A DNA stretch of 64,000 nt from Celeribacter persicus (lineage in GTDB: Bacteria > Pseudomonadota > Alphaproteobacteria > Rhodobacterales > Rhodobacteraceae), in NCBI RefSeq assembly GCF_003050785.1, contig NZ_QAOH01000007.1, positions 1 to 64,000 of the forward strand, read 5' to 3'. The notes beneath the pieces are model-generated. The model did not search any database. It was not told the DNA's origin and saw only the letters and a list, made by a program, of their open reading frames with translations. Made by a program: the position numbers and the translations under genes. The number at the start of each line of letters is the position of its first letter. Position 1 is the first letter of the stretch. Positions 1 through 64,000 of the stretch are shown piece after piece.

Positions 1-92
1 GGCATCATGATTATCCAAAGCGGAAACCTGAAAATGAATCACCAGAACAACAGCTTGAAGCCCCGAACTCAGCATAATGCTGACGCGGCATA
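1..92. mobile_element. non-coding edge of a probable mobile element
   Basis: This stretch is more AT-rich than its neighbour and shows no credible gene. It directly abuts the premature end of the helicase gene. Inverted copies of CATAAT (73-78) and ATTATG (92-97) lie beside the 26-bp palindrome at 97-122. The simplest reading is that it is the terminus of an inserted element whose body lies left of the window. No transposase or recombinase is visible here, so the element type is unknown. Confidence 0.35.
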
Positions 93-2654
93 TTATGTCT
101 TATCCGGAGCTCGGGATAAGACGTATTCCCGCGGCGTGACATCGACGGAAATGTCATTCCATTCCTCGGTGGGGATTTCTGCCAGCCGCCGTTCCATCAG
201 CGCCTCGCCGGTGGAGACGATCTGGATGACGGCGGCATGGCCCGCCTCGAGATCGGCATCGATCGAGCGGATCAGCGTCGGCGTCTTCATCGAGGTCAGC
301 AGATGCCCGAAGAAGCGTTGCTTGGTGCTCTCGAAGGCCGACCGCGCTGCGGATTTGGCCTGCCGGTTTAGCGTGCCTTCACTGCCGGTGATGTTGGCCG
401 CCTCCATCGCCGCGTCCAGGTTTCCATGGATCACGGCGAACGCGGCCGCGTAAGCGTCATAGATGCGGCGCTGCTCGTCGGTGAGCTTGTGCTCGACCAG
501 TTCGTATTCGACGCCGTCGTAGGAGAGCGAGCGCGCGGTATAGAGGCCGAGAGAACGCAAATCGCGGGCGAGCACCTCCATGGCTGCCACGCCACCGGCC
601 TCGATCGCCTCGACAAACTCGGCGCGGGTCTGGAACGGAAAATCCTCGCCATGCCAGAGGCCGAGACGCTGGGCATAGGCGAGATTGTGAACGGTCGTGG
701 CTCCTGTCGCCGAGACATAGACCACGCGCGCATCCGGCAGGGCATGCTGGAGCCGCAGGCCTGCGCGACCCTGCTGTGAGGCGGCGATGTCGCCGCGGTC
801 TCCTTTGCCGCCTCCGGCATTCTGCATGGCATGGCTTTCGTCGAAGATGATGGCCCCTTCGAAGTCCCTGCCCAACCATTCGACGATCTGCTTCACGCGC
901 GAAACCTTCTCGCCGCGGTCATCGGAGCGTAGCGTGGCATAGGTGGTAAAAAGGATGCCTTCCGAGAGCGTGATCTTTGCGCCTTGAGGGAAGCGTGACA
1001 GAGGCGTGACCAGGAGTCGCTCCATTCCGAGCGCCGACCAGTCGCGTTGCGCGTCCTCGATCAGCTTGTCGGACTTGCTGATCCAGACCGCCTTGCGGCG
1101 CCCGCGCAGCCAGTTGTCGAGAATGATGGCGGCGGACTGGCGTCCCTTACCAGCGCCGGTGCCGTCACCAAGCATGAAGCCCCGGCGGAAGCGGACAGCG
1201 TCGGCGGCGCCTTCGGCAGCGGCGCTTACGTTGTCGAAATGCTCGTCCACAGTCCAGGCGCCGGCGAGGTGATCGGCATGGGCGTCCCCGGCATAGATCA
1301 CCGTCTCCAACTGCGCGTCGGAAAGCCGGGTACGGATGTCGGTGGGCAGCATCGGTCGGTAGGAGGGCTTCGGAGGTGCGACGGAGGCCATGGCGGCGGA
1401 TTGCACCAGCCTGGTCGGATGCGGCTGTGCACCAGCAATGCGCAGCGATTGCAGCGCATATTCCTCATAGATCGCGTCCGACAGGCACGCGCCCTCGGGC
1501 GGCGCCCAGTCCACGGTCTCATACTCGAGCTCCACCACCGCGGGATCGGACGCTGGTGCAGCGGCGGGTCGGGACGCTGCGGCGTGAGCGAGATAACAGC
1601 GCACGGTCTTCGGGGCAGCCGCCGGCACGGGAGAAGAGACCTTCGGCAGCGAGACCGGCAAGCGCGGCGGAAGCTGGCTTTCGATCCAGCCGAGCAGCGT
1701 GGCAACATCAGGCGCGATCCCTGCCGAGGCCGGGAAGACGGACGGATCGTCGGCGGGCAACTTGTCGATGACGGTGAGCCGCGTGTCGATGCTGGTGCCA
1801 TGCCTGGCAAAGACCGCGCCATCGATGGCCGCTGTGAAGACCACACGTCCGCGAACCTGCAAGCGCATGAAGGCATCGCGCCAGGCTGGAGCTTCCGGTC
1901 CGAAGTTGGCGCCGGTGATCGTGATCAGCCGTCCGCCGGGGGCGAGCCGGGCCAGTGCCGAAGCGACATGACGATAGGCAGCGTCCGCCATCCGTCCCTC
2001 GACATTGGCCATGACCGAGAATGGCGGATTCATCAGCACAACGGATGGCACGGCCTCCGGGGCCAGATGATCGTCGATCTGGGCGGCGTCGAACCGGGTG
2101 ACGGGAAAGGCCGGAAAGAGGGACGAGAGAAGATCGGCACGGGTCTCGGCGAGTTCGTTGAGGATCAGCGAACCGCCCGCGGTCTGGGCCAGGATCGCCA
2201 TCAGGCCGGTGCCGGCCGAGGGTTCCAGCACCACGTCATCAGGCGTGATCGCGGCCGCCGCCAGCGCGGCAAGACCGAGAGGCAGAGGCGTGCTGAACTG
2301 CTGGAAGCTCTGGCTTTCCTCGGAGCGGCGGGTCTGCGTCGGAAGAAGGCCCGCGATCTTCGCCATAGCATCGAGCCGGGAAACCGGAGAACCGGCTTTG
2401 CGGAAAAGCGCCTTTCCGTATTTGCGCAGGAACAGAACCGTGGCGACTTCGCAGGCCTCATAGGCGAGCTTCCAGTCCCACGCGCCGCTGGCGTCGGAGG
2501 CGCCGAAAGCGCTTTCCATGGCACTGCGGAGGTCCACAGTATTGACGCGTTGACCGCGTTCGAGATGGGGAAGGAGGAGATTGGCGGCGGCCAGGATCGC
2601 TGGCGCAGCCGCCAGCGGCGTGACCGGATCGGTCACGGGAGATGAGATATTCAT
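93..2654 (-). CDS. strawberry-notch-type methyltransferase/helicase, 3'-truncated
   Basis: This large plasmid/ICE-type protein joins an N-terminal adenine-methyltransferase-like domain to a superfamily 2 helicase-like domain. The first carries EPSAGTG near residues 144-150 and the NPPF catalytic motif near 209-212. The second carries a GDGTGAGKG nucleotide-binding loop and a DESH Walker B motif. Family members are usually 1,300-1,500 residues. This one stops at 853, shortly after the sequence TPREYVLS, where a palindromic site intrudes. The C-terminal helicase lobe is therefore missing and the product is probably inactive as a motor. I prefer the ATG at 2654 because GAGG lies about 10 nt upstream and the extra N-terminal residues of the longer frame are low complexity. 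Such genes usually travel with ParB-domain, RadC and ArdC genes, as here. Confidence 0.75.
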   Translation of the reverse strand: MNISSPVTDPVTPLAAAPAILAAANLLLPHLERGQRVNTVDLRSAMESAFGASDASGAWDWKLAYEACEVATVLFLRKYGKALFRKAGSPVSRLDAMAKIAGLLPTQTRRSEESQSFQQFSTPLPLGLAALAAAAITPDDVVLEPSAGTGLMAILAQTAGGSLILNELAETRADLLSSLFPAFPVTRFDAAQIDDHLAPEAVPSVVLMNPPFSVMANVEGRMADAAYRHVASALARLAPGGRLITITGANFGPEAPAWRDAFMRLQVRGRVVFTAAIDGAVFARHGTSIDTRLTVIDKLPADDPSVFPASAGIAPDVATLLGWIESQLPPRLPVSLPKVSSPVPAAAPKTVRCYLAHAAASRPAAAPASDPAVVELEYETVDWAPPEGACLSDAIYEEYALQSLRIAGAQPHPTRLVQSAAMASVAPPKPSYRPMLPTDIRTRLSDAQLETVIYAGDAHADHLAGAWTVDEHFDNVSAAAEGAADAVRFRRGFMLGDGTGAGKGRQSAAIILDNWLRGRRKAVWISKSDKLIEDAQRDWSALGMERLLVTPLSRFPQGAKITLSEGILFTTYATLRSDDRGEKVSRVKQIVEWLGRDFEGAIIFDESHAMQNAGGGKGDRGDIAASQQGRAGLRLQHALPDARVVYVSATGATTVHNLAYAQRLGLWHGEDFPFQTRAEFVEAIEAGGVAAMEVLARDLRSLGLYTARSLSYDGVEYELVEHKLTDEQRRIYDAYAAAFAVIHGNLDAAMEAANITGSEGTLNRQAKSAARSAFESTKQRFFGHLLTSMKTPTLIRSIDADLEAGHAAVIQIVSTGEALMERRLAEIPTEEWNDISVDVTPREYVLSRAPDKT
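97..122. repeat. 26-bp near-perfect palindrome at a gene truncation point
   Basis: GTCTTATCC (97-105) and GGATAAGAC (114-122) are exact inverted repeats around a GAGCTC centre. Only one base pair of the 26-bp palindrome is mismatched. It coincides with the place where the helicase reading frame leaves its family sequence and meets a stop. A palindromic recombinase site at an element terminus is a reasonable inference. Tyrosine-recombinase trio (RIT) elements are one candidate family, but no enzyme is visible to confirm this. Confidence 0.45.
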
Positions 2655-2765
2655 GTCGGGGAACCTCGGAGAGCGGGAACGGGGAGGACCCGGACGGCGC
2701 TCTCTCTCAACCACCCGGACTCACCCTGTCCCGGCCTCTCTCTGACTCGGCCCCTCATGCCCCAT
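2655..2765 (-). promoter_or_regulatory. purine-rich leader of the helicase gene
   Basis: On the minus strand this leader has repeated GAGAGAG tracts and GC-rich arms. It resembles the leaders at 6109, 9430 and 11505 in style but does not align cleanly with them. It may be a degenerate relative of the radC RNA motif. Confidence is low because I cannot fold it computationally. Confidence 0.25.
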
Positions 2766-2889
2766 CACCTCGCAGACCGGAGGGCAACAGCGCTCCGCTA
2801 TCAACTTTCGCAAGACCTCATTGATTGTAATCGATATTCATGAGATACACCGACTTAAGATCAATCATCGGGACCAAGAACTGAATTTC

Positions 2890-4434
2890 ATGGAGCAGGC
2901 GCAAAAGAATCTATTTTCAGGTGCCGTAACCGTTTTTCACGAGCGCTGGCTCCCCGAGGAGGCCACACCTGCTGGCTATGCTGCGCTGATCGATGCCTAT
3001 GCGCTCGCAACGCCCCTGCCCCGGACACTTTCCGCCATCGGCCCACGTCACAAGGTCTACGCGGCCGACGGCTGGCGCCTCTACACGCCCCGCCATGAAC
3101 CCGAGGCGAGCCTCATCGGTCACCTGACCTTCGCGCTGCGCTACGAGGGGCTGGATCTGACGGTTCTCAAGCGGCTGTTCAAGGCAACCGGCCCAGAGCC
3201 GGTCCAGGCCATTGTCGAGGCCGCCCCGACGGGCAGCTACGCGCGCAGGGTCTGGTTCCTCTACGAGTGGCTCCTCGGCGCGGAATTGGATCTGCCCGAC
3301 GCCACGCGCGGCAATTACGCGCCCGTGGTCGATACCAGGCTCCAATGGGACGCAGAGGGCGCCCCCTCGCCGCGCCACCGGGTCCGCAACAACCTGCCCG
3401 GCACCCCGGATTTTTGCCCGATGATCTTCCGCACAGCGGCAATCGAAGCCTTCATCGCCCGCGATCTGGCAGCCGAGGCCCGCGCGGTGCTGGCCGAGGT
3501 GCCCGCCGATCTGCTGGCGCGCACGGCGGCCTTCCTGCTGCTCAAGGATTCACGGTCGAGTTTCCAGATCGAAGGCGAGAACCCGCCCCAGGATCGCATC
3601 CGGCGCTGGGGCCAGATCATCGGCGAAGCCGGGCGGCATCCGATTGACCAGGCAGAGCTGGAACGCCTGCAACGCATCGTCATCGGCGATGCCCGCTTCG
3701 TCCATCTGGGCCTGCGGCAGGAGGGCGGCTTCATTGGCGAGCACGACCGCGCGACCGGCGCCCCCCTCCCCGATCACGTCAGCGCCCGGCACGAAGACCT
3801 GCCCGCGCTGATCGCCGGGCTCGAAGCGTTCGACCGCGACGTCGCCCCGGGGCTCGACCCTGTTCTGGCTGCCGCCGGCCTCGCCTTCGGATTCGTCTAT
3901 ATCCACCCGTTCGAGGATGGCAACGGGCGCCTCCATCGCTACCTGATCCATCACGTGCTTGCTGCACGCGGCTTCAATCCGCCCGGGCTGGTCTTCCCGG
4001 TGTCGGCGGTGATCCTCGAACGGATCGAAGCCTATCGGCAGGTCCTCGAGAGCTATTCGCGTCGGCTGCTGCCCCATGTCAGCTGGCGCCCAACCGATCG
4101 CGGAAACGTCGAGGTGCTGAACGACACCGGCGATTTCTATCGATTCTTCGATGCCACGCCCCATGCCGAATTCCTCTTCGCCTGCGTGGCCCAGACAATC
4201 GACCATGACCTGCCAGCAGAGACCCGGTTCCTGCGTGCCTATGACGGGTTCAAGTCCCGCGTCTCGGGCCTGATCGACATGCCCGACCGCGTGCTCGACC
4301 TGCTGTTTCGCTTCCTGCACCAGAACGGTGGCAGACTCTCCGGACGTGCCAGAGCGAAGGAGTTCTCCGCTCTGACCGACGGGGAGGCCGACCGGATCGA
4401 AGCTATCTATGCAGAGTTGCAGGACGAGTTCTGA
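2890..4434 (+). CDS. Fic family protein (probable AMPylase)
   Basis: Fic enzymes transfer AMP or related groups onto hydroxyl side chains of target proteins. The signature HPFEDGNGRLHR is complete, with its catalytic histidine near residue 339. A class II inhibitory motif S-x-x-x-E-G sits upstream (S224, E228, G229), so the enzyme is probably self-inhibited rather than held by a separate antitoxin. The long N-terminal region (about 200 residues) is typical of DUF4172-like or wHTH-associated Fic proteins, and the C-terminal 90 residues look helical, possibly winged-helix. I chose the ATG at 2890; an in-frame TTG at 2821 would add 23 residues but has no ribosome site. It points away from the helicase and converges on the next gene with 11 bp between them. 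The target protein cannot be deduced. Confidence 0.85.
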   Translation: MEQAQKNLFSGAVTVFHERWLPEEATPAGYAALIDAYALATPLPRTLSAIGPRHKVYAADGWRLYTPRHEPEASLIGHLTFALRYEGLDLTVLKRLFKATGPEPVQAIVEAAPTGSYARRVWFLYEWLLGAELDLPDATRGNYAPVVDTRLQWDAEGAPSPRHRVRNNLPGTPDFCPMIFRTAAIEAFIARDLAAEARAVLAEVPADLLARTAAFLLLKDSRSSFQIEGENPPQDRIRRWGQIIGEAGRHPIDQAELERLQRIVIGDARFVHLGLRQEGGFIGEHDRATGAPLPDHVSARHEDLPALIAGLEAFDRDVAPGLDPVLAAAGLAFGFVYIHPFEDGNGRLHRYLIHHVLAARGFNPPGLVFPVSAVILERIEAYRQVLESYSRRLLPHVSWRPTDRGNVEVLNDTGDFYRFFDATPHAEFLFACVAQTIDHDLPAETRFLRAYDGFKSRVSGLIDMPDRVLDLLFRFLHQNGGRLSGRARAKEFSALTDGEADRIEAIYAELQDEF

Positions 4435-4445
4435 GGCGTTGCACC

Positions 4446-5090
4446 TTACCCGAACCGCTGCCCCGCCTCGGTGAAAGTGTAGCCGTTGGCGATGATGGCC
4501 TCATCGACAACGTCATCCGAGGACAGATAATCGTATTCGCGCTCGAGCTGGCGGTAGAGCCACCGGGCGAGATCGCGCAACGCCTCGATCACGCCTTCCT
4601 CGGCATCGGCGGTCATGTCCTGAAATGTCGGACTGTCACGCTCGACCGAGATCCCCATGCAATATTCGTGGTAATAATGGCCGCGACGGCTGGCCTCGGC
4701 GCGAAGCTGGTAGAAATTGCGCCGCTGGATCGCCTGCAGGGCATCGGCGATGCAGTGCAGTTCGGTGTCCTTAGGCGCATATTCCCGGATCAGGCGCGGC
4801 GCGCCCTTGCGGTAGGCATAGAAGGTTTCGAAGCAGGCACCATCGCCCTGGCTCCAGAAGCCGCGGAACCAGATGCAGGGTTTCTGCTGTGTGCCACCGC
4901 CCATCAACCGGACGGTTCGGGTCTTGAGGTTCAGCCCGAGGATTTCGGCGACGCGCTGGAAATCCTCATAGACGGCATCGTACCAGTCATCGTCGAACCC
5001 GCTCTCCCGGTACCAAGCGCGGGCCCTGTCCCACGCCACCTCGGGAAGCTCATCAAACCGATAGACGACGGTTTCGATAGTATCAGGCAT
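4446..5090 (-). CDS. conserved plasmid/ICE protein of unknown function
   Basis: This 214-residue soluble protein has no motif I can assign. It is acidic and rich in tryptophan and tyrosine (IWFRGFW and EYDYLSS segments) and has no signal peptide or membrane segment. The start at 5090 is supported by GGAGG seven bases upstream. The upstream gene's stop overlaps this start by 8 bp, so the two are probably translationally coupled. Genes of this kind accompany ArdC, ParB-domain and RadC genes on alphaproteobacterial plasmids, which suggests a role in DNA maintenance or defence evasion, but this is context only. Confidence 0.7.
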   Translation of the reverse strand: MPDTIETVVYRFDELPEVAWDRARAWYRESGFDDDWYDAVYEDFQRVAEILGLNLKTRTVRLMGGGTQQKPCIWFRGFWSQGDGACFETFYAYRKGAPRLIREYAPKDTELHCIADALQAIQRRNFYQLRAEASRRGHYYHEYCMGISVERDSPTFQDMTADAEEGVIEALRDLARWLYRQLEREYDYLSSDDVVDEAIIANGYTFTEAGQRFG

Positions 5091-5499
5091 AGGGATCACC
5101 TCCGTCGAGAACGATGGCAAGCCAGCCGTCCGTGTAGATCCAGTCCACCGTCTCGCCGGTGGCGAGATCGAGGACGTGCGCCCCGCCGCCGAACACGTCC
5201 ACACGCGGCTTCGAGCAGGTATTGGCGTATTGCATCCCCCAAAGGCCGGTCAGACCGAACTCCTTCGCGCAGCGTTTGACGAACTGGATGACATGCTCGG
5301 GATCGCCTGTGACGTCGTCACGCATCCAGAGCTGGGTTCCGCCATGCTCGGGCTGAATGGAGAGCAGGAAGCCGTCCGAAGGCGGATCTTCGGCGGCATT
5401 GTCACCCGCCAGAGCGTTGTAGAGATCGAGCGCGCGGGCAGCGTTTTCGGAGGTGCCCACGTCAAGCAGGCAAGAAAAGTGCGTGAAATAGTCGGCCAT
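5083..5499 (-). CDS. conserved plasmid/ICE protein of unknown function
   Basis: A 138-residue soluble protein that I do not recognise. It begins MADYFTHFSC and contains a Gly-rich FGGGAHVLDLATG segment followed by a short C-terminal tail. GGAG lies seven bases before the ATG at 5499. It overlaps the start of the following gene by 8 bp, so the pair is likely co-translated. No nuclease or DNA-binding motif is visible. A role with the neighbouring antirestriction and partition-type genes is only inferred. Confidence 0.65.
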   Translation of the reverse strand: MADYFTHFSCLLDVGTSENAARALDLYNALAGDNAAEDPPSDGFLLSIQPEHGGTQLWMRDDVTGDPEHVIQFVKRCAKEFGLTGLWGMQYANTCSKPRVDVFGGGAHVLDLATGETVDWIYTDGWLAIVLDGGDPYA

Positions 5500-5559
5500 G
5501 ATGGTCTCCGGGCATGGCCCGGCGTGAAACCGAGCCGAAGGGGATTGAAAAGGTGAAGC

Positions 5560-6108
5560 TCAGGCGGCCCGTGGCAGGCGGAGCAGATCGGCCGCGGTCT
5601 CGCGCCAGAAGGGATCAACCAACCGTGCCTCCAGTGCAGCGGCGCGGTAACGCAGCCGTCTCGCGTCCCCGGGATCCAAGGCCCGGAACGCCATACCGCG
5701 CACGCGACTGGCCTCGGTCACGATTCTGCGGGCCTCGGCATCAGATGCGACCGGCTGTTGCCAGAGGATAATGCCGGCGCGGATTTCGCCGGCGAGGACC
5801 AGGCGCTGATCGCGATCCTGAATGATCATGATGCGCGGCTGAAAATACGGAAAGCTATTCGGCCCCGTGCAAATATCACCGCGCGACAGGCGCAAGGCCG
5901 CGGCCTGTATGACCTCCTCCGGTGACGGGCATTCCCCAAGCGGGATCACGCGGTCAAAGCTATTCGCCGCGTCACTGGCGTCATAGCTGGCGACACCGAG
6001 GCAAGAGATGCGCAGCGGCAGCTTTTGCGACCGATAACGCGTGGGCAGAACATCAACCGCCAGAATCTGGCCGATGGGGCGGAAGGTTTTGGAACGGGCA
6101 AAGGTCAT
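5560..6108 (-). CDS. conserved plasmid/ICE protein of unknown function
   Basis: This 182-residue soluble protein has no recognised domain. It has an Arg-rich C-terminal third (DPGDARRLRYRAAALEARL) and a central beta-rich part (RIMIIQDRDQRLVLAGEI). The ATG at 6108 has GGAG eight bases upstream and is better placed than the in-frame GTG at 6117, which lies inside the leader. Its leader at 6109-6200 is one of the three matching radC-motif-like elements. That suggests shared control with the ParB-domain protein and ArdC. Confidence 0.65.
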   Translation of the reverse strand: MTFARSKTFRPIGQILAVDVLPTRYRSQKLPLRISCLGVASYDASDAANSFDRVIPLGECPSPEEVIQAAALRLSRGDICTGPNSFPYFQPRIMIIQDRDQRLVLAGEIRAGIILWQQPVASDAEARRIVTEASRVRGMAFRALDPGDARRLRYRAAALEARLVDPFWRETAADLLRLPRAA

Positions 6109-6200
6109 CGGGATCACTCCATGACGGGCGCCGGCGAGCCTCTCTCTCCAGCCCTCAACCCGTCACTGCCGAACGGCCCGCACTCTTCCTCTCTGACCGG
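6109..6200 (-). ncRNA. radC RNA motif-like 5' leader (copy 1)
   Basis: GACGGG at 6123-6128 can pair with CCCGTC at 6159-6164. The loop carries the shared purine tract GGCTGGAGAGAGAGGCTC (minus strand), and the Shine-Dalgarno sequence lies just beyond the stem. The same block precedes the genes starting at 9417 and 11491. The radC RNA motif is known from 5' leaders of alphaproteobacterial genes for DNA-processing and antirestriction proteins, which fits this placement. I matched it from memory, not with a covariance model. Confidence 0.6.
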
Positions 6201-6252
6201 GCTTGTTCCCGGTTCCGCTGCCGACGATGGGGGACCATTGTGAGGCACTGAA

Positions 6253-6306
6253 GGCCCGAAGCGTGGGTCTTCGCGCTCGGGCCGTTTGGGGTGAGGCGCT
6301 TTCGCG
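6253..6306. terminator. tandem GC-rich hairpins downstream of the small membrane gene
   Basis: GGCCCGAAGCG (6253-6263) pairs with CGCTCGGGCC (6274-6283). A second hairpin, GGCGC-TTTC-GCGCC, lies at about 6293-6306 next to the stop codon of the small gene on the minus strand. No strong T-run follows either, so they may be processing or weak termination signals. Confidence 0.3.
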
Positions 6307-6308
6307 CC

Positions 6309-6473
6309 TTACTCCCATGGATCCAGTTCCAGCTTCACCATGTCTTCGTCGCCGTCGAACTCGTCGGCGGGCATGGCGCCGTGGGTTCCGTCCCCGGCCT
6401 GGAACACGACGATTACGACCATCAGAGTGGTGGCGAGGCTGGCGGCGAAAGCGGTGGCATCTGCATAGGACAT
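6309..6473 (-). CDS. small single-pass membrane protein, plasmid-type
   Basis: This 54-residue protein has a hydrophobic helix near residues 9-24 (ASLATTLMVVIVVFQ) and an acidic C-terminal tail ending VKLELDPWE. AGGAG lies eight bases before the ATG at 6473, which makes it the obvious start. A decayed, inverted copy of the same gene lies at about 6709-6839, so the element has duplicated or swapped this cassette. A strong stem-loop sits just upstream at 6485-6524. Function unknown. Confidence 0.6.
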   Translation of the reverse strand: MSYADATAFAASLATTLMVVIVVFQAGDGTHGAMPADEFDGDEDMVKLELDPWE

Positions 6474-6484
6474 CGGGATTGGCT

Positions 6485-6524
6485 CCTGTCTTTGGAGGCG
6501 GGGGACCATCCCCCGCGCGACAGG
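6485..6524 (-). promoter_or_regulatory. two-tier stem-loop in the leader of the small membrane gene
   Basis: CCTGTC (6485-6490) pairs with GACAGG (6519-6524). Inside, GCGGGGGA (6498-6505) pairs perfectly with TCCCCCGC (6509-6516) around a 3-nt loop. On the minus strand the structure ends immediately before the ribosome site of the 54-residue gene. It could mask or expose that site, or act as a terminator for upstream transcription. Confidence 0.45.
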
Positions 6525-6708
6525 CGCCCGACGTGTCTGACCGGATCTGCACTCACCCTCGGGCGTTCGGACTTTTTCCGAAGCCCCGAGGGCGGCACGC
6601 GTGCGTAAGCCGACCCCTCCGGGGTTGAATGTCAAAGAGACGGATCAGACCGAGGTTAGCGAATGGAAGCGGGGGTGGTGTCTGCATCCGACAGGCGCCG
6701 GAGACCCC

Positions 6709-6839
6709 CACTGCAGATGTTTCGCCGTGCCAGCCTCGCAGCCACGCCGGCATCAGAAGCGTGTTCCAGGCCGGGGGCGGAATCCGATGCCCAACATGAT
6801 GAGCGGCAGCATGATGAAGCTGGAACTGGAGCCATGTAG
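6709..6839 (+). pseudogene. decayed inverted copy of the small membrane gene
   Basis: Read on the plus strand, this segment matches the 54-residue gene at 6309-6473 over most of its length. Shared blocks include GCAGATG, GCCAGCCTCGC, GTGTTCCAGGCCGGGG and AAGCTGGAACTGGA, followed by an altered stop region. Small deletions and substitutions break the frame between the blocks. The two copies therefore form an imperfect inverted repeat of roughly 130 bp about 240 bp apart. Confidence 0.6.
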
Positions 6840-6888
6840 GCCGATGACATGACGACGGTCGCTGATATCGTCGGACGTGGACGGGCCT

Positions 6889-7194
6889 TCAGTCCCAGAG
6901 CCCATCGGCGATCTCGCGGGCGATCATCGCGCGCGCTCTCATCATCACGTCGTCACCGCTGGTGTCGATATGACCGTAGAAGCGGGCATGACCGCCGTTC
7001 GCGGTCCAATCGGCGTAGCGGCAATATGCGCGGGCTTCGAGACGGAAGGCGCGCATGTCGTCCGCCCAATGCGGCTTCGGCTCCACCACCACCGTGATGC
7101 CGTCGCAGGTTTCCTCCCAGGGCAGCGTGCGTTCGGATGGTGGACTGGCGCGGTTCTCACGGAATATTCGGTCGATATCGATCGTTCCAGGCAT
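6889..7194 (-). CDS. conserved plasmid/ICE protein of unknown function
   Basis: This 101-residue soluble protein begins MPGTIDIDRIFRENRAS and has an aromatic/Arg-rich centre (EARAYCRYADWTANGGHARFYGHID). GGAG lies eight bases before the ATG at 7194, so the longer upstream extension is not needed. It sits just beyond a strong terminator at 7208-7235, so it probably has its own promoter or depends on read-through. I do not recognise the family with certainty; similar small proteins occur beside ParB-domain genes on Rhodobacterales and Sphingomonadales plasmids. Confidence 0.6.
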   Translation of the reverse strand: MPGTIDIDRIFRENRASPPSERTLPWEETCDGITVVVEPKPHWADDMRAFRLEARAYCRYADWTANGGHARFYGHIDTSGDDVMMRARAMIAREIADGLWD

Positions 7195-7207
7195 CAGGGT
7201 TCTCCAA

Positions 7208-7235
7208 AGAAAAAGCCCGGTCACGAGGACCGGGC
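7208..7235 (-). terminator. rho-independent terminator after the ParB-domain gene
   Basis: GCCCGGTC (7215-7222) and GACCGGGC (7228-7235) form a perfect 8-bp stem with a 5-nt loop. On the minus strand the stem is followed directly by a run of five T. It lies 56 bp after the stop of the 708-residue gene. Confidence 0.8.
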
Positions 7236-7290
7236 GAAGTGGGAAAAGGAAGGGATGTGGCGGGGCAGCGAACACCGCCCCACCTGAGGA

Positions 7291-9417
7291 TCATTCGGCA
7301 GCGACCATTGGCTGCTCCTCGTCCTCCGTGGCGTCTTCACCCTCGCCATCGCTGGCAAGGAATTCAGGCAGATCATCCGCCCCGGTGTCGCCCCCGGCGT
7401 CCGCATCGACATCCGCATCGGGATCGACCATGCGCAGCGGCTCCGGCAACCAGCCGGTTTCTGCCAGCAGCCGCTCGGCCTCTTTGCCCATATCGCCCTT
7501 CTTGAGGTGGTCGATGAGCTGGGCCGCCCGCTCGCCGGCGCCCTCACGCACCGCCTCGATGATCCGCGGCTTGGTCACGCGGCCGAGATAGTTGGCGACG
7601 GTCGGCCTCCAGCCCACCGCCACCATGTCGAGGCCCGTTGCCCGCGCCAGCCGTTCGGCCTGGGACAGGCGGACGTCGAGACCGTGCTGGCTGACGCCCA
7701 TGCCGCTATAGGGGTTGGGCTTCTCGTGCAAGGCGTTGACGCCGAAGCTGATGCAATGGGCGAGCAACTCCATGCGGGTGTCGTCGTCCTGATCGGAGAG
7801 CCAGTCCCAGAGCGCCGCATCGTCGGCCGGGATATGATCGCCCCAGCGTTCGTGCCGCTCGGCGATGGCGCGCGCCGAGACGCTTTCGCCGAGGTCGTCG
7901 GCTTGCGCCGGGAAGTGAACCTCCCGGACATGGGCCTCCAGGCACCCCCTGGTGGAATGCGGCAGGAAACAATCCGTGACCAGCCGGTGCAGCAGCGCCG
8001 TCATGGCGACATGCGGGTTCATCGCCACAGCGTCCCGGAGCGCCAGGGTGCGATGCGCGGTCAGCTCGCTGACGAGGCGATCGGGCAGCGGCCGGATGGT
8101 CTCGACCTCTTCGTCCTCGTCGGTCTCAGGCGCAGCACCGCCCACGGTGATGACGGCGCGCCGGACGCTGCCGTCTTCGTCGCCTTCGACAGATGCACCA
8201 TCGACATCATCGCCTTCCTGGCCGTCCACCACCTCGTCTTCGGGGCGGACATAGCCGCGCTCGACGGCAAGCTGGCCGTCATGGCGGATGCTGACGAAGA
8301 CACCGGCACGGGCCATCTGGTCCGCGTCATAGCGCATCGGCCGGTTTTCGAAGGCCTCCAGTGCCTCCTCGATCTCGCCGAGACGGGCATCCACCTCGTC
8401 GGGGAACTCGTCGGCCTGGGCATATTCCGCCTCCAGCGCCTCGAACTCGTCCCGCAGCTTCTCACGCTCGGCACGCTCCTCGTCGGTCAGGTCGATGGTG
8501 GTGCCGGCCAGACGGCGCATGCCGCTGGTATGGCCATAGGGGAAGTCCACGGCGATCTCGATCCACTTCCAGCCCTCAGCGGCGATGGTCTCCGCCTCGG
8601 CCTTCAGCTTCTCGCCCGCCAGCCGGTCGAGCAGCACCGGGTCCTGGAGCCAGCCGCCATCGTCCTGCTGGAAGAGATCGCGCAGCACATAGCCGCCCGC
8701 CGCCTCATAGGCCTCGATGCCGACGAAGAGCGCCCGCTTGTCGGAAGCCCGCACCGTGGTCTCGGTCAGCATGCGGCGGATCGTATAGGGCTCCTTCTGC
8801 CAGCTGTCCTTGATCGCCTCCCAGACCTGTTCTTGGCGGGCGTGGTCGTCAGAAACGGTGAAGGCCATGAGCTGTTCCAGCGTCATACCATCCTCGGCAT
8901 AGGTTTCGAGCAGCAACGGCGAGACCGAGACCAGGCGCAGGCGCTGCTTCACGACCCTGGCGTCGACGAAGAAGGCGGCGGCGATTTCCTCTTCGCTCAT
9001 GCCCTTCTCACGAAGGACCTGGAAGGCGCGGAACTGGTCGAGCGGATGCAGCGGCGCGCGCTCGATGTTCTCCGCTAGCGACACCTCGTCGATCAGGATA
9101 TCGTCTCCGGCCTCCGAGACCACACAGGGCACCGGCGCGGTCTTGTTGAGGCGCTTCTGCTTCACCAGCAATTCCAGAGCACGAAAGCGGCGGCCGCCAG
9201 CCGGCACCTCGAAGAGGCCGGTCTCCTTGCCCTCCGCATCGAGCTCGGGCCGGACATGCAGCGATTGGATCAGCCCGCGGCGGGCGATGGACTCGGCCAG
9301 TTCCTCGACCGAGATGCCGGCCTTCACGCGCCGGACATTGGACTGGCTGAGCAGCAGCTTGTTGAAGGGGATGTCGCGCGAGGACGACAGGGTGATCTTT
9401 TGAGTGGCAGTGGCCAT
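7291..9417 (-). CDS. ParB/RepB/Spo0J-type nuclease/partition-domain protein, plasmid form
   Basis: The N-terminal 110 residues match the ParB N-terminal (Srx-like) fold: NVRR near 28, PAGGRRFRAL near 73 and ENIERAPLHPLDQFRAF near 115, the last being the classic ParB box. A helix-turn-helix-like segment follows (EEIAAAFFVDARVVKQRLRL, about 140-160). The remaining 500 residues are an acidic, Ala/Glu-rich extension not found in chromosomal ParB (about 300 residues). This size and tail are typical of the ParB-domain proteins on alphaproteobacterial plasmids and ICEs that accompany RadC and ArdC. No ParA lies nearby, so a canonical partition role is doubtful. The leader at 9430-9505 is radC-motif-like. 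Confidence 0.85.
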   Translation of the reverse strand: MATATQKITLSSSRDIPFNKLLLSQSNVRRVKAGISVEELAESIARRGLIQSLHVRPELDAEGKETGLFEVPAGGRRFRALELLVKQKRLNKTAPVPCVVSEAGDDILIDEVSLAENIERAPLHPLDQFRAFQVLREKGMSEEEIAAAFFVDARVVKQRLRLVSVSPLLLETYAEDGMTLEQLMAFTVSDDHARQEQVWEAIKDSWQKEPYTIRRMLTETTVRASDKRALFVGIEAYEAAGGYVLRDLFQQDDGGWLQDPVLLDRLAGEKLKAEAETIAAEGWKWIEIAVDFPYGHTSGMRRLAGTTIDLTDEERAEREKLRDEFEALEAEYAQADEFPDEVDARLGEIEEALEAFENRPMRYDADQMARAGVFVSIRHDGQLAVERGYVRPEDEVVDGQEGDDVDGASVEGDEDGSVRRAVITVGGAAPETDEDEEVETIRPLPDRLVSELTAHRTLALRDAVAMNPHVAMTALLHRLVTDCFLPHSTRGCLEAHVREVHFPAQADDLGESVSARAIAERHERWGDHIPADDAALWDWLSDQDDDTRMELLAHCISFGVNALHEKPNPYSGMGVSQHGLDVRLSQAERLARATGLDMVAVGWRPTVANYLGRVTKPRIIEAVREGAGERAAQLIDHLKKGDMGKEAERLLAETGWLPEPLRMVDPDADVDADAGGDTGADDLPEFLASDGEGEDATEDEEQPMVAAE

Positions 9418-9429
9418 GTCAGGGTCTCC

Positions 9430-9505
9430 ATGACGGACGCCGGGGAGCCTCTCTCTCCGGCAACCAGCCCGTCACGAAACCCCCACCCTCCTTTCACTCT
9501 CATGG
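9430..9505 (-). ncRNA. radC RNA motif-like 5' leader (copy 2)
   Basis: GACGG (9432-9436) can pair with CCGTC (9469-9473), enclosing the conserved purine tract CCGGAGAGAGAGGCTCC (minus strand). It is followed downstream (plus strand) by the same CACCCTCC..TTTCACTCTCA tail seen near 11580. It immediately precedes the ribosome site of the ParB-domain gene. Confidence 0.6.
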
Positions 9506-9533
9506 CCGAGCCGCAGATGAACGCGCAGACCCA

Positions 9534-10022
9534 TCAGAGCTCGCCGCGGGCGCGCAGGCTGGTCTCCCGGCCAGCCCCGGTGATGATGTGGTCGTGCAGT
9601 ATCACCCCCAGGGACGCACAGGCGTTCCGGATTTCTTTTGTCATTGCGAGGTCGGCGGCCGAGGGCTCGGGATCGCCGGCCGGATGATTATGGACGATGA
9701 TCAGCGCCGAGGCATTGAGCGCCAGGCATCGCCGCAGCACCTCCCGGGGATAGACCGGGACATGATCGACCGTGCCGATGGCCAGGCATTCGTCTGAGAT
9801 CAGCCGGTTCCTCCGGTCGAGATAGAGGACATGGAAGCGCTCCACATCGCCCCTGATGGTGAGGGTGCAATAGTCGAGCACCGCCTGCCAGGACGACAGG
9901 ACCGGGTTCTGGTTGAGATGGCGCAGCAGGATCTGCCGGGCCTCGTAGACCACGGCCTGCTCCTGGGCCGAGAAGCGGAGCGGTTGCGCTTCGATGGCGG
10001 ATTTTCTCGTGTTTCGTGTCAT
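9534..10022 (-). CDS. radC: RadC family JAB-domain protein
   Basis: The JAMM/MPN metal-binding signature HNHPAGDPEPSAAD is intact near residue 120, so the fold and zinc site are present. Chromosomal RadC proteins are about 225 residues and carry an N-terminal HhH part. This 162-residue form lacks it, as is usual for RadC-like proteins on plasmids, ICEs and phage-like elements. The ATG at 10022 has GGAG nine bases upstream. Despite the gene name, a role in DNA repair is not established; on mobile elements a DNA-processing or antirestriction-like role is inferred from its constant company with ArdC and ParB-domain genes. Confidence 0.85.
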   Translation of the reverse strand: MTRNTRKSAIEAQPLRFSAQEQAVVYEARQILLRHLNQNPVLSSWQAVLDYCTLTIRGDVERFHVLYLDRRNRLISDECLAIGTVDHVPVYPREVLRRCLALNASALIIVHNHPAGDPEPSAADLAMTKEIRNACASLGVILHDHIITGAGRETSLRARGEL

Positions 10023-10083
10023 GGAGCTGTTCTCCGACGGGAAGCCGACCGGGCGCCGAACTTTCACCGCGTCACGAGGAGAA

Positions 10084-10115
10084 GCGCCGCCCTCTTCCTG
10101 CGAAGAGAGCGGCGC
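10084..10115 (-). terminator. strong hairpin between the DUF2958 and radC genes
   Basis: GCGCCGC and CTCTTC (10084-10097) pair with GAAGAG and GCGGCGC (10102-10115) around a CTGC loop. No T-run follows, so it may act as an attenuator or leader structure for radC rather than a full terminator. Confidence 0.4.
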
Positions 10116-10136
10116 GAAAGCTGCAGGGCGTGGATC

Positions 10137-10532
10137 TCAGGAACGCGGGGGCTCCGCATCGGGGCGTGTTCCGCCTGGCAGACGGCCCGAGCGATAAAGC
10201 AGGCGCTCGGCATCGCGAATGCTGCCGGTTTCGCGGGCGGCCTTGGCCCAGACCGAGATCGGGAAATCCCCCGTGAACAGAAGATCCCGCTCGATGCCCA
10301 TGCCGAAGGGTAGCCGAATGGAGCGCAGTTCGTTGAGACTCCAGGAGCCAAGCTCGGGGTAGCCGATGTCGGCCAGGCCGAACATGATGTCACCGTCCTC
10401 GTCGAGCTCGGTCGCAAGCCAGACACCGGCGCCAAAGGGATTGAAGAACTTCACGACCGGAATGTGATCCTGATCGCGATCACGGCCATTCGCCAGCAAA
10501 CGGTCACGCTGTGTGTCGGTCAGGCGGATCAT
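10137..10532 (-). CDS. DUF2958 domain protein
   Basis: This 131-residue protein matches the DUF2958 family along its length. Typical segments are VKFFNPFGAGVWLATELDEDGDIMFGLADIG and PELGSWSLNELRSIRLPFGMGIERDLLF. Members occur on plasmids and ICEs next to ArdC, usually translated from the same message. Here the ATG overlaps the stop of ardC in an ATGA arrangement, which implies coupling. The biochemical function is not known to me. Confidence 0.85.
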   Translation of the reverse strand: MIRLTDTQRDRLLANGRDRDQDHIPVVKFFNPFGAGVWLATELDEDGDIMFGLADIGYPELGSWSLNELRSIRLPFGMGIERDLLFTGDFPISVWAKAARETGSIRDAERLLYRSGRLPGGTRPDAEPPRS

Positions 10533-11491
10533 GCCGCAGCCCTCCCTTTCGTCGGGGTCTGCCGTTCAACATCGGTGCTGTCGTCGGGCAGATGGGCCAG
10601 CAGCCAGTCGGCCGCCTTGCTGGCCTGCGAGGCTGCACGGACGATCGCGCGGGCATCCTCGCGCATCACCTCCAGCCAGGAGCCGATGTAATCGGCGTGG
10701 CGCACAGTCGGGACGATCCCGAGCGAGGCGCAACAGAACGCACTCGAAATCTCGGCGATCAGTTCCTCGAAGGCGTATGTCTTCGTGCCGAAATCGCCCG
10801 AGAAGTCCCGCCCCAACCGTGAGGCATGTCCTGTCGCGTGCCCCATCTCGTGCAGGGCGGTCCGGTGCCAGTTGATCGGCTCGAAATAGGCCTGCGGAGG
10901 TGGCACCTGTACATAATCGAGCGCGGGAACATAGAAGGCGCGGTTGCCACCGATCCGGAAGTCGATGCCGGTCGCCGCGATCAATGCCTCGACCCGCGGC
11001 TCGATCAGCCCGGGCGGCGGTGGCGGTGCTTCGACGGCGATGTCGTCGGGCAGACCCTCGCATTGCGCCGCGTTGAACACGGTAAAGCGCTTCAGGAACG
11101 GGATGCTGTTTGCATCCTCCCCGGTCTCCCGGGCGCGGCGCTTCTCGTCTTCAGGCGTGAAACGGTCGGCATAGACGACGGTCGTGCCGCGCTCACCCTT
11201 GCGGACATTGCCGCCGAGCGACAGCGCCTGGCGGAAGGTCAGCCAGTGCTGGGTTGGATAGCCCTGCTGGATCACGGCGCCCCAAAGGATCAGGACATTG
11301 ATCCCGGAATATTGCCGACCCGTGCTGGCGTTGCGCGGCATGGCGAGCGGCGCTTGCGCCGCCGCCGCCCCCCAGGGCTGGACCCAGGGCAACCGGCCTT
11401 CCTCCAACTCGGCGATGATCTTGTCGGTGATGTCGTCATAAAGGTTCGTGCGCGGGCCGCTCTTGCGGGCCGCGCGATGCTCTCTGGCCAT
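10529..11491 (-). CDS. ardC: antirestriction protein ArdC
   Basis: The N-terminal half is the ArdC ssDNA-binding domain (DUF1738-type; TNLYDDITDKIIAELEEGRLPWVQPW, then NASTGRQYSGINVLILW). The C-terminal half is a zincin-like metallopeptidase domain with HEMGH at residues 214-218 and a downstream glutamate-rich helix (AFEELIAEISSAF). ArdC protects incoming single-stranded DNA from host restriction during conjugation. At 320 residues it is full length. It is followed by the coupled DUF2958 gene and preceded by a radC-motif-like leader. Its presence beside a complete restriction-modification unit is notable. Confidence 0.92.
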   Translation of the reverse strand: MAREHRAARKSGPRTNLYDDITDKIIAELEEGRLPWVQPWGAAAAQAPLAMPRNASTGRQYSGINVLILWGAVIQQGYPTQHWLTFRQALSLGGNVRKGERGTTVVYADRFTPEDEKRRARETGEDANSIPFLKRFTVFNAAQCEGLPDDIAVEAPPPPPGLIEPRVEALIAATGIDFRIGGNRAFYVPALDYVQVPPPQAYFEPINWHRTALHEMGHATGHASRLGRDFSGDFGTKTYAFEELIAEISSAFCCASLGIVPTVRHADYIGSWLEVMREDARAIVRAASQASKAADWLLAHLPDDSTDVERQTPTKGRAAA

Positions 11492-11504
11492 CGGAATGAT
11501 CTCC

Positions 11505-11580
11505 GCGACGGGCGCCGGAGGCCTCTCCTCCAGCCCTCAACCCGTCACGGAAAACCCGCCCGCACTTTCACTCTCAGGGG
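11505..11580 (-). ncRNA. radC RNA motif-like 5' leader (copy 3)
   Basis: GACGGG (11507-11512) pairs with CCCGTC (11541-11546), enclosing GGCTGGAGGAGAGGCCTC (minus strand). The match to copy 1 is close across about 40 bases, including CCAGCCCTCAACCCGTCAC. It lies directly before the ribosome site of ardC. Confidence 0.62.
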
Positions 11581-11852
11581 GCGTTGCGGGGTCTCCCCGC
11601 TGATGGGGGTGCGTCGGCAACGCCAGTGCCGACCAAGGGGAAGGCTTTCCCCCAGACGATCCTCGCATTCAGCCGAGCCAAGCGTGAAAAAGGCAAAAGC
11701 CAACACTCGCGAGCCCCAATCCCCGACGTGTTGTAATCCCCAGGATATCTGCGCTTATCTGACACGCAATCGCGGTGCCTGCTTTCCAGCGCCAGACGCC
11801 TTTCTTCCCCAAGGCTCGGGCTCAAATCCACCGGGCAACAAATGAGGACCAA
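11581..11852. other. intergenic region between ardC and the H-NS-like gene
   Basis: This divergent intergenic region is GC-rich near ardC, with GGGGAAGG-CTTT-CCCCC able to fold at about 11637-11656. Further on it becomes AT-richer. It should hold the promoters of both directions, but I see no confident -35/-10 pair. Confidence 0.3.
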
Positions 11853-12170
11853 ATGACGGATATCGATCTTAACGCCTTGTCGCTTCCCGAGCTGAAGCAG
11901 TTGCAAAAGAATGTTGCGAAGGCCATCGCGAGTTTCGAGGACCGTCGCAAGGCCGAGGCCCGCGCCCAGGTTGACGACTTGGCCCGCGAACTCGGTTTCA
12001 GTTTAGACGAACTTGCGGAAGCCGCTCCCACCCGGAAACGCGCGGCGTCTGCGCCCAAGTACCGCCATCCGGAAAACGCCGAAATCACCTGGTCCGGCCG
12101 TGGGCGCAAACCGGCCTGGATCGCCGAGGCGCTGGCTTCGGGAAAATCGCTCGAGGATTTTGCGATCTGA
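11853..12170 (+). CDS. H-NS histone family protein
   Basis: This 105-residue nucleoid protein has a coiled N-terminal oligomerisation helix (LPELKQLQKNVAKAIASFEDRRKAEARAQVDDLA, about 9-45). The C-terminal H-NS DNA-binding motif is clear (YRHPENAEITWSGRGRKPAWIAEALASG, about 69-96). The W-x-GRGR core contacts AT-rich minor grooves. GAGG lies six bases before the ATG at 11853. As an island-borne H-NS it probably silences the island itself or lowers its cost to the host. It is followed after 15 bp by the pRiA4b ORF-3-like gene and is probably co-transcribed. Confidence 0.9.
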   Translation: MTDIDLNALSLPELKQLQKNVAKAIASFEDRRKAEARAQVDDLARELGFSLDELAEAAPTRKRAASAPKYRHPENAEITWSGRGRKPAWIAEALASGKSLEDFAI

Positions 12171-12185
12171 TCGGGGAGACCTGCC

Positions 12186-12803
12186 TTGTACCAGCCCGCG
12201 AATGCCATCCGCCTGCATGTCTTTCTGGCGGAGATTGACCCGCCAATCTGGCGGCGACTTGTCGTGCCGTCGGACTGGACGCTCGACAGGCTGCATCTGG
12301 TGCTGCAGGCCGCGTTCAGCTGGACCGACAGCCATCTGCATGAGTTCCGGATCGGCGGGCTGCGCTATGGCGACCCCGATCAGCTTGAGGATGGCTTCAG
12401 CGGGCCGCAGACCTTCGACTACACCGGGGTCAGGCTGGCGGATTTCTCCGGCCAGGATCTGACCTTCACTTACCTCTACGACTTTGGCGATGACTGGACC
12501 CATGTGATCCGGATTGAGGAGTGGCTGTCCCTCGATCCCCTGCCCCACCACGCAGAATGCACCGAAGGTGCCCGTGCCCGGCCGCCCGAGGACGTCGGTG
12601 GCCCCTGGTCCTATGCCGATTTCCTCGAGACCATCCGCGATCCGAACCACGAGGACCACAGCTCCAACCTTCGCTGGGCCGGCGGGCATTTCGATCCGGA
12701 CTGGTTCGACATCGAGCTGATCAACAAGGATCTCCGCAACACCTTCCGCAAGAACACCAGCCGACGCATGCATCAGCCCAGGACAAAGCCTTCTGATCGG
12801 TGA
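12186..12803 (+). CDS. plasmid pRiA4b ORF-3 family protein
   Basis: The 205-residue protein matches the pRiA4b ORF-3-like family. Typical segments are HVFLAEIDPPIWRRLVVPSDWTLDRLHLVLQAAFSWTDSHLHEF, FTYLYDFGDDWTHVIRIE, and the downstream region around GGPWSYADFL and HFDPDWFDIELIN. The domain is common on plasmids and in accessory regions; its molecular role is unknown. Translation probably starts at the TTG at 12186, which has GGGGAG seven to eight bases upstream; no in-frame ATG exists near the conserved start. Confidence 0.85.
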   Translation: MYQPANAIRLHVFLAEIDPPIWRRLVVPSDWTLDRLHLVLQAAFSWTDSHLHEFRIGGLRYGDPDQLEDGFSGPQTFDYTGVRLADFSGQDLTFTYLYDFGDDWTHVIRIEEWLSLDPLPHHAECTEGARARPPEDVGGPWSYADFLETIRDPNHEDHSSNLRWAGGHFDPDWFDIELINKDLRNTFRKNTSRRMHQPRTKPSDR

Positions 12804-13101
12804 GCGCAGAGGGCCCGGCCCTCAAGGCGGTGCCGCGGGCCTGGATGACCCTCCTCCTGCCGGCATCGTCAGAGTGATAGCGCCTCCGGGCATACCTTGC
12901 CATCAGGTGGGGATGTAACAGTGCTTAACTAACCAGGGCTACGCCGTACCCACATTCAGCAGCTGCCACCCTGAAAGCAGACACGGCATCACAGATCAAG
13001 CCGTTCGCGACTGAGGCATACATACGACGCGGCGCAGCGATTTCTCCGCTGCGCAATGGGCGGCCACTTGCAGACCCTATCCCAGAAAACCGATCTCGTT
13101 G
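12804..13101. other. intergenic, no gene seen
   Basis: About 300 bp between convergent genes. I see no coding potential, tRNA or clear terminator. Base composition is ordinary for the island. Confidence 0.4.
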
Positions 13102-14472
13102 CTAAACCCATACTTTGAGGTTCGGCAGAATGACTTCATCGCAAAACCGCCGGAAGGTCAGCACGTTCGCGTGTCCGGCGTATTCGGTCTCTTTGGCGTC
13201 CATCAGGCTTTCCGGGATCACCAGTTGCACGCCGATGCCTGCCATATCCTGAATGGCATTGCCCGCGATGTTTTCATCGACCGTGGTCAGGTAAAGCCTG
13301 CGCTCGCCTTTCTCCCGCTCAACCTGCTTCCAGCGTTCGCGCAGGGTGGTCTTCGCACTCAGGATCAGACCGGTTGCGGCGATGACTTCGCCGCTGCTGA
13401 TGAAGGCCAGTGAGGGAAGAATGAAGTCGGGGCGCTTCTTCGCCTCGATTACGACCTGTTTTTCGAACGGGATTTTTCCCCCGCTCAGCATCGCTTCAAT
13501 ATGGTGTTCGTAGGAATAGCCCGCCCTGGATTTCCTCTGTTGGCTGGCCGACAGCATCAGCGCGTCGATCCGGGGCAGTTCATTGATCAGCTGCCGGATG
13601 ATCTCTGCGATGGTCATGTCGCGCGGTGCGTCGCCAAGGACGATGCGTACCAGCTCGACGGCCCGCTCGCGGCGCTGAAAGTCTCGGAACATATCCCATT
13701 CGATACTGCGGCTGATCTCGCGGAGCGCATCACCCGGGCGTTCGATGGCGAAGGGATCGAGGCTGTTCAGTCCGTAGATCTCGAGGTAACGGTCGCGCGC
13801 CAGCCCGGCCAGTTCTTCGGTTTTCGGCATGGCAGCACGGGCGAGGCCGAACTCGACGATCGTACCAGCCTTCCAGGCCGCGATCAGTTCTTCCGCGAAA
13901 TCAAGAACCCGGTCCTGTTCCTTTGCCCTGACCTCAGCGGGTTCAAACTCACCAATCAGGAAATCCGGTGTGATGTCGAGCTGCAGGAGAAGCAGATCCG
14001 CTTCCTCGCTGGCGGAATCAATGGTCAGGCATTCGTAGACAGTATCTTTGCCCTGCCGATACCGCCCCATCATCAGGAAAGAAGCCGGCGAGAGATGCTC
14101 AAAGCACTCTTTCGGCAGGCGTGTCATATGCGTCTCAGGGCCCTTACTCGTGTAGTGTACGATCCGGGTATGTTTATTGCGCTCATCGCCTGAAGCCTGT
14201 GGCCAGAGCGTATCGAACCAGGCCTCCCGGATCGGGGCCGCATCCGGGTCTTTGCGCGGTTTGACCTCCAGCGGTGGAAAAAACCCGCTCTCGCGCTGTT
14301 CCGCCGGAATATAAACCCCGGCCTGGTGCTTATTGGCATAACGCGCCCAGTCACGGTCATTGTTCGAGAGCTTCTTGACCAATACCCGCTCAGCCCGGCT
14401 CAGCAGGTCCGTCAGAAGTCCGGCCTGACCGCCGCCGTCCTCGTCAAAATCGAAAATACCCTGCTCGCTCAA
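13102..14472 (-). CDS. type II restriction endonuclease, EcoRII C-terminal domain family
   Basis: The C-terminal third is an EcoRII-C-like PD-(D/E)xK nuclease: RKSRAGYSYEHHIEAML, then KKRPDFILPS, then LSAKTTLRERWKQVEREKG and a YLTTVDENI strand. The upstream 300 residues would hold the effector or specificity domain. It would cut the sequence protected by the neighbouring Dcm-type methyltransferase, which suggests a CCWGG-like or related site. A TTG at 14472 overlaps the vsr stop (TTGA) behind AGGCGG and is my preferred start. An ATG at 14538 adds 22 residues but lies inside vsr with no ribosome site. The gene ends 298 bp from the next, convergent gene. Confidence 0.85.
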   Translation of the reverse strand: MSEQGIFDFDEDGGGQAGLLTDLLSRAERVLVKKLSNNDRDWARYANKHQAGVYIPAEQRESGFFPPLEVKPRKDPDAAPIREAWFDTLWPQASGDERNKHTRIVHYTSKGPETHMTRLPKECFEHLSPASFLMMGRYRQGKDTVYECLTIDSASEEADLLLLQLDITPDFLIGEFEPAEVRAKEQDRVLDFAEELIAAWKAGTIVEFGLARAAMPKTEELAGLARDRYLEIYGLNSLDPFAIERPGDALREISRSIEWDMFRDFQRRERAVELVRIVLGDAPRDMTIAEIIRQLINELPRIDALMLSASQQRKSRAGYSYEHHIEAMLSGGKIPFEKQVVIEAKKRPDFILPSLAFISSGEVIAATGLILSAKTTLRERWKQVEREKGERRLYLTTVDENIAGNAIQDMAGIGVQLVIPESLMDAKETEYAGHANVLTFRRFCDEVILPNLKVWV

Positions 14473-14945
14473 ATCTGGCCGCCTGTTTCTGTATGCTGAC
14501 CTTCGAGATCCAGCCGTTGGTCGCCAGAACATATCCATAGGGCGAGGGAGTCAATCACCGCCTCCGACGGCAACCTGCCGCGCCCCTTCAGCGCACATTC
14601 CCAGACCGTCGCAACACGCCAGCCGGCAACAATCAGCATGTCGATATTCCGGGCGTCCCGCTCGATGTTGCCGGTGATCTTGGCGCGCCAAAAATCCTGC
14701 CGTGTTGCAGGCCATCGAAAAAGTGGGCAAGCGTGCCCATGCCAGAAGCAGCCGTTCACAAAGATCACCGCATCATGCTTTGCCAGCACTATGTCTGGTC
14801 TACCCGGCAGTTTCCGGTCGTGGAGACGGTAGCGGTAACCAAGTGCATGAAGCCCGCGCCGGATCAGCATTTCCGGTTTGGTATCAGCCCCCTTGATTGC
14901 CGCCATGTTTCGGCTGCGGGTTCTGCTGTCGTGAACGTCAGCCAA
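14469..14945 (-). CDS. vsr: very short patch repair endonuclease Vsr
   Basis: Vsr nicks 5' of the mismatched T where deamination of 5-methylcytosine has created a T:G pair, and so limits the mutagenic cost of the adjacent methyltransferase. The family signature is complete: PGRPDIV with catalytic D51, IFVNGCFWHGHACPLF with C66, H69, H71 and C73, then RQDFWRAKITGNIERD. At 158 residues it is of normal length. It overlaps the methyltransferase end by 8 bp and the endonuclease start by 4 bp, so the three proteins are almost certainly made from one transcript. Confidence 0.93.
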   Translation of the reverse strand: MADVHDSRTRSRNMAAIKGADTKPEMLIRRGLHALGYRYRLHDRKLPGRPDIVLAKHDAVIFVNGCFWHGHACPLFRWPATRQDFWRAKITGNIERDARNIDMLIVAGWRVATVWECALKGRGRLPSEAVIDSLALWICSGDQRLDLEGQHTETGGQI

Positions 14946-16164
14946 CTTTCTTAAGCGGTTCAGCTCTCGTCAGTGCGAGGATATGTGGTGCCATGACTTT
15001 TGCCACCTCGGCAAATACAGGCACGGCCACCGAGTTGCCGAATTGCTTGTAGGCCTGAGTGTCAGACACCGGAATCCGGAAGTCATCGGGGTAGCCCATC
15101 AGCCGCGCACATTCACGAGGCGTGAGGCGTCGCGGATTGTTGCCTTCGCCCCGACTGATCAGAATCTCGGAACCGTCTTTGTAATAGCGGGCCGACAACG
15201 TGCGCGAGATACTGTCACCATCGACCATGCCAAAGCCGAACCCATTCCCCTTGGCCTTATGCTTTGCAGCATAGCCTTGCAGATAGGCCCAAAGTTTGTC
15301 GGTCAGGGTGTATTTATCGCTGACCACAGCATCCGGCCCAACGGTAAAATGCCCCTCGGGTTGTTCCGTGCCATTTTCAGGGTGCAGAACATGGCGCATC
15401 CGCCTGGTCCCGTAAGTCGGAAGATGCACGTCATCGAAGCTGAACCCGGTCGCTTCACGGAAGCCGACCATCACAATCCGTTCGCGATGTTGCGGCACGA
15501 AATGCCCGGCATCAATGATCCGGGTCTCCAGCGTGTAACCGAGTTCCTCGGTCAGCTTGCGGCGGATCACCTCGAAGGTGCGGCCCTTATCGTGGCTTTT
15601 CAGGTTCTTGACGTTCTCCAGCATGAAGGCCGCAGGACGGTGGTGCATGAGGATGCGTAGCACATCGAAGAACAGCGTTCCCTGGGTCTCATCGTCAAAG
15701 CCATGCGCGCGGCCGAGTGCGTTCTTCTTGGACACCCCGGCGATCGAGAAGGGCTGGCAGGGAAAGCCCGCAACCAGCACGTCATGCGCGGGGATGTCTT
15801 CGGCGTCTACCTCCCGGATGTCGCCCACCGGAAGCCGGTTGTCAGGAAAGTTCGCCATATAGGTCTGCTGGGCGTACTTGTCCCATTCAGAGGTGAAGAT
15901 GCAGCGACCACCCGCGCTCTCCATTGCCCGCCGCAGGCCGCCGATCCCCGCGAACAGGTCGATGAAAGTAAAGGTCTTTTCCGCATCGCCTGCATCGCGC
16001 CGCCGCTCGATCTCCATGTTCAGAAGACGGATCACGCTGTCACGGGGGATTTCCTCACCGCGCTTCCAGCGATAGATGTGGCCTTCTGAATAGCCAAGCA
16101 CGCGCGCGGCCTCGGGCACAGAGTATCCGGCTTGCGCCAGAAGTGTGGAAAAGTCAGCCTGCAT
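14938..16164 (-). CDS. dcm: DNA (cytosine-5)-methyltransferase, Dcm/M.EcoRII type
   Basis: All key C5-methyltransferase motifs are present: FAGIGG (71-76), the catalytic FPCQPFS (C136), ENVKNL, QHRERIV, and the C-terminal QFGNSVAVPV. The LGYTLETRIIDAGHFVPQHRERIVMVGFR stretch resembles Dcm/M.EcoRII and supports a CCWGG-like site, although the target domain could differ. The first 55 residues form a helix-turn-helix (YSVPEAARVLGYSEGHIYRWKRGEEIP), as in methyltransferases that repress their own promoter. It is the first gene of a three-gene restriction unit with Vsr and an EcoRII-C endonuclease. Confidence 0.93.
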   Translation of the reverse strand: MQADFSTLLAQAGYSVPEAARVLGYSEGHIYRWKRGEEIPRDSVIRLLNMEIERRRDAGDAEKTFTFIDLFAGIGGLRRAMESAGGRCIFTSEWDKYAQQTYMANFPDNRLPVGDIREVDAEDIPAHDVLVAGFPCQPFSIAGVSKKNALGRAHGFDDETQGTLFFDVLRILMHHRPAAFMLENVKNLKSHDKGRTFEVIRRKLTEELGYTLETRIIDAGHFVPQHRERIVMVGFREATGFSFDDVHLPTYGTRRMRHVLHPENGTEQPEGHFTVGPDAVVSDKYTLTDKLWAYLQGYAAKHKAKGNGFGFGMVDGDSISRTLSARYYKDGSEILISRGEGNNPRRLTPRECARLMGYPDDFRIPVSDTQAYKQFGNSVAVPVFAEVAKVMAPHILALTRAEPLKKVG

Positions 16165-16845
16165 GTGTCAACGCGCCTCTGGGAATTTTTCTGACACAAT
16201 GTCTATATGAGTCACCTTAATCAAGAACAAACGACGAAACATGATGGCTTTTTTCGCCTATCCGGTAAGCTAGCTTTTTCGCTCAGGGCGCTGTCCTTCT
16301 GACACGCGACGGACCCTTGGCTCTACGTCCGGCCGGTAGGCCTGTTGACTGCGGTCCGACCGTTTCTCGCCACGTTAAGGGTGTGACGGAAGGCGGCACG
16401 AAATCTGCTGCGGCAGCCAGAAAATCTGCGTGAAGGATACGGTAAGGATCGCACGATTCTCAGGATATCAACAGATGATAGTGGCTGAGACCACTTCATG
16501 CTTCCGGCGTTTCGACATGTTCTCATCTCATCCCTCTTGGCGACCAGCAGAGATCAGATCGCGGCTTCCGTCACTGTCCGGTTTTCAGGGAGAACCTCGG
16601 GGAGTTTCAGCGACGAGCACAGTAAGCTCTTGCTTCGGACCTTGATCCGATGTGGGAGCAGACCTTCTCCTCCGTTTCGTCTGGCATTGCTCGCCAATCT
16701 GGCAAACCTTCCGAACGGCACCACTGAGCCTCGCAACCCAAATGCAGTGGCGTGGTTGAATTGCATGCCTGCATCGCGCCAGAAGGCGCGTCCTCGCCCT
16801 CCCAGGCGATCAGACCAACCCAACAGCTTGGAATTTCGAGGTTAA
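16165..16845. other. intergenic region upstream of the methyltransferase
   Basis: About 680 bp without a credible gene. The imperfect palindrome GACACAATGTC at 16193-16203, 30 bp before the methyltransferase start, is a candidate site for autorepression by its N-terminal helix-turn-helix. Short open frames between 16320 and 16830 have no homology I can recognise and poor codon character. The region probably contains degenerate island sequence up to the tRNA. Confidence 0.4.
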
Positions 16846-16922
16846 TGGCGCACCCATCAGGATTCGAACCTGAGGCCTTCGCCTTCGGAGGGCGACGCTC
16901 TATCCAGCTGAGCTATGGGTGC
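16846..16922 (-). tRNA. tRNA-Arg (CCG)
   Basis: A full cloverleaf can be drawn. The acceptor stem GCACCCA/TGGGTGC is followed by G and an encoded CCA (16846-16848). The D arm is GCTCAGCTGGATAGAGC, the anticodon stem TCGCC/GGCGA with loop CTCCGAA (anticodon CCG), and the T arm CAGG-TTCGAAT-CCTG. It stands at the right edge of the accessory island, next to a truncated second copy. Confidence 0.95.
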
Positions 16923-17066
16923 GCAGTAGAACCGTCAGGCCCTGACTGCTTACGCAGTGCTTACGCGACTTCTCCAGCCTTTAAATCGAAAAACGATCTG
17001 CTCGGCAAGAGCTTGGTATCACGTATCTTTCTTAGTCCTCTTCATCACGGCATCCCCTTGACATCA

Positions 17067-17108
17067 GCCTTCGGAGGGCAGCGCTCTATCCAGCTGAGCT
17101 ATGGGTGC
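17067..17108 (-). pseudogene. truncated tRNA-Arg (CCG), 5' portion only
   Basis: The 42 nt match the 5' end of tRNA-Arg(CCG): acceptor strand GCACCCA, full D arm, anticodon stem and CTCCGAA loop. They end after GGC, three bases into the 3' anticodon strand. Variable arm, T arm and 3' acceptor strand are absent. It is a direct repeat of 16881-16922 with two or three substitutions in the anticodon stem (GCTGCC versus GTCGCC). It is probably the native gene, split by integration at the core GCCTTCGGAGGGC (plus strand). Confidence 0.75.
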
Positions 17109-17189
17109 GCGGGCTGACCGCGTCAGTGCGCCTGTCTATAGGCGATGCATGCCGGGCGTGCAATCGGTTTTCACGCCCGGCAGAAGGCT

Positions 17190-18407
17190 TTAGCCGAAGA
17201 ATTCCCGGCACAGTTCCAGCGCCCCGACCAGACGGTCGACCTCTTCGCGGGTGTTGTACATCGCAAACGACGCCCGGCAGGTGGCGGTGACGCCCAGATG
17301 CTGCATGAGCGGCATGGCGCAATGGCTTCCCGCGCGCACCGCAACGCCCTTTTTGTCGAGAACGGTGGAGATGTCATGCGGGTGCGCACCCTCCATGGTG
17401 AATGAGAAGATCGCACCCTTGCCCGGTGCCGTGCCTTGCACATTGAGCCAGTTGAGGTTTTGCAACCGCTCGGCAGCATAAGCCGCAAGCGAAGCCTCAT
17501 AAGCGGCGATGTTTTCCATGCCGATTTGCATCAGGTAATCGAGTGCCACCCCCATGCCAATGGTCTGAACAATCCCCGGCGTGCCGGCCTCGAACTTGAG
17601 CGGCGGCTTGGCATAGGTCACCGCGTCTTTTGTCACCGTGTCGATCATGTCGCCACCACCGAGGAAGGGGCGCATTTCGGCCTGACGCTCCGCGCGGATG
17701 TAGATCGCCCCGGAGCCGGACGGGCCATAGAGCTTATGCCCGGTGATCGGATAGAAATCGCAGCCCATGTCCTGCACATCGACCGGACCATGCACCGCCC
17801 CCTGCGACCCGTCGACCAGCGTCGCCACGCCCTTTTCGCGCGCGGCATGGCAGATGGTTTTCACATCGACCCGCGTGCCGGTGACGTTGGACATTTGGGT
17901 TATCGCGACAAGCTTGGTTTTCGGCCCTATGGCGTCGATCACCGCCTGCGGGTCGAGCGATCCGTCGGGGGCACAATCGACCCATTTCAGGACAACACCC
18001 TGACGGTCGCGCAGGAAATGCCAGGGCACGATATTGGCGTGATGTTCGAGCACCGACAGCACGATCTCATCGCCCGCCCCCAGATGCTCCGCACCCCAGC
18101 CATAGGATACGAGGTTGATCCCCTCAGTCGTCCCGGAGGTGAAGACGATCTCATCCTCATGACCCGCGTTCAGAAACTTCGCCACGATCTGACGCACATT
18201 CTCGTACTTGTCGGTCGCAAGGTTGGAAAGAAAGTGCAACCCACGGTGAACATTGGCATATTCTGACGTATAGGCTTGGGTGATCGCGTCGATCACTACC
18301 TGCGGCTTCTGCGCGGAGGCGCCATTGTCGAGATAAGTCAGCGGCTGGCCGTTGACCTCGCGCGCGAGGATCGGGAAATCGGCCCGGATTTTTGCGACAT
18401 CGAACAT
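17190..18407 (-). CDS. sufS: SufS-type cysteine desulfurase
   Basis: SufS removes sulfur from cysteine to feed SufBCD-dependent Fe-S cluster assembly. The 405-residue protein has YLDNGASAQKP at the start, the PLP lysine in ITGHKLYGPSG and the catalytic cysteine in RAGSHCAMPL, which identifies a group II desulfurase. It is the last gene of the leftward suf cluster in this window. Its partner SufE/SufU is not in view. The stop lies only 80 bp from the split tRNA, so genes that often follow sufS in relatives (sufT, sufA) may have been separated from it. Confidence 0.95.
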   Translation of the reverse strand: MFDVAKIRADFPILAREVNGQPLTYLDNGASAQKPQVVIDAITQAYTSEYANVHRGLHFLSNLATDKYENVRQIVAKFLNAGHEDEIVFTSGTTEGINLVSYGWGAEHLGAGDEIVLSVLEHHANIVPWHFLRDRQGVVLKWVDCAPDGSLDPQAVIDAIGPKTKLVAITQMSNVTGTRVDVKTICHAAREKGVATLVDGSQGAVHGPVDVQDMGCDFYPITGHKLYGPSGSGAIYIRAERQAEMRPFLGGGDMIDTVTKDAVTYAKPPLKFEAGTPGIVQTIGMGVALDYLMQIGMENIAAYEASLAAYAAERLQNLNWLNVQGTAPGKGAIFSFTMEGAHPHDISTVLDKKGVAVRAGSHCAMPLMQHLGVTATCRASFAMYNTREEVDRLVGALELCREFFG

Positions 18408-18408
18408 G

Positions 18409-18891
18409 TCAGCTCTCTTTCTTCACGACTTCCGCAAGCATTACGCCCCAGAAGTATATCAAGGCGCCGAGGGCGAGAACGCCCACGCCATTGGTCGTGG
18501 CTCCCGGCCCGACAAACCCCGCCGTCAGCCCCCAGAGGAGCCACAAAGGCGCGGCACAGAGAAGTCCCCAGAACATCGCCAGACGCACCTCGAATCCGGT
18601 GGCCTGCGCGCCCGTGAGACGCAGGGCAAAGCCCACGACCCCGGAAAGCACGTAGAACACCAAGGGCATGATGAAGAGCCAGCTCAGGAGCGTCGCGCCC
18701 ATGAGCATCTGCACCTCCTGGCCCGTCTCAAACGCCACACGCGACAGCCGCGGCCATTGCGCGACAAAAATCAGCCCGCAGGCGAGCATGAGGGTGACGA
18801 GCGCGCCGCCCTCGCTTTCGCCCGCGAGCCGGTGCCGGAGCACGGTCCGCGGAGCGCGGTAGCTTTTCGCGATGTCGGTGACGACGCCCAT
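18409..18891 (-). CDS. Yip1 family integral membrane protein
   Basis: A 160-residue protein with four or five hydrophobic helices, including GGALVTLMLACGLIFVAQW, LLSWLFIMPLVFYVLSGVVG, FWGLLCAAPLWLLWGLTAG and a C-terminal VGVLALGALIYFWGVML. The layout and Gly/Trp-rich helices fit the Yip1 domain family. It sits one base before sufS and two after sufD, so it is co-transcribed with the suf genes. In related bacteria a Yip1-type gene is often found in this position; its role in Fe-S assembly is unknown. Confidence 0.75.
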   Translation of the reverse strand: MGVVTDIAKSYRAPRTVLRHRLAGESEGGALVTLMLACGLIFVAQWPRLSRVAFETGQEVQMLMGATLLSWLFIMPLVFYVLSGVVGFALRLTGAQATGFEVRLAMFWGLLCAAPLWLLWGLTAGFVGPGATTNGVGVLALGALIYFWGVMLAEVVKKES

Positions 18892-18892
18892 G

Positions 18893-20188
18893 TTATTTCC
18901 GACGCCGTTTCAGCCAGCCTTCGAGGCGATGCAGGATATCTTCGGCAATTGCCTTATCCTCGATCTCCTCGATGGCTTCGGCCAGAAAGGCCAGCGTCAG
19001 AAGGTCGGTCGCGTCAGAGGCCGGCACACCGCGCGAGCGCAGGTAGAACAACGCCTCCTCGTCGATCGCCCCCACAGTGGAACCATGCGAACAGGCAACA
19101 TCATCGGCGTAGATTTCCAGCTCGGGCTTGGCGAGGAACTGACTGTTGTCGTCCAGCAGCAGGCCTTGTGAAATCTGGTAACCGTCGGTTTTCTGCGCAT
19201 CGGGTTTGACGAGGATCTTGCCCTGGAACACCGCCTTAGCACCATTCCGAAGCACCTTCTTGAACACCTGACGGCTTTCGCAGCGCTCCGCGTCATGGGT
19301 GATGAACACGGTGTCGTCATGGTGGAAATCGCCATCCCCCATGGCCGCGCCCGCGACATGGGCAACCGAGTCGTCGCCGATGATGTCGATGAACACCTCG
19401 TTGCGGGTCAGGACGCCGTTGGCGGTCATGGTGAAGCTCTTGAACAGCGCCTCCTGACCGACGGTCGCGAAGATATGAGTCACCGCACGACGCTCATGAT
19501 CACGGCCTTGGGCGCGGACGTGGTGGAAGGCGGCCTTGTCGGCGACCTCGATCTCCATCACCTTGTTGAACCGCGCCGCCGCCGGACCGTTCTCCAGAAC
19601 GGTCAGGTCGGCACCTTCGTCCACGCGGATGACGTGGTGCAGAATGGCGTCGGAGCTTTCCTCCTTGTGCAGGTAGACGAACGACACCGGTTTGGCGACT
19701 TTGCCAGTGGCACGGATCACCATGCCATCGGTCGCAAAAGCGGTGTTGAGCGTCGCAAACGGGCGCTCCACTGGCACCTGCGCCTTTTTCTCCTGAACGC
19801 CGTAAGCGTCCTTCACCCAGTGGATGTCGGAGGAAAGCGCATCCGAGAGACGCATGATCTCAAGATTTTCGCCCTCAAGCGCATCGGACGCCTCGGCGTC
19901 GAACACACCGTCGACGAACACGAGTTTGATCCGGTCGAGGCCGGAGAAGACTGGAGCCTCCCCCGCCGTAAAGACCGCAGCTTTTGGAGCCTCGGTTGCA
20001 TTCAGGCTGTCAGGTCGGGTCCAACGCCAATATTCGTCCCGCCCCTGCGGCAAGCCCATGGTGAGCAGCCGATTGAGAGCGTCCTGACGCAGGGCCTCGG
20101 CCCAGGGCGCACCAGCCGGAAAGGTCATCCCCTCCACTCGCGCCGCCGTCGCGTCCAGTTTCTTCTGTTTCAGTTCCGCACGTTTCAT
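18893..20188 (-). CDS. sufD: Fe-S cluster assembly protein SufD
   Basis: SufD forms the SufBC2D scaffold with SufB and the SufC ATPase. The 431-residue protein carries the right-handed beta-helix repeats and, near the C-terminus, the conserved ACSHGSTVGAIDEEALFYLRSRG segment whose histidine helps build the nascent cluster. Its ATG overlaps the sufC stop (TGATG), giving tight coupling and likely balanced stoichiometry. Confidence 0.95.
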   Translation of the reverse strand: MKRAELKQKKLDATAARVEGMTFPAGAPWAEALRQDALNRLLTMGLPQGRDEYWRWTRPDSLNATEAPKAAVFTAGEAPVFSGLDRIKLVFVDGVFDAEASDALEGENLEIMRLSDALSSDIHWVKDAYGVQEKKAQVPVERPFATLNTAFATDGMVIRATGKVAKPVSFVYLHKEESSDAILHHVIRVDEGADLTVLENGPAAARFNKVMEIEVADKAAFHHVRAQGRDHERRAVTHIFATVGQEALFKSFTMTANGVLTRNEVFIDIIGDDSVAHVAGAAMGDGDFHHDDTVFITHDAERCESRQVFKKVLRNGAKAVFQGKILVKPDAQKTDGYQISQGLLLDDNSQFLAKPELEIYADDVACSHGSTVGAIDEEALFYLRSRGVPASDATDLLTLAFLAEAIEEIEDKAIAEDILHRLEGWLKRRRK

Positions 20189-20949
20189 CAGGCCTTCTCC
20201 ACCTCGGCCAGAAGATCGGCATAGCCATTATGCTCGACCTCAAGCGCCAGTTCCGGCCCGCCGGATTTCACGATACGCCCGTCATACATGATGTGCACCA
20301 CATCCGGTTTGATGTGATCGAGAAGGCGCTGGTAGTGGGTGATCACCACGAAGGACCGCTTGCCGTCGCGCAGCGCGTTCACGCCGTCGGACACCAGTTT
20401 CATCGCGTCCACGTCAAGCCCGCTATCGGTCTCGTCGAGGATGCAGAGCTTCGGTTCCAGCATCGCCATTTGCAGAATTTCGTTGCGTTTCTTCTCGCCG
20501 CCGGAGAAACCCATGTTGACCGGGCGTTTCAGCATGTCGGCGTCGATCTGAAGGCTTTTCGCCTTGGCACGGACCAGTTTGAGAAAATCGGTGGCCGACA
20601 GTTCCTCTTCGCCGCGCGCCTTGTGCTGGGCGTTCACGGCGGTGCGCAGGAAGGTCATGTTGGACACGCCGGGGATTTCGACCGGGTACTGGAACGCGAG
20701 GAACAGACCGGCGGCAGCGCGCTCTTCGGGTTCCATCTCAAGGATGTCCTCTCCATCGAGCGTCGCTTCGCCTTCGGTCACCACATAACCGTCGCGGCCC
20801 GAGAGCACATAGGAGGTGGTCGATTTCCCAGAGCCGTTCGGCCCCATGATCGCATGCACTTCACCTTCGCCAACGGTGAGGTTCACACCCTTGAGGATTT
20901 GCTTGTCCTCTTCTTCAAGTTTGACGTGGAGATTTTTGATTTCCAACAT
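20188..20949 (-). CDS. sufC: Fe-S cluster assembly ATPase SufC
   Basis: An ABC-type ATPase that drives the SufBCD scaffold. Walker A GPNGSGKST lies at 36-44, the signature FSGGEKKRNEILQM near 150, Walker B CILDETDSGLD near 170, and the switch histidine in VVITHYQRLL. At 253 residues it is the usual length. It precedes sufD directly and is separated from sufB by about 2.7 kb of unrelated-looking genes read in the same direction. Confidence 0.96.
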   Translation of the reverse strand: MLEIKNLHVKLEEEDKQILKGVNLTVGEGEVHAIMGPNGSGKSTTSYVLSGRDGYVVTEGEATLDGEDILEMEPEERAAAGLFLAFQYPVEIPGVSNMTFLRTAVNAQHKARGEEELSATDFLKLVRAKAKSLQIDADMLKRPVNMGFSGGEKKRNEILQMAMLEPKLCILDETDSGLDVDAMKLVSDGVNALRDGKRSFVVITHYQRLLDHIKPDVVHIMYDGRIVKSGGPELALEVEHNGYADLLAEVEKA

Positions 20950-21084
20950 TTTATTGTCCTTTCACGGAAGAGAGCCCACGCGAGATCGAAACCCCGGCAG
21001 GCACATGTGCGTTTGTTATGTTCGAATGGGGCACCGCGACCCGCGCGGCGCTGATGAGATCATCGCGGGACGAAGCGAGGCCGC

Positions 21085-21354
21085 TCAGCCCCCCGCGAAG
21101 TGCAAAAACAGAAGCAGACCGGAGCCCAGAGCCACCAGCTTGAGCATACCGGATTTCAGCCCGAGGCTCAAAAGCTCTCCAACCGACAAACGGCCCTCGA
21201 TGACCGGTGCCTTGTGCTGCACGCCGGAGACCTTGTTGCCCGCAGGCGTGTCGACATCCTGCAAACCGGTGTAGACCGTCGCAAAGGTGTTCGGCCCTCC
21301 CGCCTGAATGCGCCGGATGCGATCCGCGAATTGTGCCTGTTGCCCATCCTGCAT
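21085..21354 (-). CDS. small protein with a C-terminal membrane anchor
   Basis: This 89-residue protein has a soluble N-terminal part (FADRIRRIQAGGPNTFATVYTGLQD) and a C-terminal hydrophobic helix (LVALGSGLLLFLHFAGG). GAGG and AGAGG elements precede the ATG at 21354. It belongs to the group of uncharacterised genes inserted between sufB and sufC. The layout suggests a tail-anchored inner membrane protein. I do not know its function. Confidence 0.65.
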   Translation of the reverse strand: MQDGQQAQFADRIRRIQAGGPNTFATVYTGLQDVDTPAGNKVSGVQHKAPVIEGRLSVGELLSLGLKSGMLKLVALGSGLLLFLHFAGG

Positions 21355-21450
21355 CCTCTTGCCCCTCTTCCCGTTTCTTGTTCCGGACGGGTCCAGATTG
21401 ATCCGGAAATGGGGAAAGATCGTGGCAAGTGCCGGGAATTGTTGCGGCCC

Positions 21451-22005
21451 TCAGATCGGGTAGCTGTGCCCCCGGAAGGACAGCGTGCCCGGCTCCGTCG
21501 TGTCGGTCACATGCGCGACCCATTGCGGCGAGAACAGGCGCGAAAACACGTCCGGCATTTCGTGCACCACATTGTGCATGGTCACCATGGCCAGAAGGAT
21601 ACCGGCGAATTGCGCCCCCATGTGTTTGACCGCGGAGAGAGACACAGCCTCGCGCAGGATGAAGGCGATCACGATAGCGAAGATCACATCGAGCGCCAGA
21701 TCGAGATCCGCCGAGACCGATATCACGCCATCTGAAAGCTGAAAGCGCAGCCAGCGCGCAATCACCGCCGCCAGACCGCCCATGGCGAAGGCCAAGAGAT
21801 AGCACAGCACCTGCGTGAGTTTCAGTCGTGGCTCCATCGCGGAAGCGCCATGCACGCCCTGCGCCCTGTGCCGGGCCAGCATCTCCTTGAGGTGCTGGTT
21901 GCGGCCATGCGTGCGCGTCTGGCTGGGGCCCATCCTGTGCAGAACGCCCTGCGACGGGCGCGACACACGCTCCAGACGGTTGTAGAATTCTTCGCGCTGA
22001 TCCAT
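21451..22005 (-). CDS. membrane protein of unknown function
   Basis: The 184-residue protein has a basic soluble N-terminus (about 55 residues) and three or four hydrophobic helices (LCYLLAFAMGGLAAVIARWL, LDLALDVIFAIVIAFILREAVSL, FAGILLAMVTMHNVVHEM). AAGG eight bases upstream supports the ATG at 22005 over an earlier in-frame GTG. It is encoded within the suf cluster and faces the same way, but shows no metal-binding or Fe-S motif. Confidence 0.65.
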   Translation of the reverse strand: MDQREEFYNRLERVSRPSQGVLHRMGPSQTRTHGRNQHLKEMLARHRAQGVHGASAMEPRLKLTQVLCYLLAFAMGGLAAVIARWLRFQLSDGVISVSADLDLALDVIFAIVIAFILREAVSLSAVKHMGAQFAGILLAMVTMHNVVHEMPDVFSRLFSPQWVAHVTDTTEPGTLSFRGHSYPI

Positions 22006-22095
22006 CAAAACACCCTTTACCACACTGTATAAACGGGGCGTTTACCATTTGATCGTGGCAAAAATCAGGCGTTATGGCAGGGAAGGACGTCATCA

Positions 22096-22719
22096 TCACG
22101 CTTTCCCCTGAAACAGTTTGAGAACCGTGTAAAGCGACGCTGCGGGCAGGTTGTCGACGGGGGCCAGATCGAATTGCGCCATGCGACCGTGAACTCCGGT
22201 CGGTTCGGCGAATTGCGTGATTCCCGCGTATTTGTCTTCGCGCCCGACATAGTCGTCGATCAACACGCGTGTCGGTCTGGTGATGGACACCAGCGTCGCA
22301 AGGAAACACCCCGCCCGGAACCGCCCGTCGATCAGTACGAGATCGGGCGCGATCAGATCGTCACGCTGCCAGACCCCGAAACAGTAATCCGGGTAGCGGA
22401 ACCATTTGCTGTTGTTCGACGGGTAGGACCAGCCCTTGGTCGGACCGATATCGGCATGGATGAGGTGCAACTCGGCCTTGGGCGGGTGGCGTTCGAAATG
22501 CGTCACCATGGCGGCATGCCAGTCTTTCGCCCCTTCGACGGACCAGATGACCTTGCCGGGTTGCGCCGCGGCATAAGCGGTGGAGCCCCCCGAACCGTAT
22601 TCGACAATCCGCTCCGCCCGGTCGTATTGCGCACAGACATAGTCCGCCACCTCCTCCGGGAAGGTCAGCTCAGGCCCACCGGGGCCTAAAGAGGTGCTAT
22701 GTGCGCTCTGCGGGATCAT
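22096..22719 (-). CDS. putative class I SAM-dependent methyltransferase-like protein
   Basis: The 207-residue protein has a motif I-like loop (IVEYGSGGSTAYAA, about 38-51), then an acidic strand end (IWSVEGAKDW) and a motif IV-like strand (DLVLIDGRFRAGCFLATL). This fits Rossmann methyltransferases that act on small molecules or glycans. The substrate is unknown. It overlaps the next upstream gene's stop by 1 bp, so it is part of the same transcript. It has no obvious link to Fe-S assembly. Confidence 0.6.
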   Translation of the reverse strand: MIPQSAHSTSLGPGGPELTFPEEVADYVCAQYDRAERIVEYGSGGSTAYAAAQPGKVIWSVEGAKDWHAAMVTHFERHPPKAELHLIHADIGPTKGWSYPSNNSKWFRYPDYCFGVWQRDDLIAPDLVLIDGRFRAGCFLATLVSITRPTRVLIDDYVGREDKYAGITQFAEPTGVHGRMAQFDLAPVDNLPAASLYTVLKLFQGKA

Positions 22720-22931
22720 CAGCCGGAATAGCTCACCATGCGGATCAGCGCGGTGAAGACCAGCGCCGCGAGCCCGACCACGAGCGCCGTCACCACAACG
22801 GAATTCCCGATCAGCCCTTCCCGATTGCCGCCCTTGGCGCGCATGCCGAGACCGATCAGCAGACCGATGAAGATGCCGACGCCGATGCCGGAGGATTTGA
22901 TCAGGAAATAGGGCAAAAGTTCGAAATGCAT
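22719..22931 (-). CDS. small membrane protein
   Basis: A 70-residue protein with two hydrophobic helices (SSGIGVGIFIGLLIGLGMRA and NSVVVTALVVGLAALVFTALI) joined by a short basic loop (KGGNREG). It lies between the YbjQ-like gene and the methyltransferase-like gene and touches the latter. Function unknown. Confidence 0.65.
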   Translation of the reverse strand: MHFELLPYFLIKSSGIGVGIFIGLLIGLGMRAKGGNREGLIGNSVVVTALVVGLAALVFTALIRMVSYSG

Positions 22932-22945
22932 GATTTAACCTGTCC

Positions 22946-23257
22946 TTATTCCACGATCACGGCGGTGCCGGAAGCGGACACCATCAGCATCTGGCCGATC
23001 ACCTCGTAATCGAGATCGACACCGATAACAGCATTCGCCCCCAGAGCGCGCGCCTTGTCCTCCATCTCGCTCAAAGCGGTCTCCCGCCCCTCGGCGAGTT
23101 TCGATTCATAGGCGTTCGAGCGCCCGCCGATGATGTCGGTCACCTGCGCGAAAAGATCGCGCACGATATTGGCCCCCATGATCGCCTCGCCGGTGACGAT
23201 GCCGCGATAGGCGGTGATCTTTTTTCCCTCGATCGAGGGGGTCGTGGTCACGATCAT
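22946..23257 (-). CDS. YbjQ/UPF0145 family protein
   Basis: The 103-residue protein shows the family pattern: [84 protein letters not shown]. Members form pentameric rings, and older annotations call them heavy-metal-binding, but their function is unsettled. It is co-directional with the suf genes. Confidence 0.9.
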
Positions 23258-23336
23258 TGCTTCGCTTCCTTCAAAATATCGCCGCCGATCATACTAAAGA
23301 TGTCAGGCGCGTCGCACTCATGATCAGATCGGATCA

Positions 23337-23630
23337 TCATTGCTTTTCTTTCCCATCAGTCTTGGCTGGCAAAACGGCACCTGTCACAAGCCCCACGATC
23401 ATCCCGACAGCTCCGGCTCCACCGGAGCCAATCGAGAATATGATAAACGGATCTTTCACACGCGAGAGGTCCATGAGCCCCATCAAAAGCGTGCCCCCGA
23501 CAAGCCCGAACCCCAAGGCAAAATAGCCTCCGAACTTAAGGACGCGCGCATTCTTCGGGTCCACATATGCCCACACGCCCGGCGCGACATGAAGCTGTTC
23601 AGTATGCTCATTGTCACGCCGAATACGCAT
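23337..23630 (-). CDS. small membrane protein of unknown function
   Basis: A 97-residue protein with two hydrophobic helices (VLKFGGYFALGFGLVGGTLLMGLM and FSIGSGGAGAVGMIVGLVTGAVL) and charged ends. It starts two bases after the sufB stop, so it is translated from the suf message. Nothing in the sequence suggests a specific role. Confidence 0.65.
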   Translation of the reverse strand: MRIRRDNEHTEQLHVAPGVWAYVDPKNARVLKFGGYFALGFGLVGGTLLMGLMDLSRVKDPFIIFSIGSGGAGAVGMIVGLVTGAVLPAKTDGKEKQ

Positions 23631-23632
23631 GC

Positions 23633-25162
<1,530 letters not shown>

Positions 25163-25211
25163 CGGATCACTCCTTCATGTGCGTCGTCTGCTGGCCTTTT
25201 GGCCTTTTGTT

Positions 25212-26261
25212 TCATGCGGCGCGTTTGCGCCAACGTCCGTAGGCGGCAAGCCAGGCACTGGCGAACCGCTCCAAGTCTTCCTTTGTCACCTCCGGCCCGA
25301 TGGACACCCGAAGCGCACTTGCCGCATCTTCATCGGAATATCCCATCGCGGTCAGAACCTTCGACGCCCTGACCTTGCCCGAGGAACAGGCCGAGCCCGC
25401 CGATACGGCAAACCCTGCCAGATCCATCTGCATCACCTGCGTCTCGCCCTTCCAGCCGGGCGTGATCAGGTTCATCGTATTGGGCAAGCGCACCGCGCCC
25501 TTGCCCACAAAGATGGGGTCTTGCACCCCCTCCGCCAACAGCGCTTCGAGATAATCGCGCTTTTGCGCGACCTCTTCCCAAACGCCCTCGGCCAGTTGCT
25601 TTGCCGCCCGCTCCGCCGCAGCCCCGAAACCAGCAATACCGATCAGATTCTCGGTGCCGCTCCGGCGCCCCATTTCCTGACCGCCGCCCCTGATCGCAGC
25701 CTCGACATCGAGCCCTTGTTTGAGCACCAACGCGCCCACGCCCTTCGGCCCGCCCAGCTTGTGCGCCGAAAGAAGCGCCATATCGCAGCCCAGCCAGTTG
25801 AAGGCCAGCGGAATTTTCCCGAACCCTTGCGTCGCATCGCAGACCGCAAGGCCTTCGGGCAGGCTCTGGATCACGCCGGTCTCCGAATTGGCGATCTGAA
25901 GCGCGCTCTGGCCGGGCTCCGTCACCGTCACCCGCCCGGAGCGGTCGACCGGCAAATCCGCTGCACACCACGAAGACACCGCTTCATGTTCGATGTCCGC
26001 GCAATGCATCCCTTTGCCCGCAAGCGCCAAAGCCGCCGCCTCGGTCGCCCCGGAGGTGAACACGATATCCACACCCTGCGCCCCGAAAGCCTCGGCCACC
26101 TGCGCGCGGGCGCGCTCCATGAGACCCTTGGCGGCTCGCCCCTCGCCATGCACCGATGACGGGTTGCCGACCACATCCATGGCCGCAATCATCGCCTCAC
26201 GCGCCGCCTCAGCCAACGGAGCTGTGGCGTTCCAGTCGAGATATGTACGCGTCTTGTTCAC
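25212..26261 (-). CDS. IscS/NifS-type cysteine desulfurase
   Basis: A group I PLP-dependent desulfurase: YLDWNATAPL at the start, the PLP lysine in LLSAHKLGGPKG, and the active cysteine on the mobile loop in SAGSACSSGK. At 349 residues it is slightly shorter than E. coli IscS (about 404). It is the second gene after the regulator, so this cluster encodes two desulfurases, one of each group. The division of labour between them is not evident from sequence. Confidence 0.92.
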   Translation of the reverse strand: MNKTRTYLDWNATAPLAEAAREAMIAAMDVVGNPSSVHGEGRAAKGLMERARAQVAEAFGAQGVDIVFTSGATEAAALALAGKGMHCADIEHEAVSSWCAADLPVDRSGRVTVTEPGQSALQIANSETGVIQSLPEGLAVCDATQGFGKIPLAFNWLGCDMALLSAHKLGGPKGVGALVLKQGLDVEAAIRGGGQEMGRRSGTENLIGIAGFGAAAERAAKQLAEGVWEEVAQKRDYLEALLAEGVQDPIFVGKGAVRLPNTMNLITPGWKGETQVMQMDLAGFAVSAGSACSSGKVRASKVLTAMGYSDEDAASALRVSIGPEVTKEDLERFASAWLAAYGRWRKRAA

Positions 26262-26297
26262 GGTCTTCTTCTTGGCTCAGATACTCATGAATATCCG

Positions 26298-26759
26298 TCA
26301 GTCTTCATCGACCACGGCAAAGAGGCTCGGCACCGCCGGGCATGGGCGCAGTTCATTGCGTACCACGTCCGAAAGCCGCGTCTGATGCAGGAAGACATAG
26401 ACATGCGCCGATAGCCCCTCCCAGAGCCGGTTGGTCATGCTTTGGGCGCGCGATCCCGATACACCGCCAGAGGCCCCCGCGCCCGTGTGCATCGCCGACA
26501 CGGTTTCATCCACCGCACCGAGAATGTCCGAGACGCGAATCTCCGAGGCAGGTTTGGCAAGCTTGTAACCGCCCCCCGGCCCTCGAACAGAGGTCACGAG
26601 TTCCGCACGCCGCAGCTTGACGAAAAGCTGCTCAAGATAGGGCAGTGAAATATCCTGACGCTTGGAAATCTCCGCCAGAGACAAAAGCCCGCCCTCCGGC
26701 TGCAAGGCCAGATCCGCGAGGGCCACCATGGCATAACGCCCTTTCGTCGACAGCTTCAT
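26298..26759 (-). CDS. iscR: IscR-type Rrf2 regulator
   Basis: The N-terminal winged helix-turn-helix is clear (MKLSTKGRYAMVALADLALQ, AEISKRQDISLPYLEQLFVKLRRAELVTSVRGPGGGYKLA). Enterobacterial IscR binds [2Fe-2S] with three cysteines near 92-104. None is present here, and the only cysteine is in the C-terminal RPCPAVP. This matches the Rhodobacter-type IscR, which is known to bind a cluster with an unusual ligand set. The ATG at 26759 begins the canonical MKLSTKGRYA. It heads the suf cluster and probably represses it when clusters are plentiful. Confidence 0.92.
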   Translation of the reverse strand: MKLSTKGRYAMVALADLALQPEGGLLSLAEISKRQDISLPYLEQLFVKLRRAELVTSVRGPGGGYKLAKPASEIRVSDILGAVDETVSAMHTGAGASGGVSGSRAQSMTNRLWEGLSAHVYVFLHQTRLSDVVRNELRPCPAVPSLFAVVDED

Positions 26760-26936
26760 CGTCTTTCCCCTTTTCAACACGACCTTATCGCCACACGGAC
26801 GCCCCGGTTTTCACACTCTTGCCGCCCTTCCCCGCGATTCCTTGCCACGGGACGACGAAAACAGTCGCAAAAACATTGACGTGCCCGCGTGAGAGCCTTA
26901 CCTCCATACCACCCGCGCGTGCATTGCTTTCGGTCA

Positions 26937-26955
26937 ATTTAGAATGCTTCTAAAT
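26937..26955. promoter_or_regulatory. Irr-type iron control element (ICE box)
   Basis: ATTTAGAA-TGC-TTCTAAAT is a perfect inverted repeat and fits the iron control element bound by Irr (TTTAGAA-N3-TTCTAAA). It lies 178 bp upstream of iscR and 158 bp before the divergent hydrolase gene. Control of the iscR-suf operon is the more likely purpose, since Irr regulates iron-using systems. Confidence 0.8.
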
Positions 26956-27113
26956 AGCCTGAGCAATTTCGTCAACTATAAACCGCGCCCGGACACATCA
27001 TGCGCGCGAAGCGGCCAGACCCGAAAGGTCCCGCGCCCCGCGCCCAACAGACTGCCGCGACTGGTGCCGGGGGCGATTTGCCCGTCGGCATCCAATGAGG
27101 AGACAGGGACAAG

Positions 27114-27767
27114 ATGCCCGAAGTGATTTTTCCCGGCCCCGAGGGCCGGCTCGAAGGCCGCTACCACCCGCAACCGCAAAAAGACGCACCCATCGCCATC
27201 ATTCTTCATCCGCACCCGCAATTCGGCGGGACGATGAACAACCGTGTGGTCTACAACCTGCATTACGCCTTCCACAACATGGGTTTCACCGTGCTGCGGT
27301 TCAATTTCCGTGGTGTCGGCCGCTCGCAGGGCGAATACGATCAGGGCGTGGGCGAACTGTCCGATGCGGCTTCGGCGCTCGACTATCTACAGTCGATGAA
27401 CCCGAATGCGAAACATTGCTGGGTCGCGGGCTTCTCCTTTGGGGCCTGGATCGGCATGCAGCTTTTGATGCGCCGCCCGGAGATCACCGGCTTCATCTCC
27501 GTCGCGCCCCCCGCCAACATGTACGATTTCTCCTTCCTCGCGCCCTGCCCGTCCTCGGGCCTGATCATCAACGGCACCGCCGACCGGGTCGCACCACCGA
27601 AGGACACCCATGCGCTGGTCAACAAGCTGCACGAGCAAAAGGGAATCACCATCACCCATACAGAAATCGAAGGTGCCGGGCATTTCTTCGAAGACCCTTA
27701 TATGGAAGAGATGATCGGCCATGTGGATACATATGTCCGCCGACGCCTGACCGAAAACACGAGGTAA
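27114..27767 (+). CDS. alpha/beta hydrolase family protein
   Basis: The 217-residue protein fits the short alpha/beta hydrolase family: IILHPHPQFGGTMNNRVV near the oxyanion region, VLRFNFRGVGRSQGEYDQG, the nucleophile elbow VAGFSFGAWIG, an acidic residue in INGTADRVAPP and the catalytic histidine in EGAGHFFED. The elbow is G-F-S-F-G, so the serine is present. GGAG-type spacing supports the ATG at 27114. It is followed by a small gene and the HD protein, probably as one operon. The substrate is unknown. Confidence 0.85.
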   Translation: MPEVIFPGPEGRLEGRYHPQPQKDAPIAIILHPHPQFGGTMNNRVVYNLHYAFHNMGFTVLRFNFRGVGRSQGEYDQGVGELSDAASALDYLQSMNPNAKHCWVAGFSFGAWIGMQLLMRRPEITGFISVAPPANMYDFSFLAPCPSSGLIINGTADRVAPPKDTHALVNKLHEQKGITITHTEIEGAGHFFEDPYMEEMIGHVDTYVRRRLTENTR

Positions 27768-27772
27768 GCGCC

Positions 27773-28042
27773 ATGGGGATCATGGAGGATCTCGCCGACG
27801 ATCTGGCCAAGGACACGATTGCAGCGCTCGACATCATTCAGGATGAGCAGCTCATTCAGGACGTTTCACGCGTCATCGGTGCCTCTTCGGTCACCACGCA
27901 GGAGGCTTTCATGACCGCCGCCCGTGTGCGTTTGGCTGAAAAGCGCGCACGGGATTACCTGCAAAAACGCATTGCCGAGGCCAAGGGCGGCCGTGCAGCC
28001 TCCGCGCCGCCGCCCGGAGCGGAAGACGACATAGAATACTAG
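27773..28042 (+). CDS. conserved small soluble protein of unknown function
   Basis: The 89-residue protein begins MGIMEDLADDLAKDTIAALDIIQDEQLIQDVSRVIG. It is strongly helical, with an acidic C-terminus (PPPGAEDDIEY). GAGG seven bases before the ATG at 27773 and the 5-bp gap from the hydrolase point to co-translation. It occurs between hydrolase and HD genes in related Rhodobacterales as far as I recall. No catalytic motif is visible. Confidence 0.7.
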   Translation: MGIMEDLADDLAKDTIAALDIIQDEQLIQDVSRVIGASSVTTQEAFMTAARVRLAEKRARDYLQKRIAEAKGGRAASAPPPGAEDDIEY

Positions 28043-28049
28043 GAAGAAC

Positions 28050-29228
28050 ATGCCCAAAGACAGCGCCGCCCTCCGCCTCGACGCCCAATACGCCTTTCTG
28101 ATGGAGGCCGACCGGCTCAAGACGGTGGAGCGCGCCAATCAGCTCATGGACCGTTCGCGCTTCGAGAACTCCGCCGAGCATAGCTGGCATGCCTGCCTCC
28201 TTGCCCTTCTTTGTGCGCCGCTCGCAGGCTCCGACGTGGACATCGACCGCGTCCTCGAAATGCTCATCCTGCATGACATCGTCGAGGTGGACGCGGGCGA
28301 TCATCCGATCCACATCCTCTACGACACCGATCAGATCGTGGCGCGGGAACAGGCCGCCGCCGACCGGATCTACGGGCTTCTACCCGACGATCTCCGGACG
28401 CGGTTCCGGGCCACATGGGAAGAATTCGAAGCGATGGACAGCCCGACCGCGCGGTTTGCCAAGGCGGTCGATTACCTCGCGCCCGCGTTGCAAAGCATCG
28501 GTGCGCCGGAGCAGATCGACGAGGAACGCGACATCGTCGGCGGCAACCTGCGCCGGGGCCGGGCCGTGAAGGCAAAGGGCATCTTGCCGGAGTTGTTCGA
28601 GTTCACCCGCGCCGCGTTCGAGGGCGAGGATACCGATCCGACACTTGCTAGGCGTTTCGCCTTCTGGTGCGAAGCGGACAAGCTCAAATCCGTCTATCGC
28701 GCCACCCCCATCGCGGACGGCTCGCGCAAGGAGAACACCGGCGAGCACTCCTGGCACATCATGCTCTACGCGCTGACACTGGCCGATCACGCGGAGGCTG
28801 GCGTGGACATCGCGCTGGCGCTCAAGATGCTCCTGCTGCACGACATCGTCGAAGTGGACGCGGGAGACACGCCAATCCACGGCGCGGTAACGCCCGAGGC
28901 TTTGAAAGCTCAGGAAGAGGCCGAGATCAAAGCCGCCGACCGGCTTTTCGGCCTCCTGCCCGAAGATCAGGGCGCGATGTTCCGCGCGATCTGGGAAGAG
29001 TTCGAAGCCGCCGAGACACCCACCGCCGTTTATGCGAAATCCATCGACCGCACCCAGCCCGTGCTGCACAACCTGTCCGACGACGGCGGCTCATGGCGCA
29101 CCTATGACGTCAAGCTGCATCAACTCGATGCCCGCGTCGGCGTCAAGATCGCCCGCGGCTGCCCGAAACTCTGGCCTTATATCCGCAGCCAGTGCGAGCC
29201 GTGGTTCGTCTCGCGGAACGCTTTGTGA
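28050..29228 (+). CDS. tandem HD-domain phosphohydrolase (two YfbR-like domains)
   Basis: The protein contains two consecutive HD domains of the 5'-deoxynucleotidase (YfbR/HDDC2-like) kind. The first has HSWH at 44-47 and LHDIVEVDAGDHPIH at 74-88. The second repeats it as EHSWHIMLY and LLLHDIVEVDAGDTPIH near 235-285. Each metal-binding H...HD set is complete, so both halves could be active. YfbR enzymes act as single-domain dimers of about 200 residues; this 392-residue protein looks like a fused duplication. AGGAAG precedes the ATG. Confidence 0.85.
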   Translation: MPKDSAALRLDAQYAFLMEADRLKTVERANQLMDRSRFENSAEHSWHACLLALLCAPLAGSDVDIDRVLEMLILHDIVEVDAGDHPIHILYDTDQIVAREQAAADRIYGLLPDDLRTRFRATWEEFEAMDSPTARFAKAVDYLAPALQSIGAPEQIDEERDIVGGNLRRGRAVKAKGILPELFEFTRAAFEGEDTDPTLARRFAFWCEADKLKSVYRATPIADGSRKENTGEHSWHIMLYALTLADHAEAGVDIALALKMLLLHDIVEVDAGDTPIHGAVTPEALKAQEEAEIKAADRLFGLLPEDQGAMFRAIWEEFEAAETPTAVYAKSIDRTQPVLHNLSDDGGSWRTYDVKLHQLDARVGVKIARGCPKLWPYIRSQCEPWFVSRNAL

Positions 29229-29237
29229 CGCCGCTTT

Positions 29238-29315
29238 TGAGTATTTGAGCCAAGAAGAAGACGAAAGGGCGCCCAATCTTCTTCGTCCTGTCTTCTTCTT
29301 GGCCCTCAATACTCA
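29238..29315. terminator. bidirectional terminator with long inverted repeat
   Basis: TGAGTATTTGAGCCAAGAAG begins the left arm (from 29238) and continues AAGAC. The right arm, ending at 29315, is its near-complement with a one- or two-base offset. This type of arm occurs at the ends of convergent genes in Rhodobacterales. It lies between the convergent HD and carboxypeptidase genes. Confidence 0.75.
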
Positions 29316-29322
29316 TCAGACC

Positions 29323-30807
29323 TCAAAATCCGTAAATCCCCGCGAATTTCTCTTCGAGATAATCGAGCAGCGGCGCTTCTGTCGGCTCGAACCCGCAGGC
29401 ATGGAAGATGGTGGCGCGCGGCTCGCGCAGGCCACCGTATTGCTGCAAATGCTCCTTGAGCCACCCGGTCGCGCCCGAGGTGTCGCCACGCGCAAGTTGC
29501 GCGTCGAGATCGGGAATATCGCCCCGCAGCGCTTTGTGCAGGCAGCCAGCGTAGACATTGCCCAGAGAATAGGTCGGGAAATAGCCGAACAGCCCCACCG
29601 GCCAGTGCACATCCTGCAAACAGCCGTTGGAGATTCTGTCGACCTTGACACCGAAATCCGCCTCGAAGCGGCTGTCCCAGGCCTCCGGCAGGTCGGCGAT
29701 GTCGAGGGAGCCGTTGATGATCCGGCGCTCCAGATCGAAGCGCAGAAGGACGTGCAGGTTATATTGCACCTCGTCCGCCTCGGTGCGGATATACCCCGGC
29801 GTGACACGGTTGACGGCGGCATAGAAAGCCTCCGCCGTGTCGATCCCGAAATCCCCGAACGTGTCGCGCATCTGGCCGAAGAGATATTCGGTGAAGGCGC
29901 GCGAACGGCCCAATTGGTTCTCGTAAATCCGCGACTGGCTTTCATGCACCCCCATGGAGACTCCCGCGCCCAGAGGCGTCAGAAGGTAGTCGCGGGAAAT
30001 GTTCTGTTCGTAACAGGCATGCCCGACCTCATGGATAGTCGAATAGATCGAGTTGAACGGGTCCTCCGGGTTGGTGCGCGTGGTGATCCGGGTATCGAGG
30101 CCGGAGCCACTTGAGAACGGGTGCACCGCCTTGTCGATCCGGCCATGGTCGAAATCATAGCCGAAGGTCCCCGCCAGCATACCGGTCAGCGCCATTTGCT
30201 TGTCTTCATCGAAGGTGCCGGTGAGACCCTTCGGCTGGGCCGCGCCCATGATCTTGTCGCGTAGCGCCACAAGACGCGGACGCAACGCCCCGAACATCGC
30301 CTCAAGTTCCGCCCCCGACGAGCCCGGTTCGTAGTCCTGATGCAGCGCGTCCCAGAGATCGGCGTGTTCCGTGCCTTCCTTAAGAGCGGCGGCTTCTTCG
30401 CGGCGCAGCTTCACCACCTCCTCGAACGTGGGGGCGAAATGGTTGAAATCGTCGCGTGCCCGCGCCTCTGCCCAGATGCCCTGCGCCACCGAAGTGACGC
30501 GCGCCAGTTCGGCGGCGAGATCGGCGGGCACCTTGGTGTTGCGCGCATAAGAGCGACGCGTGTGACGCACGAGCGCCCTGCCGAAGTCATCGAGGCTGTC
30601 CTCGTCGATGGCGGCAAGCCAGTCACCCAGTTTCGGGTCCACGCGGCGGGCGTGCAGCACGCTTTCGATGGCGGCGAATTCCTCGCCCCGCTGCTCAACG
30701 GCGCCGCGCGGCATGACGGTTTCCTGATCCCAGCTCAGCCGCCCGGCAATCTGGCCAAGGGCTTCGGTGGTGCGCACATAGGCGAGAAGGTCGTCGAAAG
30801 CACTCAT
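29323..30807 (-). CDS. M32 family metallocarboxypeptidase (Taq-type)
   Basis: A zinc carboxypeptidase that removes C-terminal residues from peptides. The HEVGH motif is present in STIHEVGHACYEQNISRDYLLTP, with the downstream glutamate in GVHESQSRIYENQLGRS. At 494 residues it is full length. The ATG at 30807 has GAGG seven bases upstream; an earlier in-frame ATG lacks this. It is probably cytosolic, with no signal peptide, and is transcribed after ctaA with a 15-bp gap. Confidence 0.92.
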   Translation of the reverse strand: MSAFDDLLAYVRTTEALGQIAGRLSWDQETVMPRGAVEQRGEEFAAIESVLHARRVDPKLGDWLAAIDEDSLDDFGRALVRHTRRSYARNTKVPADLAAELARVTSVAQGIWAEARARDDFNHFAPTFEEVVKLRREEAAALKEGTEHADLWDALHQDYEPGSSGAELEAMFGALRPRLVALRDKIMGAAQPKGLTGTFDEDKQMALTGMLAGTFGYDFDHGRIDKAVHPFSSGSGLDTRITTRTNPEDPFNSIYSTIHEVGHACYEQNISRDYLLTPLGAGVSMGVHESQSRIYENQLGRSRAFTEYLFGQMRDTFGDFGIDTAEAFYAAVNRVTPGYIRTEADEVQYNLHVLLRFDLERRIINGSLDIADLPEAWDSRFEADFGVKVDRISNGCLQDVHWPVGLFGYFPTYSLGNVYAGCLHKALRGDIPDLDAQLARGDTSGATGWLKEHLQQYGGLREPRATIFHACGFEPTEAPLLDYLEEKFAGIYGF

Positions 30808-30822
30808 GATTTGCCTCACAGG

Positions 30823-31965
30823 TTAAGCGGAACGGACGGATTGGGGTTGCGGGTAATGCGACAGGAAACGGGCGCGCGAAATCGCAACGAACAGCGCCAC
30901 CGCGCCGACCTGATGGGCCAGCCCCAGCGCCAGAGGTGCACCATGGACCAGCGTGGTGATGCCGAGGATCACCTGCAGAAACAGCACCGCCATCATCAGC
31001 GTGAAGGCACTTGCGGTCGCCCGGTTGGCGGATTTGCGGCCCTTGAGCCAGGTCACCAGCCCATAGATGAACAAAAGATAGCCCGCCATGCGGTGCAGGA
31101 ATTGCACCAGCGCCGGGTTCTCGAAGAAGTTGCGCCAGATCGGCGTGATGTAGAATGGATCGGGCGGCAGCACCTGCCCGCCCATCAGCGGCCAGTCGGT
31201 ATAACCCCGTCCCGCGTCGATACCCGCGACCAGAGCACCCAGAAGGATTTGCAGGAAGGCGAAGTGCAGCAGGCCGGTAGACATGCCGAAGAGTTTGGCA
31301 TCCTTGGCCCGGCGCGCCTGCATCAGTTCGGGCTCAGTGCGCCCAAGCAGGAACACATACCAAGCGATGAAGCCGAGGATGACGAAGGCGAGTCCGAGAT
31401 GCACCGCCAGCCGGTAAGACGCCACATCGAGCCTCTCGCCCGCAAGCCCGGAGGACACCATCCACCAGCCGATCGCCCCCTGAAGCCCGCCCAGAGCCCC
31501 GATGAAGATCAGCCGCTTGTGCCAGCCGGTCGGCACCTTGCGCGCCAGCGCAAAGCCCGCATAGCCAAGCGCCCATACAAGCCCGATCACCCGACCGAGG
31601 TTGCGATGCCCCCATTCCCACCAGTAGAGCGATTTGAACTCGGAAAGGCTCATGCCCTCGTTCTGCAACTGGTATTCGGGGATCTGCTGATATTTCTCGA
31701 ACTCCGACTGCCAGTCGGCGGCGTTCATCGGCGGCAGCGCGCCGGTGACGGGTTTCCATTCCGTGATCGACAGCCCGCTGTCCGTCAGGCGGGTCAGCCC
31801 GCCCACGGCGATCATGGCCATGACCAGTGCGAAAATCACCATGAGCCAGATGCGAATCCCCTTGCGCGCGCCCTTGCTGCCCTTTTCGATCAGCCCGCCC
31901 CTGGGCGTCTCCTTCGGCTTCTCGCTCGTGCCGACTTCCTCGAAAATGCTGCGTTTTCCGGCCAT
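30823..31965 (-). CDS. ctaA: heme A synthase CtaA (COX15-type)
   Basis: CtaA oxidises the C8 methyl of heme O to the formyl group of heme A, the cofactor of aa3-type cytochrome oxidase. The 380-residue protein has eight predicted membrane helices. The heme-ligand and conserved histidine segments are present: WEWGHRNLGRVIG, GWHKRLIFIGALGG, VQFLHRMAGYLLF and LVHGAPLALGLAHQVGA. The ATG at 31965 is behind AGAGG; a longer reading would add about 80 unlikely residues. Its presence implies a heme-a oxidase elsewhere in the genome. Confidence 0.94.
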   Translation of the reverse strand: MAGKRSIFEEVGTSEKPKETPRGGLIEKGSKGARKGIRIWLMVIFALVMAMIAVGGLTRLTDSGLSITEWKPVTGALPPMNAADWQSEFEKYQQIPEYQLQNEGMSLSEFKSLYWWEWGHRNLGRVIGLVWALGYAGFALARKVPTGWHKRLIFIGALGGLQGAIGWWMVSSGLAGERLDVASYRLAVHLGLAFVILGFIAWYVFLLGRTEPELMQARRAKDAKLFGMSTGLLHFAFLQILLGALVAGIDAGRGYTDWPLMGGQVLPPDPFYITPIWRNFFENPALVQFLHRMAGYLLFIYGLVTWLKGRKSANRATASAFTLMMAVLFLQVILGITTLVHGAPLALGLAHQVGAVALFVAISRARFLSHYPQPQSVRSA

Positions 31966-32143
31966 GGGTGCCTCTTGTCGTTGCCTGAGCCAGAACCTAG
32001 GCAGCCACGCGCCGAAGGGCAAGCGCGATAGCGCCGATCCATTGGCGAAAACCCACCTCATCACGGAAATGCGCGTGCAACGTTTGGAACCTTGCCCCCG
32101 TCCGGTCGGTTGATCCTGCAAAACGACGGAAAGGAGATGTCTC

Positions 32144-32548
32144 ATGACAGCCCGACGCAATATTCTCGCCGCCGCAATCACGGCTTCGTTTATCGGTGCC
32201 CCGATGGTGGCCACAGCCCAAACTCACGCCGCCCCCCAGGCAGCGGTTCAGGCGGATTACGTGGTCAAACCCGGCGTGACGCTCAACGCCCGCAGCGGCC
32301 CCGGCACCGGCTACCGCGCAGTGACGTCCTTTGCCCCCGGCACCCCCCTGAAGGCGCTGGACCATTCCCGCGGCTGGGTGAAAGTTACGGCCCATGGAGG
32401 CGCGCCACTCTGGGTCTCCGGTGCCTATCTCGATGCGATCAACCAGCCACAGAGTCTCAAACAGGGTCTCAAGGTGATCCCGCAGGCGAAACCCGACCCG
32501 AGCAAACCCGCGTTCGAGGGGGATTACCCGCTGGTCATCCGCCAGTAA
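32144..32548 (+). CDS. secreted SH3-domain protein
   Basis: The 134-residue protein has a Sec signal peptide (ILAAAITASFIGAPMVATAQ). A bacterial SH3_3 domain follows (VVKPGVTLNARSGPGTGYRAVTSFAPGTPLKALDHSRGWVKVTAHGGAPLWVSGAYL, about 43-100). Such domains bind peptidoglycan or other periplasmic partners. AAGGAG is well spaced before the ATG. A close paralogue follows 160 bp downstream with the same domain, separated by a terminator. Confidence 0.85.
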   Translation: MTARRNILAAAITASFIGAPMVATAQTHAAPQAAVQADYVVKPGVTLNARSGPGTGYRAVTSFAPGTPLKALDHSRGWVKVTAHGGAPLWVSGAYLDAINQPQSLKQGLKVIPQAKPDPSKPAFEGDYPLVIRQ

Positions 32549-32578
32549 AACCAGAAGGCAGATTTACACACACGACTT

Positions 32579-32610
32579 GGGAAAAGCAGGGCTCCGGCCC
32601 TGCTTTTCCC
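32579..32610. terminator. perfect hairpin terminator
   Basis: GGGAAAAGCAGGGC (32579-32592) and GCCCTGCTTTTCCC (32597-32610) form a 14-bp perfect stem around TCCG. The T-rich arm can serve as the slip run in either direction, so it separates the two SH3 genes. Confidence 0.75.
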
Positions 32611-32707
32611 ACATTCTGCGACGGAACCGTAGTCCATGGCCGTTTGAGATCAGGAACCGTTCTTCATTCGGTATGATGTGCGGTATGAGCAGAAAAGGAC
32701 ATAAGCC

Positions 32708-33085
32708 ATGAAATTCTCCATGAAATCCCTCACAGCCATAGCGCTGAGCGCACTGATGGTGGCCGCGCCCGTCGCGAGCTTTGCGCAAAGCCAGCCGCCG
32801 CAGCAACAAGGTCAAGGTCAGTATTACGTCAAACCCGGCGTCACCCTGAACGCACGTTCGGGCCCCGGCACGGGATACGGCAAGGTGACCGCGCTGAAAC
32901 CCGGCACTCAATTGCAGATCGTCAAGAAACAGGGCGACTGGGCGCAGGTGAAAACCGGCAATGGCACATTGTTGTGGGTGTTTCTGAACTACCTGACGCA
33001 AAACACGCCGCAGGCCCAGAAGGCCGCCCCGCAACCGGGCAAACCTGCGCCGCAACCACAACAACCGCAACCGCCGCGCCCGTAA
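32708..33085 (+). CDS. secreted SH3-domain protein
   Basis: The 125-residue protein has a signal peptide (LTAIALSALMVAAPVASFAQ). An SH3_3 domain follows (YYVKPGVTLNARSGPGTGYGKVTALKPGTQLQIVKKQGDWAQVKTGNGTLLWVFLNYL), then a Pro/Gln-rich tail (KPAPQPQQPQPPRP). The domain is clearly paralogous to the one 160 bp upstream. Because the pair is split by a terminator, each gene probably has its own promoter. Confidence 0.85.
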   Translation: MKFSMKSLTAIALSALMVAAPVASFAQSQPPQQQGQGQYYVKPGVTLNARSGPGTGYGKVTALKPGTQLQIVKKQGDWAQVKTGNGTLLWVFLNYLTQNTPQAQKAAPQPGKPAPQPQQPQPPRP

Positions 33086-33118
33086 CGATCTGACGCAAGC
33101 AACCCGAGAGCGCGGAGC

Positions 33119-33865
33119 TTATCCGCGCTCTTTCCAACGCTTCATCTGGCGCATCATGCCGTGAAACACCTGCACATCGGATTTCGTCAGCGGCATACGC
33201 GACCAGAGATTGCGCAGAACCAGTTTCATCCCGTCGGCTTTCTCCGGCGGAAAGAAAAAACCGGCCTCGTCGAGCACCGTCTCGTAGTGATCGCCAAGCT
33301 TCTCGACCTCGATATGACCAGCCCATTCGGTTTTCGCCATTTCCATGACCTCGGGCACGGCGTCCGTGGTCTGACGCCCCCATTCATAGGACATCAGCAG
33401 AACCGCCTGCGCCAGATTGAGCGAGGCGAATTCCGGATTCACCGGCACGGTGACGATGGCATTGGCCTCCACCACATCCTCGTTCTCAAGCCCCGCGCGC
33501 TCCGGTCCGAACATCACGCCGACCTTGCGCCCTTCGGCGATCAGGGCGCGGGCATGTTCCATGGCGCGTTCGGGTGTCATCACCGGCTTTGTGATCCCGC
33601 GCATCCGCGCCGTGGTGGCGAAAACGTAATCGCAATCCGCAACAGCCTCGCGTACCGTTTCGAAATGTCCGGCCTCGTCGAGCAAACGCCCGGCACCGGA
33701 GGCCATCGCCACCGCCTTCGGGTTGGGCCAACCGTCACGCGGCGCCACGACCCGCATCCGGTCCAGCCCAAAATTCCACATCGCCCGCGCAGCGCCCCCG
33801 ATGTTCTCGCCCATCTGCGGGCGAACGAGGATCATGGCGGGTGTCGGGCCTTTCAATTCAGACAT
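33119..33865 (-). CDS. trmJ: TrmJ-like tRNA (cytidine/uridine-2'-O)-methyltransferase
   Basis: A SPOUT-class RNA methyltransferase that probably methylates the ribose at tRNA position 32. The trefoil-knot signature is present: ILVRPQMGENIGGAARAMWNFGL (motif 1), VGVMFGPERAGLENEDV (motif 2) and VPVNPEFASLNLAQAVLLMSYE (motif 3). The C-terminal helical extension (about 70 residues) is typical of TrmJ. At 248 residues it matches the usual length. Confidence 0.9.
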   Translation of the reverse strand: MSELKGPTPAMILVRPQMGENIGGAARAMWNFGLDRMRVVAPRDGWPNPKAVAMASGAGRLLDEAGHFETVREAVADCDYVFATTARMRGITKPVMTPERAMEHARALIAEGRKVGVMFGPERAGLENEDVVEANAIVTVPVNPEFASLNLAQAVLLMSYEWGRQTTDAVPEVMEMAKTEWAGHIEVEKLGDHYETVLDEAGFFFPPEKADGMKLVLRNLWSRMPLTKSDVQVFHGMMRQMKRWKERG

Positions 33866-33976
33866 GCAGGCGCTCCTTTAGGGTTCCGCGCGCAATAGCG
33901 GCATTTGTCCCTGCTCGCAAGGCTTCCGCCCGGCCCCAAGCTGCGCTATAGGGGGCGAAACTCCGTGAGGTATTCC

Positions 33977-34603
33977 ATGTCCGAGCCGCAAAAAGAACTG
34001 CCGCAGATTTACCTGCTGACACCGACCGCGTTCGATCCCGAAGAGTTCGCGCCGAAACTGGCGGCGGTTCTGGACGCCCATGAGGTTGCCTGTGTCCGCC
34101 TCGCGCTGGCCTCGAAGGACGAATATGTGCTGGGCCGCGCGGCGGATGCCTGCCGCGAGGTCTGCCATGCCCGCGATGTCGCCATCGTGATCGAGAGCCA
34201 TGTGGCTCTGGCCGAACGGCACGGGCTTGACGGGGTGCATCTCACCGACGGCGCGCGCTCGATCCGCAAGGTGCGCAAGGTGCTGGGCGATGACGCGATT
34301 GTCGGCGCGTATTGCGGTGCATCACGTCACGACGGGCTGACTGCGGGCGAGATCGGCGCGGATTACGTCGCCTTCGGCCCGGTCGGTGACACCGGTCTCG
34401 GCGACGGCACGAAAGCGCCGCGCGATCTGTTCGAATGGTGGTCGCAGATGATCGAGGTGCCGGTCGTGGCCGAAGGCGCTTTGACGGTTGAGATCGTCAA
34501 GGACTTCGCCCCGGTGACGGATTTCTTCGCCGTGGGGGATGATATCTGGTCGACAGAGGACCCGGTGAAAGCGCTTGGGGATTTGATTGCGGCGATGGGG
34601 TGA
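33977..34603 (+). CDS. thiamine phosphate synthase-like protein (ThiE/TenI family)
   Basis: The 208-residue protein has the ThiE TIM-barrel phosphate-binding segments LTDGARSIRKVRKVLG and GAYCGASRHDGLTAGEIGADYVAFGPVGDT, close to the family HDLEEALEA..GADYVGFGPVFPT. The pyrimidine-contact region looks altered, so it may be a TenI-like or diverged form rather than a working synthase. The ATG at 33977 has GAGG upstream. It diverges from trmJ with 111 bp between them. Confidence 0.78.
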   Translation: MSEPQKELPQIYLLTPTAFDPEEFAPKLAAVLDAHEVACVRLALASKDEYVLGRAADACREVCHARDVAIVIESHVALAERHGLDGVHLTDGARSIRKVRKVLGDDAIVGAYCGASRHDGLTAGEIGADYVAFGPVGDTGLGDGTKAPRDLFEWWSQMIEVPVVAEGALTVEIVKDFAPVTDFFAVGDDIWSTEDPVKALGDLIAAMG

Positions 34604-34637
34604 AGGCACAGGCAAGCTTAGATTACGCGTATCATCG

Positions 34638-34997
34638 CTACTCTCCGTGCCAATCATATAGTGGCGCTGTAGTGGTGAACTCACGTAAGTATCTAATTTT
34701 TCCAGCTTTAAGATCACAAATTGAAGCTCCTTCAAATTCATGGCGCATACCATCAAACAAGCAGATGAAAGACCATTGAGCAGCTTCAAACTCTTTTCTC
34801 ACCCATAATCGTGTTACGTCCCATCGCTGAACGTGACCAGTTTCCAACCACTTGATCATCCAGTTTTCAACAGTCTGCTTTCCCCGATAAACAGGGCCAT
34901 AACATTCCACGATTTCACAATCATCTGTGAGACATGAAAGTACTGCTTCCACGTCACGCACCTTCCAGCTTTTAATGTATTGTTCAATCACAGACAT
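34638..34997 (-). CDS. SnoaL-like/NTF2-fold protein
   Basis: The 119-residue protein matches the SnoaL-like polyketide cyclase/NTF2 fold: YIKSWKVRDVEAVLSCLTDDCEIVECYGPVYRGKQTVENWMIKWLETG, then RHEFEGASICDLKAGKIRYLREFTT. These small alpha+beta barrels act as hydratases, isomerases or binding proteins. The DNA is clearly more AT-rich than both neighbours, which suggests recent acquisition. There is no partner gene, so the function is open. Confidence 0.75.
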   Translation of the reverse strand: MSVIEQYIKSWKVRDVEAVLSCLTDDCEIVECYGPVYRGKQTVENWMIKWLETGHVQRWDVTRLWVRKEFEAAQWSFICLFDGMRHEFEGASICDLKAGKIRYLREFTTTAPLYDWHGE

Positions 34998-35006
34998 AAA
35001 AGCTCC

Positions 35007-35864
35007 TCACACATCCACATACTCCGCCGGTACCTCCGGCAGTCCCGACCGCACCGCCGCCTCGCAGCGCAGCGCCATCTCCTTGCGGTCCTTCACGTCC
35101 TTCACCGCAATCGGGTCGTGGAAAACCACCTCCACCGCGCCCTGTGGACTGGCTTTCAACACCTGCACCAAGGACGGCCCGAACTCCATATCGCCCCACC
35201 AGCCGTAAAACCGCACATCCTCGCCCTCGGGCGCGATGTAATGCACGGTCACGGGCTGAATCCACACCTCGTCACGCAGCTCGGGCGTGAAAAAGGCGGC
35301 GAACAATGTCGGCTTGAACGGCAGCACCCGCAGGCTGTCCGAGGACGTTCCTTCCGGAAAGAACAGAAGCTTGTGCCCCATGTGCAGCCGCTCCTCGAAG
35401 AGGCGTTTCTGCGCGGCGGCTTCCTTGCGGTCGCGGTTGATGAAAACCGTGCCGGTGGCCTTGGCCATGGTGCCGATCCCCGGCCAGTTCGCAACCTCCG
35501 CCTTGGAAACAAAGAAAATCCGCTGCACGGCGTTCAGAACGAAAATGTCGAGCCAGGTGGAATGGTTCGCCACCACCGCGCCGTGATGGGTCATCGGGCG
35601 GCCCTTGACCGTGAGTTTCATGCCGAGACATCGCAGCGCGGTGCGTGACACGAAACGCGGGAAAAAAGACGACCATGGGCGGCGCTTGCCAACCAGAAGC
35701 GCCTCGACCGCGCGGGTGAGCAGCATCAGCACCATGCAGATCACGATCATCAGCACAATCGGCACACCACGTCGCAGCGCGCGCCATGTGCCCCATTTGA
35801 CCGGTTTCGGGTCAGAGGGCGGGATACGGCTTTCCCAGAGCGGGCCATTCTGCCTGTCGCTCAT
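35007..35864 (-). CDS. olsA: lyso-ornithine lipid acyltransferase OlsA (PlsC family)
   Basis: A 1-acylglycerol-3-phosphate acyltransferase-type enzyme. The H-x4-D motif is in NHSTWLDIFVLN and the second conserved block in LLFFPEGTSSDSLRVLPFK. A membrane helix lies near the start (GVPIVLMIVICMVLMLLTRAV). Its ATG overlaps the stop of an OlsB-like gene, and the olsBA pair makes phosphate-free ornithine lipids. A plain PlsC function is an alternative, but the pairing favours OlsA. Confidence 0.82.
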   Translation of the reverse strand: MSDRQNGPLWESRIPPSDPKPVKWGTWRALRRGVPIVLMIVICMVLMLLTRAVEALLVGKRRPWSSFFPRFVSRTALRCLGMKLTVKGRPMTHHGAVVANHSTWLDIFVLNAVQRIFFVSKAEVANWPGIGTMAKATGTVFINRDRKEAAAQKRLFEERLHMGHKLLFFPEGTSSDSLRVLPFKPTLFAAFFTPELRDEVWIQPVTVHYIAPEGEDVRFYGWWGDMEFGPSLVQVLKASPQGAVEVVFHDPIAVKDVKDRKEMALRCEAAVRSGLPEVPAEYVDV

Positions 35865-36640
35865 ACCCTGCTCCCCTTCGTGTACATCGCGCGTTGCCGC
35901 GGCGAGATCATCTCCGTATCGAGGATCAAAAGCACGTCGACCGTGTTGAACTCCGTATCGACGAATGCCCCCTCGCCCACCGTACCGCCCAGACGCAGAT
36001 AGGCCTTGATCAGCGCCGGGATCGCTAGCATGGCGCGCTTACGGTCGATCTCCTCCAGAGGCATCAGATCCATGCTCTGGAAATGCTCAGGCAGGGCGCG
36101 CGCGCGCATGGCCTCGGGTGCGAGATGGTTGTGATGCAGCCAGGACAATGCCTCTGCATGACGGCTCACATCGGCGTCAAAGAAGGAAGCCGTGCCGAAG
36201 AGTACATCATAACGCTCCTCGATCACGTATTTCGCCAGCCCCGCCCACATTTCGAACAGTGCCATGCCGCCGCGATATTCCTTCGCGACGCAAGACCGCC
36301 CCAGCTCCAGAAGCCGCTTGCCCGAGGTCTTCAGAGGCGTGAGATCGTATTCTCCTTCGGAATAGAACCGCCCGAGCTTTTCCGCCTTCTCTCCCGGCAG
36401 AAGCCGGTAGACCGCCACACATTGCTCCAAAGGGTCCTCGGACCGGCTCGGGTCGATCAGCATCAGGTGCTCGTAATCCGGGTCGAACCGGTCGGCTTCG
36501 AGCCGGGCGACATGATCGACCATTTCACCATCCGAGCCCAGTTCCTCGACAAACACCCGATAGCGCAGCCGCTGCGCCGCCCGCAGGTCCGCCGCATCGC
36601 GTGCAAATCTCAACTGAAACGGCGGCTTGGCGGCGCTCAT
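35861..36640 (-). CDS. olsB: L-ornithine N-alpha-acyltransferase OlsB
   Basis: OlsB transfers 3-hydroxyacyl chains from ACP to ornithine in the first step of ornithine lipid synthesis. The 259-residue protein fits the family: FARDAADLRAAQRLRYRVFVEELG, DRFDPDYEHLMLID, ELGRSCVAKEYRGGMALFEMWAGLAKYV and a TASFFDADVSRH segment. The start at 36640 begins MSAAKPPFQ. It overlaps olsA by 4 bp and is the promoter-proximal gene of the pair. Ornithine lipids replace phospholipids when phosphate is scarce, so phosphate control is plausible, but I see no clear Pho box. Confidence 0.88.
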   Translation of the reverse strand: MSAAKPPFQLRFARDAADLRAAQRLRYRVFVEELGSDGEMVDHVARLEADRFDPDYEHLMLIDPSRSEDPLEQCVAVYRLLPGEKAEKLGRFYSEGEYDLTPLKTSGKRLLELGRSCVAKEYRGGMALFEMWAGLAKYVIEERYDVLFGTASFFDADVSRHAEALSWLHHNHLAPEAMRARALPEHFQSMDLMPLEEIDRKRAMLAIPALIKAYLRLGGTVGEGAFVDTEFNTVDVLLILDTEMISPRQRAMYTKGSRV

Positions 36641-36906
36641 GGGAGTCTCACTGCTCGGCAAGGGCGTCACGAAACCTGTCGGACAGCTTTCGGCACCACC
36701 TGCAAGGGCTGATGTTTATACCTTCTGGCCGCTTGCCGACATGCTGGACGCGGTTTGCATGGCCTTCGGTGGGCGGGTTTTAAGATTTTGTTGATTTCAA
36801 TGCAACAGACTGCCGATAACCCGCACGGGAATATTCACGCAAAGATTGTAAGCCACTGCGGCTTTTGCGACCATCGAAGAGCACGGACCTCATCGGACAC
36901 GGGCTT

Positions 36907-37083
36907 TCAAAATACGGGGAGGAGCGCAACACGCCGACTGTCGATCACGATCTTGCCCGCATGCTGGAACATCACCGTGATCTTGCCATTGATATTGGAC
37001 TGCACCTGACCGAGACCCCACTCGGTCTCTGTTGGATGGCGCACCATCTGCCCCGGTTCCAACATCGCATTCAGATCTTCCAT
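36907..37083 (-). CDS. DUF3553 family small protein
   Basis: This 58-residue protein begins MEDLNAMLEPGQMVRHPTE and continues through EWGLGQVQSNINGKITVMFQ to a final RVALLPVF. It matches the DUF3553 family: a small beta-rich domain resembling the CarD/UvrD-tail type that grips proteins or nucleic acids. It diverges from chpT with 53 bp between them. Function unknown. Confidence 0.75.
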   Translation of the reverse strand: MEDLNAMLEPGQMVRHPTETEWGLGQVQSNINGKITVMFQHAGKIVIDSRRVALLPVF

Positions 37084-37136
37084 GCCTTCGCACCTTTCCA
37101 GACAAAACTCTCAGCCTCGCCACTCCCGGAGACCCC

Positions 37137-37748
37137 ATGACCGCAAACCCAGCTCAAGACCTGACCCGAGACATCGCCGCCATGATCGGCTCCCGCATCT
37201 GTCACGATCTGATCAGCCCGGTGGGCGCGATCTCGAACGGTGTGGAGTTGCTGGCGATGTCCGGTGCCGGTTCCGGCCCTGAGTTCAGCCTTATCTCCGA
37301 AAGCGTGGAGAATGCAAACGCCCGCGTGAAATTCTTTCGCATCGCTTTTGGAATGGCCTCAAGCGGCCAGATGACCTCGCGTGCGGAAATCTCCGGCATC
37401 CTCAAAGCGGTCTCGACGGCGCGGTTGACCTATGACTGGACGCCCGCGGAGGATCTTCCGCGCGAGGAGGTCAAGCTGGCCTGTCTCATGCTCATGTGTC
37501 TGGAAACCGCCCTGCCCCGTGGCGGTGCGATCAAGATCGGCTACACCAACGGTCAGTGGCAGTTGCGTGCCTCGGCTGAGCGGCTGGAACCCACCCCCGA
37601 TCTCTGGGCCCGGCTCGGATCGGTCACCGGACCGCAAGGTCTTAAACCCTCCGATGTGCAATTCCTGCTCGCCCCCATGCAGGCCGCCGCTTTGCGACGC
37701 CGCATCACCCACTGTGCGGGCGATGGCATGATCTCTCTCTTTGCCTAA
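37137..37748 (+). CDS. chpT: histidine phosphotransferase ChpT
   Basis: ChpT relays phosphate from CckA to CtrA and CpdR in the alphaproteobacterial cell-cycle and motility network. The 203-residue protein has the phosphoacceptor box RICHDLISPVGAISNGVELL with H23. The following helices and degenerate ATPase-like C-terminal domain are in family order (FRIAFGMASS; EVKLACLMLMCLETALPRGG). GGAG is six bases before the ATG at 37137. Confidence 0.92.
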   Translation: MTANPAQDLTRDIAAMIGSRICHDLISPVGAISNGVELLAMSGAGSGPEFSLISESVENANARVKFFRIAFGMASSGQMTSRAEISGILKAVSTARLTYDWTPAEDLPREEVKLACLMLMCLETALPRGGAIKIGYTNGQWQLRASAERLEPTPDLWARLGSVTGPQGLKPSDVQFLLAPMQAAALRRRITHCAGDGMISLFA

Positions 37749-37754
37749 AGCGCC

Positions 37755-37787
37755 CCGCCTTTAACCTGAGCCATCAGATAAAGGCGG
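37755..37787. terminator. possible terminator hairpin after chpT
   Basis: CCGCCTTTA (37755-37763) pairs with TAAAGGCGG (37779-37787) around a 15-nt loop, seven bases after the chpT stop. There is no long T-run, so its efficiency is uncertain. The following 190 bp up to proA show nothing else. Confidence 0.5.
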
Positions 37788-37981
37788 AGTGCGTGGCAAT
37801 GCTCATATCTTGCTCTGCGTTCCACACAACATCTCGCGTCGCATCCGTCACATTGCGGTCAAGTTGCGCGTTTGTCCCCGCGTTAACCTTAACGCCACCG
37901 CACAAGGCTCCGGAGAGCAAAAGGCGCGCCGGTCTCCCCGCACGCCCTTTTCATTGCAGATCAAATACTCCGGCCCTGCGA

Positions 37982-39247
37982 TCAGGCCCGCACCGCACCC
38001 TCAGAGGTCACGAGATATTTGAAACTCGTCAATTGCTCGGCGCCGACAGGCCCGCGCGCGTGCATCTTGCCGGTGGCGATACCGATCTCCGCGCCCATGC
38101 CGAACTCGCCGCCATCGGCGAATTGCGTCGAGGAGTTGTGCATCAGAATCGCGCTGTCGAGGCGGGAGAAGAAGCTCTCCACACTCTCCGGCGTCTCGGA
38201 AATGATGCAATCTGTGTGCGAGGAGGAATAGCGCTGGATATGCGCGATCGCCGCATCCACATCCTCCACAACCTTCGCCGCGATGATGCTGTCGAGATAC
38301 TCGCGACCCCAGTCCTCTTCCGTGGCGGGTGTCACCGCTTCGACCATGGTCTGCACGGCGGCGTCGCCCCGCACTTCGATGTCCTTCTCAATCAGCGCGG
38401 CGATCAGGTCGCGGCCCAGTGTCCCGGCGATGTCCTTGTGGATCAGCAGACATTCTGCCGCACCGCAAATCCCCGTCCGACGGGTTTTCGCGTTGAGCAC
38501 GACCTTCATCGCCTTCTCCGGATCGGCGGAGGCATCGACAAAAATATGCACGATGCCTTCGAGATGCGCGAACACCGGCACGCGGGCCTCACGCTGCACA
38601 AGGCCAACCAGGCCCTTGCCGCCACGCGGCACGATAACGTCGATGTAATCGGTCATATGCAGCATTTCGGTCACCGCCGCCCGGTCACGGGTCGGCACGC
38701 GCTGGATTGCGTCCTCGGGAAGCCCCGCCGCGCGGAGCCCGGCCTTGAGACAGGCATGGATCGCGCCGGAGCTGTGAAAGCTCTCCGAACCGCCACGCAG
38801 GATCACCGCGTTGCCCGCTTTGAGACACAGCGCACCGGCATCCGCCGTCACGTTCGGGCGGGACTCGTAAATCACGCCAATTACCCCAAGCGGCGTGCGC
38901 ACACGTTTGATATGGAGCCCGTTCGGACGGTCCCACTCGGCAATCACATCGCCCACCGGGTCTTTCTGCGCTGCGATTGCTTTCAAACCGTCGATCATGC
39001 CCTGGATACGAGCTTCATCAAGCTTGAGCCGGTCCATCATTGCCTCGGTCAGGCCCTTTTCACGACCAAAGGCAAGGTCTTTTTCATTCGCCTCGATGAT
39101 CTCTGAGCGGCTTTCCCAAAGCGCGTCTGCGGCGGCCAAAAGCGCCTTTTCCTTGGCCTCGGAGGAGGCCGTCGCAAGCGCACGGGCCGCCTCTTTCGCG
39201 CGGTGGCCCAGCTCTTTCATCATCTCTTTCACGTCAATATCGGTCAT
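37982..39247 (-). CDS. proA: gamma-glutamyl phosphate reductase
   Basis: ProA reduces gamma-glutamyl phosphate to glutamate semialdehyde in proline synthesis. The 421-residue protein carries the nucleotide-binding region, [16 protein letters not shown] and the catalytic cysteine in [14 protein letters not shown]. Its ATG overlaps the proB stop by 4 bp, so the two pathway steps are translated together. Confidence 0.96.
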
Positions 39248-40356
39248 GTCACCAAATCGTCTCTATGGATCAGGGCGGCCCGGCCAGGATAGCCGAGGAT
39301 CGCCTGTATGTCTTCGGAATGCGCGCCCTTAATGGCTTCCGCCTCATCCGAGGTGTAGCGCGACAACCCGAGCCCGATGCGCGCCCCGTCAGGCCCGAGC
39401 ACGACGACTGGTTCGCCGCGGCCAAAATGGCCAACAACCTCCTCGACGCCGACGGGCAACAGGGATTTTCCGCGTGAAAGCGCCGTGACCGCGCCCGCGT
39501 CGATATAAATCTCGCCCTTGGGCTTCATCGCGCCGATCCAGCGCTTGCGGGCGTGTTCCGGGTCCTCTGCGGCCAGAAACCATGTCGCCCGCGCACCGTG
39601 TTCGAGCGCCTTCAGAGGCCGGTCTTTCGACCCTTCGGTGATCGCCATGGTACAGCCACCAAGCGTGGCGGTTTTCGCGGCCATCACCTTAGTCTTCATG
39701 CCGCCTTTCGAGACACCGGAAACCGGATCGCCCGCCATGGCCTCGATCTCCGCCGTGATCTCCTTGACCACGGGCAGATGCACGGCATCCGGATCGAGCG
39801 AGGGGTTCGCGGTATAGAGCCCGTCCACATCGGACAAAAGAACCAGCCGGTCCGCGCCGATGGTCACGGCGATGCTGGCGGCCAGACGATCGTTGTCGCC
39901 ATAGCGAATCTCATCCGTCGCCACCGTGTCGTTCTCGTTGACGATGGGCACCGCCCCCAAAGACAGCAGAGCATCGAGCGTGGCCCGCGAATTGAGGTAG
40001 CGACGGCGATCCGCGCTGTCCTCCAGCGTCAGCAAAATCTGCGCCGTGGTGATGCCATGCGGCTCAAGCACTTCCTGATAGGCACGCGCGAGGCGGATTT
40101 GCCCGACGGACGCTGCCGCCTGCGACTGTTCCAGCGGCAACTCTCCCGCAGGCAGATGCAAAATTCCCCGCCCCAGGGCGATGGAACCCGAGGACACAAG
40201 GATCACATCCGCGCCCTGGGATTTGAGCATGGCAACGTCCTGCGCCAGACCTTCGAGCCAATGCGACCGCAACTCGCCGCGCTCCACCAGAAGCGCCGAG
40301 CCGATCTTGATCACGATGCGTTTCGCTCCGTCGAGCGAGGCGGTCAGGGGTGCCAC
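39244..40356 (-). CDS. proB: glutamate 5-kinase
   Basis: ProB phosphorylates glutamate, the committed step to proline. The amino-acid-kinase domain ([47 protein letters not shown]) spans about 1-265. A C-terminal PUA domain completes the 370-residue long form, which is the type subject to proline feedback. Its start overlaps the obg coding end by 13 bp, an unusual but clear coupling. Confidence 0.96.
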
Positions 40357-41390
40357 GCTTCGTCTTCCTCATCGCCCTCTTCGGCCTGTTTGATCCGAAG
40401 ACGGTCCATGGAAATCTCGGCCTTGAGCGCCCGGAGCACCGTATCGACCCCCTCGCGCGACACGCCGGACATGGTGTAGACGCGCCCACCGGAAGCCTCT
40501 TGAAGCGCCGCCAGTTTCTCCTCCACCTCTTCGGGCAGAAGGCTGTCGATCTTGTTGAGCACAGTCACGCGCGGCTTGTCGCCGAGGATGTGCGAGTAAT
40601 TGTTGATCTCCGTGATGATGGTCTCGTAATCCGCAACCACATCCTCGGACGTACCATCAATCAGGTGCAGAAGCACCGCGCAGCGTTCGACATGGCCAAG
40701 GAAGAGATCGCCAAGACCACGCCCCTCGGACGCCCCCTCGATCAGGCCGGGAATGTCAGCCACGACGAATTCCGCCCCGTCGATGCCGACAACGCCGAGG
40801 TTCGGGTGCAGCGTGGTGAAGGGATAATCCGCGATTTTCGGACGGGCATTCGAAGTCACCGACAGGAAGGTCGATTTGCCCGCGTTCGGCAGGCCCAGAA
40901 GCCCAGCATCCGCGATCAGTTTGAGACGCAGCCAAATGGTGCGCTCGATCCCGGGCTGGCCGGGATTGGCCTTGGACGGCGCCTGATTGGTCGAGGTTTT
41001 GAACCGCGCGTTGCCCCAGCCGCCATTGCCGCCCTTGGCAAGCACGAATTTCTGCCCGACCTCGGTCAGATCGGCAATCACGTTTTCCTCGTCCTCGTCG
41101 AGCACTTCCGTACCCTCGGGCACCCGCAGGATGATATCGTCGCCATCCTTGCCGGTGCGGTTGTTGCCCATACCGGCCTGACCGTTCTGGGCAAAGAAAT
41201 GTTGTTGGTAGCGGAAGTCGATGAGCGTGTTCAGCCCGTCGACCACCTCGATGATCACCGAGCCGCCCTTGCCGCCATCGCCGCCATTCGGCCCGCCGAA
41301 TTCGATGAATTTCTCACGCCGGAAGGAAACGCAGCCGTTCCCGCCGGAGCCGGAGCGGATGTAAACCTTGGCAAGATCGAGGAATTTCAT
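40344..41390 (-). CDS. obgE: ribosome assembly GTPase Obg/CgtA
   Basis: Obg is an essential GTPase that joins the 50S subunit during assembly and stress responses. The glycine-rich Obg fold occupies about 1-158 ([24 protein letters not shown]). G1 is [12 protein letters not shown], followed by [16 protein letters not shown] and NKIDSL. The C-terminus is short and acidic. I use the ATG at 41390, which gives the canonical [11 protein letters not shown] start. The rpmA-rplU ribosomal genes lie 1.5 kb upstream in the same direction, as in many genomes. Confidence 0.96.
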
Positions 41391-41456
41391 AACTCTTGTC
41401 CTTTGCTGCCCCGTTTTGAGGCTTTCGGGCAGATGTATCTTGCCCATGCGTTAAAC

Positions 41457-41966
41457 TCAATTGCCGTTTCGCGCCTCAAACGCCGCGCGGGTCAGGATCA
41501 TGTCGATCCGGTCGACCTCATGACCTCGCGCAAGGCATGGGGACCGCGACGTTCCGGTCTCGACAAAGCCCATGGCGCGCAAGACCTTGGAGGAGCGGAC
41601 ATTCATCGCGAAATACCCGGCCTCGATCCGGTCCTGTCCGGTGGCAAACCAAGCGGACAGAACCGCCCCCGCCGCCTCGGGCATGATCCCCTGCCCCCAG
41701 TACGCCCGCCCGAGCCAATAACCGAACTCGCCTTCACAACCGATGGTGCCGACGATCCGGCCCTTATACTCGATCCCGAAGACAAAGGCTTTCGCCGCCA
41801 CCCTTCGGGCGAACCAGTTCGCATCGTGGACAGAATACGGATAGGGAACGCGGGTCAGCCATTTACTCACCTCAATGTCATTGAGCACGCGCACAATATC
41901 GGGCGCATCCGTCGCTTGATACGGACGCAGGATCAGGCGGTCGGTTGTGAGGATCGTATCGGTCAT
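41457..41966 (-). CDS. GNAT family N-acetyltransferase
   Basis: The 169-residue protein has the RimJ/RimL-like layout: TDRLILRPYQATDAPDIVRVLND, then GYWLGRAYWGQGIMPEAAGAVL at the acetyl-CoA loop and the C-terminal VRSSKVLRAMGFVETG. The acceptor is unknown. It precedes obg and follows a paralogous GNAT, and it may be an accessory in the ribosomal operon. Confidence 0.88.
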   Translation of the reverse strand: MTDTILTTDRLILRPYQATDAPDIVRVLNDIEVSKWLTRVPYPYSVHDANWFARRVAAKAFVFGIEYKGRIVGTIGCEGEFGYWLGRAYWGQGIMPEAAGAVLSAWFATGQDRIEAGYFAMNVRSSKVLRAMGFVETGTSRSPCLARGHEVDRIDMILTRAAFEARNGN

Positions 41967-42005
41967 CGGGGTCTTCCTTGGTGGCGACCCCGATTTTGGG
42001 GTCTT

Positions 42006-42560
42006 TCAGAGTTTGCGCAGGTAGGTCCAGGTTGGGACATGCGCCCCACGCGCGACGGAATAGGTTTCCGCATCGCCGAGATATTCGAAACCACAGGCGG
42101 TCACCACACGCGCAGAGGCCTGGTTATCCTGGAAAATTTCCGCGAACATTGTTTTGGATTTCATCGGGTTGGCCTCAACAATCGCAGCAAGCGCGGTGCG
42201 GGCCAGCCCCGTGCCCCAGAACGCGGGAGCGACCCAGAAGGCCACTTCGCACTGATCGCGGTCGAGCGGTTTGAGCGAAATCACCCCCAGCACCTCGGAA
42301 AGGCCGTGGGCAGACCCATCGAGAATCCACACCTTTTCCTCGGTCTCGGGTTTCAGCGAACGGGCCACGAAAGCCTCCGTCGCCCCTGGCGGCATCGGAT
42401 GCGGCAGGGAGCGCGAATTGCGCGCCACGCGCTCGTCGCTGACATACATGTTCAAGAGACCCGCATCCGAGTGGCGCGGCGGGCGCAGCACGAAGCGCTC
42501 CGTCTCAATCACAGCCTGTGCGCCGTGGTCCAGCCTGTCGTCAACCAAGTCCATTCTCAT
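42006..42560 (-). CDS. GNAT family N-acetyltransferase
   Basis: The 184-residue protein shows ETERFVLRPPRHSDAGLLNMYVSD, FWVAPAFWGTGLARTALAAIV and NQASARVVTACGFEYLGD, the standard motifs of RimJ/RimL-like acetyltransferases. GGAGGAAG precedes the ATG at 42560. It is related to the next gene but not closely, so an old duplication is possible. Confidence 0.88.
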   Translation of the reverse strand: MRMDLVDDRLDHGAQAVIETERFVLRPPRHSDAGLLNMYVSDERVARNSRSLPHPMPPGATEAFVARSLKPETEEKVWILDGSAHGLSEVLGVISLKPLDRDQCEVAFWVAPAFWGTGLARTALAAIVEANPMKSKTMFAEIFQDNQASARVVTACGFEYLGDAETYSVARGAHVPTWTYLRKL

Positions 42561-42803
42561 CTCTCTTCCTCCAAATCTGCTGCCACGCGCCTCTCTCCCA
42601 AAGGCGGCTTCCGATGCTCCTGCGCAGAGGGCCGGAAAGCGGGCCTGTCGTATCGGCGATCTGCGCCCAGAGGTGCAGGGTATCCGCGTTCTACGACAGT
42701 CGTATTAACCACAGATGAAAGCTGCGGTAGCACGAAGACACATTTGGCTCAGTTTTCTGTTTCATTTCAAGTCATCCGTGACCGGACACCTGAGCGCCAA
42801 ATG
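42561..42803. other. intergenic, no gene seen
   Basis: The gap between rpmA and the GNAT genes is about 300 bp including the terminator. The first 150 bp keep coding-like GC content but no frame is plausible; the rest is AT-richer. It probably holds the promoter of the GNAT-obg-proBA unit, but I cannot point to a clear -35/-10. Confidence 0.3.
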
Positions 42804-42834
42804 GAAAAAGGGGACCGGCCTGCGCCGATCCCCC
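42804..42834 (-). terminator. rho-independent terminator of rplU-rpmA
   Basis: GGGGATCGGC and GCCGGTCCCC (minus strand) form a stem with one internal mismatch and a CGCAG-like loop. A run of five T follows. It lies 28 bp past the rpmA stop and separates the ribosomal genes from the GNAT-obg unit. Confidence 0.85.
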
Positions 42835-42861
42835 TGATGTTCAAACCTGATCGAGGTCGGC

Positions 42862-43131
42862 TTATTCAGCGGCCTCCGCCACCGGAAGCACGTCGATAAA
42901 GGTACGTTTTTTCAGGCCCTTACGGAAGGAAACCTTACCGTCGGTGGTCGCAAAGATGGTGTGATCCTTGCCCAGCCCCACGCCTTCGCCCGGCCAGAAC
43001 TTGGTGCCGCGCTGACGCACGATGATGTTACCGGCAATGGCCTCTTGGCCGCCGTAGAGTTTGACGCCGAGACGGCGACCTGCGGAGTCGCGACCGTTAC
43101 GGGACGAACCGCCTGCTTTCTTGTGTGCCAT
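42862..43131 (-). CDS. rpmA: 50S ribosomal protein L27
   Basis: The 89-residue protein starts [24 protein letters not shown], the conserved N-terminus of L27 that reaches the peptidyl-transferase centre, and continues with [23 protein letters not shown]. It has no N-terminal cleavage extension of the Firmicutes type. It follows rplU after a 22-bp gap and ends the transcript at the terminator. Confidence 0.98.
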
Positions 43132-43153
43132 GGTGTTCTCTCCTTAACGTGTC

Positions 43154-43741
43154 TTACTTGGCCAGTTCTTTGGCCTGTTCAACCCATTCGGGCTTCACTT
43201 TGACGGCATCGAACGCGTCGGCGTCGACAGCGGCGAGCTGAGCGAAGGTGGTGATCCCGGCCTCGTTCAGTTTCTTCGCAGCAGCCGGGCCCACACCGTT
43301 GATCGCGGTCAGATCGTCCGCACCCGCAGCAGCCGGAGCTTCGGCTTTCGCGGCCTTCTTCGGAGCGGCGGCAGCAGCCGGGGCGGCAGACACGGAGCCT
43401 GCGCCTATGGCGGCTTTCACACCGGTCTTGTCCGCCCCCGCTTCGAGAATGTCGGTGATGCGGAGCAGCGTGAGCTGCTGACGGTGGCCTTTGGTGCGCT
43501 GCGAAGAGTGCTTACGGCGACGTTTGACGTAGTGGATGAGTTTCTCACCCTTGATCTGGTCAATGACTTCGGCCTGTACGCCGGCGCCGGCCACGAAGGG
43601 CGCGCCGATGGTGGAGCCGACCATCAGAATCTCGTTGAACTGGACTTTTTCACCAGCATCGGCAGCGAGTTTCTCAACGCGCAGAACGTCACCCGCCTGC
43701 ACCTTGTATTGCTTGCCGCCAGTTTTCAAAACCGCAAACAT
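43154..43741 (-). CDS. rplU: 50S ribosomal protein L21 with helix-hairpin-helix extension
   Basis: Residues 1-103 are standard L21 (MFAVLKTGGKQYKVQAGDVLRVEKL, then KLIHYVKRRRKHSSQRTKGHRQQLTLLRIT). A 90-residue extension follows: an Ala/Pro/Lys linker and then DDLTAINGVGPAAAKKLNEAGITTFAQLA, a helix-hairpin-helix-like motif. L21 is normally about 103 residues; such tails occur in Rhodobacterales. The ATG at 43741 gives the canonical start. The tail may add RNA or DNA contacts to the ribosome exit area. Confidence 0.96.
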   Translation of the reverse strand: MFAVLKTGGKQYKVQAGDVLRVEKLAADAGEKVQFNEILMVGSTIGAPFVAGAGVQAEVIDQIKGEKLIHYVKRRRKHSSQRTKGHRQQLTLLRITDILEAGADKTGVKAAIGAGSVSAAPAAAAAPKKAAKAEAPAAAGADDLTAINGVGPAAAKKLNEAGITTFAQLAAVDADAFDAVKVKPEWVEQAKELAK

Positions 43742-43989
43742 GCAGTCTTCCTTTCGATATACCCGCGTCCTGTGGCCCCGGCTTGCTTTGATTTTCAAAG
43801 CGTTCCGATGTTTGATGCCTCGAACGGCGCGCCCCTCGGAGGGGACGAGATTGTCATGAAAGATGCCCTGTCCCGGAATGGGTTCCGACAAAAAGACATC
43901 ACCCGGTCGAGCCCAAGGGACCGCCGGGTGCGCGGTATATCGGGAATCATCGCCGAAAAGTCAAGTCCGCAGTGCCCCGAACAACGGCC

Positions 43990-44883
43990 TCAGAGCTGTT
44001 CGCCCTCGTATTTCTGCATCAGCATGGCCGTGCCCGCGCCCAGGCCCCGCGACAGGTGCTCATAGACCGCATCGAAGGAGGCGAAAAGCGCACGGTTCAG
44101 GTCCTGCCCCGCATCGGTCCGGGCAAAGTCGATATAGGCTTCGAACTCGTCATCGGTCAGCGGCTCATAGGCCAGCGTCGAAAACCCGTAGACCCATTCG
44201 GACACATCGGCGCGCACCTCCGGTTCGCTGGCCCAAATCTCATTCAGGAGATCGCTGTCGCTCATTCCCTCCTCGGCCTCAAAGCCTTCGCTCCAGAGAC
44301 CGCTGTAATAGGCGATATCGCTGTTCATCGCACCGACGACGTTCATTTCGACGAGATCGTTGACCTGCACGTAATCCTCAATCAGCCGCGCCCGCTCCGT
44401 ATCCGGGTCGAGTTCCGCCCACGCTTGCCCCGCTGCGGCCTGTGCCGCGTCGTCGGACATCGCCTTGCGCGTGTCCAGTTCGAGCCGTGCGATACGCCCC
44501 CCCAGATCGGTAGAGAAGAACGCCACCATCGGGGCAAGATCGCACCCTTTCAAAGCCTCGGCCATCTCGTCATGGAAAGCCTTCGACATAACCTCCGGAT
44601 CATAGAGGCGGTCCAGCATATCCTTCCACGCAGGCTTTGGCACACCATAGCCCGCATCGACGAAATCGCCGACCATATCCTGCCCCTCCCGGGCTAGGAC
44701 CGTGACCACCTCGTCGAACAGCATGGCATCCATCAACTGCTCAAGCTGCGCCTCGTCGACCTCCGCCTTGGCAGCCAAAGGAAGGGTCATCGCCATGATT
44801 GCACAAACCAGCCCAGCCAACCCGGCGCGCAGGCCCGCGCGCAGGTCGATTTCCATGGATTTGGCGCGTTTCAGAGCAGTCAT
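43990..44883 (-). CDS. DUF2059 domain-containing exported protein
   Basis: The 297-residue protein has a signal sequence (AGLVCAIMAMTLPLAAKAE). The mature part is acidic and helical, with MSKAFHDEMAEALKGCDLAPMVAFFSTDLGGRI and DDEFEAYIDFARTDAGQDLNRALF. The latter matches the DUF2059 helix pair (the family pattern is L..y..FysSp.G..l). Function unknown; the location is periplasmic. AAGGA lies seven bases before the ATG at 44883. Confidence 0.78.
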   Translation of the reverse strand: MTALKRAKSMEIDLRAGLRAGLAGLVCAIMAMTLPLAAKAEVDEAQLEQLMDAMLFDEVVTVLAREGQDMVGDFVDAGYGVPKPAWKDMLDRLYDPEVMSKAFHDEMAEALKGCDLAPMVAFFSTDLGGRIARLELDTRKAMSDDAAQAAAGQAWAELDPDTERARLIEDYVQVNDLVEMNVVGAMNSDIAYYSGLWSEGFEAEEGMSDSDLLNEIWASEPEVRADVSEWVYGFSTLAYEPLTDDEFEAYIDFARTDAGQDLNRALFASFDAVYEHLSRGLGAGTAMLMQKYEGEQL

Positions 44884-45090
44884 GCTGATCCTTTCCCGAA
44901 GCACTGTGCTGGACAGCAGCTAAACAAAGAGTTGAGGAAGGAACAAGTCACGACATCGAAATCTTCCGCCCCGGCGAAATTTCGCACCGATTTCGCAATA
45001 CCTGTCGCAACGATTGCTCAAAAGAATGTCACGAAAAGGGGTTGCACGCGACGCGCAGCACGGATAAATCACCCGCCACCAGACCCCCGC

Positions 45091-45180
45091 GGAGAGGTGC
45101 CGGAGTGGTCGAACGGGGCGGTCTCGAAAACCGTTGTCCCTTCACGGGGACCCAGGGTTCGAATCCCTGTCTCTCCGCCA
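45091..45180 (+). tRNA. tRNA-Ser (CGA)
   Basis: A 90-nt class II tRNA: acceptor GGAGAGG, D arm GCCGGAGTGGTCGAACGGGGC, anticodon loop CTCGAAA (anticodon CGA), long variable arm TTGTCCCTTCACGGGGACC, T arm CAGGGTTCGAATCCCTG, and an encoded CCA at 45178-45180. Confidence 0.95.
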
Positions 45181-45405
45181 CTTACCCTTGCAAGTAATTG
45201 ATTTTATTTGGAAATTTCTCCAGATCAATCACCTTTGCATGTCGCGTTGCATGTTTGGGGAAAGGCTAGATCAGGCCGATTTGAAGCCCGGAAGGGACGC
45301 AAGCAATCACGAAAACGTGAACATCGCGACGACCTTCTAAGATACTCCAAAGCATAAATAGATGTGCAACGCGAAAATGTTGCGGAAAAATTATAGGAGA
45401 AAAAA
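45181..45405. other. AT-rich stretch downstream of tRNA-Ser
   Basis: About 225 bp, noticeably AT-richer than the core on both sides. It contains a TGCATGTCGCGTTGCATG repeat at about 45237-45254 (GCATG twice). tRNA 3' ends are frequent integration sites, so a relic of a small element is possible, but no integrase or clear att duplication is visible. Confidence 0.3.
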
Positions 45406-45594
45406 ATGAAAGTAACAGCAGAAATCATTGATAACAAAGGCGTCGTGATAATTTCCGAAGACGCAAACGTGACACAAGACGGAGACCTAGCCACTTTGTT
45501 CAGCAAGGCTATCGCAGCGTTTCGGCGCAAACATCCTGACACTTCGTTGTTCAGCGACGAAAATCATCCGGGCTATACTGTGCGACTGCGGTGA
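45406..45594 (+). CDS. small protein of unknown function
   Basis: The 62-residue soluble protein begins MKVTAEIIDNKGVVIISEDA and ends HPGYTVRLR. TAGGAG lies seven bases before the ATG, and the codon pattern is good but AT-richer than the core. It sits in the variable stretch after tRNA-Ser. I do not recognise the family. Confidence 0.5.
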   Translation: MKVTAEIIDNKGVVIISEDANVTQDGDLATLFSKAIAAFRRKHPDTSLFSDENHPGYTVRLR

Positions 45595-45600
45595 ACAAAA

Positions 45601-45628
45601 AAGCCCCGACGCGGTAAAGCGCCGGGGC
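45601..45628 (-). terminator. hairpin with adjacent A/T run
   Basis: GCCCCG-A-CGC (45603-45612) pairs with GCG-CCGGGGC (45619-45628) around a short loop. On the minus strand a run of seven T follows, so it works as a terminator for leftward transcription. On the plus strand it follows the 62-residue gene closely but lacks a T-run. Confidence 0.6.
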
Positions 45629-45928
45629 AAAGCCGTTCGGAACAATCCCGAAGAACGAACGGCCATCGGGCAGACGGGCCATGCCGCCCGAATTCGAAGG
45701 TCAGCGCACCGGCAACATCGGTCGCAGCTTCATCGCCACGCCGGGAAGCATCGTATAGAGCGGCAGGCCGATCACGGCTCGGTCCAGCACCACAGGGCAC
45801 CCCTGCACTTCGGCAACGCACGCTGTTACCTATCAGAGGTATGACGCGTTAAAACAGCCGCAAACCTTGATCTTATCTTGTCTGAAAGAACCGGTCATGA
45901 TGCATGATGTGGTAAACGGACTGCCTGC
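45629..45928. other. intergenic, no confident gene
   Basis: About 300 bp. A short leftward frame ends at 45701 with MKLRPMLPVR as its last residues. It would lead into the terminator at 45601-45628, but it has no clear start codon or ribosome site. Nothing else is visible. Confidence 0.3.
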
Positions 45929-46528
45929 TCAGGGAATTGCCGACAGGTCCGAGCGTCTATTCCGGAGCCGCCGATGGTATTCGGCGAGCTTTGCCGGCAT
46001 ATCTATGTCAATTCGGTCCATCCATGACAGGAGATAGTAGGCCGCAGCATCAGCAATCGACAAGTCTCCAAAGAGAAATTCCTGATCACCGAGCTGCTTT
46101 TCCAGCGCAAGGAAACCGGCTCTTACGACCGCCTGTCCATGCTGGCGCAATTCCTGCTGGGCTTGTGCATCGGACAGGAATTTCTGCGGCATCATGGCGA
46201 AAACCGAACCGCGCATGTGCAGGCCCGAGACGATATGTTCGGTCAGTTCCATGACACGCACCTCGTCTTGCAAGGCCTCCGGCAAAAGTTTCCCGGCCGG
46301 AAAGCTCCTGGCGATCCAATATGCGATAACGGGAAACTCCGTCAGCACCGAACCATCCGGCAACATGAGCGCGGGGACTTTCCCTTTGGGGTTGATCGCC
46401 AGATACTCGGAACGACGATGGGCACCCGATTTCAGATCGGTTGTGACCACTTCGTACTCCGCGCCAGCCTCGTCCAACAAAAAGCGAATGCCTTCGGAGC
46501 AAGACCCCGGAGAATGGAAAAGCTTCAT
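45929..46528 (-). CDS. glutathione S-transferase family protein
   Basis: The 199-residue protein has an N-terminal thioredoxin-fold domain (MKLFHSPGSCSEGIRFLLDEAGAEYEVVTTDL, then NPKGKVPALMLPDGSVLTEFPVIAYWIA). A C-terminal helical domain carries FLFGDLSIADAAAYYLL. The N-terminal SCS motif suggests a beta-class-like active-site Ser/Cys. It diverges from the next gene and lies beside an aromatic catabolic unit. A detoxification or isomerase role there is possible but not shown. Confidence 0.88.
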   Translation of the reverse strand: MKLFHSPGSCSEGIRFLLDEAGAEYEVVTTDLKSGAHRRSEYLAINPKGKVPALMLPDGSVLTEFPVIAYWIARSFPAGKLLPEALQDEVRVMELTEHIVSGLHMRGSVFAMMPQKFLSDAQAQQELRQHGQAVVRAGFLALEKQLGDQEFLFGDLSIADAAAYYLLSWMDRIDIDMPAKLAEYHRRLRNRRSDLSAIP

Positions 46529-46686
46529 GGTTTACTCTCGACCCGTTATCGCATGTGGCAAACCGCACAGCCGGAAGAAGAAATATCAAATCACGATCGC
46601 AACATGTCCGACCTATGGACACTTCATGACCACATCTTGCAACGGGAAAACGGTCGGGTATCTGGTCGGCGAAAAGGGGAAAATTC

Positions 46687-47226
46687 ATGACGCAAGGTAC
46701 AGAGATCGGTCCGCTTCGCGACGAGGACTGGCCATCGCAGATTGAAGACCTGCGCGAAGGGTTTGCCGGCGCTCTGAACGTCTATCGCACCATGGCGCAT
46801 CACCCCGATCTGCTGCGCGCCTGGGCGCCCTTGCGACAACATATCGTCAAGGACAGCGTGCTCGGCGCGGTGAATTCGGAGATCGTGATCCTGCGCACCG
46901 GTGTGCGGCTCGGCTCGTCCTACGAGTGGGCGCATCACGTCTCGCGGGCGCGCGCACTTGGCATGGACGATGCCCGGATCAAGGGCGTTCTGGCAACACC
47001 CGAAGGGACAGACGCGCTTCTTGTGCAAGCCGTCGATTCCATCATCGACCACCAGAAGCTCTCCCCGGCACTGGAACGCCAACTGGCAGCAACCTTCGGT
47101 CAAAAGGCCGTGTTCGACATCATCGCCACGGTCGGGTTCTACACGGTTCTCGGCACGATCCTGATGACCTATGACGTGCCTGTCGATGACAGGATCGCAG
47201 CGGAGATCGAAGCGAACCCGCTCTGA
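46687..47226 (+). CDS. carboxymuconolactone decarboxylase family protein
   Basis: The 179-residue protein follows the AhpD/CMD pattern (LRQHIVKDSVLGAVNSEIVILRTGVRLGSSYEWAHHVSRARALGM) with the catalytic-type histidine in the EWAHH helix. It lacks the C-x-x-C of AhpD peroxidoreductases, having SSYEW instead, so a decarboxylase or lactonase-like role is more likely than a redox one. It ends 12 bp from the convergent IclR gene at the edge of the catabolic cluster. Confidence 0.85.
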   Translation: MTQGTEIGPLRDEDWPSQIEDLREGFAGALNVYRTMAHHPDLLRAWAPLRQHIVKDSVLGAVNSEIVILRTGVRLGSSYEWAHHVSRARALGMDDARIKGVLATPEGTDALLVQAVDSIIDHQKLSPALERQLAATFGQKAVFDIIATVGFYTVLGTILMTYDVPVDDRIAAEIEANPL

Positions 47227-47238
47227 TCCAACACCTCT

Positions 47239-48027
47239 TCAATCCGGCAGAGAGGCCGCGATCTTGTCGGCAATTTCCCTGAGAGGCGGCCCATATTCAT
47301 CGAGAGCGCGCCGCGTCGTCATCGCACTTCGGATCCAGATCAGCGAAACACACCCGAGCACCGCGCCGCGCAAAAGGATCGGCACGGCAATCGAGGCGGT
47401 TTCCAGACGAAACTCACCACTGTCGCGCACGGCAAAGCCACGGTTGCGGGTTTCCTCGATCAGATGCGACAGCATAGGTTCTTCGAGAAATGGCCGGTCT
47501 TCCTCGACGTCGAGACGGCGCAGGTGATCGAGAATCAGGTTGCGCTCTTCCTCGGGACAAAAGGAAATATAGGCCCGTCCCGCAGAGGTACGCAGCACCG
47601 GCATCCGAAACCCGGTCATCCCCCGGTCGATGGACAGGGGCGAGCGTCCGTGCGTCGTCTCCTGAATGACCATCGCGGCATTATTATACATGCTGAGATC
47701 GAGCGGCCAGACCAGCCGCTTGGCATAGTCACCGAAGATCGGCCCCGCCGCCTGGGTGATCTCGGATGTCAGGGCTGTTCCGTCCCCCAAAGCAGCGGCA
47801 AAGCGGGTGACTCGGACATAGTTGGACGTCGCCGAAAACGCGACATAGCCCAGTTCTTCCAGCGTTTCCAAAAGCCTGTAGACCGTCGGACGCGGCAGAT
47901 CGAGAGCCTTGGCGATCTCGCCGGGGCGTGCCTCCCCGACCCTGTTGACGTAACGCAGGATGGCAAGGCCCCGCGCGAGGGATCGCACGGAGCCTTGTGA
48001 CAGTTTCGGTGTGACCTGCATGCTCAT
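47239..48027 (-). CDS. IclR family transcriptional regulator
   Basis: The N-terminal winged helix is clear (SLARGLAILRYVNRVGEARPGEIAKALDLPRPTVYRLLETLEELGYVAF), followed by the IclR effector domain (RSPLSIDRGMTGFRMPVLRTSAGRAYISFCPEEER). It is the last gene of the leftward catabolic unit. It resembles MhpR/PcaR-type regulators, which are activated by the pathway substrate, so it probably controls this unit. Confidence 0.92.
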   Translation of the reverse strand: MSMQVTPKLSQGSVRSLARGLAILRYVNRVGEARPGEIAKALDLPRPTVYRLLETLEELGYVAFSATSNYVRVTRFAAALGDGTALTSEITQAAGPIFGDYAKRLVWPLDLSMYNNAAMVIQETTHGRSPLSIDRGMTGFRMPVLRTSAGRAYISFCPEEERNLILDHLRRLDVEEDRPFLEEPMLSHLIEETRNRGFAVRDSGEFRLETASIAVPILLRGAVLGCVSLIWIRSAMTTRRALDEYGPPLREIADKIAASLPD

Positions 48028-48076
48028 GGGACAAGCATCTCACAAGTCACACCGGGTTGAAAGCCAACGACGCAGG

Positions 48077-48919
48077 TCAGGCTTCCGCTTTCACCGGGTT
48101 CGACAAGATGCCGACCCCGGAAACCTCGACCTCACAGACATCGCCGTCCTTCATGAACAAAGGCGGATTGCGACGCGCACCGACCCCGCCCGGCGTGCCG
48201 GAGACGATCACATCGCCCGGCAGAAGCGGCAGGATAGTCGAGCAATAGGCAATCAGGCGCGGGATCGAACACACAAGCATATCGAGCGTGGTGTCCTGAA
48301 CGGTCTCACCATTCAGACGCGTTTGCAGGCGCATCTTGGTGTGGTCCGCGATCTCGTCGGCGGTGGTCATCCACGGGCCGAAACCGCCGGTGCCGGCAAA
48401 GGTCTTGCCCGGCATGAACTGGTGCGTGTGCTTCTGCCAGTCGCGCACGGAGCCGTCGTTATAGCAGGCATAGCCCGCGACATAATCCATCGCATCCTCT
48501 TCGGAAATCCGGCGGCCTTCCTTGCCGATGATCACCGCGACCTCGCCCTCGTAATCGAACATATCGGATTCAAGCGGCTTGATCAGCGGCTCGTTGTGGC
48601 CGATCTGGGAGCCTTGGTAGCGGGCAAAGAGCACCGGGTTCGGGGTCTCTTCACGGCCGGTCTCTTCGATGTGGGCGTGATAGTTCAGGCCGACGCAAAT
48701 GATTTTGTCCGGGTTCGGGATGACCGGATCGTGTTTGACATCGTCAAAGGCATAGTCGGCATCGGCAGAGACGAGCTTCTCGGCCGCGGCCATATCGCCC
48801 GAGGCAAGGAAATCGCGCAGCGTCGGCGCGTCGAGACGTTTGCCGAGATCGACGATGCCAGAGTCGTTGACGAGGCCGTAAGAGGACACGCCGTCTTTGG
48901 TGAAAGAGCAAAGTTTCAT
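48077..48919 (-). CDS. fumarylacetoacetate hydrolase family protein
   Basis: The 280-residue protein has the FAH core: IICVGLNYHAHIEETGREETPNPVLFARYQGSQIG, the metal-binding DYEGEVAVIIGKEGRRI with its E-x-E pattern, and a C-terminal GDVIVSGTPGGVGARRNPPLFMKDGD. This group includes acylpyruvate hydrolases and 2-hydroxyhepta-2,4-diene-type isomerases and decarboxylases. Next to an extradiol dioxygenase it most likely processes the ring-cleavage product. Confidence 0.9.
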   Translation of the reverse strand: MKLCSFTKDGVSSYGLVNDSGIVDLGKRLDAPTLRDFLASGDMAAAEKLVSADADYAFDDVKHDPVIPNPDKIICVGLNYHAHIEETGREETPNPVLFARYQGSQIGHNEPLIKPLESDMFDYEGEVAVIIGKEGRRISEEDAMDYVAGYACYNDGSVRDWQKHTHQFMPGKTFAGTGGFGPWMTTADEIADHTKMRLQTRLNGETVQDTTLDMLVCSIPRLIAYCSTILPLLPGDVIVSGTPGGVGARRNPPLFMKDGDVCEVEVSGVGILSNPVKAEA

Positions 48920-48922
48920 GAG

Positions 48923-50422
48923 TTAAGCCATTTCCGGTTGTTGCGTTTCGAGTGGATTGGGCAGGATGAGGGCAATCAGCGCCTCAAGTTCCTGTGTCGT
49001 GTCGGCCCCGCCCAGCGTGTGACGGTCGGGACGCAGAACTGTGGCCCGCGCACCGAGGCGAGCAAGGTGATCGGCAGCATTGGACGCGCTCGTGGTCACA
49101 AGCCCCACGCCCTCGGGCAAACTCAGCCCCGCGACGATCTCGTCCTCGGCGACAACCACGAATTGATGCGGATAAACCTCATCCATAAGACGGCTATAAG
49201 CCAGGCGCGGTTGTCCGAAAAGCCGCCCGGCCTTGTCTCCGATCCCAAGGCCCGGCCCCAGAGGCGGCGCGATGCTTTCCATCCGGGCCGTGCCATCACC
49301 GGAGGGCAGAGCCGCGCGTAACGCCGCTTCCGTACCCACCGTGTTGATCAGCCCCCCCAGACGCACTGCCGTCTGGATATATTCCCGCGCATTGGGCTTG
49401 CGCTCGCTTTCGTAGCTGTCGAGCAACGCCTCTGCGGCCTCTCCCGCAACCTTGCCCTGACAGATCAGCGCAAGCTTCCAATAGAGGTTCGCCACATCGC
49501 GCGTGCCTGCACACATCCCCTGCCCCATGAAGGGCGGGGTCTGATGACAGGCATCCCCGACCAGAAGCAACCGCCCCTTGCGCCAGTCTTCGGCGACCAG
49601 AGAGTGAAAGGTGTAGACCGCGGTCCGTTCGAGTTCCGCCTCTTCCGGTTTGAGCCAGTCGGACAAGAGCTCCCAAACGCGTTCGGGTTTCGAAATCTCG
49701 GCGCTGTCCTCATCGGGCCGCACGGTGATCTCCCAACGCCGCCGCATTCCCGGCACCCGCACATAGGTCGCGGGTCGTTCCGGGCGGCAATACTGGATCG
49801 AATGTTCGCCCAGCTCCGGCTTCTCCTCGTTCAGGATCACATCGACCACGAGCCAGCGCTCATGGAAGCCGTAATCCTCCATACCGCTCTCGATATAGCG
49901 CCGCACCAGAGAGCGCGCGCCATCGCAGCCAACGACATATTTCGCGCCGATCCGTTCGACCTTGCCGCGAGACATGTCCTCGAACCGTAGTTCGACTTCC
50001 TCACCTTTGTCTTCGATATAGAAAACATCGCAGCGCGTGCGGACAGTGACCGTTTCACGCTCTGCCATATGTGTCCGCAACACATCTTCGAGGTCCGGTT
50101 GGTGGAAGCGGTAATTGGCACGCCAACCCTGTGGCCCCTCGCCCTGCGGTCGCGGCCAATCCAACAGCAGCTTGCCAGCCGGATCGACAAAGCGCATCCC
50201 CGGATGTTTCGCGGTTTTCGGCTCCATCTCCTCGGCGATGCCGATCCACTGGAACACCCGCATCACCTCGGCGTCGAAATGTACCGCGCGCGGCAGATGA
50301 TAGGCCGCGCTTTCACGTTCCAGCACGATGGTTTTCAATCCGCACTGACCCAGAAGATGCGCCAGCGTGGCCCCTGCGGGCCCGTAGCCCACGATGGCAA
50401 CGTCATACTGTTCCATAGTCAT
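48923..50422 (-). CDS. FAD-dependent aromatic hydroxylase (MhpA-like)
   Basis: A class A flavin monooxygenase. FAD-binding GYGPAGATLAHLLGQCGLKTIVLE lies at the start, the DG motif in YVVGCDGARSLVRR, and the GD motif in RLLLVGDACHQTPPFMGQGMCAGTRDVANLYWKL. At 499 residues it fits MhpA-type 3-hydroxyphenylpropanoate hydroxylases, which ortho-hydroxylate a phenol to a catechol. Its start overlaps the dioxygenase stop (ATGA), so hydroxylation and ring cleavage are coupled. The exact substrate cannot be read from sequence. Confidence 0.9.
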   Translation of the reverse strand: MTMEQYDVAIVGYGPAGATLAHLLGQCGLKTIVLERESAAYHLPRAVHFDAEVMRVFQWIGIAEEMEPKTAKHPGMRFVDPAGKLLLDWPRPQGEGPQGWRANYRFHQPDLEDVLRTHMAERETVTVRTRCDVFYIEDKGEEVELRFEDMSRGKVERIGAKYVVGCDGARSLVRRYIESGMEDYGFHERWLVVDVILNEEKPELGEHSIQYCRPERPATYVRVPGMRRRWEITVRPDEDSAEISKPERVWELLSDWLKPEEAELERTAVYTFHSLVAEDWRKGRLLLVGDACHQTPPFMGQGMCAGTRDVANLYWKLALICQGKVAGEAAEALLDSYESERKPNAREYIQTAVRLGGLINTVGTEAALRAALPSGDGTARMESIAPPLGPGLGIGDKAGRLFGQPRLAYSRLMDEVYPHQFVVVAEDEIVAGLSLPEGVGLVTTSASNAADHLARLGARATVLRPDRHTLGGADTTQELEALIALILPNPLETQQPEMA

Positions 50423-51411
50423 TTTCCCCCGGAACCCGTTTGTTTCGCCAATTCACCGAAAAGCCAGGGGCAATCCGCCACCTGCGGCGCACGCACACCA
50501 CGCGCAGCAGCATCCAGCCGCATATCGCGCAGACGTTTGCGTCCACCTTCCTCGGTCAGATAAAGACGCTCATGCCCCCAGAAACTCGGTCCGTCATGGG
50601 TTTCATGCGGCTCCCATGTCTCTGGCTCGATCAGTCGTCCGCCCCAGCCATTTTCAACAAAGAAGCCGGAGGGCGAATTGGCGTAATACGAGGTCATGTA
50701 ATCGTTGGTGTGCCGCCCCAGCGTATAGGCGACGCGCCCCTCTTCGAGCTGGGCCAGATCGTAACCCTGCCCGACATCGTCGAGGTTCTGGAATTCGACC
50801 ATGAAATGATGGAACCCAAGCTGACCTGAGCCGACCATCGCGAAGGAATGGTGACGTTGATTGAGATGGAAGAAATACAACCCGTAAGGTTTCAGCCCGT
50901 AATCCGAGACGTGGAAATCCAGCAGGTCGCGGTAGAACGGCATCATCACCTCGATGTCTTTCACATGCAACACCGCGTGCCCCATGCCCAGAGGCCCGGT
51001 CTTGAACCCGTCGATGGGACGTCCCGGTACGAAAGGATCGGAAGCGATCATCGGCGCATGGAACAGTTCCACCCGGTTGCCGCCCGGATCCTCGAACCAG
51101 ATCAGATCGCCGACAAAACGCCGGTCCGCCAGTTCACGGGTTCCGAGATTGACCGTCACCCCCGCCTTGTCGAGACGTGCGGCGTAAAGCTGAAGATCGT
51201 CTTTTTCAGCCACCTCGAACCCTATGAAGGCCAGCGTCTCGCCCGGTTCATCCGAGATCAGAAGTCGCTGCATCTTATCGTCCATGCGGAAGGCCAGCGC
51301 CTTGCCGCCGCGGTCGATCTTCTGCATCCCCAAGAGTTTGCCGGCAAAATCGGACCAGTCGTCGAGCTTGTCGGAGCGCACACCGAGATAGCCCAGAGCA
51401 ATAATCGCCAT
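50419..51411 (-). CDS. extradiol dioxygenase (VOC superfamily)
   Basis: A type I ring-cleaving dioxygenase of 330 residues built from two VOC modules. The likely Fe(II) ligands are the histidine in MGHAVLHVKD, the histidine in LGFHHFMVE and the glutamate in SGFFVENGWGG. It would open a catechol made by the adjacent hydroxylase. The ATG at 51411 has GGAG six bases upstream; an earlier ATG at 51423 is worse placed. It lies between the monooxygenase and the TRAP genes in one direction. Confidence 0.9.
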   Translation of the reverse strand: MAIIALGYLGVRSDKLDDWSDFAGKLLGMQKIDRGGKALAFRMDDKMQRLLISDEPGETLAFIGFEVAEKDDLQLYAARLDKAGVTVNLGTRELADRRFVGDLIWFEDPGGNRVELFHAPMIASDPFVPGRPIDGFKTGPLGMGHAVLHVKDIEVMMPFYRDLLDFHVSDYGLKPYGLYFFHLNQRHHSFAMVGSGQLGFHHFMVEFQNLDDVGQGYDLAQLEEGRVAYTLGRHTNDYMTSYYANSPSGFFVENGWGGRLIEPETWEPHETHDGPSFWGHERLYLTEEGGRKRLRDMRLDAAARGVRAPQVADCPWLFGELAKQTGSGGK

Positions 51412-51520
51412 GGTTGTCTCCATTGGTTGAATTCGGAATGCTCCTTTTTAACCGGGTTGCTGCACGACCCCGAGGAGCGTTCTCCGCCCGTCCACTGGGC
51501 GGACGGAGAGAGAGGTGGTA

Positions 51521-52534
51521 TTATTCCGCGCTGATCTGCATCGCGTGATCGAGCACCGCCTGTGCCGCCGCCGGGTCGACCTGTTCGGCAACCCACGCGG
51601 CGGACGCACCGGCCAAGGCCTCTTTCCACGGCGCAAGCCCCGCCTCGTCGAGGTCGATGAAGGTGAGTTTTTCGTCTTGGCGATAGCTGGCCTCGATCTC
51701 CGCATCGGCCTCATCGACCACGGAAGCGATCCACTCCGCCATGCTGCGCCCGGTCATCTCATCGAGCACCGCCTTGTCCTCGTCGGACAGGCTGTCATAG
51801 CTGCGTTTGTTCATCAGGATTGCCATGGGCGAGGCGGTGTAGCGCGTGTTGGTGATGTAGGGCGCAACCTCGTTGAGGCGGAAGGTACGGTAGGCGTCCA
51901 TCACCCAGACCGCACCGGAAACGACGCCGCGTTCGAGGTTCTCATAGACTTGCGGCGCCGGCACGGATACGCCCGACGCCCCAAGCATGTCGAACAGGGT
52001 TGAGCCGAATTTCGACGGTGTCCGCAGTTTCAGCCCCTTGAGATCGGCGGGGGTCTCGGCCGGCGCATCGGTCATGAAAAAGCGATAACCGGGCGTGGAG
52101 AACAGCGCCAGCACCTTGTAATCGGCATATTCCGCATCGAGCGCCCCCTCTTCGAGCAAGGCGTTCAGCACCTTCGCCCCCTGCGTGGAAGTCGGGGCGA
52201 CACCCGGCACTTCGACCACGCCGGTCATCGGGAAGAGACCCGGCGTATAGGTCGGCACGATCAGCGCAACATCGGCGACACCGGCTTTCACCAGTTCGGC
52301 CTGCGCAGGCGGCGCACCGAGGATCGCGCCGGGATAGAGTTTGAAACTGGTCTTCTTCGACAGTTTCGCATTCATCTCGTCGATCCAGGGCTGGAGGATT
52401 TTCGCGGAATAAAATCCCTGAGCCGGTTCATGTACGGAGACACGCAATTCGCGGGCCTGCGTCGCGGTAGCGGTCAGCGCAAGCGCCAGAGCGCTGGCCC
52501 CGAGAAGTTTCTTGATGTGCAGTCGGTTGAACAT
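51521..52534 (-). CDS. dctP: TRAP transporter substrate-binding protein DctP
   Basis: The 337-residue periplasmic protein has a signal peptide (LLGASALALALTATATQA) and the DctP fold, with the conserved GLKLRTPSKFGSTLFDMLGASGVSVPAPQVYENLERGVVSGAVW. The arginine of LRTPS normally binds a carboxylate, so the ligand is an organic acid. The adjacent catabolic genes make an aromatic or phenylpropanoid acid likely. GGAGG precedes the ATG. Confidence 0.93.
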   Translation of the reverse strand: MFNRLHIKKLLGASALALALTATATQARELRVSVHEPAQGFYSAKILQPWIDEMNAKLSKKTSFKLYPGAILGAPPAQAELVKAGVADVALIVPTYTPGLFPMTGVVEVPGVAPTSTQGAKVLNALLEEGALDAEYADYKVLALFSTPGYRFFMTDAPAETPADLKGLKLRTPSKFGSTLFDMLGASGVSVPAPQVYENLERGVVSGAVWVMDAYRTFRLNEVAPYITNTRYTASPMAILMNKRSYDSLSDEDKAVLDEMTGRSMAEWIASVVDEADAEIEASYRQDEKLTFIDLDEAGLAPWKEALAGASAAWVAEQVDPAAAQAVLDHAMQISAE

Positions 52535-52553
52535 GGTTTCCTCCCTTATGTTC

Positions 52554-53855
52554 TTAAAAAGCGTTGTAGGGCAGCCAGATGACCAACGCCGGAAGCGCGA
52601 TGATGATGGCGACGCGGATGAAATCGGCGATCACGAAAGGCGTCGCACCTTTCCAAAGCTCGGTGAGCTGGACATCCGGCTGGACGGTTTTGAGCACGAA
52701 GAGGTTCATCCCTACCGGCGGCGTGATCAGCCCCATCTCGACGACCATCACCGCGAAGATGCCGAACCAGACGAGGTCGATCCCGGCGGCCTGTGCAATC
52801 GGCACGAAAAGCGGCACGGTAAGCAGCAGCATGGCAAGGCTGTCCATCAGCGTGCCCAGTACGAGATAGATCACCAGCATCAGAAGGATCACCAGAAGCG
52901 GCTGATCGAGGATGCCCGAAAACATTCCGGTGAGAGAAAACGGCAACCCCGAAAGCGCCAGAAAAAAGTTGAACAGGTTCGCCCCGATCAACACGAGGTA
53001 GAGCGCGCCACAGGTCATCGCCGTGTCCATCAGCGCCGACATCATCCCCGACAGGTTCAGACGACGCGACAGAAAACCGTACATGAGCACGACAAAGGCT
53101 CCGATGGCGGCGGTCTCATTGGCGGTGAACACACCGGTGTAAAGCCCGCCCATGATCAGACCGAAGATGCCCACCGGCGGCAGAAGCTCCTTGAGCGCAA
53201 GATTGCGTTCGTGTGTCGTGGCGCGGGCGCGTTGCGGTGCGGAGGACCAGCCGAACCAGATCGGCACCCAGATCGCGAGGCAATAAAGCAGCACGGCCAG
53301 TAAGATCGGCCCGGCGGTGGCGAGCAGAAGATCGCGAATGGATTGTTCGGCGATGAAGGCATAGATCACCAGCACGGTCGAGGGCGGGATCAGGATGCCG
53401 AGCGTACCACCGGCGGCAACGGAGCCAGCGGAAAGCGACCGCGAATAGCCCGCCTCCTGCATCTCCGGCATGGCGATCCGACCCATTGTGGCGGTGGTTG
53501 CCAGAGACGAGCCGGAAATCATCCCGAAACCCGCAGAGGCCCCGATGGTCGCAAGCGCCAGCCCACCGCGACGATGCCCGATCAGAACGGACATCGACTG
53601 GTAGAGCTTTGCCGACAGGCCCGAGCGCGCGGCGACGTTTCCCATAAGCACGAAGAGCGGCAGCATGGTCAGCGTGTAGTTCGTCAGACTGTCCCAGGTG
53701 GTCGTCGCTCCGATCGCCATGGCCCCATCCATGCCAATGATCATGGCCGAACCGAGAATGCCGACGAGACCAAGCGCCACCGCCACGGGAACTTCGAGGA
53801 AAATCATCAAAATGGCCGCGACAAAGCCGAGGCCGCCCAAAAGAAGTCCGCTCAT
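52554..53855 (-). CDS. dctM: TRAP transporter large membrane subunit DctM
   Basis: The 433-residue protein has about 12 membrane helices. The family signatures are visible: PLFVLMGNVAARSGLSAKLYQSM, GTLGILIPPSTVLVIYAFI and LITPPVGMNLFVLKTV. It translocates the substrate delivered by DctP using a sodium gradient. Its start overlaps the DctQ stop by 1 bp. Confidence 0.95.
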   Translation of the reverse strand: MSGLLLGGLGFVAAILMIFLEVPVAVALGLVGILGSAMIIGMDGAMAIGATTTWDSLTNYTLTMLPLFVLMGNVAARSGLSAKLYQSMSVLIGHRRGGLALATIGASAGFGMISGSSLATTATMGRIAMPEMQEAGYSRSLSAGSVAAGGTLGILIPPSTVLVIYAFIAEQSIRDLLLATAGPILLAVLLYCLAIWVPIWFGWSSAPQRARATTHERNLALKELLPPVGIFGLIMGGLYTGVFTANETAAIGAFVVLMYGFLSRRLNLSGMMSALMDTAMTCGALYLVLIGANLFNFFLALSGLPFSLTGMFSGILDQPLLVILLMLVIYLVLGTLMDSLAMLLLTVPLFVPIAQAAGIDLVWFGIFAVMVVEMGLITPPVGMNLFVLKTVQPDVQLTELWKGATPFVIADFIRVAIIIALPALVIWLPYNAF

Positions 53856-54340
53856 TACCAGTCCCTCTCATTGCGTAGCGCAAAACGCAGCCCCGCAAAG
53901 GCGGCGAACATGCAGGCGGTCAATGCGAAAGCGACAATCATGATCAGGACCGGCGTCGGCAGACCCAGATCCGCCGTGGTCTCTGGTGAGCCGATCTTCT
54001 CGATGGCGTTCTCGCCGACGATCCAAAGCAGAAGCCCTGCGAAGACGACCGAAGCCACAGCCCCCACCAACCCCAGCGGATAGGTGAAACGATTGGGCGA
54101 CAGTTCGGACAGAAGTTTGGCCGTCACATGGGTTCGCTTGGCATAACAGACCGGCATCGACAAAAGCGCCCCGAGCCCGATGGACAGCGACGTCATTTCA
54201 ATCGCGCCGGGAATGTTTTTTCCCGCCACGGCACGTAATGCGACATCGCCGACCGTGACAGCGGTGCCGAACAAAAAACAGAGACCGGCCCCTGCCAGGA
54301 AGCCGTTCGAGATGATTTTCTTAAAGGTTGCCCCAGCCAT
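53855..54340 (-). CDS. dctQ: TRAP transporter small membrane subunit DctQ
   Basis: The 161-residue protein has four helices (GFLAGAGLCFLFGTAVTVGDVALRAV; LSIGLGALLSMPVCYAKRTHV; YPLGLVGAVASVVFAGLLLWIV; PVLIMIVAFALTACMFAAFAGLRFAL), the typical DctQ layout. It is the first gene of the leftward unit (dctQ-dctM-dctP, dioxygenase, hydroxylase, FAH protein, iclR), so the promoter lies at about 54341-54560. Confidence 0.9.
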   Translation of the reverse strand: MAGATFKKIISNGFLAGAGLCFLFGTAVTVGDVALRAVAGKNIPGAIEMTSLSIGLGALLSMPVCYAKRTHVTAKLLSELSPNRFTYPLGLVGAVASVVFAGLLLWIVGENAIEKIGSPETTADLGLPTPVLIMIVAFALTACMFAAFAGLRFALRNERDW

Positions 54341-54681
54341 TTCAATGTTCCTCTGGGATCAAAAGAAATGTCGTGAGAACACCCGCGGTTTTGCGGATCA
54401 GGTGCGTTTCCATGCGTTCCTCCCAAACGCTTTTCCCCAAACATAGGAAGTGGGTTCGTCGTTAAGATACCCGGAAGGAAAAACTGTCCGACTGACGGAC
54501 ACACGGCGAGCCTGCACACCAATTTCAGAAAATCGAGAAAGTCGCTGAGCCGATCCGGTGCGTTGGTGCCGTTGTAAACCTATAAGTTCTTATAGGTTGT
54601 TCAATCTTCAGAATGATGGAGAGTTTTCATGATCTTAAGGGGTCGTTTCAGATCTTTGCACAATGATTAGGAGAACTCTGC
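54341..54681. other. divergent regulatory region
   Basis: This 341-bp region must hold the promoters of the leftward TRAP/catabolic unit and the rightward lipoprotein-Slam pair. The leftward side contains AT-rich tracts but no convincing consensus promoter. The rightward side has the 22-bp palindrome listed separately. Confidence 0.45.
54577..54598. promoter_or_regulatory. perfect 22-bp palindromic operator
   Basis: AACCTATAAG (54577-54586) and CTTATAGGTT (54589-54598) are perfect inverted repeats with a TT centre. The dyad is 84 bp before the lipoprotein ATG. Its length and CTATA..TATAG arms resemble a lux box, and two LuxR-type regulators lie downstream, but the match is suggestive only. 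Confidence 0.55.
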
Positions 54682-55251
54682 ATGAGGTTTTTAACACTGG
54701 CCGCTGTTTCGGCAGCGACACTCTCACTTGCCGCTTGTGGTGGCTCATCTGTTGATGGGGATATGTCCGACGTTGATCTTCCCCCGCAATACGACAGCCT
54801 TGAAGGCCTGGTCTCTGCGGCCGAGAAGGACGAACTCGAAACCGCATCGGAAAGCCAAATGTCCGGGACCGCGACGATGACCGGCGCGTTGGCCATCGGT
54901 GACATCGGAGAGGATGAGGATCTCGAAGCGCTTGGCGACCTGAGCCTGACGGCCAATTTCACCTCTGGCACGGTGAGCGGTACGGCTGACAACTTCGCCC
55001 TGTATAACGAGGATACGCTTGAGGTTGACACCGATCTCACCGGCTCTCTTTCGATCAACGGAACGATCTCGGGCACCAGCCTTACGGCCGATGCCGATGG
55101 CATTCTGAACGACGGTGAAGATCACACTCTCGATCTCGCCATGTCCGGTACGTTCTACGACTACGAAGGGGATCTCGCGGTCTACGGCGATGTGTCCGGG
55201 AACATTGACGGCGAATATCACGAAGGTGGCTTCGCTGCCGTCGAGGATTGA
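54682..55251 (+). CDS. surface lipoprotein with TbpB-like beta-barrel domain
   Basis: The 189-residue protein has a lipobox signal (LSLAAC, Cys near 19) and an acidic linker. A Gly/Ser/Thr-rich repeat region follows (ANFTSGTVSGTADNF, GSLSINGTISGTSL, FYDYEGDLAVYGDVSGNIDGEYHEGGFAAVED) that fits the TbpB-type C-lobe barrel, a fold with GTxSG strand patterns. It is followed 81 bp later by a Slam-like gene. Slam proteins move such lipoproteins to the cell surface, so this is the probable cargo. Its ligand is unknown. Confidence 0.78.
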   Translation: MRFLTLAAVSAATLSLAACGGSSVDGDMSDVDLPPQYDSLEGLVSAAEKDELETASESQMSGTATMTGALAIGDIGEDEDLEALGDLSLTANFTSGTVSGTADNFALYNEDTLEVDTDLTGSLSINGTISGTSLTADADGILNDGEDHTLDLAMSGTFYDYEGDLAVYGDVSGNIDGEYHEGGFAAVED

Positions 55252-55332
55252 GGTCATCTTTCCGTCCTCATGACAATGCCGTGCTGCGAGCCTCCCTCGC
55301 AGCACGGTTGTTTACGGTAAATCGAGGTTGGA

Positions 55333-56583
55333 ATGAGCAAACGCAGCCGCCGTCCGGGGCATTGGTTTCGGCAAATCATGGGCATCGCATGGTGCGTTCT
55401 GTGCATCGACGGAGCGGCTTTCGCCGACACGTCCCCTTCGACAACACAAGTATATCATGCGCTGATGCGGCTCGGGCAGACTGCTTTGGCGAAAGAGGAC
55501 CCCAGCAAAGCCACACTCTACTTTTCAAAGGCTTATCACCTTGTCCCGACCGATCCGTCGGCCCAGCTGGCGATGGCCGAAGCCATCGCTCAACAAGGTC
55601 AGGCCCGTAAGGCCGAGACGTTTCTGCGACAGCTTTTGAAAGATCCAGCGCAACGGGCCAACACGGATTTTTACCTGAAAGGCCTGACCAAATTGCAAAA
55701 GCGCTATCCGTTCGTGACGTCGGCGTCTTTTGCGGCCTTGCCCAGCACGAACATCAAAAACACCTCATCCGCCACGATTTTCGACACGCTTCTGGGGCGA
55801 TTTGAAATAGATGACGGCGGTGAAGAGATCTCCGGCATCGGCATCGAAATCGGGGCATGGGGAACCTACCGATATCCGCTTGCCGACGGTTTGTCTTTTG
55901 AGCTTGGGGCGGGCCTCAATCGCATCTGGTACGAAGAATCCGAACTCCGCTATTGGCGTGGGCGGGTAACGGTCGATGTCTCCCGGCTCGACGCACATCA
56001 GGAACTGCGCGGCGGGCTACATGCCGACCGCAGCTATTACACCGAGGTGGAGGACGACAGCTCTGATCGCATCGCCATGGGGCTCCATGGGAGCTGGTCC
56101 AGACCCATCACGAACGATCTGCGGCTGAACGTCAGTGGATTGGCGGAATACCGCGACTATCTCGACAAGGATAGCCTGTCCGGTCCCTACGCCTCTTTCG
56201 GTCTGGGACTGGTCAAACGATTGTCCTCGGGTGCAACGGTTTTTATGGGCGGTTCCGTGGAGCGCTCCAGAACGACTTTGGACTATCACCGTTACTGGGG
56301 TGGGACTTTGCGGGCAGGATATGAAACCGATCTCACCGACACATTGCGTGGCAGCGTCAGCCTGAGTGGCACATTCCGGCAATATGACACAGAATTTTCT
56401 GCCGTGGATTACGCCCGCCGCGATGAAGCCTTCCGCATCGGCATCTCTCTGTCAGATCGCCGGATCAAGATCATGGGAGGCACGCCCAAACTGTCTTGCA
56501 GCTACAGGTTCCAATCCTCGAATATTTCTCTTTATGAAACCAGATCAACCGACTGCAGGATCGGATGGTCTTATAGTTTCTGA
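55333..56583 (+). CDS. surface lipoprotein assembly modifier (Slam, DUF560)
   Basis: Slam proteins are outer-membrane barrels that help flip lipoproteins such as TbpB to the cell surface. The 416-residue protein has a signal peptide (IAWCVLCIDGAAFA), a TPR-rich N-terminal domain (about 35-110; LGQTALAKEDPSKATLYFSKAYHL, AEAIAQQGQARKAETFLRQLL), and a barrel with the family start FAALPSTNIKNTSS and a strand ending GWSYSF. GAGG lies five bases before the ATG. Its substrate is most likely the preceding lipoprotein. Confidence 0.85.
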   Translation: MSKRSRRPGHWFRQIMGIAWCVLCIDGAAFADTSPSTTQVYHALMRLGQTALAKEDPSKATLYFSKAYHLVPTDPSAQLAMAEAIAQQGQARKAETFLRQLLKDPAQRANTDFYLKGLTKLQKRYPFVTSASFAALPSTNIKNTSSATIFDTLLGRFEIDDGGEEISGIGIEIGAWGTYRYPLADGLSFELGAGLNRIWYEESELRYWRGRVTVDVSRLDAHQELRGGLHADRSYYTEVEDDSSDRIAMGLHGSWSRPITNDLRLNVSGLAEYRDYLDKDSLSGPYASFGLGLVKRLSSGATVFMGGSVERSRTTLDYHRYWGGTLRAGYETDLTDTLRGSVSLSGTFRQYDTEFSAVDYARRDEAFRIGISLSDRRIKIMGGTPKLSCSYRFQSSNISLYETRSTDCRIGWSYSF

Positions 56584-56608
56584 CATCAGACATAAGGCGA
56601 CAACACAC

Positions 56609-58174
56609 TCATGACGCCGCATGTGCCAACCCCTCATGGGCGATCATCTGTGAGACAAGAGCCTTGAAGTGTTGCGTCAAAATCAGATGACCCGCGTTTT
56701 CAAAGGCATGGAAGGAAGCCTCCGGCATTGTCTCCGCAATCGCCTGAATGTCTTCTATGGGGCTGATCGGATCTTCTTCTCCGTGAACGAATGTCACCCG
56801 ACAGGTGGTTTTTTTAAGATCGCCAAGCCAGTCACGCTGTAAATTCGCGATCTCATCCACTGAGGCAAAAGTCGCATGGTTTGCAATCAGACGGAGCCAG
56901 TCGGACAAATGCGTATGCCGGAAAAATGTCTCAAGACAGGCCGTATCCGCGGCAGATTTACGGTAAAGATGCGCTAACCCTTTTTTTGCCAACACAGGGA
57001 CACGGCTGAAAGCATTATAAATTTGCGTCAACCCGGCGATGACACGTTCGTCACGACGCACCCGTTGCGACATTTCGATGAAAATCGTCGGGTTGTGAGA
57101 ACCTGGCTCCGGTTTGAACACTTGCGGTGTGGCGGCCAGGACCAGTTGGGACACCATATGCGGATTATGTCGGGCAAAATGCGCCGCCCAGGTCACCCCG
57201 GCACTCTCGGCCACACAGATCAACGGCTCATCTGTCAAATATTCCATTGTGTCCGACAGCGCCCTCGTGAGTCTTGCCAAGCGCGTCTGGACATCCAGAT
57301 TACCCTCGAACCCAAGAAAGTGTCGTGGCACAACCAGCCAGCGCAAACCGTTCTCCTTGAGCGTGTCTATCATCTCGTCATGAAAAACGACGGGCGCCAG
57401 CATGCTATGGAAATACAGCACAGGCCGCCCTCGCCGCGCCCCGAACTCCCACACGGGAACGTCAATGCCGTCTCCGATAGAGATGGTGTTGACAATGACA
57501 TCCTTGCCGAACTGCCGTTTGACGAGAGCGGTCTCGAAATCGCGCTTTTGCAGCGGAAGGATTTCATCCAGAATGCCGGCCGTGATCTCCAGAGACAGGT
57601 TTCTGAGGAGCACGGTTTGAGTTTTGCATCCCATCTTGTCGAGGATGACCTGAATCTGTTTGCGTTTCGTGTCATAGGAAGCCCCAAGCCGTGCCGCCGC
57701 CGTTTTCAGATCGAGACCGGTCAACAGATGGGACAGCAACAGATATTCCGAGGGGGTCAGGCGTACATCTGTTGCATTCTCGGCCAACGCCGCAATTCGT
57801 TCGGCATCGAGCCGAACGGCAACGAACGCGACATGGTCCGGAACATCGCTCCAGCGTTCCACGCGATCGTAGAGAAAGTACAGGCGCTCGTCGACCACCA
57901 CAAAGGTACAGCCGCTTGCCAGATTGCCCGGCATGTGAATGACGGGCGGGAATAAACTGTCTGATTGTGAAACGATGCTATGAATTTGCCGGTTGCCATC
58001 GTGATCGTAGAGATTGGCAGGCAATCGGCAATTTGAAAAACTGCGGAAAAAGAACTGCTCACTTGAGGCTTCGTCTTCCCGCAGATGCAAAAGCGCATCT
58101 TCAGAGGGCAATGCCAAACGGTCTTTTTTGAGTACAGTCGTCAAGATCTGAATGAATTGCGATGGAGGTGTCAT
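56609..58174 (-). CDS. LuxR-type HTH regulator fused to alpha/beta hydrolase
   Basis: The 521-residue protein joins three parts. There is an N-terminal region of about 145 residues with no known fold. A LuxR-type helix-turn-helix lies at about 150-210 (LTPSEYLLLSHLLTGLDLKTAAARLGASYDTKRKQIQVILDKMGCKTQTVLL). A C-terminal alpha/beta hydrolase (about 245-515) has its nucleophile elbow in CVAESAGVT and its acid and base in VHGEEDPISP and ENAGHLI. The serine is in G-x-S-x-G-like context AESAG. It could sense or hydrolyse a small ligand that controls DNA binding. It is divergent from the next LuxR gene. Confidence 0.8.
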   Translation of the reverse strand: MTPPSQFIQILTTVLKKDRLALPSEDALLHLREDEASSEQFFFRSFSNCRLPANLYDHDGNRQIHSIVSQSDSLFPPVIHMPGNLASGCTFVVVDERLYFLYDRVERWSDVPDHVAFVAVRLDAERIAALAENATDVRLTPSEYLLLSHLLTGLDLKTAAARLGASYDTKRKQIQVILDKMGCKTQTVLLRNLSLEITAGILDEILPLQKRDFETALVKRQFGKDVIVNTISIGDGIDVPVWEFGARRGRPVLYFHSMLAPVVFHDEMIDTLKENGLRWLVVPRHFLGFEGNLDVQTRLARLTRALSDTMEYLTDEPLICVAESAGVTWAAHFARHNPHMVSQLVLAATPQVFKPEPGSHNPTIFIEMSQRVRRDERVIAGLTQIYNAFSRVPVLAKKGLAHLYRKSAADTACLETFFRHTHLSDWLRLIANHATFASVDEIANLQRDWLGDLKKTTCRVTFVHGEEDPISPIEDIQAIAETMPEASFHAFENAGHLILTQHFKALVSQMIAHEGLAHAAS

Positions 58175-58492
58175 CTGGCTATCGCTCCGTTTTCATCAAA
58201 CGCGTCCCGGTTTGCATCCCGACACCTGAACTCCAATGGTCAATCTCGTTTCAAAATCACGAAATTAACACTTTTTCTTCACGCCTACCGGCTAAGCTTC
58301 TCAAGCAGCCTCAGACATAATTCCCTGAACGACAAGACAAAATACATTTGCGATGGCTCGAAATGAAGACCGACCATTTTTCGCACATTTTTTACCCCCC
58401 CAAAGGGGGGCGAACGGCCAAATCGGTATTTCTATAGTGCGTGTGTCGCCAGTCAAAAACCAAGCGGAAGTCTTGGTCAAACAGTCAAGCCG
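58175..58492. other. divergent intergenic region between two LuxR genes
   Basis: About 318 bp, AT-rich in the centre. A C7-AAA-G6 hairpin occupies 58395-58410, roughly 90 bp before the rightward gene, preceded on the plus strand by a T-rich tract. This could be a 5' UTR structure or an operator. No tRNA or small gene is visible. Confidence 0.4.
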
Positions 58493-59077
58493 ATGCACAA
58501 CAACGCACCATCTTTTCATATCGCGCGTAAAAGCGCCAAAACTGAAATGGTTGATCTCGCCTTCCTCGATCTCGACAGTGAGGGGCGGATCATCTCGCAT
58601 GACGCACTTGCGAAACGCTTTCTGGATATGAAGCCTCACTATATCAGAAAGAACGGTGCCAGGTTCTTCACTCCCGATCCCAGCCACACTTTCTTGCGTG
58701 CTTTACTGGCGGCATGTGACGACGTTAATCCTGTCTCCACTGTTTTCAATCCAAGCGAAGATACGCGCGATCCGTTTCTCCAGATCAATGTTCTTCCGTT
58801 TCAACCGGGGCTGGCGCGCGTCGTTCTGTTCTGGGCGCATTCTGATACCGAAATCAGCGAGACAGAAGACCCCGCCCCTTCTGTCTCAGTCCTTTCCGCA
58901 AGAGAACGCGACGTTCTGGAGTTGGCGGCAGAGGGCCTCAGGCGTGATCGCATTGCTTATAAGTTAAACATTTCCCTGCCAACTGTAGACATGCATGCAC
59001 GCAACCTGCGTCGCAAGTTGTCTGCACTCACGACATCCGAAGCGGTCGCAATTGCTGTTAAAATGAAGCTGCTCTGA
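58493..59077 (+). CDS. LuxR-family transcriptional regulator
   Basis: The 194-residue protein has a PAS-like or unclassified N-terminal half (LDSEGRIISHDALAKRFLDM) and a C-terminal LuxR helix-turn-helix (SVLSARERDVLELAAEGLRRDRIAYKLNISLPTVDMHARNLRRKLSALTTSEAVAIAVKMKLL, about 130-194). A receiver domain is absent. It lies about 540 bp before the ferrosome-like operon, points toward it, and may regulate it, though the Slam pair is another candidate. The ribosome site is weak. Confidence 0.85.
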   Translation: MHNNAPSFHIARKSAKTEMVDLAFLDLDSEGRIISHDALAKRFLDMKPHYIRKNGARFFTPDPSHTFLRALLAACDDVNPVSTVFNPSEDTRDPFLQINVLPFQPGLARVVLFWAHSDTEISETEDPAPSVSVLSARERDVLELAAEGLRRDRIAYKLNISLPTVDMHARNLRRKLSALTTSEAVAIAVKMKLL

Positions 59078-59616
59078 TCCCCGAAAATAACGACAAAGCT
59101 CCCTGTAATCGTCAGGTGGGCTTGCTTATATCTTTTATCAGTCACGATCTGGGCGGGGAGCGCGATGTCGCAAATGCCGGGCGACATTTGATCTATGAGA
59201 AAGCGGATGTCGATTTTCCTTGAGAACTGATGGTGGCATCCCTCTCCCGATGGCACCCTGCGTGGTCGCAATGCCGGCCTGATACATGACCGCACCCGAT
59301 CACACATCAGCGCTGAAATCTGCCTTCTTGTTTTATCAACGGCGACGCCCCATTGGGCCACCTGTGGAGTGCGCCCCATGGGATTCCTCAGCCAACCACG
59401 CGGCGCGAGAACGGATCGCGGACCACGCAGAGATACAGCCAGCCTGGGTATCAACAGTTTTTCTGCTCTCTCAGACAAACATGATCTTTATCATGGACCT
59501 TGCCGCGGCTTCATGTTCAAATTCAATATCAGGTATATATCTTTCAGCCAGCGCTCAGGCACCATGCCGGAGTTCCCAGCCAGAGAAGATGCGAAAGCAA
59601 CGATCTGTAAAGGAAT
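59078..59616. other. regulatory region in front of the ferrosome-like operon
   Basis: A 539-bp gap without a convincing gene. An open frame at 59286-59663 lacks a ribosome site and has poor codon character. The FNR-type box at 59481-59494 is the main feature. AATATCAGGTATATATC around 59522-59540 is AT-rich and could contain a -10 element. Confidence 0.45.
59481..59494 (+). promoter_or_regulatory. FNR/FnrL-type box
   Basis: ATGATCTTTATCAT keeps the TGAT-N4-ATCA core of the FNR site (TTGAT-N4-ATCAA) and extends to a perfect CATGAT..ATCATG dyad. It is 122 bp upstream of the first gene. This suggests induction of the operon at low oxygen, but the outer bases differ from the consensus, so another CRP/FNR-family factor is possible. 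Confidence 0.6.
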
Positions 59617-60132
59617 ATGGCGCAGATGAGCGTTTCATCTCACGACACACACAAACAATCTGAAACGGGCAGGAAGCCAACGCTCGGGACCGGGGAAAAC
59701 CCACCCTTTGGCTGGTATTACTTCGGACCCGAACCGCCTTGGAAAACCTCAGGGGCCGCGCCTTCCTCCAGAGACACCAACGCCGACGCCTCGGGAGAGG
59801 ATAACACCGATCTGATGCGGGCCTTCGACCGGTTGTCGCGTGGTGAGGTCAATGCGGAAACCATCGGTAAGCTCTTCGACCTGAAGGACCGCGATTTCTG
59901 GAAAGGCGCGCTGGCCGGGGCCGCAGCCGCCCTTGCGGCCAACAACCTGCCCGCACTCAAGGCAATGGCAGCCAGCGTCATGGCCGGTGCTTTCGCGCAG
60001 GCAACGCCCGCGAAACCCGCCGCGGCATCCACGGCAAAAACGGATAAAGCGCCCGATCCGCACAGCAAGGAACACTCCGGGACGCAACAGGCTCCGGATC
60101 AGACCACGCAAGAAGAGGAGACTTCAGTATGA
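59617..60132 (+). CDS. ferrosome-cluster protein with low-complexity N-terminus
   Basis: The 171-residue protein has a hydrophilic, Pro/Trp-rich start (PPFGWYYFGPEPPW) and an acidic middle. A helical, Ala-rich hydrophobic segment follows (WKGALAGAAAALAANNLPALKAMAASVMAGAFAQ, about 95-128), then a polar tail. The segment could bind a membrane or self-assemble. AAAGGA overlaps the start region; a second ATG at 59626 is also possible. It overlaps the next gene by 4 bp, so the operon begins here. I do not recognise a family; similar hydrophobic small proteins accompany P1B-ATPases in fez clusters. Confidence 0.6.
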   Translation: MAQMSVSSHDTHKQSETGRKPTLGTGENPPFGWYYFGPEPPWKTSGAAPSSRDTNADASGEDNTDLMRAFDRLSRGEVNAETIGKLFDLKDRDFWKGALAGAAAALAANNLPALKAMAASVMAGAFAQATPAKPAAASTAKTDKAPDPHSKEHSGTQQAPDQTTQEEETSV

Positions 60133-60503
60133 GCACGTCCAGCAAACTCAATCTCACTCAGGCCACACAGCCCGGAACATTGCCCGACGCAAGCCAGATC
60201 ATGCGCTCTGGCGTCAACGGCGCCGCCATCACCGGGGCCTGGACCGCGATCAACGAGACCATACGGGTGCGCAATGGCGAAATCACCACAGAGGAAGCGG
60301 TGAAAGCCACCGCCAACAGCGCCGCCATCGGCGCAGGCGCGGGAGCCGTGGCCTCTGTGGCTTCGCATATCGCGCGCTCCATTCCGCTTTCGAGCCTCGC
60401 GCTGATCGCTCTGGGAGCCGGTGTGCTCTACCTGTCGAAACAGTCGAAGAAAACCACACCGCCCGCCGCGCCCGAAGCTGAAACAGAAGCGGCAAAAGGC
60501 TGA
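60129..60503 (+). CDS. small Gly/Ala-rich membrane protein (magnetosome MamC-like or fez-type)
   Basis: The 124-residue protein has a polar N-terminus and two hydrophobic stretches: a Gly/Ala-rich helix with a glycine zipper pattern (SAAIGAGAGAVASVASHIA, about 73-91) and a second helix (PLSSLALIALGAGVLYLSK). Membrane-sculpting MamC-like magnetosome proteins and fez-cluster small proteins share this layout. The ATG overlaps the upstream stop (ATGA). A shell or membrane-associated role in an iron compartment is inferred from its neighbours. Confidence 0.6.
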   Translation: MSTSSKLNLTQATQPGTLPDASQIMRSGVNGAAITGAWTAINETIRVRNGEITTEEAVKATANSAAIGAGAGAVASVASHIARSIPLSSLALIALGAGVLYLSKQSKKTTPPAAPEAETEAAKG

Positions 60504-60547
60504 CGCCTCCGCACGCGGGCATGAACTGACAGTGAAAGGAGGCTCTC

Positions 60548-60790
60548 ATGGCCAACACTCCGAACGACACCGGCATTCCGCTCACCGCCGCCAATCTTCT
60601 CAACAGCAAATTCCTGACCGGCGCTGTCGTCGGTGGTTTGGTGACCTATGTGCTGACCAATGAGGCTGTGCAAAAAGCCGCGCTGAATGGGCTGGCCCAT
60701 CTCTGGATCACTCTGCAAGGCGGTGTGGAAGAGGCCAAGGAACGGTTCCGCGACGCCGAGTCCGAGATCAAGGCCGCCCGCGACAGTTGA
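60548..60790 (+). CDS. small membrane protein, DUF5132/YtxH-like
   Basis: The 80-residue protein has one hydrophobic helix (FLTGAVVGGLVTYVLTNEAVQKAAL, about 19-43), followed by an amphipathic, charged helix (EEAKERFRDAESEIKAARDS). A GAGGC ribosome site lies six bases upstream. It is a close fit to the DUF5132 or YtxH style of small membrane proteins found beside metal P-type ATPases. It ends 29 bp before the ATPase. Confidence 0.6.
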   Translation: MANTPNDTGIPLTAANLLNSKFLTGAVVGGLVTYVLTNEAVQKAALNGLAHLWITLQGGVEEAKERFRDAESEIKAARDS

Positions 60791-60819
60791 GGACTGTCGC
60801 GGACTTCAAGGAGTCGAGC

Positions 60820-62991
60820 ATGCGTGTCGAAACCCTTCCGAATGCCGTTTCTCCCGTGGTGTCGGCAGCCGCACCTTCCGGCAAGGCGCGGCTGAAGATC
60901 GTGCATGAAACGAAAGGGCGTCTGCGGGTCAAAATGCCGATCCTGGGCCTGCCCGGGCTGGACACCGAACATCTTGCCCGGGTCCTGCGCGGCACACCGG
61001 AGGTCCGCACCGTCCGGATCAATCCCGGAGCCATGTCGGTGGTCTTCGAGTTTACCGGCGGGCGCGCCACACGTTACCGTATCCTCGACCGCCTGTCCTG
61101 CCTGACCCGTGATCAGATGCGGTTTCGTGCACCCGATGAAGACACACGCCCCTCGGCAGTTCCTCTGTTCAAACGCGCCGCACTTCTCGCCGCGCTTCCG
61201 GTTCTGCCCCCGACGGTTGGCAGGGTGCTTGCGATTGCGACAATTGCGCCACGCGTGCTGCGCGGGGCGCGTTCTCTGGTGAGCGAGGGGATCACCGTCG
61301 AAGTGCTCGATGCGCTCGCCGTCTCGCTCGGCGCCTTGCAAGGCCGGTTCGGTACGGCGGTTACCACCGATTTCATGATGGAAACCGGCGAATATCTTGA
61401 GGAAAGCACAATCCGCCATTCCGGCGCGCTGTTGCAGGATTTGTTGATGCCGAACCCGGAACATGCCTGGATCGAACGCGACGGTCATGCGGTCGAAGTA
61501 CCCTTTTCCGAGGTCCGCAAGGGCGACAGGGTGGTGGTGCAGACCGGCGAACTGGTGCCCGTCGACGGTGTGGTCTGTGGCGGTGCGGCGCAAATCAACC
61601 AAGCCTCGATCACCGGAGAGAGTCTGCCGGAAACCAAGACTGTGGGAGACATGATCATTGCTGGCAGCCTGGTCGAGAGCGGATCGCTCAAGATCATCGC
61701 TGAACAAGTCGGATCGGACACGACCACCGCGCAGATCGCGGCGATGATCCGTGAGTCACTGGAGAAACGCTCCACCACCGAGAAACGGGCCGAACGCCAC
61801 GCCAATCGTCAGGTCTACATGACTCTCGGGCTGGGGGCCGCCACCTTGCTTTGGACGCGGGATGTCAGACGGCTCAGCTCGGTCTTTCTGGTCGATTACG
61901 CCTGTCCGATCAAACTCTCCGCCCCCGTGGCAATCCGCGCCACCATGTCGGAAGCGGTGGCGCGCGGCATCCTGATCAAGGGTGGTCCGAGCATCGAGAA
62001 GCTCGCAGAGGTCGATACATTCGTTTTTGACAAGACCGGCACGCTGACTCGTGGCGAACTGGCGGTGACGGATGTGATCTCGCTGAAACTGCGCGGTTGG
62101 TCGAAGGCCCGGCTGCTGGCGCTCGCTGCTTCGCTCGAAGAACATTCGCAACATCCGCTGGCCCATGCCATTGTCGCAGAGGCGAAAGCCCGCGACACCG
62201 GTCATTGCGACCATGGCGATGTCATTTTCGACGTCGGTCACGGGCTGCGCGCCGAAGTGAGCGGGAAAGAAGTCCTGATCGGCAGTCGGCATTTCCTAGA
62301 AAACCGTGAAGGGGTGGATTTCACACCACATGAAGCCGTGTTGGACCGGCTGACCGATGAGGGGAAAATGGCCCTGTTCATCGCGGTGGGCGGCAAGCCT
62401 GCCGGTCTGATCGGCCTTCGGGACGAATTGCGCGACGATGCAAACGAGACCGCCGCACGGCTGCGCGCGAGCGGTGTGAAACGGCTTGTCATGCTCACGG
62501 GCGACCGCCGGGCACGGGCCGAGGGTTTTGGCGAGACCCTTGGCTTTGACACGGTCCATGCCGATCTGCGTCCGGAGGACAAGGCCCGCATTCTGGCCGA
62601 ATTGCAGGAGCGAGGCCATAAGGTCGCCTTCGTCGGCGACGGGATCAACGACGCTCCGGCTCTGGCGCAGGCCCATGTGGGCTTCAGCATGTCGCAAGGT
62701 GCCGATATCGCCCAAGCGACCTCGGATATCACCCTGATGGATGACCGGATCAGCGCCGTGGCCGATGCGCGGGAAGCTTCCGACCGGGCCATGCAGATTA
62801 TCAGGACCAACACCAATCTGGCACTTGGTATCAACACCGGTCTGTTCATCGCCGCATCCGCCGGAACGCTCTCGCCAGTGGCGGCTGCGGTGGCCCATAA
62901 CGGTTCGACCTTCGGCCTCTTGCTTTACGCCCTGTCGCGGGCCGGGGTGCCTGCAAAACGGACAAAGCCAGTGACGCTATCCGAAATGTGA
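60820..62991 (+). CDS. fezB: P1B-type metal ATPase, FezB-like
   Basis: A heavy-metal P-type ATPase of 723 residues. The actuator motif TGES is at 265-268, the membrane motif CPIK at 362-365, the phosphorylation site DKTGT at 404-408, the SQHP site follows, and GDGINDAPAL closes the catalytic core. It has no CxxC metal-binding domain. Instead the N-terminal 80 residues form an HMA-like fold with H29-x3-G33-R34-x-R36. This motif and the small partners fit FezB (P1B-6), the transporter that defines ferrosome clusters. Iron would be moved into a membrane-bound compartment. The ATG at 60820 has AAGGAG seven bases upstream. A Zn/Co or unknown-metal pump is the alternative. Confidence 0.8.
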   Translation: MRVETLPNAVSPVVSAAAPSGKARLKIVHETKGRLRVKMPILGLPGLDTEHLARVLRGTPEVRTVRINPGAMSVVFEFTGGRATRYRILDRLSCLTRDQMRFRAPDEDTRPSAVPLFKRAALLAALPVLPPTVGRVLAIATIAPRVLRGARSLVSEGITVEVLDALAVSLGALQGRFGTAVTTDFMMETGEYLEESTIRHSGALLQDLLMPNPEHAWIERDGHAVEVPFSEVRKGDRVVVQTGELVPVDGVVCGGAAQINQASITGESLPETKTVGDMIIAGSLVESGSLKIIAEQVGSDTTTAQIAAMIRESLEKRSTTEKRAERHANRQVYMTLGLGAATLLWTRDVRRLSSVFLVDYACPIKLSAPVAIRATMSEAVARGILIKGGPSIEKLAEVDTFVFDKTGTLTRGELAVTDVISLKLRGWSKARLLALAASLEEHSQHPLAHAIVAEAKARDTGHCDHGDVIFDVGHGLRAEVSGKEVLIGSRHFLENREGVDFTPHEAVLDRLTDEGKMALFIAVGGKPAGLIGLRDELRDDANETAARLRASGVKRLVMLTGDRRARAEGFGETLGFDTVHADLRPEDKARILAELQERGHKVAFVGDGINDAPALAQAHVGFSMSQGADIAQATSDITLMDDRISAVADAREASDRAMQIIRTNTNLALGINTGLFIAASAGTLSPVAAAVAHNGSTFGLLLYALSRAGVPAKRTKPVTLSEM

Positions 62992-63014
62992 CATGGGACG
63001 CGGCAGCAGAAAGC

Positions 63015-63043
63015 TTGACTGTTTTTCTCCGAATCTCAATACT
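63015..63043 (+). promoter_or_regulatory. predicted sigma70-type promoter of the fezC-like gene
   Basis: TTGACT (63015-63020) and AATACT (63038-63043) are separated by 17 bp, a good -35/-10 pair with four of six matches in the -10. It lies between the ATPase and the small HMA-like gene, giving that gene its own transcription start. A perfect palindrome overlaps the -10. Confidence 0.55.
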
Positions 63044-63058
63044 GACAACAATTGTCAG
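63042..63058. promoter_or_regulatory. 17-bp perfect palindromic operator
   Basis: CTGACAA-CAA-TTGTCAG is a perfect inverted repeat that overlaps the predicted -10 and the likely transcription start, 21 bp upstream of the fezC-like gene. This is an ideal position for a repressor. Iron-responsive IscR/RirA-type regulators of Rhodobacterales use palindromes of this style, but I cannot confirm the consensus. Confidence 0.6.
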
Positions 63059-63078
63059 CTTTTCGGAGACGCGCAACG

Positions 63079-63471
63079 ATGGTTTGCTGTGTGCACAACA
63101 TCCCCGGTCGGGCCCGGTTCAAGATCGAGGCCCTGCGCAAGGACGAGACGCTCGCCAGCCTGATCAAGTTGAAGGTCGGTGCGCTGGATTTCGTCAAATC
63201 CGTCGAAATCAACCGCAAAGCCGCCTCTGTCGTGGTGCATTACTGCACCAAACGTGGCGAGGTCGGGCGGATCATGGATCACATCTGCGCCCATTGTCCG
63301 AAAGCCGCCACGCCGCGCGCGCCGGAACAGGTCGCCCGCCCATTACCCCATCGTCAAAACCGCCCGCTTCTGAAAACCGACACAGATTTCGGTCGTGCCA
63401 TGACCAATGCCGCAGGCAAAGCTGTGGTCAACACGCTGATCAACCGTCTGGTGTTGCACGCTCTGCATTAA
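63079..63471 (+). CDS. fezC: small HMA-like protein, FezC-like
   Basis: The 130-residue protein begins MVCCVHNIPGRARFKIEALR, with H6-x3-G10-R11-x-R13, the same H-x3-GR-x-R motif as the ATPase N-terminus. A beta-alpha-beta pattern follows that resembles an HMA domain (ALDFVKSVEINRKAASVVVHYC). A CAHC motif (70-73) could bind metal. The C-terminal half is polar and basic. It may deliver or sort iron to the ATPase. A possible terminator hairpin follows at 63482-63503. Confidence 0.65.
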   Translation: MVCCVHNIPGRARFKIEALRKDETLASLIKLKVGALDFVKSVEINRKAASVVVHYCTKRGEVGRIMDHICAHCPKAATPRAPEQVARPLPHRQNRPLLKTDTDFGRAMTNAAGKAVVNTLINRLVLHALH

Positions 63472-63481
63472 AGGCGATCCC

Positions 63482-63503
63482 GAGATGCCCGCACGGCGTC
63501 TCT
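63482..63503 (+). terminator. possible terminator hairpin
   Basis: GAGATGCC (63482-63489) pairs with GGCGTCTC (63496-63503) allowing one G:T pair, with loop CGCACG. A short T-run (ATTT) follows. It fits the end of the fezC-like transcript, but its strength is uncertain. Confidence 0.4.
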
Positions 63504-63582
63504 CATTTCAGGCGCGGACCTAAGGTGAAAGCGCTGTTGGTAACCTGAGCGACACGCTGCAAAGCCGTTCAGTCCGCTTCTG

Positions 63583-64000
63583 TCAACCTCGCTGCCGTTT
63601 CCCCGCCTTCAATACCAGCACCAAAGCCGCCCCCGCCACTGCGCCCAGAACAAAGCCCCAGGGACCGGCCGCCCGTGCCGTTGCAGCAAGCCCCGCACCG
63701 CCCAACAGGCCCAGAGCAGGCGCTGCGACATCGGATTGTGCCGGGGGAACCGGTACAACTTCGCGCGCGACACAGGCCTCGAACGCGGCCAGGTGATTGT
63801 CGCCCGAGGCATGCCCCAGTTTTGCGAAAACAGCCTGCGTCCGCTCATCCTCCACGCGCGCGATCAAGCGCCGATACATCGCCTCGTTTTCCTCTTCAGC
63901 CACCACCCCAAGCTGACAAACCTCGCCAAGACTGTCCGGCACATCGACCTGCCCCATGAAGCGGTCTTCCGGGACATCGAAGCCGTGCTCTTCGAACAAC
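63583..64000 (-). CDS. ferritin-like (DUF2202-type) protein with C-terminal membrane anchor, partial
   Basis: Only the C-terminal 138 residues are in the window, and the start lies beyond 64000. The visible part shows DSLGEVCQLGVVAEEENEAMYRRL and VFAKLGHASGDNHLAAFEAC, which match the last helices of DUF2202-type ferritin-like proteins, including the E-E and H-x5-H iron-site residues. A Pro/Val linker leads to a C-terminal membrane helix (AAGPWGFVLGAVAGAALVLVLKAGK). A membrane-tethered iron-binding protein next to a ferrosome-like operon is striking. It converges on fezC with 111 bp between them. Confidence 0.6.
   Translation of the reverse strand, partial: LFEEHGFDVPEDRFMGQVDVPDSLGEVCQLGVVAEEENEAMYRRLIARVEDERTQAVFAKLGHASGDNHLAAFEACVAREVVPVPPAQSDVAAPALGLLGGAGLAATARAAGPWGFVLGAVAGAALVLVLKAGKRQRG

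Follow-up and report, generated by a model that had tools for sequence, protein, structure and literature searches.

A probable ferrosome (fez) operon in Celeribacter persicus with an altered FezB transport site and an HMA_2 protein without the heme module

Overview

Within the 64,000-nucleotide stretch of Celeribacter persicus DNA analysed here (contig NZ_QAOH01000007.1, hereafter the window), five plus-strand genes at 59617-63471 very probably constitute a ferrosome (fez) operon. We favor this reading because of the phylogeny of the ATPase, the synteny of the operon, the residues typical of FezB and the iron genes nearby; the same evidence backs the first-pass annotation, which had named a fez cluster. 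The five-gene set is of a known kind, but its pump has an altered metal site, it is without the heme part that some other sets have, and one of its proteins appears related to a protein of magnetic bacteria.

Gene content and boundaries

The predicted composition of three small membrane proteins, a P1B ATPase and a small HMA-like protein was found at these positions, and since the encoded proteins are conserved in other species, the five rightward open reading frames are not chance ones. Gene A (59617-60132, whose glycine-zipper membrane helix carries an FWKGA motif and which also has a GWYYFGPEPP segment) overlaps gene B (60129-60503) by 4 bases, followed by gene C (60548-60790), fezB (60820-62991) and the HMA_2 gene (63079-63471). 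By eye, a second ATG of gene A at 59626 has a better-spaced AAGGA than the start at 59617, and the HMA_2 start at 63079 is the one aligning with the Rhodobacter capsulatus protein (the mechanical open reading frame starts at 63052). The cluster had originally been drawn at 59481-63999; its genes are real, but the first begins at 59617, with no cluster gene placed in 59481-59616, and the HMA_2 gene ends at 63471.

A possible FNR-like palindrome (ATGAT-N4-ATCAT, plus strand, 59481-59494) lies 136 bases before the gene A start at 59617 and keeps 8 of 10 consensus positions (shuffle p 0.108); matches at that level number 22 in the window against a chance mean of 18.25, and are thus no more frequent than chance. 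Seventeen operons were scored (1 of 18 being too short), and exact 10/10 sites stand upstream of the Cereibacter and Pseudothauera operons. With the window site within chance, we do not take it to prove that the operon is under anaerobic control.

Phylogeny and transport site of the ATPase

A tree of 37 FezB rows and 30 other P1B pumps places the window ATPase within one supported clade of FezBs, a single starred branch having all 37 of 37 FezB-labelled rows on one side and the 30 outgroup rows on the other. Rows were labelled as fez beforehand by the D[YF][SA]C motif plus gene context, and the group needs one change on the tree (support 96, starred), with 0 of 500 shuffles as low by a quick method. 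The clade takes in Desulfovibrionaceae rows, one Lachnospiraceae row and one Spirochaetales row; FezBs of experimentally tested strains are not in the tree by name, so the link to them runs through relatives and clade placement. Left out were two loci for which no suitable ATPase reading frame was found (L004 and L007), duplicate loci of genomes already represented (L115 and L118) and many general P1B loci unpicked as outgroup. A Zn/Cd/Cu pump identity, which had been named beforehand as the sequence-level outcome that would count against a fez cluster, is ruled out by this placement. The ATPase also lacks CxxC, as had been described, with four cysteines counted and a sub-threshold HMA_2 match only (E 0.0077) over residues 21-78. 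Its sequence keeps 12 of 13 FezB-typical columns; the sister FezB of R. capsulatus is without four FezB-typical residues and that of Cereibacter without two others.

The M4 transport site, in the place of C-P-C, is where the window FezB departs from the typical Y-S-C-A motif, a variant rather than a defining feature of the family. The window protein has Y-A-C-P (within DYACPIK), a form seen in 4 of the 37 FezBs, its own included, and these four form one clade: the window, R. capsulatus (L015), Cereibacter (L011) and the FezB of L122 (genome G619). L097 has Y-A-C-A, and the other 32 keep Y/F-S-C. The window version of the operon does differ in this motif.

Because this metal-site motif differs from that of other FezBs, the metal specificity could have shifted, and the operon might be a fez-derived system that stores or exports another ion, for example Zn, Mn or Co. 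The confinement of the change to one clade of four would fit such a shift, as would the orphan FezB of L122, where none of seven small-protein profiles matches within its 14 kb; however, the whole small-protein set is kept in three of the four members, FeoAB and a ferritin-fold gene adjoin the window operon (the genes beside it being FeoA and FeoB, which follow as FeoA-FeoB, DUF4198 and the ferritin-fold gene), and TonB receptors and FeoA adjoin the Cereibacter copy. We therefore consider a changed metal unlikely. Iron genes also stand beside the Pseudothauera operon (FeoA-FeoA-FeoB) and one gammaproteobacterial fez operon (FeoB).

Small membrane proteins A, B and C

All three small proteins are glycine-zipper membrane proteins, and because this helix is common to both, the profiles of A and C match each other, so that the two were told apart by position in the operon. 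Window A is 46% identical to R. capsulatus A and 42% to a Rhizobiales A, with no NCBIfam match at E ≤ 1 and Pfam matches only at E 0.23 and 0.47. Window C, 67% identical to R. capsulatus C, combines its glycine zipper with an acidic tail and has no Pfam match at E ≤ 0.1; among the 17 members of its family, six match DUF5132, four DUF6110 and three YtxH. By its position, gene C is the FezA-like small membrane protein beside fezB.

Gene B encodes a small helical membrane protein, 63% identical to R. capsulatus B, that by its profile matches appears to be a divergent relative of the magnetosome protein MamC (Mms13), related but not a member. The window protein matches MamC at E 0.0049 (17.1 bits) over profile positions 12-63, about half of the profile, and MamC is matched by 17 of 22 B-family members (0 of 10 shuffles), the best of them reaching 55.4 bits (E 5.6e-15) over most of the profile length. 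All B-family scores seen are nonetheless below the 100-bit equivalog cut-off of the NCBIfam model (NF038051). The first-pass view that neither A nor B has a recognisable family thus holds for A but gives way, for B, to a MamC match that is weak in the window and strong in relatives. The structure model of B has helices at 21-48, 54-82 and 88-106, at a low confidence (mean pLDDT 61.6) too uncertain for a fold search. A MamC search of 385 Alphaproteobacteria genomes including this one gave none at E ≤ 0.001 and is neutral on the B-MamC link, because the controls were silent too. A tblastn search of B against plasmids likewise found nothing, which means little since it missed even the Cereibacter copy shown by synteny; a single-sequence search of 198 family genomes, finding only B's own copy, says little owing to the same insensitivity.

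The HMA_2 protein and the heme module

The last gene carries an HMA_2 domain (Pfam E 3.5e-10; its 40.5 bits exceed the cut-off of 30) and is FezC-like in its N-terminal half only, with MVCC and CAHC cysteines that recur in the R. capsulatus protein. In the alignment it lacks the two-His DUF4405-like heme module, and the heme-module profile (A8) run against the whole genome gave a single match, at E 0.785, with no copy elsewhere. Because the module is absent, we have not filed the protein as a FezC cytochrome. The HMA_2 proteins of the R. capsulatus and Cereibacter operons are also without it in the alignment, by which matches of the CYT profile to HMA_2 proteins were judged, this profile having drawn in HMA_2 sequence while iterating. 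The module is further missing from four Rhizobiales proteins (L119, L121, L124 and L128), a Vibrio protein (L014) and that of G421 (L096), which rules out a heme-less HMA_2 protein as a mark of the Y-A-C-P clade alone.

A ferritin-like gene converging on the operon

The ferritin-like membrane protein said to converge on the cluster was confirmed as a minus-strand gene at 63583-63999 that runs past the window end to 64165 (8584-9165 minus in locus L009), with a predicted four-helix bundle and a C-terminal hydrophobic helix. Its model, from an alignment of three rows, has helices at 3-33, 39-59, 79-103 and 107-136 and the four-helix bundle fold, with block pLDDT of 87-98 over residues 1-130, and Foldseek returned MJ0754 best (E 4.9e-4, the only match at E ≤ 0.001), followed by bacterioferritins. 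Candidate di-iron ligands E19, E46, H49, E90 and H124 are invariant in the three rows; conservation does not extend to the second ExxH glutamate. The protein scores 17.3 bits against Pfam DUF2202, below the gathering score of 22, and shares 28% identity with an in-operon Arcobacter protein. In Arcobacter, a gammaproteobacterium and Pseudothauera the fez operon itself includes a gene for this domain, whereas the window gene is separate and on the opposite strand; we treat it as a companion rather than a proven part of the operon.

Relation to other fez operons

The five genes occur in identical order in R. capsulatus DSM 1710 (L015), on a Cereibacter plasmid (L011) and in four Rhizobiales genomes (L121, L124, L128 and L107). 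Both A and B turn up again in the fez operons of Rhizobiales, Gammaproteobacteria and a Desulfarculaceae; B extends to Campylobacterota as well, and 24 of the 37 FezB loci in the tree have it. We therefore reject shell proteins limited to Rhodobacterales, and the suggestion that Rhodobacterales might have a version with shell or packing proteins of its own is not supported.

Six-gene fez operons were reportedly described by Grant and colleagues in 2022 in Rhodopseudomonas palustris CGA009 (RPA2333-2338) and Shewanella putrefaciens. Ferrosomes of R. palustris CGA009 are made from six fez genes (PMC12016538). The window shares with these operons FezB and several genes in one operon and differs, by description, in having five genes, one B and the HMA_2 gene after fezB. 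Two phototrophic Rhizobiales genomes (L119 and L120) have a six-gene form, HMA_2-B2-A-B-C-FezB. The family search for R. palustris stand-ins gave only three genomes, and phototrophic genomes G644 and G607 were rejected as such, their puf operons by eye carrying a tetraheme-type cytochrome subunit that R. palustris is not known to have.

Desulfovibrionaceae includes the first organism known to have ferrosomes, and in this family a FezB query finds matches at E ≤ 1e-120 in 65 of 119 genomes. Among the best 10 loci, the C family stands before FezB in 9, as in the window, and an HMA_2 plus heme-type protein after it in all 10, resembling the Desulfovibrio magneticus-type arrangement (FezA, FezB, FezC), although none of the loci compared could be assigned to D. 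magneticus. These FezC-type proteins have the two-His module, with sub-threshold DUF4405 matches, unlike the window protein; FezC binds heme (PMC10979944). No A or B match was seen in the best 10 loci, where the flanking sequence mostly amounts to only ~1.5 kb, with 6 kb in L036.

FezA and FezB of Clostridioides difficile are said to have been described by Pi and colleagues in 2023. The ATPase could instead be a plain plasma-membrane iron exporter with the small proteins as stabilisers and no organelle, in keeping with the usual action of P1B ATPases at that membrane and with a cluster seen as genes and not as granules. Yet the closest operons are fez operons, the three extra glycine-zipper proteins are conserved, and the C. 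difficile FezA and FezB, a FezB with a small membrane protein as in the window, are reportedly both needed to form ferrosomes (PMC12574912); the passage on them names only these two Fez proteins, setting that system apart by description. We rate this exporter reading slightly lower still than a changed metal, and retain the ferrosome operon.

Proposed mechanism and significance

We infer a division of labour whose metal, transport direction, vesicle formation and regulation are all proposed. The five genes would be co-transcribed under low oxygen and/or changed iron supply, and the glycine-zipper proteins A, B and C would crowd together in the inner membrane, bend it and bring in FezB, with B, as a MamC relative, probably located in the vesicle membrane. 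FezB would use ATP to pump Fe(II), supplied by the FeoAB importer next door, into the vesicle, where the iron would be deposited as a granule. For the HMA_2 protein we propose a part as cytosolic adaptor or regulator of FezB, and not as the heme redox partner proposed for FezC; the ferritin-like membrane protein may have a role in buffering or oxidising iron at that membrane. A wider, tentative and rather doubtful extension is that B and MamC go back to one ancestral vesicle-membrane protein, so that ferrosomes and magnetosomes drew on a common toolkit, and that Rhodobacter-type ferrosomes dispense with the FezC heme module, the metal site of FezB having been rebuilt and the redox step passed to a membrane-anchored ferritin.

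R. capsulatus is a species with established genetics, and the placing of a probable ferrosome operon in it (read in DSM 1710 only) therefore makes the roles of the small proteins testable by gene removal. The four-member clade with the altered site and the heme-less operons offer a ready comparison for metal choice and for the need for heme, and if fez operons do include a MamC relative, the idea that the two iron organelles have parts of common origin can be put to the test.

Identity and layout of the operon

The five tightly spaced rightward genes reported in the first-pass annotation are all found on the plus strand of contig 7 of a 4.3-Mb genome in 94 contigs (the window is bases 1-64000 of that contig), as gene A (59617-60132), gene B (60129-60503), gene C (60548-60790), the 723-residue P1B ATPase FezB (60820-62991) and an HMA_2 protein (63079-63471), with intergenic distances of -4, 44, 29 and 87 bases. 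The same order is conserved in Rhodobacter capsulatus DSM 1710, where A, B, C, FezB and HMA_2 are 46, 63, 67, 65 and 57% identical over the alignable parts covered by local alignment; on the same local basis, the figures are 42, 46, 61, 57 and 31% for the Rhizobiales locus L121 and 39, 40, 56, 57 and 30% for Cereibacter azotoformans plasmid pORIO2. By this conservation all five genes are genuine, and the operon is by sequence a fez operon of a five-gene alphaproteobacterial type held in common with R. capsulatus. The earlier fez reading thus stands at sequence level, given this shared gene order and the position of FezB in the ATPase tree.

Upstream lie a LuxR-type gene (58493-59077) and, on the opposite strand, a hydrolase gene (56609-58174). 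Downstream, the ferritin-like gene said to converge on the cluster is indeed on the minus strand (63583-64165), followed on the plus strand by a small ORF and genes for a DUF4198 protein (E 3.3e-50), FeoA (8.6e-22) and FeoB (FeoB_N, 2.2e-64). Exact FNR sites were found in 2 of 17 scored fez operons, 73 bases upstream in Cereibacter and 181 in Pseudothauera (0 of 500 shuffles each), while the window operon has an 8/10 FNR-like site at 59481 (shuffle p 0.108) and the region ahead of the DUF4198-Feo genes another (8/10, p 0.15). The two exact sites are a lead to possible FNR control of fez operons, not proof of it.

FezB phylogeny and transport site

In NCBIfam the window ATPase best matches the heavy-metal P-type ATPase subfamily. 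A tree was built from 67 P1B ATPases by a quick method, with SH-aLRT rather than bootstrap support and with some long outgroup rows; in it, all 37 FezB-labelled rows fall on one side of a branch (96%) and the 30 others, including five from the window's own genome, on the opposite side. Clustering with Zn, Cd or Cu pumps, the outcome held to speak against a ferrosome ATPase, was looked for here and not seen, the window row lying inside the FezB side; another pump of the same genome (L001) groups with Pseudosulfitobacter, and it is by such closest neighbours in the tree that the host is placed in the Rhodobacterales. Window FezB, R. capsulatus and an orphan copy in genome G619 (L122) group at support 100, with Cereibacter joining at 96.

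Thirteen columns are typical of FezB, being conserved in 85% or more of the other 36 FezBs but in no more than 15% of outgroup rows. The window protein keeps 12 of the 13, including E441, H442, H462, H465, H474 and H491, and departs only at position 361. Since R. capsulatus FezB is without E441, H442, H462 and H465 and Cereibacter FezB without H474 and H491, those residues are dispensable within the clade.

At the transport site, Y/F-S-C is present in 32 of 37 FezBs and Y-A-C-A in L097, while the outgroup has C-P-C (17), C-P-G (6), T-P-C (1) or x-T-G (6). The window, R. capsulatus, Cereibacter and L122 proteins have Y-A-C-P and form one supported clade, so a single origin of the motif suffices; it may reflect altered metal handling. 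The L122 orphan (6420-8690) is flanked by KatG-like and GNAT-like genes, named by eye, and fez small-protein profiles had no match in its 14-kb locus. A separate P1B group (L024, L028, L030, L050, L052 and L065) has a T-G site, and HMA_2-type (PGRxR) proteins are encoded near L024.

HMA_2 protein

FezC was shown to bind heme and to be similar to DUF4405 (PMC10979944). In Azospirillum, Hahella and Desulfovibrionaceae, the HMA_2 protein ends in a hydrophobic segment with two histidines (invariant in nine aligned rows), which matches DUF4405 below threshold (E 0.18 to 0.0049). In the alignment this module is absent from the C-termini of the window, R. capsulatus, Cereibacter and Rhizobiales (L119, L121, L124, L128) proteins and of those compared from Vibrio and G421, an absence therefore common to several operons; the heme-module profile reached only E 0.785 against the window's whole genome. 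FezC is not required by definition, since PMC12574912 presents the C. difficile system as one of FezA and FezB. MVCC and CAHC cysteines occur in the aligned window and R. capsulatus HMA_2 proteins, with none such in Cereibacter. By sequence, then, the operon has a distinctive FezB transport site and a FezC half without the heme module.

Gene B and the small proteins

MamC (NCBIfam) is matched by 17 of 22 B-family proteins at E<=1 (best 5.6e-15), leaving five without a match. Ten scanned singly gave E 1.1e-3 to 5.6e-15 over most of the 97-position profile, and ten block-shuffled versions gave no match at E<=1. Because of the five unmatched proteins, scores under the curated cut-off and the weak match of the window's own B (E 0.0049), we regard B as a relative of MamC, not a MamC. 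This relationship is the operon's most novel element; we did not find it stated in the literature on MamC and ferrosomes as far as available, and it may be in print in Grant 2022 or Pi 2023.

Searches with small-protein profiles found B at 24 of the tree's 37 FezB loci, all 24 with a C-type protein upstream of FezB (L020 has an additional small gene between the two). The A-B-C-FezB-HMA_2 order is common to the window, Cereibacter, R. capsulatus and Rhizobiales L121, L124, L128 and L107, and HMA_2-B2-A-B-C-FezB is found in L119 and L120. Among ten Desulfovibrionaceae loci, short enough that genes farther away would escape detection, C precedes FezB in nine and an HMA_2 plus heme-type protein follows it in all ten. 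The profiles had no match at the Lachnospiraceae locus L025; with L122, this indicates small proteins either not universal or too diverged for the profiles. The Lachnospiraceae genome encodes a second FezB-like ATPase (G545 C5:28595-30679) besides that at L025 (3349-5442, motif DFSCAIE), and Sinirhodobacter populi has two FezB genes in separate HMA_2-TM1-B-C-FezB operons (L126 and L127).

Ferritin-like neighbour

The predicted model of the converging protein is a four-helix bundle (residues 1-130 at high confidence, C-terminal part poorly modelled), for which Foldseek returned MJ0754 (4.9e-4) and then bacterioferritins (near 1e-3). In Arcobacter, a gammaproteobacterium and Pseudothauera, relatives are encoded within the fez operon itself. 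In-operon DUF2202 domains carry an extra C-terminal hydrophobic segment (L012 4339-5022, L023 3889-4635, L021 3827-4546), resembling gene A in L012 and L023. Of the 390 genomes searched in the order, two have a relative (E<=1e-8) and two have FezB (E<=1e-150); the window genome alone has both, which is no more than suggestive given that this genome was picked because of the finding. DUF2202 relatives are on 14 plasmids, two from Arcobacter; of the other twelve, the one inspected, from Neotabrizicola, has no annotated fez genes within 8 kb on each side. The tie to fez operons is loose.

Distribution and possible mobility

Beyond those two genomes of the order, FezB was found in 1 of 20 genomes of the genus (E<=1e-100), the window genome itself, in 12 of 297 of Rhodomicrobium's order, Rhodomicrobium included (Azospirillum query, E<=1e-130; our label Rhizobiales is taken from Rhodomicrobium), and in 65 of 119 Desulfovibrionaceae (E<=1e-120). 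Elsewhere in the window, two pieces of 46760-51414, together 14% of a 24-kb query, match at 76% identity a segment of a Martelella plasmid that holds hydroxyphenylpropionate-degradation genes. The Cereibacter operon (L011, 6188-6430 and 2891-5083) is close to FeoA, NnrS and TonB receptor genes on a plasmid typed conjugative. This patchy distribution, together with plasmid copies, suggests that fez genes spread by horizontal transfer, and their presence on a conjugative-typed plasmid means that the genes for this organelle may be mobile.
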